Shown here: positions 1 through 45,491 of the stretch, piece after piece
How positions within the stretch are numbered: the first letter of the stretch is position 1
Layout: each line of letters starts with the position of its first letter
From: a virus
Length of the DNA stretch: 45,491 nucleotides
Virus record (IMG/VR): IMGVR_UViG_3300047089_000287
Coordinates: 1-45,491 of that record
Strand: one strand, 5' to 3'
Position numbers and translations under genes: made by a program
Notes under the pieces: model-generated
What the model saw: only the letters and a program-made list of their open reading frames with translations
What the model was told of the DNA's origin: nothing
Databases searched by the model: none

Positions 1-215
1 AAGTTAGGCCCGGTCGTGGTGGAGCCCATCTTGCCCCACATCTTGAATCTCAGCGTCCGGCCGACCGAGTTGTTGTTCAGGAAGTACCCGGCCGGGATCT
101 TGGGCAGCAGGATCCCGCCCATCAGGCTGGCCTCGGTGGTAAACGTGGCGAGCTGGGTGCCGCCGGCAATGGATGCGTTAAGGATCTCGCATTTGGTGGG
201 GGTGTAATCGCTCAC
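1..215 (-). CDS. Virion-like protein, 3' part cut by window edge
   Basis: The gene is read leftwards from a GTG at 215. A GGGAGAG ribosome-binding site lies about 6 nt upstream. About 71 residues are visible, beginning MSDYTPTKCEILNAS and including a GGILLPKIPAGYF stretch; the rest lies beyond the left edge. The visible part is beta-rich and Gly/Thr-rich with no membrane segment or Cys cluster. It sits directly downstream of another virion-like gene and on the same strand, so a structural role is inferred. I recognise no family and the call rests on context. Confidence 0.6.
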   Translation of the reverse strand, partial: MSDYTPTKCEILNASIAGGTQLATFTTEASLMGGILLPKIPAGYFLNNNSVGRTLRFKMWGKMGSTTTGPN

Positions 216-250
216 TAACTCTCCCTGCTGGCGGCGGTCGCCTGGCTGCC

Positions 251-691
251 TCAGAACCCGCCGGCCGAGATGGCTCCGGCCGCGACCTGGAACGTGTTGC
301 CGTTGGCCACCGAGACAGGCTGGCCGTTCCAGTTGCCGTACCAGACCCGGATCGGGGCGGCGTCGGTGATCTCCAGCGAGACGATCGACCAGGCGCCGCC
401 CGAGCCGTTCGTCCAGGAGATGGTGCCGGCGCCGCCGGGCATGGTGACGTTCGACCCGGCCGAGCTGGTGGTGGAGGCGGTGGCGAACGCGGTGCCGCCG
501 GCGGTGTACCCGGAGCCGGTGATCTCGGTGCCGGATGCCGACCCGGTGGAGGCCGTGGAGGTCAGCTTGAGCTTCATCGCGCCCGCGTTCAGCGCGGTGA
601 GCTGGGTGCCGGGGATTCCGGCGGCGCCGACCGGCAGGTTGGCGTTGAGCATCAGCGACGAGCGGGCCGCGTCGATGGCGGTCTGTGCCAT
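251..691 (-). CDS. Putative phage tail-fibre-type virion protein
   Basis: A 146-aa protein starting MAQTAIDAARSSL. The start is the ATG at 691, two bases after the TGA of the upstream gene, which suggests translational coupling. After a short helical N-terminus it is rich in Gly, Ser, Thr and Ala. Residues 40-110 contain an EITGSGYTAGG segment and residues 115-146 read like VWYGNWNGQPVSVANGNTF followed by QVAAGAI. That arrangement (a sticky-sounding GG-x-Y segment, then a W-G-x-L/W, V-x-x-G-x-T-F, x-A-A-G-A-I ending) is what I know from small tail or fibre proteins of many siphoviruses. The family assignment is by pattern only; a virion role is likely. Confidence 0.65.
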   Translation of the reverse strand: MAQTAIDAARSSLMLNANLPVGAAGIPGTQLTALNAGAMKLKLTSTASTGSASGTEITGSGYTAGGTAFATASTTSSAGSNVTMPGGAGTISWTNGSGGAWSIVSLEITDAAPIRVWYGNWNGQPVSVANGNTFQVAAGAISAGGF

Positions 692-692
692 G

Positions 693-1232
693 TCAGCCCA
701 CCTGCCCGGCCAGCGTGACCTCGGCCGAGCCGGGGAGCATGGTGATGACCAGGGGGCGGCAGACCGTGCAGGACGTGATGTCCTTATGGCAGTGGCCGCC
801 GGGGCACGGCGGGACCTCGCGGCCGGAGAACAGCGGGTGCGACCCGGCCTCGAACAGCGGGTGGCGCGCGTCCGCGATGGCCCCGCGCCAGACCCGGCAC
901 TTGCCGGCCTCCTCGGGGCACGCCTCGTCCTCGTGCCCGCCGGGGCAGGAGTTGGCCATGGCCGCGTGGTCGTGGTCCTGCGCGCAGCAGTCCGAGCCCG
1001 GGGCGCAGGAGAGGTTGGCGTCGATGTCGGAATGCGAGCAACCGGGGTGGTGCTCACCGAGGACTGCGAGATGGCCCGGCGGGCAGGTGCACTCCAGGAA
1101 TACCTGGGACATGCAGCCGGGGCACAAGACCTGGATCAAGGCGGTCGGGGCCTTCCGGGAAGATATACCTCCCGGCTCACCCGCTCGCTGAGCGCCGAAG
1201 TGCCACAGGCTTAACGCCAGGCTACCAGTCAC
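693..1232 (-). CDS. Cys/His-rich putative metal-binding protein
   Basis: The open frame gives up to 179 aa and holds about 16 Cys and many His residues. They fall in repeated CPGC, CTCPPGH, CPGGH, CPGGHCHKD and CTVC groups, so several zinc-binding knuckles are likely. The start is uncertain. The GTG at 1232 lies inside an inverted repeat with no proper ribosome-binding site, and an internal ATG at 1112 (MSQVFLECTC) would give 139 aa. The stop lies 2 nt before the start of the virion-like gene at 691, so the two are probably co-translated. No family is recognised; such Cys-rich proteins beside tail genes might be structural or chaperone-like. Confidence 0.6.
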   Translation of the reverse strand: MTGSLALSLWHFGAQRAGEPGGISSRKAPTALIQVLCPGCMSQVFLECTCPPGHLAVLGEHHPGCSHSDIDANLSCAPGSDCCAQDHDHAAMANSCPGGHEDEACPEEAGKCRVWRGAIADARHPLFEAGSHPLFSGREVPPCPGGHCHKDITSCTVCRPLVITMLPGSAEVTLAGQVG

Positions 1233-1310
1233 CCCCGTGACTGGTTACCCCCGTCCGGGCACGGACGCCGAGCATTACGCCAGAATTGTTCCCGGGCAGT
1301 GGACGGGAAC
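1223..1310. promoter_or_regulatory. Cluster of three hairpins between genes
   Basis: Three consecutive inverted repeats fill most of the 134-nt gap between the genes at 1232 and 1367. They are 1224-1232/1237-1245 (9 bp, loop 4), 1252-1257/1262-1267 (6 bp, loop 4) and 1288-1294/1304-1310 (7 bp, loop 9). The first overlaps the candidate GTG at 1230-1232 and could bind a regulator or block translation. The third could end the methyltransferase transcript, though no T-run follows it. Confidence 0.45.
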
Positions 1311-1366
1311 ACTCCGGCCCGTCCGTGCCCGGTCAGGCAGCTACGGCCGCATTACTTCCCGTCAAA

Positions 1367-1936
1367 CTACCAGGGCGCCGGCGGCACATCGGGCTTGGCC
1401 CAGATCCCGCGCCGGTCCTCCCAGTCGTCCAGGACCGGGAGCCACGCGGCGGGCGGCCGGTCCTCCAGGTTGGCGCAGAGGACCACGGCGCCGGGCGCCG
1501 CATCCCGCCAGACCCGGGCCTCGATCCGGGCCTGGATCTCCGCGTCCCGGGCCACCCGGTTGAACCAGATGACCGAGAAGCTGCCGTACGCGACGTAGTG
1601 CTCGGCGTCCGCGTCATTCGCGTTCAGCCCGAGCGAGCGGGCGGCGGCGGTGTACTCGGGTACCCGGTCGAAACCGGTCGCGTCCAGGCCGAACAGGTCC
1701 CGGGCGATGAGCATCTTGCTGCCCGGCCCGCAGCCGATGTCCAGGAACCGGATGTCTCCCCTGGTCTCCCTCGCCTCGGGCACCGCCTCAGCCAGCAGCG
1801 CCACGAAGGCCGGGGTGCTGAACGGCATCCACGGCGTGTACCGGCGGTCATTCTCGGGTACCTTGCGCTGCCACTGCTGGTCGAGCTGGACCGCGCGGCG
1901 CATGGTAGCGGCCACGACCTCCGCGCGGGAACTCAC
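1367..1936 (-). CDS. Class I SAM-dependent methyltransferase
   Basis: A 189-aa protein with a Rossmann-type SAM-binding motif I, RFLDIGCGPGSK, at about residues 63-74. Motif II has an acidic residue in ATGFDRVPEY, and an ICANLED-like beta5 strand appears as VVLCANLEDRPP. The length suits a stand-alone small-molecule or sugar methyltransferase. The GTG start overlaps the stop of the upstream 47-aa gene (GTGA), so they are coupled. It lies in the same leftward run as a dTDP-sugar dehydratase-like gene, so methylation of a sugar is possible, but the substrate cannot be read from sequence. Confidence 0.75.
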   Translation of the reverse strand: MSSRAEVVAATMRRAVQLDQQWQRKVPENDRRYTPWMPFSTPAFVALLAEAVPEARETRGDIRFLDIGCGPGSKMLIARDLFGLDATGFDRVPEYTAAARSLGLNANDADAEHYVAYGSFSVIWFNRVARDAEIQARIEARVWRDAAPGAVVLCANLEDRPPAAWLPVLDDWEDRRGIWAKPDVPPAPW

Positions 1937-2076
1937 CCTTCGCCCGGTTCGGGCTGCGGGTCCGGCGGGTCCTCCCGCTCGGGAAGCTCCTGGCCGGGCC
2001 TCGCCCTCAGCCAGTCCGGTTTCTCGCCGCCGCGCTTCTCTGTTGCCGGAACCGCAGGCTGGTCCTCGTCAGCCAT
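1933..2076 (-). CDS. Small acidic hydrophilic protein
   Basis: A 47-aa product beginning MADEDQPAVPATEKRGG. It is rich in Glu, Pro and Asp and predicted to be disordered. The start is the ATG at 2076, 9-10 nt after a strong GAGGAGG site; the in-frame ATG at 2085 lies too close to that site. The stop overlaps the GTG of the methyltransferase by GTGA. No family is recognised. Confidence 0.6.
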   Translation of the reverse strand: MADEDQPAVPATEKRGGEKPDWLRARPGQELPEREDPPDPQPEPGEG

Positions 2077-2113
2077 GATGCACATCCTCCTCGCGTCCCC
2101 CACGGATCGCAGG

Positions 2114-2464
2114 TTAGTCGGGCCACCTCAGCACATAGTACGGGCGGTTGAGATTTGCCGTGCTGGTTCTGCGAACATCCACGATATAGACGCAGGGCGG
2201 CACCTGATCAGGGATGATGCCCTCGTAGAAGCCGAACCGCACGATCGCGTCGAGCCAGGTCTGCGGGCTGGCCTGGCTGACGGTAACGGCGGGCGCGGCA
2301 TCCCCGCGACCATATCCGTCCATGGCCGCGCAGTCCATCCACAGTTCCGGGGAGCCCAGCCCGCCGGGGGCCTCGTCCGGTATCCACCAGATACCCCAGC
2401 GCGCCGCCCGTTTCCACGGCAGGCCGGCAAGCCCGGGGAGGCCCGAGACGCTGGCAGTGGTCAC
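2114..2464 (-). CDS. Hypothetical protein, leaderless start
   Basis: A 116-aa protein starting at a GTG (MTTASVSGLPG). There is no ribosome-binding site. Instead TAGCCT lies exactly 6 nt upstream, matching the leaderless promoter pattern seen elsewhere in the window. The protein is Trp- and Pro-rich (WGIWWIPDEAPGG) and ends with a beta-like PYYVLRWPD. No family or catalytic motif is recognised. Confidence 0.6.
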   Translation of the reverse strand: MTTASVSGLPGLAGLPWKRAARWGIWWIPDEAPGGLGSPELWMDCAAMDGYGRGDAAPAVTVSQASPQTWLDAIVRFGFYEGIIPDQVPPCVYIVDVRRTSTANLNRPYYVLRWPD

Positions 2465-2470
2465 CGGGCC

Positions 2471-2476
2471 AGGCTA
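2471..2476 (-). promoter_or_regulatory. -10 box of leaderless promoter
   Basis: On the minus strand this reads TAGCCT, followed by 6 nt (GGCCCG) and the GTG start at 2464. The layout is identical to that before the GH5 gene (TAGCCT, GGCCCC, ATG). Confidence 0.5.
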
Positions 2477-2502
2477 CCCGGGCGGGACCTGCTTACCCGG
2501 GT

Positions 2503-2841
2503 CTAGCCGGGATGAGGCGGCAGGGTCCAGCCGGAGTCCGGGCTGTAGATCCCGCTGGACAGGGCCGCCACGTCCCACAGCGCAGGCGACCGGGATTTCC
2601 CGGAGTACCGGGCGTAGCAGGCGTAGAACCACTCCCGGACCGAGGTCTCGCCGGCGGATTGCACCGTCTCGATCGTGAGGCCGTGTTCTCTCAGCAGCAG
2701 GGACAGGCCGTCAGCCATCCCGGCGTTGTCGGCCAGGTGGTCGAAGCCGCGTGCCAGGTACCAGGACCCGGCGAAACAGGGCAGCCTGGACGCCCAGTGA
2801 CCGGGCGGGGGCGAGTCACCGAGGCGGGGTTCGCGTGACAT
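2503..2841 (-). CDS. Hypothetical protein
   Basis: A 112-aa protein starting MSREPRLGDSPPPG. The middle contains a helical segment (FDHLADNAGMADGLSLLLRE) and the C-terminal part is Ser/Trp/Pro-rich. No signal peptide or membrane segment is evident. A TACCAT hexamer lies 7 nt before the ATG, so transcription may be leaderless. No family is recognised. Confidence 0.6.
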   Translation of the reverse strand: MSREPRLGDSPPPGHWASRLPCFAGSWYLARGFDHLADNAGMADGLSLLLREHGLTIETVQSAGETSVREWFYACYARYSGKSRSPALWDVAALSSGIYSPDSGWTLPPHPG

Positions 2842-2884
2842 GCCCTCGATGGTAAACCCGCAGTACCCGGATGGCTACCCTGCG

Positions 2885-3955
2885 CTAGCCCAGCATCCAT
2901 TCCCTGTGTGCCATAGTCCACCGGACGGTGCGCTCCAGGCTGGCCCGGAACGGGACCGGCGGCTTCCAGCCCCGGGCGCGGATCTTTCCCGGGTCCAGGC
3001 CGTAATGGGGGTCGTGGCCCGGCCTGGCCAGGTGGAACTCCTCCAGCCGGTATTTCAGCGGCATCCCGGCGGCCTCCGCGATCATCTGCGCGAGTTCGAG
3101 GTTGTCGAGCCGGTCGGCGCTGGCGATGTTGTACCGGTCGGGTTCCAGGGCCTTGGCCGCGCCGGGTACGGCGTGCGCCGGGAACGCGGCCGGGATGCCC
3201 TGCCTCAGCAGGAAGACCACCGCGTCTGCCATGTTGCGCGCATGCAGGTAGTGCCGTGACCCGATGTTGCCGGGCGAGCCGTGGATGACCGCCTGCTCGC
3301 CGGACAGCACCGCGCGCAGCACCCTGGGCACGTACTTCTCCGGGTGCTGCCGCTCCCCGATCAGGTTCATCGTGTTCGTGATGATCACCGGGACGCCGTA
3401 GGTCCGCCAGTACGAGATGGACACGGCCTCCTGCGCGGCCTTGGACGCGGCGTAGGGGTTGGACGGCAGGACCGGCGCCCATTCCTTATGGCCACGGCCG
3501 GGGACGGAGACCGGGCCGTACACCTCGTCCGTGCTGATCATCACCACTGCTTCCGGCCTGAGCTTGCGGGCCAGCTCCAGGGTGTTCAGCGCGACCGCGA
3601 AGTTGTTCTCGCAGAACGCCACGGGATCAGTGATCGAGGTGTCAACGTGAGACTGGCTGGCCATCGCGATCAGGTAGTCCAGGCCGCCGCCCCCGGCCGG
3701 GCCGTGGATAGCGGCCATGGCCTGGACGCTGAACGGGGCGGTGAGATCGTGCGTGATCACCTGCACCCGGCCCAGCCACGCATCCCCGGCTGGCGTGTCG
3801 GGTGCCCCGCCGATCACCTGGGTGATCCGGTCGGCGGTGCCCCGGTGCCGGAACGAGTCGGTGGCGATCACGTCCCAGTCAGTCGTGCTCAGGATGTGCT
3901 CAAGAAAGTGGTGACCCGCAAATCCGCCCGCGCCTGTCAAGAGCAACCGGGTCAT
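2885..3955 (-). CDS. NAD-dependent sugar epimerase/dehydratase, dTDP-glucose 4,6-dehydratase-like
   Basis: A 356-aa extended short-chain dehydrogenase. The nucleotide-binding motif GAGGFAG lies at residues 7-13. The active-site block ISTDEVYG is the hallmark of RmlB-type 4,6-dehydratases, and the YAASK catalytic motif follows. The C-terminus has the RPGHDPHYGLDPGKI substrate-end pattern. RmlB-type enzymes turn dTDP-glucose into dTDP-4-keto-6-deoxyglucose, the entry point for deoxysugars. The start chosen is the ATG at 3955 with GGAGG 9 nt upstream; a longer in-frame extension to 4072 would cross a structured leader and the promoter. With the C-methyltransferase, cupin and second SDR further right it suggests synthesis of a modified sugar. 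No matching nucleotidylyltransferase is visible, so the host probably supplies the NDP-sugar. Confidence 0.85.
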   Translation of the reverse strand: MTRLLLTGAGGFAGHHFLEHILSTTDWDVIATDSFRHRGTADRITQVIGGAPDTPAGDAWLGRVQVITHDLTAPFSVQAMAAIHGPAGGGGLDYLIAMASQSHVDTSITDPVAFCENNFAVALNTLELARKLRPEAVVMISTDEVYGPVSVPGRGHKEWAPVLPSNPYAASKAAQEAVSISYWRTYGVPVIITNTMNLIGERQHPEKYVPRVLRAVLSGEQAVIHGSPGNIGSRHYLHARNMADAVVFLLRQGIPAAFPAHAVPGAAKALEPDRYNIASADRLDNLELAQMIAEAAGMPLKYRLEEFHLARPGHDPHYGLDPGKIRARGWKPPVPFRASLERTVRWTMAHREWMLG

Positions 3956-4042
3956 GTGCACGGCCTCCGCGAGCGAGAGAGTGGAGTGCGGCAGCTCCCC
4001 CGCCCCGAGATGAGCGGAGGCCGTGCGCTGGAGGCCAGGATA
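3956..4042 (-). promoter_or_regulatory. Structured 5' leader with hidden ribosome-binding site, copy A
   Basis: The leader lies between a TATCCT -10 box (4037-4042) and the ATG at 3955. Arms 3958-3970 and 4014-4026 form a perfect 13-bp inverted repeat separated by 43 nt, and the GGAGG site lies inside the downstream arm. The loop contains GGGGAGCTGCC (4000-3990 on the minus strand) and an ACTCC element. The same arrangement precedes the second SDR gene at 14773. A regulated translation switch is inferred. Confidence 0.6.
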
Positions 4043-4046
4043 CAGC

Positions 4047-4081
4047 GAGGTCCCGGTGCCTGCTCCCGGCACCGGGACCTC
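4047..4081. promoter_or_regulatory. Strong 14-bp hairpin upstream of the dehydratase promoter
   Basis: GAGGTCCCGGTGCC (4047-4060) and its exact complement (4068-4081) are separated by 7 nt. The hairpin lies immediately upstream of the -10 box of the 3955 gene. It could be an operator, or a terminator for leftward antisense transcription. No T-run follows on either strand. A second, weaker repeat (7 bp, 4110-4116/4124-4130) follows. Confidence 0.5.
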
Positions 4082-4196
4082 TCGTACGCCCCAGCATCAC
4101 CTTGAGATCACCCGGGTTAGCGGCCCGGGTAAGTCCCACGATACCAAGCCCCGGACCCTGGACATGCAGTAGCTAACTGATTACTATCGGCAATGC

Positions 4197-4268
4197 GCGC
4201 CGGTAGCTCAGGGGACAGAGCTGCGGCCTCCGGAGCCGCGAGCGCAGGTTCGATTCCTGCCTGGCGCA
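4197..4268 (+). tRNA. tRNA-Arg (anticodon CCG)
   Basis: A 72-nt cloverleaf. The acceptor stem is GCGCCGG paired with CTGGCGC (one G-T pair) and the discriminator is A; CCA is not encoded. The anticodon arm is GCGGC CTCCGGA GCCGC, giving anticodon CCG, which reads the CGG codon. The T arm is GCAGG TTCGATT CCTGC. CGG is frequent in this GC-rich sequence, so the tRNA may boost phage translation. The TATCCT promoter of the next ORF begins 2 nt after its 3' end. Confidence 0.93.
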
Positions 4269-4281
4269 CTATCCTGGTCCC

Positions 4282-4404
4282 ATGACACTTCTCGCATTCG
4301 GGGCCAGCGCGGGCAACAGCCTGGGCGGTACCGATACCAGCGACCTCCCCCGCAGTATCGTGCCGTGGTGGCGCGGCGGCACGCACCCGGTGCAGGTTCG
4401 CTAG
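4282..4404 (+). CDS. Small ORF, leaderless
   Basis: A 40-aa ORF beginning MTLLAFGASAGNS. TATCCT lies at 4270-4275, 6 nt before the ATG. Its TAG stop forms the first three bases of the next -10 box (TAGCCT). The 21-nt start region is nearly identical to that of the following GH5 gene, so one may have arisen from the other by duplication. No function is recognised; it could be a leader peptide. Confidence 0.4.
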   Translation: MTLLAFGASAGNSLGGTDTSDLPRSIVPWWRGGTHPVQVR

Positions 4405-4407
4405 CCT
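4402..4407 (+). promoter_or_regulatory. -10 box of leaderless promoter for the GH5 gene
   Basis: TAGCCT, then GGCCCC, then the ATG at 4414. It overlaps the stop codon of the 40-aa ORF. Confidence 0.5.
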
Positions 4408-4413
4408 GGCCCC

Positions 4414-5571
4414 ATGACACTGCCGGCATCCGCGTTCCCGCTATCCGTCTCCGGCTCGCGCATCCTGGGCGCGGACGGCTCCCCGGTCCGGCTGGCCGGG
4501 GTGAACTGGGGCGGCGCCTACCAGGACCACCACGTGCCGTCCGGGCTGCGCGAGCGGCCCCGCGCCGAGATCATCGGCTGGATCGCTGACCACGGGTTCA
4601 ACCACGTCCGGTTCCCGTTCGCCCTCGGCTCGTTCGTCAGTTCCGCCGGGAACCTGGTCACCACGCCGGCCGACCCGGCCCGGCTGGCCGCCAACCCGGA
4701 CCTGGCGGGCCTGAGCCCGTGGGAGATCTACCAGGTGCTCACGGACGACATGACGGCGGCCGGGCTGTACGTCATGATCAACCAGCACCTCCTGTTTCCC
4801 GGCATCTGCTGCTCGGACAGCGACGTCAACGGCCTGTGGTACAACGACAACTGGCCGTCGAGCACGTTCACCAGCACCTGGCTGATGATCGCGGAGCGGT
4901 TCGCGGCTAACCCGATGGTGGGCTTCGACCTGCACAACGAGCCGCGCCCGGCCAGTATCGGCGGGGCGGTCCGGACCCCCTCCTGGGGCTCCGGCGGGAA
5001 CGGGTCCTTCCCGACTGATTTCCGCCAGGTGTACCAGAACACGATCGGCCGCATCCGCAGCGCCGTGGCGGCCGCCGGCTCGGATATCGTGCACCTGGCG
5101 GCCTGCGAGGGCCTGGCTTACGCCGGGGACCTGACCGGATGGGGCGCGCACCCGGTGACCGGGGCAAACATCATCGCCTCGGCGCACGACTACCCGTGGT
5201 TCCACCAGCACGCCGACAAGAGCCCGCAGACCTGGGCCGAGTACAGCGCCCAGAACGAGGCGAAGTTCGGCTACCTGGAGACCCAGGGCAAGGCCCCGGT
5301 GTGGATCGGGGAGTGCGGGTCGAACACCGATGCCAGCCGCCAGGACTTCAATCACGGCTGGTTCCCGAACTTCCTGCGCTGGGCACAGGAGAACGGCTCG
5401 CACTGGTGCTGGTGGACGCTGGACGCCACCGAGCAGCAGGGCACCGAGCCCGGTACGAACATCGTCAGGATCAAGGACGGCCAGGGCGAGGGTTTCGGGC
5501 TGCTGCACGGCCAGGACTGGCGCGCTACCCAGTCCGACACGCTGAACTTCCTGTCCCCGGTCATGCCGTAA
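4414..5571 (+). CDS. Glycoside hydrolase family 5 (cellulase-like) enzyme
   Basis: A 385-aa TIM-barrel glycosidase. The N-terminal part has LAGVNWGGAY (residues 28-36) and VRFPFALGSF (65-74). The acid/base Glu lies in DLHNEP (E176), the conserved HDY follows at about 258-260, and the nucleophile Glu is in VWIGECG (E300). This is the clan A arrangement of retaining beta-1,4-glucanases. There is no signal peptide and no carbohydrate-binding module, so it is not exported by Sec; a virion-borne or lysis-released depolymerase is possible. The ATG has no ribosome-binding site but sits 6 nt behind TAGCCT. The gene stands alone on the plus strand beside a tRNA and opposite the sugar genes, which suggests independent acquisition. 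The true substrate is unknown. Confidence 0.88.
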   Translation: MTLPASAFPLSVSGSRILGADGSPVRLAGVNWGGAYQDHHVPSGLRERPRAEIIGWIADHGFNHVRFPFALGSFVSSAGNLVTTPADPARLAANPDLAGLSPWEIYQVLTDDMTAAGLYVMINQHLLFPGICCSDSDVNGLWYNDNWPSSTFTSTWLMIAERFAANPMVGFDLHNEPRPASIGGAVRTPSWGSGGNGSFPTDFRQVYQNTIGRIRSAVAAAGSDIVHLAACEGLAYAGDLTGWGAHPVTGANIIASAHDYPWFHQHADKSPQTWAEYSAQNEAKFGYLETQGKAPVWIGECGSNTDASRQDFNHGWFPNFLRWAQENGSHWCWWTLDATEQQGTEPGTNIVRIKDGQGEGFGLLHGQDWRATQSDTLNFLSPVMP

Positions 5572-5662
5572 GCGACGATCCCGGGGTACCGGCCTGCGAA
5601 AACACCAGAAAACGGCAGGTCAGTGGCAGCCGGCAACCAGGCTCTCCGCCTCCGGCAGGACC

Positions 5663-5691
5663 GTGACAGTATCAGGATGCCATGTTACGGT
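5663..5691 (+). promoter_or_regulatory. Sigma-70-like promoter
   Basis: GTGACA (5663-5668), a 17-nt spacer and TACGGT (5686-5691), 33 nt before the ATG of the small membrane peptide. Confidence 0.45.
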
Positions 5692-5723
5692 GTCCGCATA
5701 GTCAGTCACGGAAAGGAATCACC

Positions 5724-5831
5724 ATGAACCGGTCCGCCATGAAGCACTGGTACTACGCATCCGCCGCCGCTGTTTCCGCCCTGGCCATCCTGGCTGTCGC
5801 CCTCGTGCCCTGGTCCTGGTACCACGCCTGA
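5724..5831 (+). CDS. Small single-pass membrane peptide
   Basis: A 35-aa product, MNRSAMKHWYYA followed by an approximately 18-residue hydrophobic helix and a short WSWYHA end. A GGAAAGGA site lies 7 nt before the ATG. The stop overlaps the next start (TGATG), so the two genes are coupled. Its size would suit an accessory lysis or membrane-signalling peptide, but no family is recognised. Confidence 0.6.
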   Translation: MNRSAMKHWYYASAAAVSALAILAVALVPWSWYHA

Positions 5832-6070
5832 TGCCCCGCTCGTTCGCGCCCATCCCGGAAGGACCGTACAGCACGAAGATCCTTGCCCAGATCCGCCGGA
5901 TCCGCCGCCTTGAGCCGGAGCTGATCCTGGCTATCGAGGAAAAGGACTGCGAGATCTGCGGTGCGGAACCGGGACAGCTCTGCCGCCGGGTGAAGGGGCA
6001 GGGCACCGGGCAGCTCGCGTATTACCACGCCGCCCGCACCGGGACAGGGCTGCTGACTATCCCGGCATAG
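5831..6070 (+). CDS. Small zinc-finger-type protein
   Basis: A 79-aa protein. The C-terminal half holds CEICGAEPGQLCRR followed by a HAAR end, a C-x2-C-x7-C...H pattern found in many small actinobacterial and actinophage proteins. The N-terminal half is a basic helix (AQIRRIRRLEPE). Nucleic-acid binding is plausible. It is coupled to the membrane peptide upstream and ends convergently with the glycosyltransferase at 6074, only 3 nt away. Confidence 0.7.
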   Translation: MPRSFAPIPEGPYSTKILAQIRRIRRLEPELILAIEEKDCEICGAEPGQLCRRVKGQGTGQLAYYHAARTGTGLLTIPA

Positions 6071-6073
6071 CGG

Positions 6074-7102
6074 TTACCGCGCCGGGAACAGGCTCTCGTA
6101 GGCGTCCGCCCAGCGCCGCCAGTGCTCCTCGATCGTGTGCCGGGCGGCCATGGCCCGCGCCGCCTCGCCCATCTTCGCGCGCAGCCCGTCGTCGCCGGCC
6201 AGCTCGGACATGTACCTGAGCCATTCGTGGTCGTAGCGGACCAGGAAGCCGCTGACCCCGTGCTCGATCACGGCCCGGTACGCCTCGCAGTCCGACGCGA
6301 CGACCGGGATGCCCCGGGCGCCGTACTCGATGGCCTTGATGGCCGACTTGGACCGGCTGAACCCGGTGGGCCACAGCGGGCACAGGCCGATGTCGAAGTC
6401 GATCGAGCCGAAGAACTTGTCCGGGTTCTCGTTGACCTGGACCCAGGGCCGGAAGAACATCCGGTCGTCGGGCGCCTTGAACGTCTCCCGGTAGTCAGTG
6501 GCGTTGACCTGGAGGTCCCAGCCCGGGAACCGTTTCAGGAACCGGCGCACCGGCCCGGCCACCTGGCCGATGTCGATGCCGTGGCTGGCCGCGCCCATCC
6601 AGCCGACCCGGGGCCTCGGCCGCATCTGGTACCGGGGCAGGTCCAGCATCCGGGCCGGGATGCAGTTGGGCAGCACCGCCACGTTCGGGTTGAACTCGCG
6701 CATCACCTGCGCCAGCGGCTCGGTCGAGACGGTCACCAGGTCGGCCACGGCCGCCGCGTGCTCCACCGCGTCCCGGATGTCAGGCCGGGAGTAGAGCTGG
6801 TACGCCTGCCAGTTCTCCTGCGTGATCGAGAACACGTCGTCATCGGTCTCGTAGACCAGCCGGGAGTACGGGGTCCTGGCCCGGCGCCATATCTCCAGGC
6901 CCTTGTGCGTGTTCCACCGCTGCGCCACGATCACGTCGTGACCCCCCAGCATGGACAGCGTGATCGACGGCGGGTGCATCCGGTCGCCCGAATCCGCCCA
7001 GGTGACGTCGAACCCGTCGTGGCGCTCCAGCTCGCGCAGCGGCAGCTCCATCCGGTAGTACGCGCAGCCGGAACCGCCGTCGTGCCCGGCGAAAACCCTC
7101 AC
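6074..7102 (-). CDS. GT4-like glycosyltransferase (GT-B fold)
   Basis: A 342-aa protein. The N-terminal Rossmann domain holds FAGHDGGSGCAYYR and a YETDDDVF block. The middle TVSTEPLAQ...VLPNCIP and VGWMGAASHG segments, and the C-terminal KAIEYGARGIPVVASDCEAY with SGFLV, form the donor-binding site typical of GT4/GT1 retaining transferases. The GTG start at 7102 overlaps the stop of the small membrane gene (GTGA). The longer frame to 7195 lies over that gene. Transfer of a sugar to a phage or host-surface acceptor is inferred from the family; donor and acceptor are unknown. Confidence 0.85.
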   Translation of the reverse strand: MRVFAGHDGGSGCAYYRMELPLRELERHDGFDVTWADSGDRMHPPSITLSMLGGHDVIVAQRWNTHKGLEIWRRARTPYSRLVYETDDDVFSITQENWQAYQLYSRPDIRDAVEHAAAVADLVTVSTEPLAQVMREFNPNVAVLPNCIPARMLDLPRYQMRPRPRVGWMGAASHGIDIGQVAGPVRRFLKRFPGWDLQVNATDYRETFKAPDDRMFFRPWVQVNENPDKFFGSIDFDIGLCPLWPTGFSRSKSAIKAIEYGARGIPVVASDCEAYRAVIEHGVSGFLVRYDHEWLRYMSELAGDDGLRAKMGEAARAMAARHTIEEHWRRWADAYESLFPAR

Positions 7103-7209
7103 GCGCCGGCCAGGGTCAGCGCGAGCCAGAGCAGGAACAGCACGGCCAGCGCGATCAGGAACCGCCGCCGCCAGGCAGCGGCCAGGCCGGGGCACACGGC
7201 GGCGCTCAT
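7099..7209 (-). CDS. Small membrane protein
   Basis: A 36-aa product (MSAAVCPGLAAAWRRR, then a Leu/Ala-rich membrane helix ending LTLAGA). The ATG overlaps the previous stop (ATGA) and the stop overlaps the glycosyltransferase start. A positively charged stretch precedes the helix, so the N-terminus is probably cytoplasmic. It may anchor a sugar transferase to the membrane. Confidence 0.55.
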   Translation of the reverse strand: MSAAVCPGLAAAWRRRFLIALAVLFLLWLALTLAGA

Positions 7210-7547
7210 CCCGGCTTCCCGTTCCCGGCCGCCCTGGCCTGGTCGGCTATCCGCTGGGCCTGGCCGCGCACCGGGATGACCAGCGCCGAGCCGGACAGCG
7301 ACCTGGCCAGCTCGGCCAGGGTGGCGGCCCAGTCGTCCGCGCCGGCCTTGTCCAGGATCACGGTGAAGGTGGTGGACTGGGAGCGGATGGTCGCCACGCC
7401 CCGCTCGCCGTCCGGGGTGGGGATCTTCCCGATCACCATGCTGACCGGGACCTCCGCGAGCAGGATGTTGCCGGTGTCGAACAGCGGCGGCAGCCCGTCC
7501 GCATCCAGGGACGGGGCCGGCGTCTCGCGCGGCGCTGGCTGGCTCAT
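7206..7547 (-). CDS. Hypothetical protein
   Basis: A 113-aa soluble protein (MSQPAPRETPAPSLD start). After a disordered Pro-rich N-terminus come beta strands (VPVSMVIGKIPTP, GVATIRSQSTTFTVIL) and a C-terminal helix. AGGAG lies 7 nt before the ATG and overlaps the upstream stop region. No catalytic motif or known family is seen. Confidence 0.65.
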   Translation of the reverse strand: MSQPAPRETPAPSLDADGLPPLFDTGNILLAEVPVSMVIGKIPTPDGERGVATIRSQSTTFTVILDKAGADDWAATLAELARSLSGSALVIPVRGQAQRIADQARAAGNGKPG

Positions 7548-7556
7548 AGACCGCTC

Positions 7557-8174
7557 CTATCGGTAGGCGCTGGGCCATACATCAGAAGTCTCCGCGTCGA
7601 CCCGGACGTGCCTGATCCCGGCCTGCATCCAGGCCCAGACAAGATCCCAGTCCTCGAACTGCCCGGCGTGGTCCCATCCTGCCACGTCCAGCAGCTCCGG
7701 GCGGTGCATGATCATCGGGGTGCCGACGTTGCCGCACGCGACCGGGCCTAGGCCGATGACGGCCTCGCCGTGCGGCCCGTGGGACAGCATCCGGGACACC
7801 GCGAACCCGGCCTCCGGGTCGGCGTCGAGCGCGGCGGCCAGCAGGTGGCAGTGCTCCGGCCGCAGCGCGTCGTCGTCGTCGCAGTAGGTGATGTAGTCGC
7901 CCTGGGCGATCTCGCAGGCGTACGCGCGGGCATGGTGGCCGTAGTGGTCCTCCGGGTCGTGCCCGGCCAGCTCGCGGTAGTACACGGACCGCCAGCCTTC
8001 CAGCCACGGCGAGGCCAGCCTGGCCAGCAGGGCGGTGTCCGGCCCGTCGCTGATCACCAGGTGCTCCAGCCGGGGGTGGCCCTGTTTCTGGACGGACGGG
8101 ATGCACCGCTCCAGCAGCAGGTCGTGCCGCTGCCAGGTGGGGGTGACGACGGTGACCAGGGGAACGCCGCTCAT
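7557..8174 (-). CDS. GT2-type glycosyltransferase (GT-A fold)
   Basis: A 205-aa protein opening with VTVVTPTWQRHDLLLERCIPSV, the usual GT2 nucleotide-binding start. A DYITYCDDDDALRPEH block supplies the metal-binding D-x-D. A conserved FEDWDLVWAW near the C-terminus corresponds to the ED catalytic region. The ATG at 8174 overlaps the upstream stop (ATGA); the longer frame is an artefact. It closely resembles the enzyme at 23087-23830 (PTWQR, RCIPSV, HLVISDGPD, GHDP/CDDDD), so the two are probable paralogues. Confidence 0.85.
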   Translation of the reverse strand: MSGVPLVTVVTPTWQRHDLLLERCIPSVQKQGHPRLEHLVISDGPDTALLARLASPWLEGWRSVYYRELAGHDPEDHYGHHARAYACEIAQGDYITYCDDDDALRPEHCHLLAAALDADPEAGFAVSRMLSHGPHGEAVIGLGPVACGNVGTPMIMHRPELLDVAGWDHAGQFEDWDLVWAWMQAGIRHVRVDAETSDVWPSAYR

Positions 8175-8428
8175 CGGTCCAGCTCCTCCAGTGCCCCGTC
8201 CGGGAGGTACTGCCGCAGCCTCGGCAGGTCGCAGGTGAAGATCCGGCCGAAGGTAACCGGGTCCGCGTCCGGGTCGTCCTTGACCTGCTCCAGCCGGGCG
8301 ACGACCGACAGCAGGTCCAGGACCGGCAGGGCCACCATGTCGTAGGCGTACGCCTGGAGCCAGGTCACGGCCGCCTGGGCGCCCTGGTCTTCCGGCCACG
8401 GGTCGGGCACGACCCTCAGCCGGCTCAC
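8171..8428 (-). CDS. Hypothetical helical protein
   Basis: An 85-aa protein, mostly helical, with a VVARLEQVKDDPDADP segment and an acidic C-terminus. Its start and stop both overlap the neighbouring genes by the GTGA/ATGA type, so it is embedded in the glycosylation operon. No family is recognised. Confidence 0.65.
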   Translation of the reverse strand: MSRLRVVPDPWPEDQGAQAAVTWLQAYAYDMVALPVLDLLSVVARLEQVKDDPDADPVTFGRIFTCDLPRLRQYLPDGALEELDR

Positions 8429-8763
8429 CGGGAGACCGCCTTGTTGACTGCGTTATCCAGGACCCCGATCATCCGGTCGACCCGGCCGCGCTCGTGCAGG
8501 TAGTCGGCCCGCAGGGTGTGGTAGTCGCCCGAGCCCTGGTAGTGCCGCAGCAGCGCGTCCAGCAGCGCCCGGCCGAGGTCGTCGTCCAGCCGGATGGTCG
8601 GGTCCACGTCGCCGGTCTCGTGCGGGTCCAGGTCGGCCCACTCGGTCCACCGGCCGCCCTCGGCCACGTGGAGCACCTGGCGCGGCATCTCGCCAGGCTT
8701 GCGGCTGATCCAGACGGAGATGCCGTCCGCCAGCATGTCCTCGCTGATCCTGACCTGGATCAC
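8425..8763 (-). CDS. Hypothetical phage protein
   Basis: A 112-aa protein from a GTG at 8763 (MIQVRISEDMLADG). The first 60 residues look like beta strands with WISRKPGE and GGRWTEWADLDP. The second half is helical (LLDALLRHYQGSGDYHTLR, then RADYLHERGRVDRM). Start and stop overlap the neighbours. I know similar short proteins from actinophages but no function. Confidence 0.65.
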   Translation of the reverse strand: MIQVRISEDMLADGISVWISRKPGEMPRQVLHVAEGGRWTEWADLDPHETGDVDPTIRLDDDLGRALLDALLRHYQGSGDYHTLRADYLHERGRVDRMIGVLDNAVNKAVSR

Positions 8764-9020
8764 GTGACCTCGCTCCGTTCCGCGATCTCCGGCACGCCGT
8801 CCGCGTAGTTCAGGGTCAGCTCTACCCGCCTGCCATCCAGCCCCGGGTCCGCGCCGTCGTCCTCTACCAGCCGCCAGGCCGAGGCCGGGATGTGCGGGCT
8901 GGACGGGCGGACGCCGTACTCCGCCAGGTGCTCCGGCCCGGCCAGCCGCAGCCCCGGCGGCCACTTCATCCCGGGGTGGAACAAGCTGTCGGTAACCAGC
9001 ATCCAGTACCGCGCGCTCAC
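8760..9020 (-). CDS. Hypothetical protein, tandem paralogue 1
   Basis: An 86-aa protein beginning MSARYWMLVTDSLF. It shares its whole layout with the next gene: an N-terminal S-A-x-Y-W-x-L-x-x-D-x-L-F, WPPG at about 21-24, a DPELDGR/DPGLDGR motif at about 59-65, and an E-I/S-E-R end. A GTGA overlap joins each pair. The conserved Asp-rich motif could bind metal, but no family is recognised. Confidence 0.65.
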   Translation of the reverse strand: MSARYWMLVTDSLFHPGMKWPPGLRLAGPEHLAEYGVRPSSPHIPASAWRLVEDDGADPGLDGRRVELTLNYADGVPEIAERSEVT

Positions 9021-9274
9021 TCGATGATCCTCCGCTCGGAGATGTACGGCCTGCCGTCCTCGGCCCGGACGACGATGCTGACCTTGCGGCCATCCAGCTC
9101 CGGGTCCGCGCTGTCGTCGGTGAACTGCTGCCAGTGCATCGGGGGCAGCGGGCCGGGCCTGCACGCGGGCTGGCGCAGGTCCGGGGGCAGGACCGGCCGC
9201 ACTCCCGGCGGCCAGATCGTATCCTCGCTGGTGAACAGCTCATCGGAGATCAGCACCCAGTACGTTGCGCTCAC
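9017..9274 (-). CDS. Hypothetical protein, tandem paralogue 2
   Basis: An 85-aa protein (MSATYWVLISDELF) clearly related to the preceding entry across its whole length. The shared residues are YW, D-x-L-F, WPPG, D-P-x-L-DGR and the ER-rich C-terminus. The GTG start overlaps the glycosyltransferase stop. The pair arose by tandem duplication inside the operon. Confidence 0.65.
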   Translation of the reverse strand: MSATYWVLISDELFTSEDTIWPPGVRPVLPPDLRQPACRPGPLPPMHWQQFTDDSADPELDGRKVSIVVRAEDGRPYISERRIIE

Positions 9275-10068
9275 GGCCCGTACGGCCACCTCTCCGGGAT
9301 GTTGAGGTCGCGGTTGAACGAGGCCAGCCGCTCCGGGGTGAACGGGGTGCCGCCCAGCTTGGCGATGTCGTCGCTGAGCCCGCCGGGTCCCTCGCGCCGG
9401 GAGTAGGCGTGCCAGGCGGCCAGGTCGGCGGCGGTGCGGGCATAGCTGCGGGCGTAGGTCTCGTCGTGCGCGGCGCCGGTCGTGTAGTGATGATGGGGCA
9501 GCAGCACGTCGCGCAGGAACTCGTGGCCGCAGGCCAGGCACCAGGCGTACCAGGCGACATCGACGTACATGTGGCTGATCTCCGGCGGGCCGAAGTAGCC
9601 CAGCGTCCTGACCACCCCGGCGCGCATGAAGATGTGGCAGCTCAGCGACCCCGGCTCCCGGCCCGGGTACAGGTCGTTGGCGAACGCGAACGGCTGCCGC
9701 TCCAGCGCTTGCAGGATCTCGGTGTCCCAGCCGTCCGTGGCGCAGGTGTTGTCGTCTCCGACGTGGCCGACCGCATCGAAGTCGCCCAGGGTCATCAGGG
9801 CCAGGTGGTTGACCCAGGCGGTGACGTAGCGGAGCCCGTCCTGGATCACGTAGCCGGGTCCGGCCGGGTAGTCGTCCCGGCGCGGGTCGTCGGCGTCCAG
9901 GCCGACCAGCAGGGCCGTGGACGCGGTGCAGGTGCGGCGCATCGACTCCCACAGCCGGCCCGCGTTCCCGGGCCTTGACCGGCTGGGCACGAGCAGGCCC
10001 AGGGTCGGCAGGGTCGGCAGGCTCGCGTCCGCCACGATTCCCGTAGAGCTGGGGCTGTTCAGGTTCAC
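9271..10068 (-). CDS. Glycosyltransferase-like protein (GT-A)
   Basis: A 265-aa protein with LGLLVPSRSRPGNAGRLWES near residue 23, a start typical of GT-A enzymes. GLDADDPRR carries a D-x-D-D and HVGDDNTCATDGWD gives a second acidic block. GYFGPPEISHMYVDVAWYAWC and an HHHY cluster lie toward the C-terminus. It differs from the GT2 pair but keeps the fold pattern. The GTG start lies 1 nt from the stop of the next upstream transferase. Donor and acceptor are unknown. Confidence 0.7.
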   Translation of the reverse strand: MNLNSPSSTGIVADASLPTLPTLGLLVPSRSRPGNAGRLWESMRRTCTASTALLVGLDADDPRRDDYPAGPGYVIQDGLRYVTAWVNHLALMTLGDFDAVGHVGDDNTCATDGWDTEILQALERQPFAFANDLYPGREPGSLSCHIFMRAGVVRTLGYFGPPEISHMYVDVAWYAWCLACGHEFLRDVLLPHHHYTTGAAHDETYARSYARTAADLAAWHAYSRREGPGGLSDDIAKLGGTPFTPERLASFNRDLNIPERWPYGP

Positions 10069-10069
10069 G

Positions 10070-10777
10070 TCAGCAGCTCCCTTCCGCGACGAGGACGGTC
10101 AGCCACCGGTAAGCGGGCAGCGGCGGGATCGCCTCCGGCGGCACGGGCGTCCGGGCGGTCTTGAAGGTGTCGCCCGTCCGCTCGCGGTACAGGTAGACGG
10201 GCGGGCCGGGAATGAACGCCTCGCGCTTGCACCGGCCTGCCGCGATCACCCCGTTGCCCCACCGGATCTCGGCCTCGTAGCCGCCGGCCCAGGTCCCGTC
10301 GAGGGCGATGTCGCGGCGGACGGGGTTGAACTGCATGACCGACCGCTGGAGCCGTTCCGGGCTGTTGTGCCAGCGCGGGCAGTCCAGCGAGTGGGTGACC
10401 GGGACCTGCGGCACGCCGTCCCGGGTCCAGGCCACGTTGAAGCCCACGTAGTCCGGCCTGCCGCGCAGCGCGGTGGTGACCCGGGCCACCCCGTCCGGGG
10501 CGAGCAGGTCGTCGTCGTCTATGCAGGAGACGTACTCGGCGCCGCTGGCGTTGACGAGGGCCTGGGTCTTATCGCCGTACGAGACGGTCAGGTTGTCCCG
10601 GTAGAGCAGCACGCCGACGCCGTGCATCCGGTAGGACGGCGGGGCGACCTCTATCTGCCGGTCCAGGTCGGCCAGCAGCTCGGTCAGGGTGGCGTGCCGG
10701 TGCGGGATGGTGGCGATGAGCAGGTCCCAGGCCGGCAGGTGACCGAACCGGCCGTAGCCGCGCCGCGCCCCCGTCAC
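10070..10777 (-). CDS. GT2-like glycosyltransferase
   Basis: A 235-aa protein with LLIATIPHRHATLTELLADL at the N-terminus, YVSCIDDDDLLAPDG as the metal-binding block and an FNVAWTRDGV beta segment. The C-terminal part has RWGNGVIAAGRC and PVYLYRERTGDT. The GTG at 10777 overlaps the stop of the dehydrogenase gene. It is the third transferase in a row, which points to assembly of an oligosaccharide rather than one sugar. Confidence 0.8.
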   Translation of the reverse strand: MTGARRGYGRFGHLPAWDLLIATIPHRHATLTELLADLDRQIEVAPPSYRMHGVGVLLYRDNLTVSYGDKTQALVNASGAEYVSCIDDDDLLAPDGVARVTTALRGRPDYVGFNVAWTRDGVPQVPVTHSLDCPRWHNSPERLQRSVMQFNPVRRDIALDGTWAGGYEAEIRWGNGVIAAGRCKREAFIPGPPVYLYRERTGDTFKTARTPVPPEAIPPLPAYRWLTVLVAEGSC

Positions 10778-11538
10778 CGCTCCTCCCGGAACCGGCCGTT
10801 GGCCTCGCTGACCGCGCGCAGGAACACCGGGTCGTACCCGGCCTCGGTGCTGGCGGCGATCAGCGCGGCCAGGTCTTTCGGCCAGCACGACCCGCCGAAC
10901 CCGGGCGGGAACCCGGCCATGGCCGTGTAGGCCGGGCGCACCCGGGTGTCGCACAGCCACGCGGCCCGGACCTGCTCCCAGTCCGCCCCGGCCGCCGCGC
11001 AGACCCGGGCCATCTCGTTGACGAACGTCACCCGCGCGGCCCAGTGCAGGTTCGCGGTGTACTTGGCCAGCTCGGCCTCGGTCGCGGTGCACTCCCAGAT
11101 GACGCCGGGGAAACTCATGTCCAGCCGGGGGCGGAAGAACTGCCGGGCCTCCGGGCTGCCGCCCAGGATCAGGTACGGCACGTCGGCCGATCCCGGCCAC
11201 GGGCCATCGCTCCGCTCGGTCAGGAACTCCGGCGCGTGCGCGACCAGCCGCCCCGGGCAGCCGCGCGCCAGGCCGTCCGTGGTGCCTGGCGGGACGGTGG
11301 ACCGCACCAGCGCCGGCAGCCCGGCGGGCAGCGCCCCGATCGCGGCGCGCACGGCGCTGACGTCGGCGTGCCCGCCGGGACCCTGCGGGGTGCCCACGGC
11401 GATCACCGCGAACTCGCACCCGGCGATGGCCCCGGCCGGGTAGGGCTCCTCCCGGGCGATGTCGTACGTCACGACGTCCCCGAACAGCTTCTCCTGCGCC
11501 CGGCCGACCACGCCCATGCCGATCACCGCGACGCTCAT
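10774..11538 (-). CDS. Short UDP-glucose/GDP-mannose dehydrogenase-family protein
   Basis: A 254-aa protein. The NAD-binding VIGMGVVG lies at residues 5-12, the STVPPGTT loop at 80-87, HAPEFLTE at 101-108 and the GGSCWPKD active-site block at 215-222, with the catalytic Cys at 218. These enzymes oxidise the C6 alcohol of an NDP-sugar to the acid. Typical members are about 430 aa. This one stops about 32 residues after the Cys and lacks the C-terminal UDP-binding domain, so it may have changed specificity or need a partner. Start and stop overlap the neighbours (ATGA, GTGA). Confidence 0.8.
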   Translation of the reverse strand: MSVAVIGMGVVGRAQEKLFGDVVTYDIAREEPYPAGAIAGCEFAVIAVGTPQGPGGHADVSAVRAAIGALPAGLPALVRSTVPPGTTDGLARGCPGRLVAHAPEFLTERSDGPWPGSADVPYLILGGSPEARQFFRPRLDMSFPGVIWECTATEAELAKYTANLHWAARVTFVNEMARVCAAAGADWEQVRAAWLCDTRVRPAYTAMAGFPPGFGGSCWPKDLAALIAASTEAGYDPVFLRAVSEANGRFREER

Positions 11539-11894
11539 CTCAGCAGCCTCGCGTTCTCCGGCAGCCGGGTCGTGTCCTCCTCGTACGCCGCCCCCGAGCG
11601 CGGCCCCTTCGTGAAGACCAGGACGCGGGTGTCCGCGAGGGCCTTCCAGGCGTGCGGGATGCCGGCCGGCTCGGTCACCAGGGAGCCCGGCCCGTGCTGG
11701 GCGGTGTGCACGCCGTCGTCCTCGGTCCAGGCGACGAGCAGCAGCCCGGCCACGACGTAGGTCCACTGGGTGGTGCGCTGGTGAACGTGGTTGCCCCGGA
11801 TGCCGCCTTCCCAGGTGACGATCTCGGTCACGGCGTCGACCTGGCCGAGGAGATCCTGGATGACGCCGCGCTCGTCCTCGTACCGGTCAGCCAC
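11535..11894 (-). CDS. Cupin-domain protein, possible sugar isomerase/epimerase
   Basis: A 119-aa single-domain cupin. Motif 1 is GGIRGNHVHQRTTQWTYVVAG (G...H-x-H...Q) and motif 2 is PAGIPHAWKAL. Small cupins of this type act as NDP-sugar 3,5-epimerases or 3,4-ketoisomerases in deoxysugar pathways. The position between a sugar dehydrogenase and a C-methyltransferase supports that reading. The Glu usually seen in motif 1 is replaced by Gln. The GTG start overlaps the HD gene by 8 nt. Confidence 0.75.
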   Translation of the reverse strand: MADRYEDERGVIQDLLGQVDAVTEIVTWEGGIRGNHVHQRTTQWTYVVAGLLLVAWTEDDGVHTAQHGPGSLVTEPAGIPHAWKALADTRVLVFTKGPRSGAAYEEDTTRLPENARLLR

Positions 11895-12606
11895 GGCCGT
11901 ACTCCCGGTACAGGTCCGGGCCGAGGGCCTTGAGCAGGTCCCGCTCCGCGCCGTTCTCCAGGCCGTGGGCGCGGCAGGCGTGCCCGGCCAGCGCCCGGAC
12001 GTAGGCCACCAGGTCGCGCATCCCCTGGACGTCGATCAGGTACCGCGTCTCGGGCGGCAGCAGCAGCGGGAACTCCATGATCCGCCCGGCCAGGTCGTCG
12101 TAGACGCTGAACGGCTGGCCGTCTTCATCCAGCTCGTACCGGAACGGGTCACGGGGAATGTAGAGCGGCTTGTCGATCCCGTGCGTGGTGGCGGCGGTGA
12201 GGACGCCGAGGGCGTTCATCCGGTCCAGCCGGTCCAGCGCCCGCAGCGCGGTCAGGACTGACGGGTCGTCCGGCTTGCCGTTCTTGGCGTGGTGCTCCCC
12301 GGCAGCCCGCGCGATCCGCTGCCGGGCCTGCTCGCTGAACGGGCTCCCGGCCAGGTAGTCCAGCGTCCGCTTCCCCAGCTCGCCAAGGCTCACGTGCAGG
12401 TCCGGGGCGCGGTCCATGTTGTGGAACCAGACGGCGGCCCGCAGCTCATCCTGGTCAAGGTCCGGCAGGTGGGTGATCTGCGTCGCCCGGGTGCACATCC
12501 GCAGGACGTGGCTGGTGTCGTGGCCGGGAACGACGGTGCGCGCCTCGTAGGCCGGGGTGAGCTGGTTCTCCAGCCAGGCTAGCCATGCGGGGATGGTGTC
12601 AGCCAC
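11887..12606 (-). CDS. HD-superfamily-like protein with altered metal motif
   Basis: A 239-aa helical protein. PGHDTSHVLRM (residues 27-37) matches the first His of HD phosphohydrolases and AAVWFHNMDRAP (58-69) matches the core HD motif, but with HN in place of HD. GEHHAKNG and ALDRLDRMNAL supply a further His and Asp. HD enzymes cleave nucleotides or other phosphate esters; the changed residue may reduce or redirect activity. It overlaps both neighbours by 8 nt (GTGGCTGAC at each junction), so it is expressed with the sugar genes. Confidence 0.65.
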   Translation of the reverse strand: MADTIPAWLAWLENQLTPAYEARTVVPGHDTSHVLRMCTRATQITHLPDLDQDELRAAVWFHNMDRAPDLHVSLGELGKRTLDYLAGSPFSEQARQRIARAAGEHHAKNGKPDDPSVLTALRALDRLDRMNALGVLTAATTHGIDKPLYIPRDPFRYELDEDGQPFSVYDDLAGRIMEFPLLLPPETRYLIDVQGMRDLVAYVRALAGHACRAHGLENGAERDLLKALGPDLYREYGRG

Positions 12607-13780
12607 GGTAGTACCTCGCTTGCGGTAGCGGCACGATGAACTTCCCCTCGTACCCGGCTGCGCGCAGCTTCGGCACCACCGAGTCCGCGACGTGCCAGCA
12701 CAGCAGCAGGGCGGTCGGCGGGGCGTCCTCGGTCAGGGCCTTCTCGTCTACAACGGGGATCATGGTGCCGGGGATCGTGCTGCCGATCTTCGGGTGACCG
12801 GGAACCTCCACGACCAGCCGGAGCCAGCGTTCCAGCCCGGCGTAGTGGATCAGGGGCGTGGCCCGGGTGGCGGCGCCGACGCCGTAGACCGGGCCGTCCT
12901 CGCCGGCGATCTCCAGCAGGCGGCAGAGCTGGTCCCGGGCCGCAATCGCGCGGTCCCGGAGGCTGCCGGGGCGGCGGGCGGCGTACACCCGGAATGACCC
13001 GCCGTGAGTGGCGATCTGCTCGGTCCGGGTGATCATGAACCCGTGCTGCTCCAGCAGGCGGCCGAGGACGGGCGGGGTGTAATACAGCAGGTGCTCGTGG
13101 TACACGGTGTCGATCTGGAGGCCGGCTTCGACCGAGGCGAAGTCGTGGTTCTCGCAGATGAACGTGCCGTCCGGGGCTAGCGCCGTGGCCACGCCGTCCA
13201 GGAACCCGTGGATGTCGCCAGTGTGGGCCATGACGTTGGACGCGGTGATGACCCGGGCCTGGCCCATCCAGGCAGCGATATCCCCGGCCAGCTCACGCGA
13301 CCAGAACGCCTTCTCCACCGGGACGGATCTCGCGCGGGCCAGATCCCCGGCGCCGGTCGGCTCCACGGCGAGCACCCGGGCGGACGGCATCTTGCGGCGG
13401 ACCAGGGCCAGCATGGTCCCGTCGTTGGCGCCGATGTCGATGATCAGCCCGGAGTCATCCAGCAGCAGCGCGGCCTCGGTGGCCAGGTTCCCGAAGTGCT
13501 CGCGGAGCGCCCGGGTGCTGCCGGTGACGTACGGGTGGTCGTCGGGGAACACCCGGTCGCGGGGTACTTCCCAGGTCGCCTGCACGAGCCCGCACCGGTC
13601 GCACTGCTGGAGGCCGAGCGGGTACCGGAACCCGTCGTCCCGCTCGGCTAGCGGCTGGAGGCCGAGATCCAGGACCGGGGCCAGGCAGCCGCCGTGGCGG
13701 CAGCCGTAGCAGAAGACGACCGGATGGCCCGGCAGGTCGTCCGGCAGCAGCGTGCGGGGAGAGCGGGTGTCGCCTGGCAT
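12599..13780 (-). CDS. NDP-hexose C-methyltransferase
   Basis: A 393-aa protein with three domains. The N-terminal zinc site has C24, C27, C60 and C63 (FCYGC, QCDRC). The SAM-binding motif LIIDIGANDGTML lies at about 112-124. The YHEHLLYY block (227-234), which carries the catalytic His/Glu of this family, is followed by a C-terminal Rossmann-like domain (YGVGAATRATPL). This is the architecture of TylCIII/TcaB9-type 3-C-methyltransferases that act on dTDP-4-keto-deoxyhexoses. It strongly implies synthesis of a branched sugar with the 4,6-dehydratase-like gene at 2885. A TATCTT box 6 nt before the ATG suggests leaderless expression. Confidence 0.88.
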   Translation of the reverse strand: MPGDTRSPRTLLPDDLPGHPVVFCYGCRHGGCLAPVLDLGLQPLAERDDGFRYPLGLQQCDRCGLVQATWEVPRDRVFPDDHPYVTGSTRALREHFGNLATEAALLLDDSGLIIDIGANDGTMLALVRRKMPSARVLAVEPTGAGDLARARSVPVEKAFWSRELAGDIAAWMGQARVITASNVMAHTGDIHGFLDGVATALAPDGTFICENHDFASVEAGLQIDTVYHEHLLYYTPPVLGRLLEQHGFMITRTEQIATHGGSFRVYAARRPGSLRDRAIAARDQLCRLLEIAGEDGPVYGVGAATRATPLIHYAGLERWLRLVVEVPGHPKIGSTIPGTMIPVVDEKALTEDAPPTALLLCWHVADSVVPKLRAAGYEGKFIVPLPQARYYRG

Positions 13781-13786
13781 GGTGCC

Positions 13787-13792
13787 AAGATA
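13787..13792 (-). promoter_or_regulatory. -10 box of leaderless promoter for the C-methyltransferase
   Basis: TATCTT, then GGCACC, then the ATG at 13780. The box lies in the 21-nt gap between the two sugar genes. Confidence 0.45.
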
Positions 13793-13801
13793 CCCGGATG
13801 G

Positions 13802-14773
13802 CTACCCGTTGTCCCGGTACCAGGCCACGGTCTCGCGGAGTCCGGCGGCGAACGGGACGGCGGTCATCCTGCCGCCGAAGGACAGCTTGCAGATCTTGGC
13901 CAGGTCCGGCAGGCGGCGGGGCGGCGATCCGGACGGCAGCGTGCCGGGCTCCAGCTTGACCTGCCGGCCGTAGAACTCCGCGACCAGGCGGGCGACCTGG
14001 CTGATGGTGATCTCGTTCATCGTGCCGACGTGGTAGATCCCGGCCGGGGTGCCCCGGTGCAGCAGCGCGTCAAGCTGGCTGGTGCAGTCCCCGATCCAGC
14101 AGAACGAGCGGGTCTCCTGGCCGGAGCCCTGGATGCGGAACGGCAGGATGGCGTCCGGCGACGGGCTGTCAGCGATGAGCTGGTTCATCCGCAGGCAGAA
14201 CTCGGGGATGACGTGCTCTCTGCCCATGTCCGGGCCGTAGATGTTATGCGGCCGGGCGATCACCACCCGGTCCAGCACCCCGGACCGCTGCCAGGCCAGC
14301 GCGGCCAGCTCGCAGGCGATCTTCCCGCCGCCGTAGCTGTACCGGGGGTTGAGCGGGTCCGGCACGGTCAGCGCGATGTCCTCCGGGGTCGGTACCCGGC
14401 TGGCCACCTGGTACGCCTCGGAGCTGGAGATGAGCAGCAGGTCGCCGCAGCCGGTGACCGCGCAGGCGTCCAGCACGGACAGGATGCCGCGCAGCGCGAC
14501 GTCGAGCACCAGGCGCGGCTCCGCGTAGAAGGTCTGGGTGCCCTGGACGTACGCAGCGTGGACCACGGCGTCGCAGCCGTGCATGGCCTGGACCACGGCG
14601 GCCGGGTTGCGGACGTCGCCCTGGTGGACGGCCAGGTCGGCGCCCTGCGGGAGGCGGTCCCGGCGGCCCCGGCTGAAATCGTCCAGGACGCTGACCGCGT
14701 GGCCGTCGTCCAGCAGGCGCCGCGTGAGCGCCGATCCGATGAACCCTGCTCCTCCGGTGACCAGGTATCGCAT
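13802..14773 (-). CDS. NAD-dependent epimerase/dehydratase (extended SDR)
   Basis: A 323-aa protein with VTGGAGFIG at residues 5-13, ISSSEAY with the active-site Ser, and a YSYGGGK catalytic motif. PHNIYGPDMG and a C-terminal LPDLAKICKLSFGG substrate end follow. The pattern fits UDP-glucose 4-epimerase-like or 4-ketoreductase-like SDRs. The ATG at 14773 is preferred: GGAG lies about 10 nt upstream. A GTG two codons earlier is in frame. It is first in the operon and carries a structured leader shared with the SDR at 3955. Confidence 0.85.
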   Translation of the reverse strand: MRYLVTGGAGFIGSALTRRLLDDGHAVSVLDDFSRGRRDRLPQGADLAVHQGDVRNPAAVVQAMHGCDAVVHAAYVQGTQTFYAEPRLVLDVALRGILSVLDACAVTGCGDLLLISSSEAYQVASRVPTPEDIALTVPDPLNPRYSYGGGKIACELAALAWQRSGVLDRVVIARPHNIYGPDMGREHVIPEFCLRMNQLIADSPSPDAILPFRIQGSGQETRSFCWIGDCTSQLDALLHRGTPAGIYHVGTMNEITISQVARLVAEFYGRQVKLEPGTLPSGSPPRRLPDLAKICKLSFGGRMTAVPFAAGLRETVAWYRDNG

Positions 14774-14848
14774 GAGCACGGCTCCGTCCGGGAGTTCCTG
14801 GCAGCTCCCCGGGCGGGTGACAGGGGCCGTGCTCTGTAGAACAGGGTA
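14774..14848 (-). promoter_or_regulatory. Structured 5' leader with hidden ribosome-binding site, copy B
   Basis: Below a TACCCT -10 box (14843-14848), arms 14774-14782 and 14826-14834 form a 9-bp perfect inverted repeat with a 43-nt loop, the same loop length as copy A. The GGAG site lies in the downstream arm. The loop holds the same 11-mer GGGGAGCTGCC (14810-14800). A CTGACA -35 lies at 14866-14871 with a 17-nt spacer and overlaps the stop codon of the gene upstream. Confidence 0.6.
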
Positions 14849-14867
14849 GCCAGCGGGCGGCGTGCTG

Positions 14868-15329
14868 TCAGGGTCCGGTCGTGATCGCAGTCGCCGTGGG
14901 GGTCGCGGACGGGCTGACGGAGGCCGTCGCGACAGGGCTGCCGGACGTCGCGGTCGCCGTGGGGACCGCCGTGGTCGCGGTCGCCGTGGGGGCCGCCGTG
15001 GGGGTCCGGGCGGGCGTCGCGGTCCGGGCCGGCGGCGCGGTGACTGTCGTGGTGCGCGAGACAGGCGACGGGTGCGGCCGTACGGCAGCCGTGGCCGTTA
15101 CCGTGACCGGAGCCGGGGCCGTCGCCTGCGGGACCTTGGTGCCCTGGCCCTTGAACCCGCCCGGGGTGGTCACGATGACGGACGGGGCGCGGACCGGGTA
15201 CGAGGTGGTCGCGTACTTGACCCCGGCGGCCGACAGCGCGAGCACGATGACGGCGAGGTAGGCGACGGCCTGCCAGGCTTTCCGGCGCGGCGTCTCAGGT
15301 ACCAGCCACCGCCTGATCCTGCTGCCCAT
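14868..15329 (-). CDS. Membrane-anchored Thr/Pro/Ala-rich surface protein
   Basis: A 153-aa protein. A basic N-terminus (RKAW) precedes one membrane helix at about residues 19-37 (AVAYLAVIVLALSAAG). A 100-residue outer tail follows, made mainly of Thr, Ala, Pro and Ser (TATATTAVPTATAT type). Such tails are often O-glycosylated in actinobacteria, so it may be a substrate of the nearby transferases. TAGCCT lies 6 nt before the ATG and shares its TAG with the stop of the next gene upstream. Confidence 0.7.
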   Translation of the reverse strand: MGSRIRRWLVPETPRRKAWQAVAYLAVIVLALSAAGVKYATTSYPVRAPSVIVTTPGGFKGQGTKVPQATAPAPVTVTATAAVRPHPSPVSRTTTVTAPPARTATPARTPTAAPTATATTAVPTATATSGSPVATASVSPSATPTATAITTGP

Positions 15330-15335
15330 CTGCCC

Positions 15336-15341
15336 AGGCTA
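15336..15341 (-). promoter_or_regulatory. -10 box of leaderless promoter
   Basis: TAGCCT, then GGGCAG, then the ATG at 15329. Its TAG is the stop codon of the upstream lipoprotein gene, the same economy as at 4402. Confidence 0.45.
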
Positions 15342-16250
15342 CGCCGGCTCCCAGCGCCACCGGCCCCCAGACGGCTCGCACCTGATCACCGCGCCGTTAC
15401 CGGCTATCCCGCTGGCGCCGTGGTCGGATTCGCGGCAGAACTCGCCTGCCCGGTAGCAGTTCCCGCCGCTGGTCACCGGGTGGCACGCGGCCGGGGCGGG
15501 GGCGGCGGCTGCGGGCGGCGGCGAGGACGTGATCCTGACAGGCGGCGGGACAGAACTGGACGGTGCTGGACGTGGCGGGACGGAACTGGACGCTGCCGGG
15601 CTGGCCGGGGTGACGACTCCCAGCACCTTCTCAGCCGTGGTCCAGTTGCCCGCGATGGCGAGCTGGGCCTTGTGCAGCCGGTCCTGCCCGGCGGCCCCGG
15701 ATACGGCGCACACCCAGGCGTGCAGGGCGTTCTCCACCACGTCCTTGGGGTTGGGCGTGGGCGGGACCTCGGGCCACAGGTTGGCCGCGTCGTTGGCGCC
15801 GCCCAGCTCCAGGCTCACCAGGTGGTCCAGCTCGGTCCTGGTGGTCCTGGGGATGCTGTAGGCCGGGTACGCCTGGTTGTACTTGAACGCCTGGGTCTGC
15901 GACACGGGCGGCCGGTACGCCTTGGTCGAGTAATGGCCCGAGCACAGTATGGCGGCGGTGATCACCGGGTCGTAGGCGCCGGGCGTGCAGGAGCGGTCGG
16001 GGAGCTGGGCGGGGTCCTGGCCCTGGGCGTGGCAGGGTCCGTGCAGCGTGCCGGTCACCTGGCCGGGGTCGTGCACGGCGGCCAGGCCGGGCACGGTGCC
16101 GGAGGGCGAGGGCGTGGCCGGGGACGAGACGGGGGACGGCGTGCGGCTGTGCCTGGCGGCGGGCTGGCTCGCGGTGCCGGACGACGTGCATCCCGCTATG
16201 GCCAGCAGTACGCAGGCAGCGGCCAGGGTGCGAGCCCGGCAGTGGTTCAC
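15339..16250 (-). CDS. Secreted lipoprotein with HNH-type nuclease domain
   Basis: A 303-aa protein. The lipoprotein signal peptide ends in LAIAGC (Cys 21), followed by a Ser/Pro linker. The central domain has TELDHLVSLELGGANDAANLWPE, the H...N...N core of a DUF1524/HNH nuclease found in secreted actinobacterial nucleases. A second Pro/Ser linker precedes a C-terminal Cys-rich module (CYRAGEFCRESDHG...CEPSGGRWRWEP). It would be anchored outside the host membrane. A phage-coded surface nuclease could destroy incoming DNA of rivals or scavenge nucleotides. The GTG start sits 6 nt behind TATCCT. Confidence 0.8.
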   Translation of the reverse strand: MNHCRARTLAAACVLLAIAGCTSSGTASQPAARHSRTPSPVSSPATPSPSGTVPGLAAVHDPGQVTGTLHGPCHAQGQDPAQLPDRSCTPGAYDPVITAAILCSGHYSTKAYRPPVSQTQAFKYNQAYPAYSIPRTTRTELDHLVSLELGGANDAANLWPEVPPTPNPKDVVENALHAWVCAVSGAAGQDRLHKAQLAIAGNWTTAEKVLGVVTPASPAASSSVPPRPAPSSSVPPPVRITSSPPPAAAAPAPAACHPVTSGGNCYRAGEFCRESDHGASGIAGNGAVIRCEPSGGRWRWEPA

Positions 16251-16254
16251 GGTG

Positions 16255-16509
16255 TCAGGATACGCGCCGCCGGTTCCGGATTACCGCTACCAGGCGCAGG
16301 GCTATCGTGGCCGCCAGCATGCCGGTGACGAGCCAGGCGTGCAGCACGGCCGGTAACCAGTAGTGGCGGCGCGGGCCGATCGCGTGCCCGGCCACCCCGG
16401 CCAGCATGAGGATCAGGCCGATGACCAGCACGATGATGCCGAGGGTCCAGAGGATGGCGATGCCGGTCAGGAAGCCCAGGATCAGCAGGATGACGCCGAG
16501 GAGGATCAT
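16255..16509 (-). CDS. DUF6131-like small membrane protein with added C-terminal helix
   Basis: An 84-aa protein. Residues 1-50 (MILLGVILLILGFLTGIAIL, then WTLGIIVLVIGLI and GPRRHYW) match the pattern of the short DUF6131 membrane proteins widespread in actinobacteria. A third helix and a basic RNRRR tail follow, about 30 residues more than usual. AGGAG lies 7 nt before the ATG. Function unknown. Confidence 0.7.
   Translation of the reverse strand: MILLGVILLILGFLTGIAILWTLGIIVLVIGLILMLAGVAGHAIGPRRHYWLPAVLHAWLVTGMLAATIALRLVAVIRNRRRVS
16257..16262 (-). promoter_or_regulatory. -10 box of leaderless promoter for the lipoprotein nuclease
   Basis: TATCCT, then GACACC, then the GTG at 16250. It overlaps the stop codon of the membrane gene upstream by one base. 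Confidence 0.45.
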
Positions 16510-16518
16510 GGCCGGCTC

Positions 16519-16719
16519 CTACCCGCCGAACAGCAGGGCAAGCATGTAGAGCGCGAGCCCGGCAGCCACCAGGGTGCCCCAGATCTGGCGCGGCGCGATG
16601 AACCAGGCCAGGAACGCGGCGATGATGAACGCGATGAAGGCGATCAGGATCAGGAACCCGTGCGCGCCGCTGACGGTGAACGAGCTGGCCAGCGGGGCGG
16701 CGGCAGCGAGATGAGTCAT
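16519..16719 (-). CDS. Small two-helix membrane protein
   Basis: A 66-aa protein (MTHLAAAAPLASSF start) with two membrane helices (FLILIAFIAFIIAAFLAWF and LVAAGLALYMLALLF) joined by a short basic loop. Its start overlaps the upstream stop (ATGA). Two-helix proteins of this size beside virion genes may be holins, but nothing proves it here. Confidence 0.6.
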   Translation of the reverse strand: MTHLAAAAPLASSFTVSGAHGFLILIAFIAFIIAAFLAWFIAPRQIWGTLVAAGLALYMLALLFGG

Positions 16720-16886
16720 TTCGTCCGGTCGTCCTTGTAGTCGTGGCCGTTGTCGCGGTTCGCGTGGCTGGCCCGCTCCAGCCCCGGGGGCTGCGGGACC
16801 CCGGCGCCGGCCGCGTTCGAGGCGGCGGTGCCGGAGACCAGGCCGGGATGGAGCGCGGGCGGGTACTGGCGGGCGAGGTCGCTCAT
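16716..16886 (-). CDS. Small disordered protein
   Basis: A 56-aa product starting MSDLARQYPPALHPG; GGGAG lies 6 nt before the ATG at 16886. It is Gly/Ala/Asn/Pro-rich with a charged YKDDRTK end. Both ends overlap neighbours by ATGA. No family is recognised. Confidence 0.55.
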   Translation of the reverse strand: MSDLARQYPPALHPGLVSGTAASNAAGAGVPQPPGLERASHANRDNGHDYKDDRTK

Positions 16887-17068
16887 GTCTGCTCCCACCC
16901 GCCTTCCCCGGACTCGAAGTCACCGGTGGCCTGCCCGGACTCGAAGCTGGCCGGGCCGGAATTGGCGTCCACTGACTTCCACGGCCCGGCCGCAGAGCTG
17001 GACGTGGCGTCCCAGGGCTGGCCCGGGACCTCGGGGGTTGACGTGACTCCGGACGGGACTCGTGGCAT
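16883..17068 (-). CDS. Small Gly/Ser-rich acidic protein
   Basis: A 61-aa product (MPRVPSGVTSTPEVPG). It is Ser/Gly/Glu-rich with FESG repeated twice (ASFESGQ, DFESGEGG), so likely disordered. AGGAG lies 8 nt before the ATG and overlaps the stop region of the gene upstream. It is one of a run of low-complexity proteins downstream of the capsid gene. Confidence 0.55.
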   Translation of the reverse strand: MPRVPSGVTSTPEVPGQPWDATSSSAAGPWKSVDANSGPASFESGQATGDFESGEGGWEQT

Positions 17069-17077
17069 GACAGTCTC

Positions 17078-17359
17078 CTAGCTGGTCTTCTTCCAGGACG
17101 GGGGTGACAGGCCCGGGTCCCCGGCGGTCGCGCGGGCCTGCGGCTTGCCATCCTCGCCGGGCTGGGTCGGCTGCTGCGTCTGCACCCCCGGCGGGTGCAC
17201 GACGACAGCCTGGTTCAGGTCGTTGCCGAGATCCCCGGACGCGCCGCCGGGAGCGGTCATCGCGTGCTCCTGCGACCACACCTGGTTCCCGGCGTGCTGC
17301 GACGTGGGCACCAGCGCGGACACCGGGTCGCCGGGCAGCAGCCCGGACAGGTCTTCCAC
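17078..17359 (-). CDS. Low-complexity protein
   Basis: A 93-aa product starting from a GTG (MEDLSGLLPGDPVS). It is rich in Gly, Pro, Gln and Ala with no Cys. A Gly-Asp-rich middle (APGGASGDLGNDLNQ) is followed by a Gln/Pro segment and a basic SWKKTS end. No family; probably virion-associated by position. Confidence 0.55.
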   Translation of the reverse strand: MEDLSGLLPGDPVSALVPTSQHAGNQVWSQEHAMTAPGGASGDLGNDLNQAVVVHPPGVQTQQPTQPGEDGKPQARATAGDPGLSPPSWKKTS

Positions 17360-17362
17360 GGC

Positions 17363-17908
17363 TCAGCCCCGGACTGCCCGGCCGCCGCGCATGACCCGGC
17401 CGCCGCCCGGCTGGAACCGGCTGGAACCGGCCTCCGGCTCGTTGCCCTTGAGGCCGGGGAGCTGCGGCCCGCCGGAGGCGTAGCCGTCGTCGTTGGCCTG
17501 GGTCCAGTCCTGCGGGCCGCCCACGCTGTCGCTGACGGTGATGTTCTCGTAGGTCAGGACCCCGGACCCGGGCCTGGTGAACTCCACCGAGTCCGGGCCG
17601 CCGCCGGAGGTGGGCGTGGTGCCCTGGCTGCCGGGGGCGCCGGTCTGGGTGATCTCCGACTCGCTGATCCCGGTCAGGCCGTCCTGGGTCTGGCCGGGCT
17701 CGTTGGTCGGGTCGGGCGTCCCGGATGCGCCGGCCGTGCCGGGGGCTCCGGTGCCGTCCGGGAGCGTGCCGCCGAAGATGCCGTGATCGGAGCCGGGCGG
17801 GTACTGGCCGGGCTCCAGGGTCGGGTCGCCGCCGCTGCCCCGGCCCGAGACCCTGGTCGAGCCGGCGGTCTGCTTGCGGTTGTCGTAGCCGGGGTAACTG
17901 TCGGCCAT
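17363..17908 (-). CDS. Gly/Pro-rich low-complexity protein
   Basis: A 181-aa protein. About half of the residues are Gly, Pro, Thr or Ser (PDGTGAPGTAGASGTPDP), and one ordered-looking stretch is SVEFTRPGSGVLTYENITVS. GAGGAG lies 7 nt before the ATG. Disordered proteins downstream of a capsid gene may be decoration or linker proteins, but this is inference. Confidence 0.55.
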   Translation of the reverse strand: MADSYPGYDNRKQTAGSTRVSGRGSGGDPTLEPGQYPPGSDHGIFGGTLPDGTGAPGTAGASGTPDPTNEPGQTQDGLTGISESEITQTGAPGSQGTTPTSGGGPDSVEFTRPGSGVLTYENITVSDSVGGPQDWTQANDDGYASGGPQLPGLKGNEPEAGSSRFQPGGGRVMRGGRAVRG

Positions 17909-17997
17909 CAGGACTCCTCTGGGTTGGCTCCCGGCTCCTGACGGCCTCGGGCTGTTCAGTTGCTACCCAGCATAACTGCCGGGACTCACGTCAGCGC

Positions 17998-18357
17998 TTA
18001 CCTGGCGCCGGCCTTCTCCGCTGGCGGCTCTCCCCCGGCCGGGTCGGATTCGGCCGGCACGGGCCGTACCTCAGCCTCGGCATCCGCCTGGGACGCCGGG
18101 CGGATGCCCTCGCCCTGGACCGGCTTGCCCGGGTTGCCGGGCACCTCCGACCCGGGGGCGCCCATGATCCCGGCCTTCGCGTACGCCTTCGCGCTGGCGG
18201 CGTCGGCGGCCCGCAGCGACGGGTCGGGCTCCTCCGCGCCGTCCCGGGCGCCCGCCTCGGCTTCGACCTGAGTGGGGGGCCTCGGGTCGGTGAAGTCCCG
18301 CTCCCCGGCCTCGGCCGCCCCGGTCTCGTCAGCCTTGGCCTCGTCATCCTTGCTCAT
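17998..18357 (-). CDS. Acidic Ala/Glu/Pro-rich protein
   Basis: A 119-aa protein, strongly acidic (MSKDDEAKADETGAAEAGE start) and Ala/Pro-rich throughout. No Trp or Cys and no hydrophobic core, so it is likely disordered. It lies two genes downstream of the major capsid gene. Scaffold-like or accessory virion roles are possible; no family is recognised. Confidence 0.55.
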   Translation of the reverse strand: MSKDDEAKADETGAAEAGERDFTDPRPPTQVEAEAGARDGAEEPDPSLRAADAASAKAYAKAGIMGAPGSEVPGNPGKPVQGEGIRPASQADAEAEVRPVPAESDPAGGEPPAEKAGAR

Positions 18358-18379
18358 GGTGCTTCCCTTCCTGGACCGG

Positions 18380-18835
18380 TCAGAGCCGGCCCCCGTAACG
18401 GCTCATCAGGTCGGCCTTGGTCATGGCGGTGGCCTCGGCCGGGTCGGCAGCGTGCGCCTGGATGGCGTAGTCGATCCAGGCTTGCTTGGGCGCGGACGGG
18501 GGCGGGGCGACGGCCGGCTGGACGGCATCCGGCTCGGCTGGCGGGTCGGCCGAAGCGTCACCGGTCACCACGGGCTCGGCCACGGTCTCGGCTACGGGCC
18601 AGGGCTCGGCCAGCGTGCCCGGCGGCACCTCGTCTGCGGGCTCCGGGTCCGGCACAGGGTCCGGATCGGGCTCGGGGTCTGCCGCCCCGGCCTCCACGGC
18701 GTTCTGGCCCAGGATCAGGTCGTCGGCCTCCCAGCCCGGGACGTCGATCTCTCCTCCGGCGGGCGGCCACCTGCGGCCGTCGTGCCGCTCCCCGGACACG
18801 CCGATCAGCATCCGGACCTTGCGCGTTCCAGCCAC
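18380..18835 (-). CDS. Virion-associated protein next to capsid
   Basis: A 151-aa protein in three parts. Residues 1-45 have KVRMLIGVSGERHDGRRWPP then a GGEIDVPGWEADDLI segment, like short domains found beside capsid genes in actinophages. Residues 50-115 are an acidic Pro-Asp-Glu linker. Residues 118-151 form a helical end (WIDYAIQAHAADPAEATAM, then TKADLMSRYGG), an SAP/HeH-like short helix pair. The first gene after the capsid gene often makes a head-completion or decoration protein. Confidence 0.6.
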   Translation of the reverse strand: MAGTRKVRMLIGVSGERHDGRRWPPAGGEIDVPGWEADDLILGQNAVEAGAADPEPDPDPVPDPEPADEVPPGTLAEPWPVAETVAEPVVTGDASADPPAEPDAVQPAVAPPPSAPKQAWIDYAIQAHAADPAEATAMTKADLMSRYGGRL

Positions 18836-18909
18836 TTCCCTGCTCCTGCCTGGAGACTGGCCCCCGGCCCGCGCCAGCTCACCGCAGCGGCGCGGGCCGG
18901 GAACTCCGA

Positions 18910-20169
18910 CTACGTTGCGGCGCCGACGTAGACCTTGATCGCGCCGGTACGGTCGACCAGGGTTCCGTCGCCGCGCAGGATCGCGCGGAACGTCACGAGG
19001 TCAGAACCGAACGCGAAGTCGTCAGACCTCTCGAACCGGACCCCGCCCACCAGGCGGACGAAGTATTGCGAGAAGTCACCGAAGGCGATCGACTTCGCAG
19101 AGGTGGCCTGAGCTGGCATGAAGGGATCGGCAACGAGCGGCTTGCCGAGCAGGAGGTCCGGCGAGCCGAGCACGGCCGAGGGCTCCCAGATCGGGCGTCC
19201 TACGGTGTCCGTGATCTTCCTGAACCCGCCGATGGTCTTGTCCGCTGCGAGCCAGTAGCAGGAGCGTGACTGCCTGTAGGGCGCGATCACGCTGTACTCC
19301 AGGTCCACCAGGTTCGCGTAGCTGGGAGCACCGGAGACGCCGGTCACCGCGCCGGTCACGCCGGTCGTGGCGGTGGTGACGATCCCGGACGGCTGGTTGG
19401 TGCCGGTGCCGTTCACGAGGTCGTTCCCGAATGCGTTGCCGAGCGCGCGGCCGGCCTGCATGGCGAGGTAGCCGAGCAGGTCGACAGCGGTGTCGTCAAT
19501 CAGCTCCCGGGCGACCTGGAGCATGATCCCGTACTTCCACGCAGACAGCGGCTGCATCGAGAACGCGGGGTCCGAGGTGGCCAGGTTGCCGGCCTGGGCC
19601 GCCGACGCCGCCGTGGAGTGCGCGGTCGTCTTCGGCACCTGGAGCGTTTCGCCGCCCCCGGTGTTGAGGACGGTGGGTCCGCACTGCATGACACCCGAAA
19701 CTTCGATCAGGTGCGCGATGAGCATGTCGTAGAAATCCGTAGGAATGATCGAAGATGCGTTGGTACCCTGCGCACCTGTCGTCAGAACACGGTAGTTGAT
19801 CGGGCCGAGAGCCGGGTCCCTGCGGACCTCCAGGTGACGCGGAGCGCCCTCCTCGCCCCTGGCCCACTTGCGGACCTCCTCCAGCATCTTCCGCCCGCCG
19901 GCGGTGCGCTGGGCCTGGCCCTGCTCGGGCTTCTTGCCGGAGAGCGCGTCGAACGCCTCGTCGGCTTCCTTCTGCCGCCTCTCCGTGTCCAGGACCGCGC
20001 GGATGCGCGTGTCCATCTTGCCCATCTCCTCCTGGTGGGCGTCCCAGCGGCCCTGCTCCTCATCGGTGAGGGCTCGGTTCTCCTCGGCGGCCGTCTCCGC
20101 GATGGCCTTCGCCTCGTTCCAGATGTTCATCCGGCGGTCGCGGAGCCTCTTTGCGACTTCTGATGCCAT
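18910..20169 (-). CDS. Major capsid protein, HK97 fold
   Basis: A 419-aa protein. Residues 5-75 form a charged coiled-coil delta/scaffold region (RLRDRRMNIWNEAKAIAETA). The mature shell domain follows, with SSIIPTDFYDMLIAHL, the LQVPKTTAHSTA segment, LLGYLAMQAGRALGNAFGND in the spine helix region and a GKPLVADPFMP loop. The C-terminus VRFERSDDFAFGSDLVTFRAIL is the usual end of phage_capsid-family proteins. The ATG at 20169 is chosen because GGAG lies 9 nt upstream. A protease gene precedes it, so the delta domain is probably cut off during maturation. Confidence 0.93.
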   Translation of the reverse strand: MASEVAKRLRDRRMNIWNEAKAIAETAAEENRALTDEEQGRWDAHQEEMGKMDTRIRAVLDTERRQKEADEAFDALSGKKPEQGQAQRTAGGRKMLEEVRKWARGEEGAPRHLEVRRDPALGPINYRVLTTGAQGTNASSIIPTDFYDMLIAHLIEVSGVMQCGPTVLNTGGGETLQVPKTTAHSTAASAAQAGNLATSDPAFSMQPLSAWKYGIMLQVARELIDDTAVDLLGYLAMQAGRALGNAFGNDLVNGTGTNQPSGIVTTATTGVTGAVTGVSGAPSYANLVDLEYSVIAPYRQSRSCYWLAADKTIGGFRKITDTVGRPIWEPSAVLGSPDLLLGKPLVADPFMPAQATSAKSIAFGDFSQYFVRLVGGVRFERSDDFAFGSDLVTFRAILRGDGTLVDRTGAIKVYVGAAT

Positions 20170-20271
20170 GGTGATCTCCATTTCTGTGATGGCATCTGCA
20201 CCGGCTCCGTCCGTTCACCTGAGAGGGTGGCTACGGCCACGGCAAGTTTTCTTTTTTCGGTCCTGAGCTGG

Positions 20272-21279
20272 CTAGTCTTCGCTCGCCCAGGGGTCTTCCA
20301 TGTTGTTCTGGAGGGACAGGAGCGCCTGCGCGCCGGTCATCGCGGCCCGGGGCTTGGCCCGCGTGGGCGCCTGCGGGATCTTCCGCTGGCCGTTGTCGGA
20401 GCGCTTGAAGAACTCCACGCCGCGCCCGGACTGGAGCATCGAGCGGACCTCATCGGGGTCGCCCTGCACCCAGGTGGCCAGCGATTCGATGGCCCCGTTG
20501 AGCGCGCGGGCGCCGGACGTCGCATCCGGGTACGCCGGGTCGAGAACCGGCGCCACGTCCACGAGCTGGACGTCCAGCAGGGTCCGCATCGGGTAGTTGA
20601 ACTCGCTCAGGCCCCACTCGTCGCCGCCGGGGTAGACGCGGAAGGCGAACGAGCTGTGCCGGACGTCGCCCCGGGTCACGTACTCCAGCACGTCGGCCCG
20701 CGCGTTCGGGGGCTGCACCTCGTAGACCAGGCCGGTCTCGTCGGTAGCCAGCCGGAGCGTCCGGGCGTGCGTGGTGCCGAGCAGCCAGTCGTCCTTGTGG
20801 TTGTACCTGCACACCACGTCCGGCCAGCCATCGGCCTTGGCCGAGTTGAATGCCGACCGGTTGACCTGCTCCACGAACCCGCCCAGCTTCCGCGACAGCT
20901 TCTCGTAGCAGGCCGCGTAGCCGTAGATCAGCGACGGGCCGTGCTCCTGGGTGCGGATCTCGGGCGGGAACCGGGTGAACCGGCGCTCCGGCCAGCCCTC
21001 CAGGTTCACCTCCATGCCGAGCGCGGCCCGCTGGTCCCCGGTCACGTTGATCTTGAACTTGCGGGCCGCCTGGAGGATCTTGGGCATGGCCGACTTGCCG
21101 TGCGGGCTGTCCGGTGCCCGTGACAGGGCGTTCCGGGTGTGTGCCTCGTCGTGAACAGGAAAGTGACGCTTGCCTCTCGGCGTCGTCTTGCCCATCTGGT
21201 CCTTGGTGCCGCCCGGCTCGATATATGCGAACGCACTATCGGGCAGATCGTTGATGGCGGCAGTGGTTAGTTCAGCCAT
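20272..21279 (-). CDS. Prohead protease (HK97/S78 type) with N-terminal DUF6582-like domain
   Basis: A 335-aa protein. Residues 15-78 (FAYIEPGGTKDQMGK and RGKRHFPVHDEAHTRNAL) resemble a small DUF6582 domain. Residues about 85-250 form the protease: EGWPERRFTRFPPEIR, a YNHKDDWLLGTT block with catalytic His 161, and DVRHSSFAF with the candidate nucleophile Ser 209 or 210. A C-terminal tail of about 60 residues follows. The protease trims the capsid delta domain and scaffolding. Start: ATG at 21279 with GGAAGG about 10 nt upstream. The gap of 102 nt to the capsid gene is the longest inside the head module. Confidence 0.88.
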   Translation of the reverse strand: MAELTTAAINDLPDSAFAYIEPGGTKDQMGKTTPRGKRHFPVHDEAHTRNALSRAPDSPHGKSAMPKILQAARKFKINVTGDQRAALGMEVNLEGWPERRFTRFPPEIRTQEHGPSLIYGYAACYEKLSRKLGGFVEQVNRSAFNSAKADGWPDVVCRYNHKDDWLLGTTHARTLRLATDETGLVYEVQPPNARADVLEYVTRGDVRHSSFAFRVYPGGDEWGLSEFNYPMRTLLDVQLVDVAPVLDPAYPDATSGARALNGAIESLATWVQGDPDEVRSMLQSGRGVEFFKRSDNGQRKIPQAPTRAKPRAAMTGAQALLSLQNNMEDPWASED

Positions 21280-21312
21280 CTGAATTTGCCTTCCCTATCT
21301 GCTGCTGACCCA

Positions 21313-22956
21313 TCATTGATCAGCCCCGTTACTGCCGTTGACACCGCTCAGCACCACCGTCCTGGGCGCCGGTATCCACGCGCCCACGAACTCAGGCTCG
21401 TCACGCCGGCCGCCGATGCGGCCCCAGGAGCCATGGCCGCGATCGTGCTTGCCGGGGGCGAACCGTCCGTACTCCCTGGCGAGATCCTGGACGGCGTGCT
21501 CGGGGAGCATGATGCCGAGCCGCCCGAAAGCCTCAGCTATATCACGCACGTCACGCAGGTCAGCGCCGCCGCGCCAGCCGTTACCGCCTCGCTGCTGCCC
21601 GACGATCGTGCCAAGCTCCTGGGCCGGGGTGGTCGTCACCGGGGGCACGCCCGGCATGTCCGGCGCGACCAGGCCCTCCTTCTGCATCTTCTCCAGCCGG
21701 TCGGCGGCCAGGTCCATCTCCAGCGTGATCGAGTCCAGCATCGAGTTCGGGATGGCGCGGATCGACCGGGACATGGCGACCATGACCTCCAGCGGGATGT
21801 TCTCCCCGCCGGCCTTGCCCGGCAGCGGCGGCAGGTCTTCCAGGTCGCGCAGCTCGTCGGTGCTGCGCAGGCCGATGGCACGCTGCTGGGCGTAGATCTC
21901 GGTGCGGGTCTTGAGATCGGTCTTGAGCATGGCATCGGCATCGAACCGGCAGTACCGGTTGGCGGGGAGGATCTTGAAGAAGGCGTGCTCCAGCCGGACC
22001 AGCCACGGCCGGAGCGCTTCGATGATCTGGAGGGTGGACTGCTCCACGTTCGAGTACGTGAGCGAGTCGCCCCGGCTCCCGCCGATCCGCTCGGCCGGGA
22101 GCCCGAGGACGGCGGCCACCTGCGAGGCGTTCATGCGGATCGCGTCAATGAACTGGGCCTCGCTCGGGGGCACGGTGACCGGCTTGTAGTCCCAGTCGCG
22201 GCCGTACACCAGGGGCTCGCGCCGCCGGATCGTGGCGGTGAGCATCGCGCGGATCTCCTCGGCCTGGTCCGTGTCGATCTCTATCTCGCTGTTCTGGAAG
22301 GTACCGGGAGGGAACCCGCCGGCCCGGTACCAGTCGGTGCCGTACCGCTGCGCCTCGATCCCGCTCAGGATGGTGAGGGCGAAGGCGCGCAGCAGCGAGA
22401 TGGCCTCCGTGCGGCCGGCCAGGCTGAACGCCTTGACGTGGAACAGCTCGTTCCGGTCCATGAGACGGCCGTAGACGTAGATCCGCGTCCGCATCGGGTT
22501 CCACGGCTGCATCTCGTCATCGACGCAGTTGACGTCATCGGGCGGTATCCACTCAATGCCGGCGGGGAACCCGTAGCCGTCGCGGTTGGTGATGTAGCCC
22601 CAGGCGTTGCCCTGGAGGACCAGCGACGTCATCAGCGTGAACAGCCAGTCGAACAGGGTCCCGTCCACGCTGGGCTGGTCGAAGATCGACGGCCCGGTCC
22701 ACCGCTGCGCCGCCCCGCTGCTGGTCCGGGTGTAGATCTTGATCGGCAGGGCGGCCACCGAGTCGGCCAGCAGCCGGGCTCCGGCGTACAGCGCGGGCAG
22801 GCCCAGCGCCTCATCCTGGCCGTAGAACGCCCTGGTGGGGTGGATAGGGCCGCCCTGGGAGAACTTCCAGAACGGGGAGTCCCAGGGACGCCAGGGCACA
22901 CCGCCGATGACGCGCTGCTCGGCACGACTGGCCTGGATGCGTTCGACTAGCCCCAC
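21313..22956 (-). CDS. Portal protein, HK97 family
   Basis: A 547-aa protein. The core pattern is present: LPALYAGARLLADSVAALPI (residues 52-71), DWLFTLMTSLVLQGNAWGYI (about 103-122), FHVKAFSL, then KNIPLEVM-like ENIPLEVMVAMSR and the helical tail. Portal rings form the DNA gate at the head vertex and dock terminase. The GTG start follows a GAGGAG site. About 100 C-terminal residues (TTPAQELG onward) are a low-complexity extension. It lies between the capsid protease and a glycosyltransferase rather than directly next to terminase. Confidence 0.92.
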   Translation of the reverse strand: MGLVERIQASRAEQRVIGGVPWRPWDSPFWKFSQGGPIHPTRAFYGQDEALGLPALYAGARLLADSVAALPIKIYTRTSSGAAQRWTGPSIFDQPSVDGTLFDWLFTLMTSLVLQGNAWGYITNRDGYGFPAGIEWIPPDDVNCVDDEMQPWNPMRTRIYVYGRLMDRNELFHVKAFSLAGRTEAISLLRAFALTILSGIEAQRYGTDWYRAGGFPPGTFQNSEIEIDTDQAEEIRAMLTATIRRREPLVYGRDWDYKPVTVPPSEAQFIDAIRMNASQVAAVLGLPAERIGGSRGDSLTYSNVEQSTLQIIEALRPWLVRLEHAFFKILPANRYCRFDADAMLKTDLKTRTEIYAQQRAIGLRSTDELRDLEDLPPLPGKAGGENIPLEVMVAMSRSIRAIPNSMLDSITLEMDLAADRLEKMQKEGLVAPDMPGVPPVTTTPAQELGTIVGQQRGGNGWRGGADLRDVRDIAEAFGRLGIMLPEHAVQDLAREYGRFAPGKHDRGHGSWGRIGGRRDEPEFVGAWIPAPRTVVLSGVNGSNGADQ

Positions 22957-23086
22957 AGGGCCGGGACTCCTCGGCTCGGGACGGGCGCCCAGCTCCGTTC
23001 CGGCCGTGGGCAGTGACTAACTCACAGGTTACGCCACGTCAGCGTGATAAAGCGATCACCAGCCGGGTAACGGCGTCCCAGGAGGC

Positions 23087-23830
23087 TCAGACGGCGGCCT
23101 GGGCCGGGTTGCTCCGGGCGTAGTAATCCAGGGTGACCTGGGGCACGTGGGTCCAGGTGACCCCGGCTTCCAGCCACCGGTCCACCAGGTCCCAGTCGGC
23201 GGGACGGCCGGACGGCTGCCAGCTCGCGACCTCCAGCAGCCCGGCCCGGTGCACGATCAGCGACGTGTCGACCTGGCCGAACACGGGCCGGGGGCAGCCG
23301 ATCTCCCAGGTCTTGCCGATTTTCCCGTTCCGGCACAGCGCCCGGCTGTAGGCGAAGGACACGTCCTCGCGCCCGATCGCGTCCGCGAGCAGCCGCAGGT
23401 GCCCGGGGCGCCAGGCGTTGTCGTCGTCCAGGTAGGCGATCAGCTCCCCGGTGGCCAGCCGGGTCCCGGCAATCCTGGCCCAGATCCCCCGGTTCGGCGC
23501 GGGCCGGTGCTCCGGCAGGAATACCACCCCGGGCAGGCCGGCCAGGGCCGGGTCAGGACCGTCGCTGACGATGACGTGCTCCACCTCGCCGTCGTAGTCC
23601 TGCGCGAGCACGGACGGGATGCACCGGGTTAGCAGCAGCCGGGCGCGCTGCCAGGTGGGGGTGATGACGGAGACCTTCGGCCGCCGGGCCAGCACGGCTG
23701 CGGTGAGCGTGCGGACGGCTTTTGCAGCGACACGGAGCATATGCACGTGCACGAGAATGACCGCGCGGACGACGTGCGGGTGGGCGGCCATGGCGGCCAC
23801 GGCCGGGGCGGCATGCACCGCTACTGACAC
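23087..23830 (-). CDS. GT2-type glycosyltransferase inside the head module
   Basis: A 247-aa protein. About 50 N-terminal residues rich in Val, Ala and His (VRAVILVHVHMLRVAAKAVR) could form an amphipathic or membrane-contact helix. VSVITPTWQRARLLLTRCIP starts the GT-A domain, HVIVSDGPDP and ELIAYLDDDNAWRPGH carry the metal site, and a PADWDLVDRW block matches the ED region. It is a paralogue of the enzyme at 7557. GGAGG lies 6 nt before the GTG. Position between terminase and portal suggests a virion protein as acceptor. Confidence 0.83.
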   Translation of the reverse strand: MSVAVHAAPAVAAMAAHPHVVRAVILVHVHMLRVAAKAVRTLTAAVLARRPKVSVITPTWQRARLLLTRCIPSVLAQDYDGEVEHVIVSDGPDPALAGLPGVVFLPEHRPAPNRGIWARIAGTRLATGELIAYLDDDNAWRPGHLRLLADAIGREDVSFAYSRALCRNGKIGKTWEIGCPRPVFGQVDTSLIVHRAGLLEVASWQPSGRPADWDLVDRWLEAGVTWTHVPQVTLDYYARSNPAQAAV

Positions 23831-23948
23831 GAGTCCTCCAGGCCAGGGTTACCAGGTTTAACCCTGTCTCACTGCGACCGGAGGGATTAAGGGGAACCTG
23901 CCCTCGGGCAATCCCCACCTGGCGACCTCACGCCAAGAATACAGGATC

Positions 23949-24374
23949 TCAGCCGTCCAGCCAGGAATTGCGGACCACCTGGAGCGGTTCGCTCCTCACC
24001 TCGGCCGCCAGGAGATCCTGGTACTCGCCCGGGTGCCGGCGGGCCAGCCCGGCCATGGCCCGGAACTGGGGCGGCCACGCCCGGCCCTTGTCCGGGTCCG
24101 GCCAGGACTGGAGGGCTTCGCCCATGGCCACGCTCCCGGGCTTGCCCTGGATCAGCTTCGCCCCGTAGCCCATCTCAGCCTGGACCGACAGCGACCGGTG
24201 GCCCGGCACCCCGATCTGGTGCGGCGAGCCGAACGGCGTGACGTTGATTATGCCCTGCTCCATGGTGATCGCGATGTCTGCCACGTCGCCGGAGATGGCG
24301 AGCCCGGTATCCGGCCTGCTGCCCAGGTTTCCGACGTAGAGCAGCCAGCCCTGGCAAAAGCCGATCCGGGACAT
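23949..24374 (-). CDS. Hypothetical protein
   Basis: A 141-aa soluble protein beginning MSRIGFCQGWLLYVGN. The N-terminal two thirds look beta-rich with GDVADIAITMEQGIINVTPF. The C-terminal third is helical and charged. The ATG overlaps the stop of the membrane gene upstream (TGATG). No family is recognised. Confidence 0.6.
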   Translation of the reverse strand: MSRIGFCQGWLLYVGNLGSRPDTGLAISGDVADIAITMEQGIINVTPFGSPHQIGVPGHRSLSVQAEMGYGAKLIQGKPGSVAMGEALQSWPDPDKGRAWPPQFRAMAGLARRHPGEYQDLLAAEVRSEPLQVVRNSWLDG

Positions 24375-24664
24375 CAGCGGGCGGGTGGCGGCGCGGGCTC
24401 GGCCTTGACCTTGACCCGCTCCAGGATCTCGTCCTCAGTCAGGCCGAGGCCCTTCCAGTAGCCGTACCGGACGGAGAGCGCGCCGAGCACCAGGCCCCGG
24501 TGCCAGGCGAGCAGGGCCAGGAACACGGTCAGCCGCCAGGCCGTGCCGAGAATCCAGCCGAGGGCGACGAACAGCCAGAGGATCACGGTCGCGGCCACGC
24601 GGCCCGGACGGACAGACGCAGCCTGCTTGCGCAGTTCGGATACGGGAATCTCGGCAGTGGTCAT
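24374..24664 (-). CDS. Small two-helix membrane protein, leaderless
   Basis: A 96-aa protein starting MTTAEIPVSELRKQ. Two hydrophobic stretches (VILWLFVALGWILGTAW and LTVFLALLAWHRGLVLGAL) are followed by a charged helix (LTEDEILERVKVKAE) and a PAPPPAR tail. The start is set by TATCCT 7 nt upstream and no ribosome-binding site; the longer frame would run through this promoter. Function unknown. Confidence 0.6.
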   Translation of the reverse strand: MTTAEIPVSELRKQAASVRPGRVAATVILWLFVALGWILGTAWRLTVFLALLAWHRGLVLGALSVRYGYWKGLGLTEDEILERVKVKAEPAPPPAR

Positions 24665-24671
24665 GAATCTG

Positions 24672-24677
24672 AGGATA
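24672..24677 (-). promoter_or_regulatory. -10 box of leaderless promoter
   Basis: TATCCT, then a 7-nt spacer (CAGATTC), then the ATG at 24664. Confidence 0.45.
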
Positions 24678-25084
24678 GACCGTGGGGTAACCGGCCCGCC
24701 GCGACCTATGAGCGGATACAACCCGGGTGCGTCCTCCCGGCAGGTCCCGCCCGAAGGGCCGCCCACCTGTTACGAGCTGCGGCCGGATGCTGCGGGTGCC
24801 GGGAGGACGTTATCGCCTTCGCGAAAGGCCGGTCGACCGAGGCTCCAGGATAACGTGGCAGCCGGTGCCGGGATAACCCCCGGGATACGAACCCGGACGC
24901 CGCTCTGCTCGCGGGCAGCTTGCCGGGCTCGGCCGCTCTCCGGCGGCACCTGGCGCCATCCGGCCCCGGTTCGCATCCGCTTCGCTAGTCGTTACCTCGC
25001 GGTCTGCGCGCTGCACCCGGTCTCCCGGGCTCCTGCGCCTCACGTGCGTGCCCAGCACGGAAGTCACCCAGCCAGGACAGGCTA
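24678..25084. other. 407-nt region without a convincing gene
   Basis: The region lies between terminase and the membrane gene. A 68-codon minus-strand frame (24770-24976) has weak support: an ATG with only a distant GAGGTAAC. The stretch 24880-24895 looks like a tRNA T arm but no cloverleaf can be built around it. No clear terminator was found behind the terminase stop. Confidence 0.4.
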
Positions 25085-26836
25085 CTACGCGCCGGTCATC
25101 CAGTTCCCGCCCTGGCTGTGGCCCGGCCCGGCCACCGACCGCACCGGGTCGTAGTTCCGGCGCTTCTTGTCCAGCGCCCACAGGGCGTCGGTCGCGCTGG
25201 TGATGGGAGTGATGTCGGACTCGCTGTCGCGGCGGCTCCAGGCTTTGCCGCCGTCCCCGACGTCGCGGGTCTCGGCCGAGGCGACCGAGGCCCACAGGCC
25301 CGGGGCGTGCTCGCGGCCGAGGTGGATGAGCCCGCCGTTGCGGCCCTTGCGGACGGTGGTCACCATGAGGCTGAACGCGGCGGCCTCCTCCGCGCTGGTC
25401 ATCCAGGTGATGTCCAGGCCCGCCGCCGCCGCCTCGCCCGCCAGCCCGGACGCCGGGCCGTTCTTCGGCGCGATGATGGTCAGGGGCCGCCACCTGCGGC
25501 GCAGGTCGACCAGCTTGGGGATGACCCAGGCGGTGCCCTCGCGGGAGCAGCCGCGCGGGATCTCCACCACCGGGCGGGGCAGCTCCAGTGCCCGGCGGTC
25601 GCCGGGCCGCTCCCAGCACGCGGAGATCGTCGCGGAGATCATGTCCGGGTCGACGTCGAAGGCGAAGCACACAGGCCGGGTGGCGCCGCCGGGCTCGGGC
25701 ATGGCGCAGTTCTGCCAGTGCTCCTCGGACACCACGGCCCAGGCGGCGTCCTCGGACGGCCAGTCACCGACGCCCAGCACCTCGCGGTCGAAGGCCGTCA
25801 TCGACATCGCGGCCATTTCCTGGGCGACATGCTGGACGCTGATCCGGGTGCCGAGCGCGGGGTTGGCCCTGGCCCAGGAGCGCGGGTCGTCCCGGTCGTC
25901 GTGCCGGGTGCAGACGACGTACCGGTTGGTCTTCCGGCCGTTCACCTCGTCCCGGTGGCACATGTCGTTGTGCGGGGTGATCGACCACTCCGCGCCCATG
26001 ATCATGGGGTCCTTGCGGAGCACCCGGCGGCGGACGGCGCCGAGCTGGACGGAATCCTGGAGGCCCGCGCTGGCAGTGTAGATCACCTGCGGGTTGGCCA
26101 CGGCGGACAGGGTGGGCAGCGAGGCGCCCACCACCTCGTCGGACAGGATCATGGCCTCGTCGTAGACCACCAGGTCGGCGGTGAACGACCGGCCGGAGCC
26201 CCGGCTGCGGGCCAGGAACCGGAGGCGGGCGGCTACCTGACGGCGGATGCGGCGGCCCTCCGACCCGAAGATGAGGGTGGGGGCGGCCCGCAGCTCGATG
26301 GCCTCGTCACCGTGGGACGTGGTGACCGACTTGACCCGGCGGCGCAGGTCGTCGTAATTGACAACGACGTCCCTCACCCGGCGGAAATGCTCAGCCGCCG
26401 CCTTAAATTCATGGGCGGTATGGATTATCATCTTATCGCCAAGAATGAACATCCCGGCAAGTTCCCGCACCTCAAGCGCCTGGTTCTTGCCATTCTGGCG
26501 GCTCACCATAAGGTAATTCTCAAATGCCGCCCAGCGGCCGTCAGGTTTTACCCCGCATGACTCCGTTAGCCACCAGGACTGCCACTCGTCCAGGTCGTAG
26601 CCGTACTCGCCGGCCCATTCGAGCAGGTCGGCGGACTGGTAGTCGCCGCAGCCGGTGCCGGGGTAGCCGGGCTGGGCGCAGACCGGGCACTGCGGGTCCT
26701 TGACCCGGTGCCTCGGCGGGGACGTCCAGAACCGTGGCTGCTGGGTGCCGTAGAGCTTGCCGCCGCCGGGGGTCCCGCCCCGGACCACCGTGCCGTCCGG
26801 CAGCCAGACGTCGGGGACGACAGTGAGCTGGGTCAT
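25085..26836 (-). CDS. Terminase large subunit
   Basis: A 583-aa protein. The N-terminus holds a possible zinc knuckle (CPVCAQPGYPGTGC, residues 50-63). The ATPase has Walker A VSRQNGKNQ (111-119), the motor-like HTAHEFKAAAEHF segment and Walker B ADLVVYDEAM (220-229). The nuclease half carries FAFDVDPDMISATI and a C-terminal SATDALWAL. The enzyme cuts concatemeric DNA and pumps it through the portal. Residues 92-147, across Walker A, are coded by clearly more AT-rich codons than the rest. The ATG has only a weak ribosome-binding site. Confidence 0.93.
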   Translation of the reverse strand: MTQLTVVPDVWLPDGTVVRGGTPGGGKLYGTQQPRFWTSPPRHRVKDPQCPVCAQPGYPGTGCGDYQSADLLEWAGEYGYDLDEWQSWWLTESCGVKPDGRWAAFENYLMVSRQNGKNQALEVRELAGMFILGDKMIIHTAHEFKAAAEHFRRVRDVVVNYDDLRRRVKSVTTSHGDEAIELRAAPTLIFGSEGRRIRRQVAARLRFLARSRGSGRSFTADLVVYDEAMILSDEVVGASLPTLSAVANPQVIYTASAGLQDSVQLGAVRRRVLRKDPMIMGAEWSITPHNDMCHRDEVNGRKTNRYVVCTRHDDRDDPRSWARANPALGTRISVQHVAQEMAAMSMTAFDREVLGVGDWPSEDAAWAVVSEEHWQNCAMPEPGGATRPVCFAFDVDPDMISATISACWERPGDRRALELPRPVVEIPRGCSREGTAWVIPKLVDLRRRWRPLTIIAPKNGPASGLAGEAAAAGLDITWMTSAEEAAAFSLMVTTVRKGRNGGLIHLGREHAPGLWASVASAETRDVGDGGKAWSRRDSESDITPITSATDALWALDKKRRNYDPVRSVAGPGHSQGGNWMTGA

Positions 26837-26898
26837 GCCGGAGCCTGGGCCTTCCGCGCAGGGGGCCAGCCCGGCTCCGGTATGCCCGGCCTCGGGTG

Positions 26899-27138
26899 TT
26901 ACCTAAGAGTATTACCAGTCCCGGATGAGGACCCGGAGCGCGGCCAGATGACCAGCGCAAGTCCGGCCCGCAGCTCAGGTGCCCCGCCGAGATACCGCAG
27001 CCAGGCTGCCTCCGGCGCGGTGATCTCCCAGCACCCGTCCGGAAGCATCACGGCGGCCACCTCGTCACCGAATACCGAGCGGAACCTGGCCAGGACATCC
27101 GGGAAGACCTCGGGCCTGCGGCCGTGGACGCGGGGCAT
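26899..27138 (-). CDS. Hypothetical protein with repeat-derived 3' end
   Basis: A 79-aa protein starting MPRVHGRRPEVFPDVL. ITAPEAAWLRYLGGAPELRA forms a helix in the second half. The last 12 residues (SGSSSGTGNTLR) are coded by a 35-bp repeat shared with 27282-27316, but in a different frame from the one used there. The start overlaps the upstream stop (TAATG). No family is recognised. Confidence 0.55.
   Translation of the reverse strand: MPRVHGRRPEVFPDVLARFRSVFGDEVAAVMLPDGCWEITAPEAAWLRYLGGAPELRAGLALVIWPRSGSSSGTGNTLR
26913..26947. repeat. 35-bp direct repeat, copy 1
   Basis: It matches 27282-27316 at 34 of 35 positions. In the other frame it would encode LAALRVLIRDW followed by TAA, against LAAIRVLIRDW in the copy at 27282. 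Confidence 0.75.
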
Positions 27139-27323
27139 TACCCGGTCCCGTTGATGTGCCTGTCGAGGGCGTAGGCGACAGCCGGGCGGGGCGCGCGGAT
27201 CTCGCTGCCGCAGGCGCAGGTGAGGACAGCCCCGTCCGGCGGGACGAGCGTGATGGCGATTATGGCGTGCAGGTGCTCACCTACCAGTCCCGGATGAGGA
27301 CCCGGATCGCGGCCAGGTAGCAC
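27138..27323 (-). CDS. Small Cys-containing protein, start uncertain
   Basis: Up to 61 aa from a GTG at 27323; an ATG at 27344 is also in frame. The convincing part is the C-terminal 45 residues (LHAIIAITLVPPDGAVL, CACGSEIRAP, YALDRHING). No start codon lies between the upstream stop and that part, so the gene overlaps its neighbour or uses a rare start. The C-x-C may bind metal. No family is recognised. Confidence 0.5.
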   Translation of the reverse strand: MLPGRDPGPHPGLVGEHLHAIIAITLVPPDGAVLTCACGSEIRAPRPAVAYALDRHINGTG

Positions 27324-27430
27324 GGGAGGCGGCGCCGGCAGCACATCGCGTACGTGACCGGGTTGGACACCTGGGCAACCGGGTGGAGGCCGCCCGGCGG
27401 GTCGGCCCGGCCGCAGAACTCGCAGATCAT
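27281..27430 (-). CDS. Small Cys-rich protein
   Basis: A 49-aa product: MICEFCGRADPPGG, a middle VSNPVTYAMCC and a RRRLPCYLAAIRVLIRDW end. C-x2-C with a later CC and C suggests a zinc knuckle. The ATG overlaps the upstream stop (ATGA). The 3' end is repeated downstream at 26913. Confidence 0.6.
   Translation of the reverse strand: MICEFCGRADPPGGLHPVAQVSNPVTYAMCCRRRLPCYLAAIRVLIRDW
27282..27316. repeat. 35-bp direct repeat, copy 2
   Basis: This copy is the in-frame 3' end of the 49-aa zinc-type gene at 27281-27430. See copy 1 at 26913. Confidence 0.75.
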
Positions 27431-27693
27431 GACCCGGTGCCGGGCTGGATCTCGGTGCAGGCCCGGCACATGTGGCCCGGCTCGCCGCCGTGGCCGGGCG
27501 CCATCGAGCAGGTGTGCTCGCCCCAGGTATGCGTGCACCGCCTGCTCACCGCCCGCCGCTGCGCCAGGGCGAACTCCAGGTCGCGCAGGTCGTGCTCGGA
27601 CAGGCAGCCGAGCACCCACGGCGGGTGCCACGGCCGGGCGAGCACCAGGTCGTGCTCGCCGTCTACGATGCTGCCCCGGATCTCTATGTCCAT
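27427..27693 (-). CDS. Small protein with C-terminal Cys/His motif
   Basis: An 88-aa product (MDIEIRGSIVDGEHD). The N-terminal half is beta-rich with LARPWHPPWVLG. A helical part (LSEHDLRDLEFALAQRRAV) and CTHTWGEHTCSMAPGH...CRAC follow, a probable zinc site with four Cys and several His. The ATG at 27693 overlaps the upstream stop (TGATG). Confidence 0.6.
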   Translation of the reverse strand: MDIEIRGSIVDGEHDLVLARPWHPPWVLGCLSEHDLRDLEFALAQRRAVSRRCTHTWGEHTCSMAPGHGGEPGHMCRACTEIQPGTGS

Positions 27694-27875
27694 CAGCGGG
27701 ATTCCGGGGACAGCGCGGTGATGACGGCCTGGCGGCGTTCCTCGGTCGGGTGCCGCTCGTAGGCGCAGATCAGGCACCGGCTCTTATCGCCGGCCCCGGC
27801 CCCGATCAGGGCCGCCGTCTTGTCGTGGCCGAGAAGGTTGTGCGCGGTGGCGATGAACCAGGCGACGGAATCCAT
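27693..27875 (-). CDS. Small helical protein with C-x2-C
   Basis: A 60-aa product (MDSVAWFIATAHNLLGHD) with CLICAYER in the middle and a charged helix after it. Start and stop overlap neighbours by TGATG. No family is recognised; it is part of a run of small zinc-type proteins before terminase. Confidence 0.55.
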   Translation of the reverse strand: MDSVAWFIATAHNLLGHDKTAALIGAGAGDKSRCLICAYERHPTEERRQAVITALSPESR

Positions 27876-28132
27876 CAGCCGTTCCCGGATACCACGGGAA
27901 CCGGGGTCGCTGAGTCCGGCGGCTGGGCGTACGGCGGGGGCGGGGATGAGGGCACAGGCGGGGTCACCGTCCTGGTCACGGTCACGGCCGGCGCCGGGTG
28001 CGGGCTGCCGGCGGCCGTGGCGCTGCCCGTCATGAAGCCGATCCCGGTGCCGAAGGCGAGCGCGGCCAGGACGGCCAGCAGCGGGCTCCAGCGGCGGCGG
28101 CGGCGGCGCGCGTCCCGGGGGGTCGCGGCCAT
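27875..28132 (-). CDS. Membrane-anchored Pro-rich protein
   Basis: An 85-aa product. A very basic N-terminus (RDARRRRRRW) is followed by a membrane helix (LLAVLAALAFGTGIGFMTG). A Pro/Val/Thr-rich outer tail with PSSPPPPYAQPPDS follows. The layout resembles the surface proteins at 14868 and 32027. Function unknown. Confidence 0.6.
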   Translation of the reverse strand: MAATPRDARRRRRRWSPLLAVLAALAFGTGIGFMTGSATAAGSPHPAPAVTVTRTVTPPVPSSPPPPYAQPPDSATPVPVVSGNG

Positions 28133-28138
28133 CAGGGC

Positions 28139-28513
28139 CTAGCTCTCGGCGGTGTCAGCGGAGGCGGACAGCCGCCGTTCCCGGCGCTCGCGGAGGTCAT
28201 CGGTAGTGTCGCCCTTCCTGTCGCCCGGGGCCATCTCGCGCAGCACCATGAGGCCCTGCCGGATCTCGCGGGCGTGGGCGGCGGCGTCGCGGCCGGTGAC
28301 GAATCCCCGGTCGAGATCCTGGGCCAGGCCGACGATCCCGGCCGCGATGCCGCCCTCGCGCAGCTCCTCCGGCATCTTGCGGAGATCCGCGCGGACGCCC
28401 TTCTCCCGTGGCCCGGCCGGCGGGCGGCGGTTCCTGGCCGGGGCCGTGACCGGGGCCGGGTCCAGCCGGTCAAGTGCGGTCGGTTCCGGCTGCGGCTGGC
28501 TCTTGCGGGGCAT
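28139..28513 (-). CDS. Probable terminase small subunit
   Basis: A 124-aa protein. A basic Pro-rich N-terminus is followed by helices AGIVGLAQDLDRGF, DAAAHAREIRQGLMVLREM and DDLRERRERRLSA. This helix set and the charged C-terminus are what I know from small terminase subunits of actinophages, though the match is by pattern only. It lies upstream of the large subunit, separated by six small genes. GAGGAG lies 8 nt before the ATG. Its role would be recognising the packaging site. Confidence 0.5.
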   Translation of the reverse strand: MPRKSQPQPEPTALDRLDPAPVTAPARNRRPPAGPREKGVRADLRKMPEELREGGIAAGIVGLAQDLDRGFVTGRDAAAHAREIRQGLMVLREMAPGDRKGDTTDDLRERRERRLSASADTAES

Positions 28514-28583
28514 CGGGAGTCTCCTCGCTGGCCAGCTCCCACCCGGCCCTGGCGATCAGGTAGTCGCGGAGCTGGCCATCCAC
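28470..28583 (-). CDS. Small ORF overlapping the probable small terminase
   Basis: A 37-aa frame from a GTG at 28583 (MDGQLRDYLIARAGWELA), starting 4 nt after the upstream stop and running 44 nt into the 28513 gene. The first 20 residues look like a real helix. No clear ribosome-binding site; it may be translated by re-initiation. Confidence 0.4.
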   Translation of the reverse strand: MDGQLRDYLIARAGWELASEETPDAPQEPAAAGTDRT

Positions 28584-28587
28584 GAAC

Positions 28588-28875
28588 TTACCCCGCGTCC
28601 CTGTACCGGTCGATATCGTCAAGCCAGCCGGGCAGGCCGGGGTCGTCGCTGTCCACGACCTCGAACGGCTCCCCGACCGGCCCGGCCCGCACGCCCATGA
28701 GGACCGGCTGGCCGGCCAGCACCCGGAGCCGGTCGAGCAGGCCGAGCGGGGGCACGACGTCGGGGACGATGAGGTCAGCGCCGGCCAGGCCGGAGGCGAC
28801 CGGGATCCCGGTGCAGCCGCCGGCCATGCCGCTCGTGTACCCCCGGCAGCCGGGGCAGTGCCGTACGGTCGTCAT
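28588..28875 (-). CDS. Small Cys-containing hypothetical protein
   Basis: A 95-aa product: MTTVRHCPGCRGYTSGMAGGC at the N-terminus (one C-x2-C and a later Cys), a hydrophobic LIVPDVVPPLGLLDRLRV segment and an acidic end (DSDDPGLPGWLDDIDRYRD). GAGGAG lies 7 nt before the ATG. No family is recognised. Confidence 0.6.
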   Translation of the reverse strand: MTTVRHCPGCRGYTSGMAGGCTGIPVASGLAGADLIVPDVVPPLGLLDRLRVLAGQPVLMGVRAGPVGEPFEVVDSDDPGLPGWLDDIDRYRDAG

Positions 28876-28885
28876 CGGTGTCTCC

Positions 28886-29485
28886 TCACGCGGTCCGCTG
28901 GGTCAGCACGAGCCGTTCGAGTTCAGTCAGGTTCCACGTCGCCAGGACGGCCCACAGGTCACCCCGGATGTGCCGGATCAGGGCCGGGTCCTCCGGCGCG
29001 ATCCAGGTCCACGACTCCACTTCCCACAGGATGTGGCAGCGGCGCAGCCGTCCCGGCTTCGGCCGGTGCCTGGGCGGCACGATCGGCACCATGGCGGACC
29101 CGGCGCTCCACGTCTTCCGCGAGTTCCTGGCGGGCAGCTCGTCGCCGGCGAACGGGACCCGGACCGAGTGGGCGCCGACCAGGGCGCCCCGGTTGACCTG
29201 CCAGTCGTCGCGGTCCGCGAAGATCACGTCGTCCCCGGACCAGCGGGCGAAGCACTGCGTGGCGTCGGCCCGGATGACCGCCAGCCTCGGCAGGCTGTTG
29301 CCGTGGAACCCGCCCGAGGCGACAGTACGGGACAGGCTGATGACGGGCAGGCCCCGCGCAGCCGCCCGGTACCCGGCTGCGATGGCGTCGTCCTCGGCTG
29401 TCCGCTCCGCGTAGACCAGGCTGGCGTACTCGTCCAGCTTCTCCCGCGCCTCGTCCTGGTCGATCTCTATCGCGGCCAGGTCCAT
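28886..29485 (-). CDS. Hypothetical protein
   Basis: A 199-aa protein from the ATG at 29485 (MDLAAIEIDQDEAREKLDEY). The first 60 residues are helical with a VYAERTAEDDAIAAGYRAA segment. The rest is beta-rich with FARWSGDDVIFADRDDWQVN and CHILWEVESWTWIAPED. It has no membrane segment. The start overlaps the zinc-ribbon gene by 19 nt. No family is recognised, though DDVIF and DRDDW acidic patches might bind metal. Confidence 0.6.
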   Translation of the reverse strand: MDLAAIEIDQDEAREKLDEYASLVYAERTAEDDAIAAGYRAAARGLPVISLSRTVASGGFHGNSLPRLAVIRADATQCFARWSGDDVIFADRDDWQVNRGALVGAHSVRVPFAGDELPARNSRKTWSAGSAMVPIVPPRHRPKPGRLRRCHILWEVESWTWIAPEDPALIRHIRGDLWAVLATWNLTELERLVLTQRTA

Positions 29486-29802
29486 AACCGGGTTCCCCTT
29501 CCGAGGTCGATGTGCCCGGCGGCGAACTGCTCCAGCAGGGTGAGCGTGTGGCCGGGGCCGGGCTGGTCCGGAAGCTCGGCCAGCCCGCAGCCCTCGCAGA
29601 TCCAGCCGCCCCGGCCGTCCGACCGGATGGTGTCGTTCGGCATGATCTCGCCGCCGCAGCCAGGGCAGTACCCGTAGTGCGCCGCCTCGAACCACGGCCC
29701 GAACAGGGACGGGTCCGGCGGGATAAGGCCGGGCACGTCCGCGTTCCGGGGCCGGCAGTCAGCGCAGTCCCGGATCTCCATGAGGTGATCGCACTGAGGC
29801 AC
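29467..29802 (-). CDS. Zinc-ribbon protein, leaderless
   Basis: A 111-aa protein. The N-terminus has CDHLMEIRDCADC. The middle has YCPGCGGEIMPND and ICEGCG, together a four-Cys zinc ribbon. The C-terminus is Leu/Arg-rich. The GTG at 29802 is preferred because TATACT lies 7 nt upstream; an ATG at 29781 is also in frame. Nucleic-acid or protein binding is likely. It faces the plus-strand gene at 29863 across a 60-nt divergent promoter. Confidence 0.65.
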   Translation of the reverse strand: MPQCDHLMEIRDCADCRPRNADVPGLIPPDPSLFGPWFEAAHYGYCPGCGGEIMPNDTIRSDGRGGWICEGCGLAELPDQPGPGHTLTLLEQFAAGHIDLGRGTRLWTWPR

Positions 29803-29862
29803 GGAATCAAGTATAGGCACACGTTGTAATACTCTGTGAGTACTCCACTGCCAGGAGGAGCC
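29803..29862. promoter_or_regulatory. Divergent promoter region
   Basis: Leftward: TATACT at 29810-29815, 7 nt before the GTG at 29802. Rightward: TAATAC at 29827-29832 and AGGAGGAG before the ATG at 29863. An imperfect inverted repeat (ATACTC-TGT-GAGTAC, 29829-29843) lies between them and could be an operator for both. Confidence 0.45.
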
Positions 29863-30057
29863 ATGGCCGCACCGCGCCCTGTTGCCGTCGTATGGATGGA
29901 CGGCCGGGTGGAGGTCTACGACAACGCCGAAACCGGCCTGTCCAACGGCGTGCTGCATATCCACCAGCGCGCCGGGATCGGCAGCGCGGTCCAGGCTGAG
30001 CATCACATCCCGATCTGCAACGTCCGGGAGTACTACCCGGCCGACCAGGAGGACTGA
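29863..30057 (+). CDS. Small hypothetical protein
   Basis: A 64-aa product: MAAPRPVAVVWMDGRVEVYD, then VLHIHQRAGIGSAVQAEHHI and a NVREYYPADQED end. It is a compact beta-type fold with several His. A strong AGGAGGAG site lies 5 nt before the ATG. The stop overlaps the next start (TGATG). Confidence 0.65.
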   Translation: MAAPRPVAVVWMDGRVEVYDNAETGLSNGVLHIHQRAGIGSAVQAEHHIPICNVREYYPADQED

Positions 30058-31076
30058 TGCGGACCTGCCGGTGCGGCCATCCCCGTGCGGATCACGGGCA
30101 CTACCGGTCCGGGACCGACTGCTGGTGCGGGTGCCTGCGGTACTCCCGGCGGTGGTGGCCGTGGAACTGGTCCCGGGCGTGGTTAGCCGGTGGAGGGCTA
30201 CTGCTGGACGTGCGGCGCTTACCAGGACGGCATCAGGCCCGGGTTCGCCATGTGCGGGGGCTGCGTGAGCGCCTGGACCGGGGCGCGGGCCGTCCCGCCG
30301 CCCGGGTACGCCGAGGTCACCCTGGACGGCTGCTGCGGTGCGGGCGGCGCGGCTCACGGCCTGGCGAAGGCCGGGCACTACGTCATCGGGGTCGACACGA
30401 ACCCGGGGGTCCGGGACGCCTACCTCCGGTCCGGGGCGCACGAATTTGCCTGCGCGTCCATCCTGGATGTCCTTTCGGACAAGTCGTTCATGGCCGGGAT
30501 CACGTTCACCTGGAACAGCCCGCCGTGCCAGCATTTCAGCCGGATGTGCAACTGCCGCCCGGAGCTGCGGGAACTGAGGCTCCCAGACGGGTCTCTCAAG
30601 TACCCGGACCTGATCACCCCGTCGCGCCCGCTGCTGGACGCCTGGGGCGGCCCGTGGGCGATGGAGAACGTGTACGGCGCGAGGGACTGGATGAAGTCCC
30701 CGGTCTGCCTGTGCATGCACGGCCACTTCGGCCGCGACTTCTACCGGCACCGGCTGGTGGAGGCCGGCGGGGGTCTTACGCTGGCCTCCCCGCCGCCGGC
30801 CTCCGCCAGCCCCCCGGAGGGCGGTTCCAGGGTACGGGTCAACCGCGAGTGCGGCTGCGTGCACCCCGTCGCGGCGGCCAAGGCCGGCCACTGGAAGCCG
30901 GGGAAATTCGTATCGGTGGCCGGGCACGAGCGCAAGGAACCCGTCCGCCGGGTGATGGAGATAGACGAGCGGTGGATGCCGAGGCGCGAGGACGTGTCCG
31001 AGGCCATCCCGTGGTACATGGCCTACGAGGTCGCGGTGCAGCTCGCCGCCTGGCGGGCCGAGTAGCCCGCCCGTAA
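30057..31076 (+). CDS. Zinc-cluster ORF without its own stop
   Basis: The first 45 residues look genuine: MRTCRCGHPRADHGHYRSG, TDCWCGCLRYS, then a basic Trp-rich RRWWPWNWSRAW. C-x-C-x2-H and C-x-C-x-C suggest zinc binding. It is coupled to the gene upstream by TGATG. From 30190 on, the frame overlaps the DNA methyltransferase in another frame with no stop until 31074-31076, giving 339 aa of unlikely sequence. Either the original stop was lost, the two are fused by frameshifting, or the overlap is tolerated. The real 3' end is probably near 30190. Confidence 0.4.
   Translation: MRTCRCGHPRADHGHYRSGTDCWCGCLRYSRRWWPWNWSRAWLAGGGLLLDVRRLPGRHQARVRHVRGLRERLDRGAGRPAARVRRGHPGRLLRCGRRGSRPGEGRALRHRGRHEPGGPGRLPPVRGARICLRVHPGCPFGQVVHGRDHVHLEQPAVPAFQPDVQLPPGAAGTEAPRRVSQVPGPDHPVAPAAGRLGRPVGDGERVRREGLDEVPGLPVHARPLRPRLLPAPAGGGRRGSYAGLPAAGLRQPPGGRFQGTGQPRVRLRAPRRGGQGRPLEAGEIRIGGRARAQGTRPPGDGDRRAVDAEARGRVRGHPVVHGLRGRGAARRLAGRVARP
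30190..31065 (+). CDS. C5-cytosine DNA methyltransferase
   Basis: A 291-aa protein. An N-terminal zinc-type region (CWTCGAYQDG, MCGGC) precedes motif I LDGCCGAGGAAHGLA. Motif IV is NSPPCQHFSR, with the catalytic Cys in PCQ, and motif VI is MENVYG. The C-terminal motif X-like part is AIPWYMAYEVAVQLAAW. Such enzymes transfer a methyl group from SAM to cytosine C5, here perhaps protecting phage DNA from host restriction. The usual FCGAGG is CCGAGG. The start is a GTG at 30190, directly after an in-frame TAG. No companion nuclease gene is adjacent, so it is probably an orphan. Confidence 0.88.
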   Translation: MEGYCWTCGAYQDGIRPGFAMCGGCVSAWTGARAVPPPGYAEVTLDGCCGAGGAAHGLAKAGHYVIGVDTNPGVRDAYLRSGAHEFACASILDVLSDKSFMAGITFTWNSPPCQHFSRMCNCRPELRELRLPDGSLKYPDLITPSRPLLDAWGGPWAMENVYGARDWMKSPVCLCMHGHFGRDFYRHRLVEAGGGLTLASPPPASASPPEGGSRVRVNRECGCVHPVAAAKAGHWKPGKFVSVAGHERKEPVRRVMEIDERWMPRREDVSEAIPWYMAYEVAVQLAAWRAE

Positions 31077-31146
31077 GGAAACGTTAAGCCGCTATCCGGT
31101 CACGCACCGGTAGGTTGACAATCGCGGTCCCGCCCGGGACAGCGCG

Positions 31147-31203
31147 GAGCCCGGCACCAGGCGGACGGGATGCCGGGCTCCGACGTTCCGATCAGTCGGA
31201 ACG
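31147..31203. terminator. Double hairpin between convergent genes
   Basis: Stem 1 is GAGCCCGGCA (31147-31156) with TGCCGGGCTC (31171-31180), loop 14. Stem 2 is CGTTCCGA-TCAG-TCGGAACG (31184-31203). They lie between the rightward methyltransferase and the leftward secreted protein, so a bidirectional terminator is likely. Stem 2 belongs to the TTCCG hairpin family found three more times near the right end. Confidence 0.6.
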
Positions 31204-31204
31204 A

Positions 31205-31867
31205 TCAGGAGTTGTTCTTCCCCCAGAGCTGGCCGGTGTGCATGTGGTCGGTAGCGAACTTGACCTGGATGCGGGCACCCACGACGCCGATCGAGCCGTT
31301 GTTGGCCGGGTTGGTCATCACGAGGTGTTTGATCGGCTCGGTGTACGTGACGAACTGGCCGTCAGCCGCGCCGAAGTCCGTCACGTTGAAGGTCTGCCAC
31401 GGGTTGAACTTGTTGGCGACCGTGTTGCAGGGCCTGAGCTGCACGCTGGCGAACCCGTTGGGATTCACCGAGGACACGCACAGCCCGGAGCGCACGCCCA
31501 GCGGGGCGTATTCGAGGCTCACGGCGTTGGCGAAGCTGAGGCTGGTCAGCGTGGTGGTCATGGTGATGCTTCCGACATTGGCGGTCGACGTGTCAGTGAC
31601 GAGGTGCGCGACGGGCACGAAGTCCTCGGCCTTGTCGGTAGCCGAACGGGTGAAAACGATCAGCACGTTGCCGCTGACCTTGGCCCCGCCCTGGACATCC
31701 AGGTCGGGACGGTTCGGGACCTCGGACTGAATGCTGCGGCAGCCGTTGAGCGCGGTGTCGCAGGCGTGGGTACTGGCGCTAGCGGCGCCCGGGGCAGCGA
31801 GCGCGAGACCCCCGGCCACGGCTACCGCGCCCGCGAGCGCGAAGTACCGCCGATTGAAAATCTTCAT
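31205..31867 (-). CDS. Secreted protein of unknown function
   Basis: A 220-aa protein with a classic signal peptide (MKIFNRRYFALAGAVAVAG, then LALAAPGAASA). The mature part is beta-rich with four Cys (HACDTALNGCRS, SGLCVSS, LRPCNTV), probably two disulfides. Codon use is less GC-extreme than in neighbours. It has its own 160-nt upstream gap and terminator, so it looks like an independent transcription unit (a moron-type gene). No family is recognised; an exported protein could alter the host surface. Confidence 0.7.
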   Translation of the reverse strand: MKIFNRRYFALAGAVAVAGGLALAAPGAASASTHACDTALNGCRSIQSEVPNRPDLDVQGGAKVSGNVLIVFTRSATDKAEDFVPVAHLVTDTSTANVGSITMTTTLTSLSFANAVSLEYAPLGVRSGLCVSSVNPNGFASVQLRPCNTVANKFNPWQTFNVTDFGAADGQFVTYTEPIKHLVMTNPANNGSIGVVGARIQVKFATDHMHTGQLWGKNNS

Positions 31868-32026
31868 TCCGTTTTTGCCTTCCGTTGTCCGGTTCTGGAC
31901 TGCCTGCCCCTGCGGCAGGACGCTTGACGCAGCGGGGACTCCGGTTTCAGGACCCGGAGGACACCGCAACTCTACTGCGTAGTCGTGTTGGTTGTTGTTC
32001 CGTGGTGTGATCGTGACCTCGGCCGG
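31868..32026. promoter_or_regulatory. Upstream region of the secreted protein gene
   Basis: It holds a 6-bp hairpin (CCTGCC-CCTGC-GGCAGG) and CTAC-TGC-GTAG near 31975. GGAAGG lies about 10 nt before the ATG. No clear -35/-10 pair is seen, but the gap is long for this genome. Confidence 0.35.
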
Positions 32027-32587
32027 TTACGCGCTGACCGCGCCGAACGTGCCCGTCACCACGCCGTGGTAGGTGCATCCGTCCGCGTAGTCGTGGCCGG
32101 TCTGGTAGCTCTGGAGCCTGGTGATCTCGTCGTAGCTCAGCGGCCGGTGGAACTGGGTGTCCTGCTCGCCGCCGTAGGTGAGGCGGACGGTCTTCGACAT
32201 GCTGAGCGGGGGATAGCCTTCCTGCGGCCAGGTGATGGTCAGCCTGACCACGATGCCGACGTTGCCCGTGTTCGTGGCGTCGATGTCACCGATTGCCGCT
32301 GCGGTGCCGGTGGCCGGGGAGTCGCCCAGGGTGTAGTCGCAGGAGCCCCGGAACGTGCCGTCCGGGCTGGGGGTGGCGACCGGGGCTCGCGTCGCGGGAG
32401 CCGTAACCGCAGGCGTGCCGGGGGACGTGGTGACCTTCGCCGGCTCGCTGCCGCCGGTCGCGACCGCGACGGCGATGATGATGACGATGAGGGCGGCCAG
32501 GCCGCCGGCGCCGATGAGCAGGAGCCTGCGGCACCCGCCCCCTCTCCTGCGCAGCGGCTCCTGTCCGATCTGGTCCGGGGTGATCAT
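32027..32587 (-). CDS. Membrane-anchored protein with outer domain
   Basis: A 186-aa protein. A basic N-terminus (PLRRRGGGCRR) is followed by a helix (LLLIGAGGLAALIVIIIAVAVA) and a Thr/Pro linker. The outer domain of about 100 residues is beta-rich: GSCDYTLGDSPATGTAAA, DATNTGNVGIVVRLTITWP, TYHGVVTGTF. It resembles immunoglobulin-like outer domains of actinobacterial membrane proteins. GGGAGG lies about 9 nt before the ATG. Confidence 0.65.
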   Translation of the reverse strand: MITPDQIGQEPLRRRGGGCRRLLLIGAGGLAALIVIIIAVAVATGGSEPAKVTTSPGTPAVTAPATRAPVATPSPDGTFRGSCDYTLGDSPATGTAAAIGDIDATNTGNVGIVVRLTITWPQEGYPPLSMSKTVRLTYGGEQDTQFHRPLSYDEITRLQSYQTGHDYADGCTYHGVVTGTFGAVSA

Positions 32588-32612
32588 GGGCGGTTACCTC
32601 CCGTGGTGTTCT

Positions 32613-33308
32613 CTATCCGAGTGCCCAGGCGGCGCGCACCAGCCGGAGGATGCTCCAGCGGCGGCGCAGGACAACCCGGGTGATGTCGGCGGCTACCAGC
32701 AGCCGCTCCCTGGTCCGGGCTTCCGGCCGGTACCAGATGTAGCCGTTGCGCTCGCGCCAGTAGTTCAGCTTGATCTCGTTGTGCTCGTCGCACAGCAGGC
32801 CGAGGTTGAACAGGGTGGTCCGGCCGCCGGCCTTCCAGGGCTGCCCGTGGTCGACGTGCACCCGGCGGGGCGTGACCTTGCCGTCCAGGTTCACCCGGGG
32901 CGGCAGCAGGTCCAGCTCGGCAGCGGTGATCCCGCAGTACAGGCACCGGTTCCGGTCCATGGCCGCGACGACCCGGCGCAGCCCGGCGCTGATGTACGCG
33001 GACTTGCACCGCGCCCGGTCGTGGTGCTTCCGGTGCCTGATCCGCCACTGCCGGAACGGGCCGCCGATGATGATGGCGGGCAGGCAGAACAGGACGAACA
33101 CCACCAGCGCCGGGATTATGACCAGCCCGGCGGCGGCCATGGCCGCGAGCCCGGCCCAGTGCAGCGGCTCGCCCAGGTACAGCCAGCCGCCGAGCGGGGC
33201 CAGCACGCCGGGGCCGAAAGTGAAGGACCGGGACAGCGCGTAGTTCCGGTACCGGCGGCGCCTCCGGGCCGGGCGGCGGGCAGCCGGCCTGCGGGCCACG
33301 ATGCTCAT
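32613..33308 (-). CDS. Membrane-anchored HNH endonuclease
   Basis: A 231-aa protein. The N-terminus is very basic (RRPAARRPARRRRRYRNY). Two membrane helices follow at about residues 45-85 (LHWAGLAAMAAAGLVIIP and VVFVLFCLPAIIIG). The cytoplasmic HNH domain has RCLYCGI, RRVHVDHGQPWKAGG and LLCDEHNEIK, giving Cys-Cys, D-H and H-N zinc/nuclease residues. HNH enzymes nick or cut DNA. Membrane anchoring is unusual and could place the nuclease at the site of DNA entry or exit near the FtsK/Tra pump. Start overlaps the upstream stop (ATGA). Confidence 0.82.
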   Translation of the reverse strand: MSIVARRPAARRPARRRRRYRNYALSRSFTFGPGVLAPLGGWLYLGEPLHWAGLAAMAAAGLVIIPALVVFVLFCLPAIIIGGPFRQWRIRHRKHHDRARCKSAYISAGLRRVVAAMDRNRCLYCGITAAELDLLPPRVNLDGKVTPRRVHVDHGQPWKAGGRTTLFNLGLLCDEHNEIKLNYWRERNGYIWYRPEARTRERLLVAADITRVVLRRRWSILRLVRAAWALG

Positions 33309-33517
33309 GATCTCCCCGCCCTCTGCACGGCCCGGAGCCTGCGGTTCCTGGCATGCTCGATCTTCCGGGCCAGCGCCCTGATATCCGGGTCCGGGCGCCT
33401 GCGGCGGCTGCTCCCGGCGGCCCCGGCCAGCGCGGCCAGCAGTTGCTCCAGGTCCCCGAGGTTGAGCCAGACAGCGGTCGGCACCCGCTCGGCCACGGCC
33501 CGCGAGGCGGTGCCCAT
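33305..33517 (-). CDS. Small helical protein
   Basis: A 70-aa product (MGTASRAVAERVPTAVWLNL) that is helical throughout and strongly basic in the second half (RRRRPDPDIRALARKIEHAR). It is coupled to the HNH gene (ATGA) and starts 1 nt behind the macro-domain gene. It may be a nucleic-acid-binding partner; no family is recognised. Confidence 0.6.
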   Translation of the reverse strand: MGTASRAVAERVPTAVWLNLGDLEQLLAALAGAAGSSRRRRPDPDIRALARKIEHARNRRLRAVQRAGRS

Positions 33518-33518
33518 C

Positions 33519-33968
33519 TCAGCCCGCCTTCCAGGCGACCACCACGAGGTCGACGGGGGCGTCCTGGTACGGGTCCAGGGCCTCTTGCAGGTCCGGCAGT
33601 TTCAGGCCGCCGAGCCCGCAGCCGATCAGCGGCATGGCGACCTCGCGGATCTTGAAATCGTGGTAAGCCTCGGTGATCATCCGGCCCACGGCGGCAGCGA
33701 TCATCCAGGGCCGCGCGGACGCGCCCGGGTCGGGCTGGGTGGCCAGGTTGAACACCATCCCGCCCGGGTGCTGCCACGGCATGACGTCGCCCGGGATGAG
33801 CCCGCCCCGCCTGGCGCACCGCTTCCGGTACGACTCGTACATGAGCGGCCACCGGTTCCGGAACTGGACGGCGATCCCGGCTCCCATGACGCCTTTGCAG
33901 TTGACCCCGTGGGCGAGGGCGGGGATCCCGCAGCCGAACAGGTCTCCCTCGGTCCAGGTGATCATCAT
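33519..33968 (-). CDS. Macro-domain protein
   Basis: A 149-aa single macro domain. WTEGDLFGCGIPALAHGVNC at the N-terminus, then KGVMGAGIAVQFRNRWP (the ADP-ribose-binding loop), VFNLATQPDPG, and AMPLIGCGLGGLKLPDL for the second loop. These residues match the ADP-ribose-1''-phosphatase/Poa1-like branch. It binds ADP-ribose or related nucleotides. In a phage it might recycle NAD breakdown products or reverse host ADP-ribosylation. The start is the first of two ATGs (33968) after GGGAGG. Confidence 0.85.
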   Translation of the reverse strand: MMITWTEGDLFGCGIPALAHGVNCKGVMGAGIAVQFRNRWPLMYESYRKRCARRGGLIPGDVMPWQHPGGMVFNLATQPDPGASARPWMIAAAVGRMITEAYHDFKIREVAMPLIGCGLGGLKLPDLQEALDPYQDAPVDLVVVAWKAG

Positions 33969-34153
33969 CTGCCTCCCTTGCTGAGCCAGGCAGCCACGCC
34001 GAGGCACAGTCCGGTGAACCCCGTGACCACGACCCAGGCCCAGGCGCCGATCAGCGAGTAGAGCCACCGGAACAGGTACTGGAACAGGATGCCGAGGCCA
34101 CGGCCCCGGCCGGACCGGTACGCCGCCTCAGCCAGCAAGTGGGCAGGGTGCAT
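33965..34153 (-). CDS. Small membrane protein
   Basis: A 62-aa product (MHPAHLLAEAAYRSGRG) with two hydrophobic segments (LFQYLFRWLYSLIGAWAW and VVTGFTGLCLGVAAWL) and a basic end. The stop overlaps the macro-domain start and the start overlaps the upstream stop. Its place in a run of small membrane genes resembles spread genes of Streptomyces plasmids, but this is inference. Confidence 0.6.
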   Translation of the reverse strand: MHPAHLLAEAAYRSGRGRGLGILFQYLFRWLYSLIGAWAWVVVTGFTGLCLGVAAWLSKGGR

Positions 34154-34380
34154 CACATGTCCTTCCAGGCGGGCAGGCCCGCGTCAGCGAGCCGCCACCG
34201 GGCCTCCAGCTCGCGCCAGAGCGCCCGCGCGTTCGCCGTGTCCGTCCCGGCCTGGGCCAGCTTCCACCGGATAGTGTCCCGCTGGGCCTGCTGGCAGTGC
34301 ACGAGCGGGGCCATCCGCGCGGCCCTGGTCCCGGCGGCCGTGGCCTGCGCGATAGCCTCCCCGACGACGCTACGAGGCAT
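34153..34380 (-). CDS. Small helical protein
   Basis: A 75-aa product from the ATG at 34380 (MPRSVVGEAIAQATAAG), with GGAGG 6 nt upstream. It is almost entirely helical and Arg/Ala-rich (RALWRELEARWRLADAG), a possible coiled coil. It overlaps the upstream gene by 11 nt. Confidence 0.6.
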   Translation of the reverse strand: MPRSVVGEAIAQATAAGTRAARMAPLVHCQQAQRDTIRWKLAQAGTDTANARALWRELEARWRLADAGLPAWKDM

Positions 34381-34564
34381 CGCGCACCTCCGGGTCAGCG
34401 GGCCACTCGGCAAGCTCGGCCGGGTGCACCGGCCTGCCGCCCCGCTCGCTGTGCAGCTTTCCGTTCAGGTAGACCGTGTAGGCCACGTCGGCCGGGAGGC
34501 CCTGTCCGAGGGCGCGGTCGGCGTACCGGGCCTCGGCCGGGCTGGTGGTGCTGACGATGATCAT
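34370..34564 (-). CDS. Small hypothetical protein
   Basis: A 64-aa product (MIIVSTTSPAEARYADRAL) with a beta-alpha start and an acidic, Pro-rich end (HPAELAEWPADPEVRD). Coupled to the upstream gene by TGATG. No family is recognised. Confidence 0.6.
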   Translation of the reverse strand: MIIVSTTSPAEARYADRALGQGLPADVAYTVYLNGKLHSERGGRPVHPAELAEWPADPEVRDAS

Positions 34565-34896
34565 CAGGGCTTCCCCTTAGCTCGCTCGATCTCGTTCTTG
34601 ATGCGCTCGTGCGCGGCCGGGTCGATGATCCGCAGGGCGAGGCGGGGGTGGGACTTCCGGCCGCCGCAGCACCAGCAGTTCCCGAACGGCCGGCGGAACC
34701 AGCCGCCCCCGCCGAGCCTGGAGTGCTCGTCGCCGCTGCCGGTGCAGACCCGGCACGGGACCCGCTGGTGGCGCTTCACGTCGCGGACGTAGTACAGGAC
34801 GGCCGCGAGGACGCCCGGCACCACCCCGAACATGCCGAGGTGCAGCAGGGCGCCGGCCGCGATGGATACCCCGGCGAAGATGCCGATGAGGATCAT
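34564..34896 (-). CDS. Membrane protein with DnaJ-like zinc motif
   Basis: A 110-aa product. Two short membrane helices (ILIGIFAGVSIAAGALLHLG and VVPGVLAAVLYYV) precede a cytoplasmic Cys-rich part. That part has CRVCTGSGDEH and CWCCGGRKSHP, like half of a DnaJ-type C-x2-C-x-G-x-G zinc module. The end is a charged helix (HERIKNEIERAKGK). Possibly an assembly factor for the membrane transfer proteins nearby. Confidence 0.62.
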   Translation of the reverse strand: MILIGIFAGVSIAAGALLHLGMFGVVPGVLAAVLYYVRDVKRHQRVPCRVCTGSGDEHSRLGGGGWFRRPFGNCWCCGGRKSHPRLALRIIDPAAHERIKNEIERAKGKP

Positions 34897-34911
34897 GGCC
34901 AGGCCCGCCGG

Positions 34912-35043
34912 TCATCCGCTGTGGGGTAGCGCGCCGGAGATGAACGTGCCAACGTTGTGCACGTCCGTCGCAGCCGTGTGCGGGTTGTTGATCACCCATA
35001 CCAGAAGAATGGCGATGAACACCCAGAAGAAGAACTGCTTCAC
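34912..35043 (-). CDS. Small single-pass membrane protein
   Basis: A 43-aa product: MKQFFFWVFIAILLVWVINN, then PHTAATDVHNVGTFISG. It matches the layout of short membrane peptides I know from Streptomyces genomes and mobile elements. GGGAGG lies 5 nt before the GTG, the same GGAGGTAACC site used by other genes of this module. Confidence 0.65.
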   Translation of the reverse strand: MKQFFFWVFIAILLVWVINNPHTAATDVHNVGTFISGALPHSG

Positions 35044-35045
35044 GG

Positions 35046-35378
35046 TTACCTCCCTCGCCTGGGCAGGCGAGCCCTGATGGACCTTGCTACGACCGTGCTT
35101 CCTGCCAGGGCGGTGCAGGCGGTCATGGTGACGCCGGGGGACAGGTTCCAGGCCACCCCTGCCAGGACCCCGGCGGCCAGGATGGCGGCGCTCATGGCTA
35201 TCTTGCGCGGCCGGGTCAGGTCGTGCCACCACCGGCTGTGCTCCGTGGGCGGCGGCGGCGGTTCCTGCCGGATCCGTGCCAGCAGGGTGCGGTGCCAGCC
35301 GTGGCCGGCGAACCCGTGCCAGCAGGCGGCTGAGACGGCCAGCAGGGCGGCGGCCAGGACGGACGGGGTGTAGGTCAC
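35046..35378 (-). CDS. Membrane protein
   Basis: A 110-aa product with three hydrophobic segments (VLAAALLAVSAACWHGFAG, IAMSAAILAAGVLAGVAW and MTACTALAGSTVVA) and a basic end (RARLPRRGR). A Pro-rich cytoplasmic loop (PPPPPTEHSRWWHD) lies in between. The GTG overlaps the upstream stop (GTGA). Spd-type membrane proteins are similar in style, not provably in family. Confidence 0.6.
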   Translation of the reverse strand: MTYTPSVLAAALLAVSAACWHGFAGHGWHRTLLARIRQEPPPPPTEHSRWWHDLTRPRKIAMSAAILAAGVLAGVAWNLSPGVTMTACTALAGSTVVARSIRARLPRRGR

Positions 35379-35806
35379 TTCGGCACCTCCTGCCTGGTCT
35401 CCGGCACCCGCTCAGGCTCCGCATCGGCGGGCAGGCGCCGTCCGGGATAGACGGCCGGGGCGAGGTCGGGATCGCGGTGCGGAGGCTCGGGAGCCGTCTC
35501 CTCCGGCTGCTCCGGCTCCGGGGCCAGGTCGATCTCCTCGCGGCGCCGGGCGGCCGGGACGGGGGTGCCGGAGACCGCGCGGGCGGTGAGGACGAGGACG
35601 AGGTACGCGGCGAGCACGGCCAGGGCGGCGCCGGCCAGCCGGGCTACCCGGACGGCCTCCCGGGCTGCCTGGCCGAGGCCGGCCTGGTGCAGCCGGAGCC
35701 AGGGCACCACGACGACCACGACGACGAATACCGCGATGCCGCCCGCTATCAGGGCGGGGTTGCAGCCGAGCTGCGTGCTGGAGCGCCGCATCCACCTGGT
35801 GATCAC
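35375..35806 (-). CDS. Membrane protein with acidic tail
   Basis: A 143-aa product from a GTG (MITRWMRRSSTQLGCNPAL). Two membrane helices (IAGGIAVFVVVVVVVPWL and LAGAALAVLAAYLVLVLTA) are followed by a cytoplasmic, Glu/Pro-rich tail (EEIDLAPEPEQPEETAPEPP). The start overlaps the stop of the FtsK/Tra gene (GTGA), so the two are made together, suggesting a partner of the pump. Confidence 0.62.
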   Translation of the reverse strand: MITRWMRRSSTQLGCNPALIAGGIAVFVVVVVVVPWLRLHQAGLGQAAREAVRVARLAGAALAVLAAYLVLVLTARAVSGTPVPAARRREEIDLAPEPEQPEETAPEPPHRDPDLAPAVYPGRRLPADAEPERVPETRQEVPK

Positions 35807-37935
35807 CAGTCCTCCTCGGGGTCTGCCGGGCTGTCGTCGGCCAGCAGGTCGGCATCGCCCGCCTGCCTGATCCAGATCCAGCGGGCATAAGGGTCGTTCT
35901 TGGCCCGGCCGTGCCGCCGGACCCGGCCCAGCTCCTCGTCGTCGCGGAGCCATTCGTGCAGGGTGTTGCGGTGCACTTTCAGGTCCGGGTTGCCGGTGGC
36001 GGCGGCGTCGGCGGCCAGCGTCTTGCACAGGGTGCCCACGGTCAGGCCGTGCTTCCCGGCCTGGAACAGCAGCTCGCGCATCCGGTTCCGGGCCGGGTGG
36101 GTCTTCCCGTGCGGGTCGTCGGGATCGGGCAGCCGGGCCACGATGTCCCGCCAGGCGGCGTCCAGGTCGTCGTCGCGGCCCCCGCCCCCGCCGTCGTCAC
36201 GCCCGCCGCCCCCGGCGTCGCCTCCGGCGGGCGGCCGGTCCATGACCGAGACCGGGCGGCGGCCCGGCTCCGGGGCGCCCGGGTCGTCGTGGATTCCGGC
36301 CTCGGCCTTCCAGGCGTCCGCCGACCGGCGCCACAGGTCCGTCTTGTCCTTCATGCGTTCCCAGCGGGTCGCGTAGGCTTCCCCGAGCGCGGCTTCCAGG
36401 TACGGGTCGGGGGCCGGGCGGTGGGGGCCGGTGCGCCTGGCGATGTAGTAGGCCAGCTTGGGCGTGATCCGGTAGAAGTGGACCGGCGGGGAGATCTTGC
36501 CCTTGAGCAGGGTCAGCCCGGCGCCGTCGTCCTGGATCTTGGCCAGCAGCTTGGCGGCGGCGTGGTCGTCGGGGAACACCGAGTCGCCGTCGCCGGACTG
36601 GCTGACCCGCAGGCCGATCCGGCAGAGGGCCTGGGCCTTGATGGCGGTCAGGCCCATGGTCTCCACGTCGCCCCGGACGGCGGCCAGGACGGGGACGAAC
36701 GCCTCGGACCGGTAGGTCTCGGCCAGCCGGGCCACGAGCACGGCCAGGTCGCGGCTGCTGATCCCGTCGTCCTTGCGGCCGTGGCCGGTGGCGACGGCGG
36801 TCTCGTCCATGATCAGGACGATCGAGGGGAGGTTCCGCCGGGGGGTGATCTTCTCGCCGCCCGCGCCCTGCTCGGCCCGCGCCTCGCCGGCCGCGATCAT
36901 CGTCTCCAGCATCAGCTTGGCCTCGGGACGGGTGGTGGCCACCCAGTCGAGAACCGGGCGCCGCACGCCGTCCGGGTCCTCCACCCAGGGCATGATCCAG
37001 GGCCGGGCCATCCGGCCGCCCTTGAGGTCGATGCAGAACATCACGACGTCATCGCACCGGGCGAGCTGGCCGATGAACACGTTGAGCAGGTTGGACTTGC
37101 CGGACCCGATGACGCCGACGATCATCACGGCGATCTCGCGGAGCAGCAGCCGGAACGGGCGGCCGTTGTCGTGCAGGCCGAGTTCCAGCGGCTCGTTGAC
37201 CGTGGTCCACTTCGCGTTCTCGGGCAGGAAGGCGATGGTGCGCTTCCCCTTGCGGGTGCGCAGGTGCAGGATGAACGCGGCCACGTTGTCCGGGTCGGGC
37301 TGCTCGAAATGGGCGGCGTCCCCGGCCAGCCGCAGGTCGGTGGCCAGCTCCGGGCCGATGTCCTTGAGCCGGTCGAAGGTGACGACGCCGTGCTCGTCGG
37401 TGGCCTTGCCGAGCAGGCCGTGCACCTGGATGCCGTTCGCGTGCCTGGTCACCTCGGTGATCCGCAGGCCCTTGATGCCGAGCTGGGCGAACTTGGTGAC
37501 CCAGCGCTCCATCTCGCGCTGCCTCCGGGCGCGCTCCTCGGCCTCGGCGTCCCGGCTGCCCAGCGCCCGGTAGTTGGCGATGACGGGCGGGCCGAACGGG
37601 GTGAGGATGACGAACCCGAGCACCAGGGCGGACAGGATGCCGGACGACCACGCGCCCAGCATCCGGGCGGCGGTGAACCAGCTCGTCAGGAACAGGCCCC
37701 AGGCGAGCAGCCAGCCGGCCAGGCCGCCGGCCCCGGTGATCCGCAGGGTGACCCACCAGACGACGCCGGAGAGCACGCCGAGGATGCCGCTCATCTGCCA
37801 CAGCGGCACGGAGCGCGGCAGGACCCAGGCGGCGGCCACGACGGCGGCCGTGACGATGACGGACGTCTCGATGACGTGCCACCAAAGGTCGCGGCCGACC
37901 GGGACGGGCTTGCGCTCAGGACTCGGGTCGTGCAT
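35803..37935 (-). CDS. FtsK/Tra-like DNA translocase
   Basis: A 710-aa membrane ATPase. Four membrane helices lie at about residues 22-118. A beta-rich linker (FAQLGIKGLRITEVTRHANG) follows. Walker A is GVIGSGKSN (274-282), Walker B is SIVLIMDE (371-378), and a GDVETMGLTAIKAQALCRIG helix and the sensor SVFPDDHAA follow. The C-terminal 110 residues contain a Gly/Asp-rich linker and a winged-helix-like end (MRELLFQAGKHGLTVGTLC). Actinobacterial Tra proteins of this type move double-stranded plasmid DNA between mycelia; FtsK does so at septa. A phage copy upstream of terminase is unusual. It overlaps the upstream gene by 20 nt. Confidence 0.85.
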   Translation of the reverse strand: MHDPSPERKPVPVGRDLWWHVIETSVIVTAAVVAAAWVLPRSVPLWQMSGILGVLSGVVWWVTLRITGAGGLAGWLLAWGLFLTSWFTAARMLGAWSSGILSALVLGFVILTPFGPPVIANYRALGSRDAEAEERARRQREMERWVTKFAQLGIKGLRITEVTRHANGIQVHGLLGKATDEHGVVTFDRLKDIGPELATDLRLAGDAAHFEQPDPDNVAAFILHLRTRKGKRTIAFLPENAKWTTVNEPLELGLHDNGRPFRLLLREIAVMIVGVIGSGKSNLLNVFIGQLARCDDVVMFCIDLKGGRMARPWIMPWVEDPDGVRRPVLDWVATTRPEAKLMLETMIAAGEARAEQGAGGEKITPRRNLPSIVLIMDETAVATGHGRKDDGISSRDLAVLVARLAETYRSEAFVPVLAAVRGDVETMGLTAIKAQALCRIGLRVSQSGDGDSVFPDDHAAAKLLAKIQDDGAGLTLLKGKISPPVHFYRITPKLAYYIARRTGPHRPAPDPYLEAALGEAYATRWERMKDKTDLWRRSADAWKAEAGIHDDPGAPEPGRRPVSVMDRPPAGGDAGGGGRDDGGGGGRDDDLDAAWRDIVARLPDPDDPHGKTHPARNRMRELLFQAGKHGLTVGTLCKTLAADAAATGNPDLKVHRNTLHEWLRDDEELGRVRRHGRAKNDPYARWIWIRQAGDADLLADDSPADPEEDW

Positions 37936-38227
37936 CGTCCCTCCTCTCCGGTTCGGTAGCCTGGCGCATCAGGTCGCGGAACAGCTCGGCCATCTGGGCG
38001 TCCCGCGCCGGGACGTCGGCCTTCGCGGCCGGGCCGTAGTCGTCGGCCAGGTCGGCCAGCAGGTAGCGGGGCGTGTTCCCGCACCCGACGCACACGGACG
38101 GGGCGACGGTGAGGGCCAGGCGGCCGTCCCGGGCGATGCACGGCGACATGTCTGACCTAGCCCACGGGCAGCCCACGTACCCGGGGTCGTCGTCGTACCG
38201 GCCGAAACCAGCCGGACCTTTCACCAT
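37916..38227 (-). CDS. Small Cys-containing protein upstream of the translocase
   Basis: A 103-aa product (MVKGPAGFGRYDDDPGY). VGCPWARSDMSPC and VCVGCGNTP provide four Cys, probably zinc-binding. The helical C-terminus is highly charged. GGGAG lies 7 nt before the ATG at 38227. It overlaps the FtsK/Tra gene, so it is probably part of the same function. Confidence 0.62.
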   Translation of the reverse strand: MVKGPAGFGRYDDDPGYVGCPWARSDMSPCIARDGRLALTVAPSVCVGCGNTPRYLLADLADDYGPAAKADVPARDAQMAELFRDLMRQATEPERRDDARPES

Positions 38228-38246
38228 CACCGTCTCCCGTTCCTTC

Positions 38247-38510
38247 TCAGCCCCGCAGGACGCCGCCGCCGATGACTTCCTGGAGCTGGTCCGCGCTGCC
38301 GGACAGCGTGCCCGCCGCCTCGTTCACCGCTTCCCGGTACTCCGGCTTGATCGCGGTCTCCTCCAGGCTGTCGCCCACCCGCTGGAGCCGTTCCTGGGCC
38401 GCAGTGATGATCTCGTGCAGGTACATGAGGATCTGGTGCAGCTCCTCGGCGTCATCCCATTCGACGCTGAGGTCCCGGATCTGCTCCGCGACCTGCTGTG
38501 ATGTTGCCAT
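38247..38510 (-). CDS. Small coiled-coil protein nested in the Arg-rich ORF
   Basis: An 87-aa product (MATSQQVAEQIRDLSVEW). It is acidic and almost wholly helical with heptad-like spacing (ELHQILMYLHEIITAAQERL). It has its own AGGAGGTAACC site 3 nt before the ATG, identical in core to sites of neighbouring genes. The reading frame is continuous with the Arg-rich protein upstream, so it can be made alone or as the tail of that protein. Confidence 0.65.
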   Translation of the reverse strand: MATSQQVAEQIRDLSVEWDDAEELHQILMYLHEIITAAQERLQRVGDSLEETAIKPEYREAVNEAAGTLSGSADQLQEVIGGGVLRG

Positions 38511-40112
38511 CTGGTTACCTCCTGTGCGATGTCCGTTATTACGGTTCCCGGCCGGCCAGGACGGCGCGGGCCGCCTGCCCGGTCCGGGGCTCTGCGGCCG
38601 GGGCACGACCGGCGGGGCCATGGGCGGCTTGCGGCGCGGGAACATCTTCCGCATGAAGCGCGACCGCCGCCAGTGATCGAACCGGCTGACCTGGGGCTGC
38701 CAGTTGCTGCCCCGGGGCGCCCACGGCTTCGGCGGGCGGCGGCGCGACCGGCGCCACCTGCGCCACGCCCGGAGCGGGTTCATCCGGCGGCGCCATCCCC
38801 GCATCCGGGTCCGCAGCCGGCGGCGGCCAGGGCGGCCGAGGCCCGGGTGCCTGCCGCGCCAGATGTTGACCCGGCGCCGGAGCCGCGCGGCCAGGCTGAG
38901 CCGCTTCCCGCGCGACCGCCAGACCGGGGTGAAGTGCCCGCGCCACGGGGTGAACCAGTGCCGTCGCCTCGGGAAGGCCCGGTTCACCCTGGCCCGCCAC
39001 TGCCGCATCCTGGACCGGTGCGCGCGGCGGGCCGCCCGGCGGGCCGGGGTCGCGCGGCGCCACCTGGACCACCTGGTCCTGATCCGGCTGGCCGGACCCC
39101 GGCGGCCACGGAACGGGGCATACCAGCGGCGCGGCCGGCTAGGTGAGCCATGACGCCACCTGCGCCACCCGGACCGGACCCGGCGGCGGGGCAGCGGGGC
39201 TCCGGTCGGCCGCCTGCTCGTCCTCGGGCGGCGCCATCCGAACGGGCGGCGGCGCGGGTGCCCGGACCCGGCGTGGCGGCGGCGCCAGCGGAGCACGGAC
39301 CACCAGCCGCGAGAGCGCGGGCCGCCCCCGCCGCCTGTGCCCGTGGTGCGGCGGCGGCGGAACGGGGTGAACCGCCTGCGTGATCGCGGGCCGCCGCCAG
39401 TCCCGGTGCCCGGCCGGAACCGGCGGCGGCCGGCCGGGGTCCTGGGGCTGCTTCGCCGGGTTCCACGGGGACGCCCGGATGCCCCGCGAGACCGGCGGAA
39501 AGTCCCCGAACCCCGGCGAAGGCCCCGGGAACTCCCGGAACCTCGCCGTGAACCCGCGCGAGACCGGCCGGAACCGGCCAGGCCCCTGCGCGAGCGGCCT
39601 GAACCGGTCCCGCTGCGCTTCCGGCTGCCGAGCCGGGGGGAGAGGGAGCGGGACCGGCTGCCTGTGCCGGGAGAGCGGCGGCGCGACGTGCCGCTCCCCC
39701 GGCGGCCGGAACCGGAGCCACGGCGGCCGGAACCGCCGCTGCCCCGTCCCCGGAGCAGGCTGCCGCCCCGGCCACTGCTACCGGGGCGGCGGAACATGCC
39801 GCTGCCGCCGCGACGTCCGCCTGAGCCGGGCGACCGGAACGAAGCGCTCCGGGTCCGCTGCCGGAACTGGCGCCGCCCGAACGGGTGGAAGTGCCGCATC
39901 AGGTGCGGATAGAAAACCAGCACCGCGAGCGCCGCGACGGCCAGGCCGGCGATGATCCAGACCCGGGTCGCGCTGCCGTGCATGGAGTGGGTGACGGCGG
40001 CCAGGCCCCCGGCCAGCAGCAGCAGGACCATGATCCGCCGCCGCCACCCGATCCGGCCGCCTGGCGAGGACGGGGATTCCAGGGTCTCGGCGTCAGGCCC
40101 GGTCTCGGACAT
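38247..40112 (-). CDS. Membrane-anchored Arg-rich protein (621-aa frame)
   Basis: Residues 1-26 are cytoplasmic, two membrane helices lie at about 27-45 and 52-68 (IMVLLLLAGGLAAVTH, VWIIAGLAVAALAVLVFYP). Then come about 450 residues with Arg, Gly, Ser and Trp dominating: an RGS-type repeat zone, then an RRW/WRR zone. The last 87 residues are the acidic coiled-coil part described separately. The net charge is extremely positive, so DNA or RNA binding at the membrane is likely. The ATG overlaps the upstream stop by 20 nt. The repeat zone could partly be a compositional artefact, but the helices and coupling support a real gene. Confidence 0.6.
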   Translation of the reverse strand: MSETGPDAETLESPSSPGGRIGWRRRIMVLLLLAGGLAAVTHSMHGSATRVWIIAGLAVAALAVLVFYPHLMRHFHPFGRRQFRQRTRSASFRSPGSGGRRGGSGMFRRPGSSGRGGSLLRGRGSGGSGRRGSGSGRRGSGTSRRRSPGTGSRSRSLSPRLGSRKRSGTGSGRSRRGLAGSGRSRAGSRRGSGSSRGLRRGSGTFRRSRGASGRPRGTRRSSPRTPAGRRRFRPGTGTGGGPRSRRRFTPFRRRRTTGTGGGGGPRSRGWWSVLRWRRRHAGSGHPRRRPFGWRRPRTSRRPTGAPLPRRRVRSGWRRWRHGSPSRPRRWYAPFRGRRGPASRIRTRWSRWRRATPARRAARRAHRSRMRQWRARVNRAFPRRRHWFTPWRGHFTPVWRSRGKRLSLAARLRRRVNIWRGRHPGLGRPGRRRLRTRMRGWRRRMNPLRAWRRWRRSRRRPPKPWAPRGSNWQPQVSRFDHWRRSRFMRKMFPRRKPPMAPPVVPRPQSPGPGRRPAPSWPAGNRNNGHRTGGNQMATSQQVAEQIRDLSVEWDDAEELHQILMYLHEIITAAQERLQRVGDSLEETAIKPEYREAVNEAAGTLSGSADQLQEVIGGGVLRG

Positions 40113-41076
40113 CCCGGCCGTCCATTCCTGCCGCTGCCTTCTCCAGTACCCGCCTGGCGGTCCTGCGGCGGGTCATCTCCGAGGCGCCCGCGCCCAGGAT
40201 CTCGTGGCCGGCCAGCGTGCCGGCGAGCCTGCGCTGGCCCGGGAGCCGCCCGCCCGACGCGATCAGCTCGCGGACCAGCGCGGCCTCGGCTTCGGTCCGG
40301 GCCGCCGTCAGTCCCCTTCCCCGGGCCTTGGCGCGGCCTTCGGCAGCGGCGGCTTCCGGTCGCGGCTCCCGGGGTCGGGGATCTGACGGCGGCGTCTTGC
40401 GGGCAGTGGCCTTGCGGTCCGGGGCGGGCTCGTCCGGGTAGACGAGCTGGATGGCCTCGGCCGGCCGGTTCTCGCCCTTCCAGGTCGCGGCCCGCGTGAC
40501 GCGGACGCACCGGTAGGCGTGCCAGAACCAGCGGGTGATGCCGAGCCGGACGGCGTGGTCCTCGATCAGGTTCCTGGCCTTGAGGAGCGGCCGGCTGACC
40601 CGGCGCGAGTAGGCGGACCACAGCCACGGCGAGATCACGCTCATCATGCCGAACGTGACGGCCGCGACGGTGGGGCGCCAGCCGGGCTTGCAGTAGTGGC
40701 TGTAGTTCAGCACGCCGATCACCAGGGCGACGCTGTAGGCGGACAGCCGGAGCCGGAGCGCGGAATCGTCCGCGACGAGGGCGAGGTTGGCGAGCCAGGC
40801 GAGGTAGATCGCGATGGACTCCAGCGCGATGGCGACCAGGATGGCGTCACCGGGGCTGAGGTGGGCCTGCCAGAACCGGAGCTGGGCTCGGAAGGCCACG
40901 TAGTTGACGATGACGACGGGCACGGCGGCCAGCCAGGCACGGTGCGCGCGGCCGTGGCCGGTGCCCGTTCCGATCAGCCGGAAGTTCTCGAAGGCGGCGC
41001 CGAGGGCGAGCAGCGCGGCCGTGGCGATCTCGGTCCTGCGGTCTTTCCGCAGGTCGGATGCTGTCCTATCATTCAC
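40093..41076 (-). CDS. DUF2637/SpdB-like membrane protein
   Basis: A 327-aa protein. Four membrane helices lie in residues 15-165 (AWLAAVPVVIVNYVAFRAQ, ILVAIALESIAIYLAWLANL, LRLSAYSVALVIGVLNYSHY and VTFGMMSVISPWLWSAYSR). The cytoplasmic part ends in a helical TARTEAEAALVRELIASGG and QRRLAGTLAGHE region like a winged helix. DUF2637 proteins accompany Tra in Streptomyces plasmids and integrative elements and are linked to intramycelial spread. The GTG at 41076 has GGAG 9 nt upstream. Confidence 0.68.
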   Translation of the reverse strand: MNDRTASDLRKDRRTEIATAALLALGAAFENFRLIGTGTGHGRAHRAWLAAVPVVIVNYVAFRAQLRFWQAHLSPGDAILVAIALESIAIYLAWLANLALVADDSALRLRLSAYSVALVIGVLNYSHYCKPGWRPTVAAVTFGMMSVISPWLWSAYSRRVSRPLLKARNLIEDHAVRLGITRWFWHAYRCVRVTRAATWKGENRPAEAIQLVYPDEPAPDRKATARKTPPSDPRPREPRPEAAAAEGRAKARGRGLTAARTEAEAALVRELIASGGRLPGQRRLAGTLAGHEILGAGASEMTRRRTARRVLEKAAAGMDGRDVRDRA

Positions 41077-41112
41077 GGGTCCGGTCTCCGTTTCCGGGCG
41101 GGGCCGGTCATA

Positions 41113-41176
41113 GGGAGTGCGGCCCGGTGACGCGGACCGCACTCCCGCTAGCTGACCAAGAGGGTACCACTAGGGG
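41113..41176 (-). promoter_or_regulatory. Promoter and leader hairpin of the transfer module
   Basis: A TACCCT -10-like hexamer lies at about 41163-41168 on the minus strand. About 17 nt downstream a perfect 10-bp stem forms (41113-41122 with 41137-41146, 14-nt loop). The hairpin lies in the untranslated leader of the gene at 41076. It has no T-run and could be a regulatory or mRNA-stabilising element. Confidence 0.45.
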
Positions 41177-41190
41177 CAGTTAGAGTCTTC

Positions 41191-41286
41191 TTACCGATCT
41201 CGCAGCGGCGCGTCACCGGCCGCCTGACCTGCACCGAGACCGGTTATCTCGTAGGTGAGCTGAACACTGTCGCCGTCGTCTGCCAC
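41191..41286 (-). CDS. Very small ORF
   Basis: A 31-aa product from a GTG (MADDGDSVQLTYEITGLGAG), 1 nt after the stop of the next small gene (TGACGTG). It is acidic at the start and basic at the end. Coding support is the coupling and codon use. Confidence 0.45.
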   Translation of the reverse strand: MADDGDSVQLTYEITGLGAGQAAGDAPLRDR

Positions 41287-41287
41287 G

Positions 41288-41425
41288 TCAGGCCGCGCTG
41301 AGCCGCTGGTCCACGGGGCAGGCGGTGAGGACCGAGGCGTACAGGCCGCCCGTGTGGCTCACCTTCCCGCTGGCCATGTGGCTCGCGTCGCAGTCGCTCT
41401 CGCCGTTCGGGTTTACCTGGATCAT
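41288..41425 (-). CDS. Small Cys/His-containing peptide
   Basis: A 45-aa product (MIQVNPNGESDCDASHMASG) with two Cys and three His; the rest is KVSHTGGLYASVLTACPV. GGGAG lies 8 nt before the ATG. It sits between the RyR-domain gene and the 31-aa ORF. Confidence 0.55.
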   Translation of the reverse strand: MIQVNPNGESDCDASHMASGKVSHTGGLYASVLTACPVDQRLSAA

Positions 41426-41470
41426 CTCTGTCTCCCTGGCCTTGGTTCACCTGGCGGTGATGAAGGTGGT

Positions 41471-41848
41471 TCAGTCCTCCAGCGTCAGCGTGACGACGGC
41501 GCTGACGAACATCCGCACCTTGTCCCGCTGGAACTGGTTCATGTCGTCGTACTGGATCAGGTCCGGGTGGGTTCGTGCCGTCCGGTCCTTCGGGCCTCTG
41601 GTCCAGCCGAGCGCGGTCATGGCCCTGACCCACTCGGCCTGGTGGTGACGGTAGCTGGCGCCGCGCTGGACGCGGAGCACGCCGTCGATGGTGACCTGCT
41701 TGTACTCCTCCGGCCAGCTCGCCCAGGGTTCGGCCGGGGCGACATCTGGCGTCCCGTTCCGCTCCTGGAGGCGCTGGAGCGCGATGGTCTGGTCATGGCA
41801 GTACTCCGCGATCTCCTCGGCGCTGTACCGGCTCGTTCCCCTTCTCAT
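41471..41848 (-). CDS. RyR-domain protein
   Basis: A 125-aa protein. The first half has YSAEEIAEYCHDQTIALQRL and PWASWPEEYKQVTIDGV. The second half has the RyR-like signature: YRHHQAEWVRAMTALGWTRG, THPDLIQYDDMNQFQRDKV, ending MFVSAVV. This two-part arrangement is common in phage RyR-domain proteins; the domain is thought to bind ligands or nucleotides, with no phage function firmly known. The ATG at 41848 has GGAG 9 nt upstream; a TTG at 41953 would lengthen it. Confidence 0.8.
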   Translation of the reverse strand: MRRGTSRYSAEEIAEYCHDQTIALQRLQERNGTPDVAPAEPWASWPEEYKQVTIDGVLRVQRGASYRHHQAEWVRAMTALGWTRGPKDRTARTHPDLIQYDDMNQFQRDKVRMFVSAVVTLTLED

Positions 41849-42352
41849 CTCCCTGTTCTCCGTGATCCTGTCCCCCGGCTCCCCTGGCAGAGACGTCTTG
41901 TGATACGCCGTAGGACCCCGGTTTGTTCCCGGAGCCTCGGTGATTTTCTGCAACCAGGACCGCAGATGCGCAGATGAGGGTGGTCGGACGACGAGCCCTC
42001 GACTTCGTTTCCCCTGTCCACGGACTTGCCCGGTACCAATCCGGTGCCCGTGACATCAGGCCGGCCGTCCCGGGAATCCTAGCGCGGGGTGCCGCCCTGC
42101 TGCCGCCGAACTGCAATCCCCGCTCGTCGGGGCGCCGGGCAGAGGTGCAGCCCGGGGTGCCGCCGAGGTGCCGCCCTAGTGCAGTCCGCCCTGGCCAGCG
42201 GCCTGGCGACACTTCGGCCAGGGCGACAATGGCACTTCCCCGGTCATTGCTGTCTCCGGGTATATCGTCACGCGATGCAATTCCGGTCGCGGGATAATCA
42301 TCCGCGCGGCTAATCCCGCGTGCACGCTGTCGTGTCGTGTCACGACGTAAAA
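41849..42352. other. Gene-poor control region
   Basis: About 500 nt with no convincing gene. It holds a GC-rich inverted repeat (CCCTGGCC 42189-42196 with GGCCAGGG 42216-42223) and a lone TCGTGTCACGA palindrome at 42335-42345 related to the array at 42638. The promoter of the leftward RyR/transfer operon should lie here, but I cannot place it. Confidence 0.4.
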
Positions 42353-42386
42353 CGGGGGCTCTCGAATATCGAATCGAAAACCCCCG
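42353..42386 (-). terminator. Intrinsic terminator-like hairpin
   Basis: On the minus strand CGGGGG (42386-42381) pairs with CCCCCG (42358-42353), followed by TTTTA. The 22-nt AT-rich loop contains a smaller TCGA repeat. It lies about 30 nt behind the stop of the minus ORF at 42415. Confidence 0.5.
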
Positions 42387-42414
42387 GTTCGTGACCATTC
42401 CGTGACCAGGCCGG

Positions 42415-42663
42415 TTACCGGCCGTGGTCACTGGTCACATCGTGCGACCGTACAACATCCGAGATCGGCTCCATATTCCCGCAGGTCATAGACCTATTTT
42501 CGGAAACGCATTCGAGAAAATAGCAGTCGTGGAAAATCTTGTTCGGGGAGAAATCCGGGCAGCGGGCATCCCCCCAGGTAGTGCCCAAAAAATCGAACAT
42601 TTGTTCAGCGAACAAGCTATCGAATTTTTCAGGAGTGTCGTGCCACGATAGGTACTGCGCCAT
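42415..42663 (-). CDS. Possible small protein in an AT-rich island
   Basis: An 82-aa frame (MAQYLSWHDTPEKFDSLFAE) rich in Phe, Cys, Asp and His, with GC3 far below the genome level. A terminator-like hairpin follows its stop. A plus-strand frame over 42424-42651 (75 aa) is equally plausible by composition (FGNAFEKIAVVENLVRGEIR). Only one can be the main gene. Either way, the low GC marks recent acquisition or strong regulatory constraint. Confidence 0.35.
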   Translation of the reverse strand: MAQYLSWHDTPEKFDSLFAEQMFDFLGTTWGDARCPDFSPNKIFHDCYFLECVSENRSMTCGNMEPISDVVRSHDVTSDHGR

Positions 42664-42889
42664 ATCGTGGCACGACATAACCGCGTGACCTGGCCATATC
42701 GTGGCACGACACATCACCTCGGCAGTCCCTGTGTCGTGGCACGACAGATCAGCAGTCCCTATGTCGCAGTACGACACATCACCTCGGCAGTCACTGTGTC
42801 GTGGCACGACAGATCAGCAGTCCCTAGACCGTGGCAGTCCCTGCCTATCGCAGCACGACAGACTGAACGTTCAGTAAGTCGCATCACGA
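42638..42889. repeat. Array of eight TCGTGGCACGA-type palindromes
   Basis: Copies at 42638, 42665, 42699, 42734, 42764, 42799, 42848 and 42879, each 11 bp of the form TCGnnnnACGA, are spaced 27-49 bp apart. Four (at 42665, 42699, 42734, 42799) are identical TCGTGGCACGA; the others vary in the middle. A ninth copy lies at 42335. Copies lie in a longer repeat of 50 bp (42711-42760 and 42776-42825, one mismatch, 65-bp period). Such arrays serve as replication iterons, partition sites or repressor operators. Confidence 0.75.
42862..42875. promoter_or_regulatory. 14-bp perfect palindrome
   Basis: ACTGAACGTTCAGT has the size and symmetry of a TetR-family operator. A further 10-bp palindrome (ACTGATCAGT) lies at 42897-42906, just upstream of the tandem-repeat ORF. 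Confidence 0.5.
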
Positions 42890-42915
42890 CATAGGTACTG
42901 ATCAGTCATGTGACC

Positions 42916-43059
42916 ATGCCTCACCATCACGAGCCTGGCCACCATCACGAGCCTGGCCACCATCACGAGCCTGGCCACCATCACGAGCCTGGCCACCATG
43001 CCGAGTGCTGGCCACCATGCCGAGTGCTGGCCATTCCTAATCGGACATACCGGACATAG
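42916..43059 (+). CDS. Possible His-rich repeat peptide
   Basis: A 47-aa frame: MPHHHEPG, then three further HHHEPG units, then HHAECWPPCRV and a short basic end. The 18-bp DNA repeat unit keeps frame, giving a 6-residue HHHEPG unit that could bind metal. No good ribosome-binding site is seen, so the DNA repeat itself may be what is selected. Confidence 0.3.
   Translation: MPHHHEPGHHHEPGHHHEPGHHHEPGHHAECWPPCRVLAIPNRTYRT
42923..43032. repeat. 18-bp tandem repeat, four plus two units
   Basis: Four perfect 18-bp units of ACCATCACGAGCCTGGCC (42923-42994) are followed by two 19-bp variants ACCATGCCGAGTGCTGGCC (42995-43032). The array adjoins the palindrome array. Confidence 0.85.
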
Positions 43060-43126
43060 CTCCGTATGGCTTTGAGAAGGCCGTAGAGCGATCGGACCCC
43101 TGTAACCACCCAAGGAGACCTAGACC

Positions 43127-43507
43127 ATGATCATCAGCGTTTACGCAGGTCAGAGGACGTGTCTAGGGCACCTACGGCCGGCACCGTGGGATTCCGGCGA
43201 TACGGGGGACACCGTGCCGGCCACCGTGGCAGCAAACGGCATCAAACCAAGATCATCTAGGTATGTGACACAAGTCACATTTTTATCTGTTTCCGCAGGT
43301 CAGAGGCATGTTGATCATGGTCTGTTCCGACTAATCGGAAGATGGTACTTGCGGACTCTAACGGTACTGGTGCATGATGAGGGCTCAATCAAATATCAGT
43401 ACCGAGCCGGCCGCTCCGAGTGCGGACCGCCGAGCCGGCCGGATAACTCCAGAGTTGAGGACACGCCACGTACGCGGCGGGGAGCATGGTGCTTAGATTC
43501 GCGATGA
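43127..43507 (+). CDS. Doubtful ORF at the head of the rightward genes
   Basis: AAGGAG lies 9 nt before an ATG (MIISVYAGQRTCLG), so translation probably starts here. But an intrinsic-type terminator (43263-43284) lies inside the 126-codon frame and composition after it looks non-coding. A short repeat (GTTT-CGCAGGTCAGAGG at 43139 and 43291) duplicates the N-terminal SVYAGQR coding segment as SVSAGQR. A shorter peptide or a degenerate gene is likely. Confidence 0.3.
   Translation: MIISVYAGQRTCLGHLRPAPWDSGDTGDTVPATVAANGIKPRSSRYVTQVTFLSVSAGQRHVDHGLFRLIGRWYLRTLTVLVHDEGSIKYQYRAGRSECGPPSRPDNSRVEDTPRTRRGAWCLDSR
43263..43284 (+). terminator. AT-rich intrinsic terminator
   Basis: ATGTGAC-ACAA-GTCACAT followed by TTTT: 7-bp stem, 4-nt loop and T-run on the plus strand. 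It is the cleanest intrinsic terminator in the window. Confidence 0.6.
43325..43340. terminator. TTCCG-family hairpin
   Basis: TTCCGA-CTAA-TCGGAA (6-bp stem). It is the same sequence family as hairpins at 31184, 44564 and 45122 and lies 41 nt behind the terminator above. Confidence 0.5.
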
Positions 43508-43748
43508 TCCGCTAGCGGTCTCCATACGTGGCCGGCGCTAGGACTGACAGACTGCGCCCGGGGTGAGTCTGCCCCTGATGCCACCGCGTAGCGGATAGGC
43601 ATCACGCGACACCGGCCGGCCTAGCAACCCGGCGCGGTTGTCACCTGATCTGAGATTGGCTCGGATGGGTGGCCGGTATCCCTAGCACGATCGTGCTAGC
43701 CGGCCGAGAGTTTCACTCCCCGCCGTGACGCAATACCCCGTTCAATCA
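43508..43748. other. Gap without a gene
   Basis: No ORF with good coding character. The gap contains an 18-bp perfect palindrome (43682-43699, listed separately) about 210 nt before the start at 43893, and no clear -35/-10 pair. Confidence 0.4.
43682..43699. promoter_or_regulatory. 18-bp perfect palindrome
   Basis: CTAGCACGATCGTGCTAG is fully symmetric. Its central ACGATCGT and its location upstream of the first clear rightward gene suit a dimeric repressor operator. Confidence 0.5.
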
Positions 43749-43843
43749 TGGCCGGCCATAGCTCGCACCGTGTCTCCGCAAACGGGTACCCGTGAGGGCT
43801 GCCGGCGGTTTGCCTACCGCGCACCGCGAACTATGGCCGGCCA
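43749..43843 (+). ncRNA. Structured leader element (nested stems)
   Basis: TGGCCGGCCATAG (43749-43761) and its exact complement (43831-43843) form a 13-bp outer stem around 69 nt. Inside are TCGC/GCGA and GCAAAC/GTTTGC pairs in nested order and a central GGGTACCC. It lies 50 nt upstream of the 43893 start. The nested design points to a folded RNA in the leader (riboswitch-, attenuator- or sRNA-like), or to DNA cruciform sites for a protein. Confidence 0.45.
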
Positions 43844-43892
43844 CGGCCGAACGGCCGGAACTGTCCAGCATCACCAAACCAGAGGAGTCATC

Positions 43893-44561
43893 ATGACCAG
43901 CACCGACAACAGCACCAGTACCGTCAAGTACGCGACTGCCGTAAAGCGCGGTCTCGCAGCGTCCAAGTCGGCCGACAAGGCACAGTGGATCATCGGAGAC
44001 CTCGCGCGTACCGTCGACACTTCCGAGTACGGCTCCGGCACCGTTCAGCGCTTCTCAGATGACATCGGACGCGCATACAAGACGGTTCTTGACATGCGCA
44101 AGGTCGCTGCCCGCTACGCACCTTCCGACCGGTCGGAACTGAACTCGTGGACGATTCACCAGATCTTCGCCGGCCAGGACGACCGTGCCGAGCTGGTCAG
44201 CTCTCAGCCGTGGACCGCTAGCGCGGCCCGTGCGCTGGTTGACTCGCGCAAGGAAGACGGCAACAGCGACGGCAACAGCGACGGCAACAGCGACGGCAAC
44301 AGCCCGGCTGAGACCGTAGAGACCGACGCTGACAAGCTCACGCGGCTCCGCGCGTACCGTGACCAGCTCATCGCGGACCTCGCCAAGACGGAATCCGCTA
44401 TCGCTGACCTTGAGGCGAAGGCCGGCCCGGCTCAGCACATCACCGCCGGAGTTCCCGCGCACACTGCGGACGAGCCGCGTACCGACTGCCCGACGTGCAA
44501 AGCAGACGGCATCACCCCGATGCCGGCTCCGCGCCGTAGCCGTACCCGTAAGGCCGCGTGA
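43893..44561 (+). CDS. Helical DNA-binding-like protein with Asp-Gly-Asn-Ser repeats
   Basis: A 222-aa protein. Residues 10-105 are helical (YATAVKRGLAASKSADKAQW, VQRFSDDIGRAYKTVLDMRK, SWTIHQIFAGQDDRAELV and PWTASAARALVDSR). This order (growth domain, a helix-turn-helix with YKTVLDMRKVA, then W-x-x-H-x-I-F/L) resembles DUF6192-like proteins of Streptomyces. A DGNS repeat (four units of 12 bp) leads to a coiled-coil (DKLTRLRAYRDQLIADLAKT) and a CPTC knuckle with a basic end. It may act in replication, partition or control. GAGGAG lies 6 nt before the ATG at 43893; codons are less GC-rich than in the late genes. Confidence 0.75.
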   Translation: MTSTDNSTSTVKYATAVKRGLAASKSADKAQWIIGDLARTVDTSEYGSGTVQRFSDDIGRAYKTVLDMRKVAARYAPSDRSELNSWTIHQIFAGQDDRAELVSSQPWTASAARALVDSRKEDGNSDGNSDGNSDGNSPAETVETDADKLTRLRAYRDQLIADLAKTESAIADLEAKAGPAQHITAGVPAHTADEPRTDCPTCKADGITPMPAPRRSRTRKAA

Positions 44562-44563
44562 CC

Positions 44564-44579
44564 TTCCGGTCAACCGGAA
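44564..44579 (+). terminator. TTCCG-family hairpin behind the 44561 stop
   Basis: TTCCGGT-CA-ACCGGAA, 7-bp stem, 2 nt after the TGA, followed by CCTTC. Confidence 0.55.
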
Positions 44580-44689
44580 CCTTCACTGATCACCACCCAT
44601 GACGGCCGGCCTGGCCACGATCGCAGGCCGGCCGGCCGTGGCAGCCGCTCAGCGAACCATCATCCGACAGAGAAATGAGAGAACCGCTC

Positions 44690-44782
44690 GTGCGTACCCG
44701 GATCATTACCTGCCTGTTCGCCACTCTGTGGCTAGCCATGGTGCTGGCCACGTGGACCGAAGTCACCTACCTGAGCCACTAA
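44690..44782 (+). CDS. Small single-pass membrane peptide
   Basis: A 30-aa product from a GTG (MRTRIITCLFATLWLAMVLA, ending TYLSH): short basic start, then one hydrophobic helix. A GAGAGAA site lies 6-7 nt upstream. The next ATG follows 12 nt after the stop. Confidence 0.5.
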   Translation: MRTRIITCLFATLWLAMVLATWTEVTYLSH

Positions 44783-44794
44783 GGAAAACCTGCC

Positions 44795-45118
44795 ATGCAT
44801 GAAATCGTCCGCCAGTACAACCCGTGGGCCGGCGAATGGCAGGCGGTAACGGTAGAGGTATCCCCGGATCCTGCCCGCCGGCCGAGCCGTGCCAGTACCC
44901 GCCGGCCGACTCGTCACGGGTCACCGCGTGACCTGACCGGCCTGTCGGACGGGTCACCTCTGCCCGCATGGTGGCGGGACACGGCATACGCGCCCATGGG
45001 TCCTCTGGCGGACCTGCGAACCTACGTCAAGCCGTCCGCCATGCGTACCCGCCGGCCGGCCGTAGTGATGCCCTCCGGCCTTGCCACGGATACCCGGCAC
45101 TCCAGCCTGACCCGGTGA
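44795..45118 (+). CDS. Hypothetical basic protein
   Basis: A 107-aa product (MHEIVRQYNPWAGEWQAVTV). The N-terminal 25 residues look structured; the middle is Arg/Pro/Ser-rich and basic. AAGGAAAA lies about 7 nt before the ATG. A TTCCG hairpin lies 3 nt after its stop. No family is recognised. Confidence 0.6.
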   Translation: MHEIVRQYNPWAGEWQAVTVEVSPDPARRPSRASTRRPTRHGSPRDLTGLSDGSPLPAWWRDTAYAPMGPLADLRTYVKPSAMRTRRPAVVMPSGLATDTRHSSLTR

Positions 45119-45121
45119 CCC

Positions 45122-45139
45122 GTTCCGATTGATCGGAAC
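45122..45139 (+). terminator. TTCCG-family hairpin behind the 45118 stop
   Basis: GTTCCGAT-TG-ATCGGAAC, an 8-bp stem immediately after the stop codon, again followed by CCTTC. Confidence 0.55.
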
Positions 45140-45180
45140 CTTCCCGCTGTACCGCCCAACCGAGAGATGAGGACCAGACC

Positions 45181-45491
45181 ATGATCACCATGCAAGACGC
45201 GCTGACCGTAAACGAGTTTCACGAGGACCACGAGCCGGCCGGCAAGATCTACGCATGGCGCCGTAACGGCGCGACGCAGACGTGGAAGACGCGCCCGGAC
45301 GAGTTCCGGATCCCGGTCAAGTACGGCCTGCGCGGATACGGCCAGATCTACCACACCGACGCGAACCGGTTCCACCGCGCGGACCAGTGCCCGACGCGCC
45401 ACGTCCGCGTGACCATGCCGGGCGGCGCCGGCGAATGGTTCGGCATCGTGACGGCCGACCACGGCAACGGCATCCTGCGAGTCCAGGTCAC
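45181..45491 (+). CDS. Hypothetical protein, 3' part cut by window edge
   Basis: The frame opens at an ATG (MITMQDALTVNEFHEDHEPA) with a GAGGA site about 8 nt upstream and runs to the right edge without stop: 103 residues visible. GKIYAWRRNGATQTWKTRPD, FRIPVKYGLRGYGQIYHTD and HVRVTMPGGAGEWFGIVTAD are beta-rich and resemble short actinophage proteins I know of. Function unknown. Confidence 0.7.
   Translation, partial: MITMQDALTVNEFHEDHEPAGKIYAWRRNGATQTWKTRPDEFRIPVKYGLRGYGQIYHTDANRFHRADQCPTRHVRVTMPGGAGEWFGIVTADHGNGILRVQV

Follow-up and report, generated by a model that had tools for sequence, protein, structure and literature searches.

Gene content of the window

The window, i.e. the whole stretch of DNA analyzed here, is an entire linear IMG/VR fragment of 45,491 bp with no host genome behind it. 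Between 41076 and 34564, it carries a compact minus-strand operon that encodes, from 41.1 kb downwards, a 327-aa membrane protein, proteins of 621 and 104 aa, a 710-aa FtsK-like ATPase and four small membrane proteins, with overlaps of 4-20 bp between several of the adjoining genes. The principal genes are listed below (G numbers denote related contigs).

41471-41848, minus strand: protein resembling RyR domains, located upstream of the module (PHROG 5154 E 1.6e-13; Pfam RyR E 8e-5, short of the cut-off)
40093-41076, minus strand: four-helix membrane protein of the DUF2637 type, 327 aa, with a further helical region at the C terminus (start set to match G001)
38247-40112, minus strand: membrane-anchored Arg/Gly-rich middle protein, 621 aa (conserved ORF, composition)
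37916-38230, minus strand: 104-aa Cys-containing protein (87% identical in G001; similar small gene at the equivalent position in G017)
35803-37935, minus strand: FtsK/Tra-type DNA translocase, 710 aa (N-terminal TM helices, RecA-like motor, C-terminal winged-helix-like domain)
35375-35806, minus strand: small membrane protein (4-bp overlap with the FtsK stop codon; 50% identical in G001)
35046-35378, minus strand: small membrane protein (homologues in G001, G012, G010, G011 and G007)
34912-35043, minus strand: 43-aa single-pass membrane peptide (ORF; 38-54-aa lookalikes at the equivalent position in G012, G017 and G010)
34564-34896, minus strand: small membrane protein (homologues in G001, G012 and G010)
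32613-33308, minus strand: HNH endonuclease (Pfam HNH E 1e-4, just above the cut-off; present in all relatives compared)
25085-26836, minus strand: terminase large subunit, TerL (PHROG 9 E 4e-54; relatives in 1285 phage records)
21313-22956, minus strand: portal protein (Pfam Phage_portal E 5e-48)
20272-21279, minus strand: prohead protease S78 (Pfam E 3e-27)
18910-20181, minus strand: HK97-type major capsid protein (Pfam Phage_capsid E 6.5e-56; 88-95% identical in relatives)

The first-pass annotation had described an overlapping minus-strand run of an ATPase, a four-helix protein, an Arg-rich protein and small transmembrane proteins, and this run is borne out, with the small transmembrane ORFs present at 34564-35806. 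The naming of the terminase large subunit, portal, protease and capsid genes on the module strand likewise agrees with Pfam and PHROG; these genes follow one another in this order about 9 kb below the module, the arrangement of an HK97-type tailed phage. The gene taken for a probable small terminase has no family support, and the placement of the module inside the late region has to be revised: the late genes lie downstream of the module, beyond about 9 kb that hold small genes and a block on the plus strand (29896-31065). Because this block stands between them, the module and the head genes are probably not a single operon.

Elsewhere in the window, a macro-domain protein is encoded at 33519-33965 (PHROG 335 'phosphatase', E 8e-33), and a methyltransferase-like gene at 30190-31065 (plus strand), within the minus-strand block, is kept in G001, G007, G011 and G012. 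A sugar-nucleotide block (2885-3871 and 6074-14773), consisting of epimerase, UDP-glucose dehydrogenase, C-methyltransferase and glycosyltransferase genes, is largely kept in G001. The glycosyl hydrolase family 5 gene (4414-5571, plus strand; cellulase-like, E 1e-29), 77% identical in G001, is adjoined by a tRNA-Arg at 4197-4269. Long plus-strand ORFs opposite FtsK were discarded as GC-rich mirror frames, and a tRNA-Ile called inside FtsK on the opposite strand as spurious, the only tRNA in Rfam being the one at 4197.

The FtsK/Tra-type ATPase

The ATPase scores above the Pfam cut-off for FtsK_SpoIIIE (PF01580; E = 2.3e-7, 30.9-33.6 bits vs. a cut-off of 24), matches the PHROG 'FtsK/SpoIIIE-like' (E = 4e-44), and keeps the Walker A sequence GVIGSGKS and the DET motif in the alignment. 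A sequence search against solved structures gave no match. The AF2 model (mean pLDDT 77.6) has N-terminal helices at residues 15-120 and a winged-helix-like domain at 614-688, and a fold search of the PDB with this model gave as best matches the FtsK motor (E 4e-16) and TcpA, a coupling protein of conjugation (E 8e-15).

An hhalign profile built from 15 phage members aligned with plasmid TraB across 425 columns that take in the N-terminal region (E = 2e-18) and with pIJ101 Tra (E 2e-11); for E. coli FtsK, the alignment spanned 225 columns (E = 5e-10). The homology to Tra/TraB translocases extends beyond the motor, and the model shows N-terminal membrane helices and a C-terminal winged-helix-like domain; by sequence, the FtsK-like protein is a membrane-tethered RecA-type motor homologous to plasmid TraB. 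With NCBIfam plasmid_TraB, the window ATPase obtained 14.8 bits and the best phage relative tested 36.9 bits; since these scores are far below the equivalog cut-off of 800 bits, the ATPase is classified on its sequence as a TraB homologue, not as TraB proper. A packaging ATPase was considered and rejected, in view of the TraB profile match and the FtsK and TcpA fold matches.

In the maximum-likelihood tree, which was rooted only at the midpoint and has partly long outer branches, the window ATPase falls within a group of 13 ATPases from metagenomic phages (97/94). A separate plasmid FtsK group (100/99) also takes in pZL12, Keanu and P1312, and TraB, pIJ101 Tra and E. coli FtsK fall outside both groups. 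The Tra-like identity proposed at first pass is supported: the ATPase stands apart from chromosomal FtsK and has a DUF2637 neighbor as in actinobacterial plasmids. The phage ATPases form a clade of their own and do not nest within the plasmid or TraB groups.

The FtsK genes of three relatives, G007 (L036:1507-4713), G011 and G014 (L128:3354-6053), contain in-frame inserts located exactly in Walker A and ending ...VPTHN before Ser. By sequence, these inserts are inteins, with a LAGLIDADG domain in G007 and G011 and a mini form in G014; inteins in Walker A are typical of important ATPases. Downstream of FtsK, distinct small genes show similarity chiefly to the C-terminal winged-helix region of the ATPase (L036:6804-7220 and L038:11513-11929, with further lookalikes at L128:2707-3621 and at L129:2114-2596 and 2329-3546), and appear to be extra copies of the predicted DNA-recognition domain.

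The two membrane partners

The 327-aa protein (82%, 58% and 51% identical in G001, G012 and G010, respectively) aligned with DUF2637 (PF10935) domains in hhalign (97.7%, E = 2.2e-12, 112 columns) and was picked up by the DUF2637-domain HMM at E = 1.4e-8. When searched as a single sequence, it gave no match to Pfam DUF2637; its homologue in G028 exceeds the cut-off of that model. The AF2 model shows four long helices at residues 63-189, with low confidence (pTM 0.33). No similarity to pIJ101 SpdB was found (hhalign probability 0.1%). Thus, of the earlier description as a DUF2637/SpdB-like four-helix protein, the DUF2637 part stands at the profile level, where Pfam alone missed it, whereas homology to SpdB does not.

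The Arg-rich membrane-anchored protein, also noted at first pass, corresponds to the 621-aa ORF, which contains 153 Arg residues (33% Arg across residues 76-490) and has a net charge of +137. It consists of two N-terminal hydrophobic segments, an R/G/S linker of about 415 residues and a C-terminal helical domain of about 85 aa. Despite the low-complexity linker, the ORF is held open in G001, G012, G010 and G011 (621-748 aa), the short overlap with the upstream DUF2637 gene recurs in relatives, and substitutions between the window and G001 are commonest at third codon positions. Direct comparison of the C-terminal domain with its plasmid counterparts gave 78.6% (E = 1.7e-5), and plasmid-derived and phage-derived models each detect intermediate phages; the domain shows a weak but recurrent relationship to the pFQ12, pSQ10 and pZL12 middle proteins. 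Both the DUF2637 profile match and this domain provide the membrane proteins with plasmid relatives.

Conservation of the module among phage contigs

G001, which comes from another metagenome, covers nearly the whole window in unchanged order (TerL 88% and FtsK 76% identical). A terminase scan yielded more contigs, and the ATPase is present in those with enough upstream DNA (G007, G010, G011 and G012); a capsid scan yielded 65 contigs, among which G014 (210 kb) and G017 (164 kb) contain the full trio of FtsK, DUF2637 and middle protein genes. Altogether, FtsK lies upstream of the head genes in seven related contigs (G001, G007, G010, G011, G012, G014 and G017), most of them found independently via the terminase or the capsid, and was found in every relative with enough upstream DNA. 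Where measured in these contigs, it is located 16-30 kb upstream of the capsid gene. The FtsK-negative contigs G018 and G019 were not scored as absences because they end too near the capsid, extending only about 12-14 kb upstream of it, and G015, with 18.4 kb upstream of the capsid, was scored neither as presence nor as absence. A chimeric assembly was rejected, given that seven related contigs share the ATPase upstream of the head genes; the join of transfer-like and head genes, conserved across these contigs, is genuine.

A scan with the ATPase profile reached further soil phage contigs, mostly of 64-165 kb, most of which have the trio by profile. Five of these unrelated phages (L110, L112, L113, L114 and L120) have the trio in a rearranged form, with the ATPase gene in the opposite orientation and the three genes still together. 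A scan with the DUF2637 profile alone retrieved 31 viral contigs; within the fetched locus, 21 of these have an FtsK relative no more than about 8 kb away, and a middle protein is detectable in 13. Because no FtsK was seen nearby at the other 10 fetched loci, the association between DUF2637 and FtsK is strong without being invariable. Four more diverged DUF2637 loci (L158-L161) come from IMG/VR records numbered like isolate genomes, which might lead to a named host.

Comparison with plasmids and named phages

To spread through mycelia, Streptomyces-type plasmids rely on just one motor, Tra, together with Spd membrane proteins. The TraB/Tra proteins of Streptomyces conjugative plasmids and AICEs (pIJ101; TraB of an S. 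canus plasmid) are, like the window ATPase, membrane-bound FtsK/SpoIIIE translocases. The window ATPase differs from them in forming a separate deep branch, its partner genes are different, with no detectable SpdB of the pIJ101 type, and a clt site is only a candidate. The two membrane proteins of the window may be set beside SpdB2 of pSVH1 by analogy only, from the description of the latter as an oligomeric, DNA-binding integral membrane protein that partners TraB during spread within the mycelium (PMC4170104).

Closer counterparts of the gene arrangement are found in pFQ12 (Frankia) and pSQ10 (Nocardiopsis), in which a membrane protein, a middle protein of about 525-565 aa and FtsK are encoded in a single operon, the pFQ12 membrane protein scoring above the Pfam cut-off for DUF2637. 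Unlike the window, these are plasmids of 18-22 kb, with FtsK 25-30% identical to that of the window, and pFQ12 also has ParA. Streptomyces phages Keanu and Hiyaa and Thermobifida phage P1312 share with the window an annotated FtsK-like gene with a middle protein upstream (Keanu also has DUF2637), but they are different phages and their FtsK belongs to the plasmid clade.

In pZL12 (NC_013420; recorded as Streptomyces phage ZL12), a membrane protein (gp73), a large Gly-rich protein (gp72) and FtsK (gp71) are encoded on the same strand directly upstream of the phage late genes, as in the window. The C-terminal domain of plasmid middle proteins is present in gp72, and gp71 matches the FtsK profile; gp73 gave no detectable match to DUF2637, either by profile or in Pfam. 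Unlike the window family, pZL12 has ParA and ParB, and its FtsK, about 26% identical to that of the window, belongs to the plasmid clade. It is described as a plasmid-phage whose transfer needs tra and two adjacent genes (PMC3583192), and its phage-particle genes and ParA/ParB have been described as well (PMC4487206); presumably, gp71-73 are the three genes in question. The joining of a phage to a transfer module, to which the first-pass annotation drew attention, is therefore real but has a precedent.

By sequence, the combination of FtsK, DUF2637 and a membrane-anchored polycationic protein is also that of actinobacterial plasmids and pZL12, and the module genes are, on strong homology, real relatives of actinobacterial plasmid-transfer genes. 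In the literature searched, no paper was found that treats such phage genes as a Tra/Spd module. What appears to be new is a Tra-like transfer module in large phages that are apparently not plasmids, the pZL12 plasmid-phage with a similar trio being already known.

Intergenic repeats

A divergent intergenic region of 1.9 kb and low GC (0.53-0.58), at 41.9-43.9 kb, separates the module from the plus-strand genes and contains two groups of repeats.

42333-42891, no strand: cluster of about eight palindromes of the TGTCGTGNCACGACA type, in the low-GC divergent intergenic region
42922-43026, no strand: tandem repeat of four 18-bp units and two further variant units (repeat search)

The TGTCGTGNCACGACA-type pattern has 19 matches in the window, 14 of them in the 42333-42891 cluster, vs. 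5.4 expected (0/100 shuffles). The equivalent position in G012 has different repeats, namely, a 17-bp tandem and GAGTGCAG..CTGCACTC palindromes. Upstream of the module in G012 (80.0-83.1 kb, L031:1-3100), six copies of the palindrome GAGTGCAGNNCTGCACTC accompany the 17-bp tandem-repeat array, an arrangement that looks operator- or iteron-like. The window repeats could be a candidate transfer (clt-like) site, an origin, or an operator/repressor array.

Plasmid maintenance genes and host

No ParA, ParB_N, tyrosine integrase (PF00589) or serine recombinase (PF00239) was found in the five largest relatives (131, 140, 164, 190 and 210 kb), all of them incomplete contigs. As a positive control, the ParA and ParB models do match pZL12 and the 93-kb Streptomyces plasmid NZ_CP108353. 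AICEs combine integrase, Rep and Tra (PMC3218068), and the relatives, with neither PF00589 nor PF00239, fall outside this definition. The window is linear according to IMG/VR, and no replication gene was seen within it; G012 has no end repeat and encodes a DNA polymerase A of phage type together with an SNF2 helicase. In these incomplete contigs, the absence of par and integrase genes makes the phage-plasmid proposed at first pass less likely.

Since every relative from a named phage or plasmid record is actinobacterial and the GC content of the window is about 70%, the host is most probably a mycelial (thread-forming) actinobacterium. Two scans of genome contigs for a host, with the FtsK and capsid alignments, gave no match.

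Possible functions of the module

We propose that the operon is a Tra/Spd-like translocation module for double-stranded DNA, stable in large (130-210 kb) phages, that would most probably carry phage DNA through the septa or membranes of hosts growing as mycelia, a reading to which we give an even chance. The motor would grip phage DNA at a cis site through its winged helix, and the hexameric pump would dock on a membrane complex of the DUF2637 protein and the polycation. By analogy with SpdB2, these two membrane proteins might build a channel or serve as its gate, and also collect DNA. Double-stranded phage genomes could then be pumped by the hexamer over cross-walls into neighboring hyphal compartments or, less likely, into other mycelia, and the infection would subsequently spread within the mycelium without virions. 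Spread by DNA transfer besides virions is a plausible possibility.

A phage-plasmid of the pZL12 type, i.e. an extrachromosomal prophage made conjugative by Tra and spreading both as virions and by mycelial transfer, would account for the likeness to pZL12, a plasmid-phage with tra-dependent transfer and ParA/ParB in which a similar trio (gp73-72-71) occupies the same strand just upstream of the phage genes, and the window repeats could then be iterons. This is nonetheless rather improbable in our estimation, considering that the maintenance and recombination genes were not found in the five 131-210 kb relatives although the ParA and ParB models match pZL12 and NZ_CP108353, that G012 has a phage-type polymerase and an SNF2 helicase, and that the phage FtsK clade is apart from the one that holds pZL12 and pFQ12. 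Conservation in large phages without detected maintenance genes is also compatible with a motor that works inside the cell, with no transfer between compartments; at membranes or septa, it would anchor, sort or clear DNA of the phage or the host, or it would aid replication or packaging. An FtsK-like gene of a Streptomyces phage has previously been read as a replication gene and suggested to be used during replication (PMC11536984), and PHROGs places the family in the category 'moron, auxiliary metabolic gene and host takeover'. We consider an intracellular role of this kind unlikely, however, given that both partner membrane proteins and the charged linker are common to plasmid-transfer loci, that the phage has its own terminase, and that the ATPase profile is nearer to plasmid TraB than to cellular FtsK.

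Actinophage ftsK has also been read as a development gene and grouped with parB and ssgA among the genes that potentially manipulate host development (PMC10117723), so that a decoy FtsK-like protein altering septation or chromosome segregation is conceivable. The Walker motifs, the winged-helix-like domain and two dedicated membrane partners would all be superfluous for a decoy, which makes this explanation quite improbable. Even less credible is a role in exclusion or competition, in which the module would block the entry or transfer of rival phages or plasmids that use the same machinery; its position among small membrane proteins would fit, but a complete, intact motor is not what such a role would lead one to expect.

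Implications

For the question of how phages pass the cross-walls of multicellular bacteria, the trio conserved in several large soil phage lineages supplies a specific candidate, amenable to deletion, by which viral DNA might spread without virions, and the DUF2637 and middle proteins, both without known function, would gain a testable role. More broadly, several lineages of large, apparently non-plasmid actinophages might encode a double-stranded DNA transfer machine of their own, spread naked genomes between compartments of the mycelium by a route of infection independent of virions, and trade the module with conjugative plasmids, a generalization that we put forward tentatively and regard as possible but doubtful. 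If true, a transfer machine would be common to phages and conjugative plasmids beyond the phage-plasmid class.
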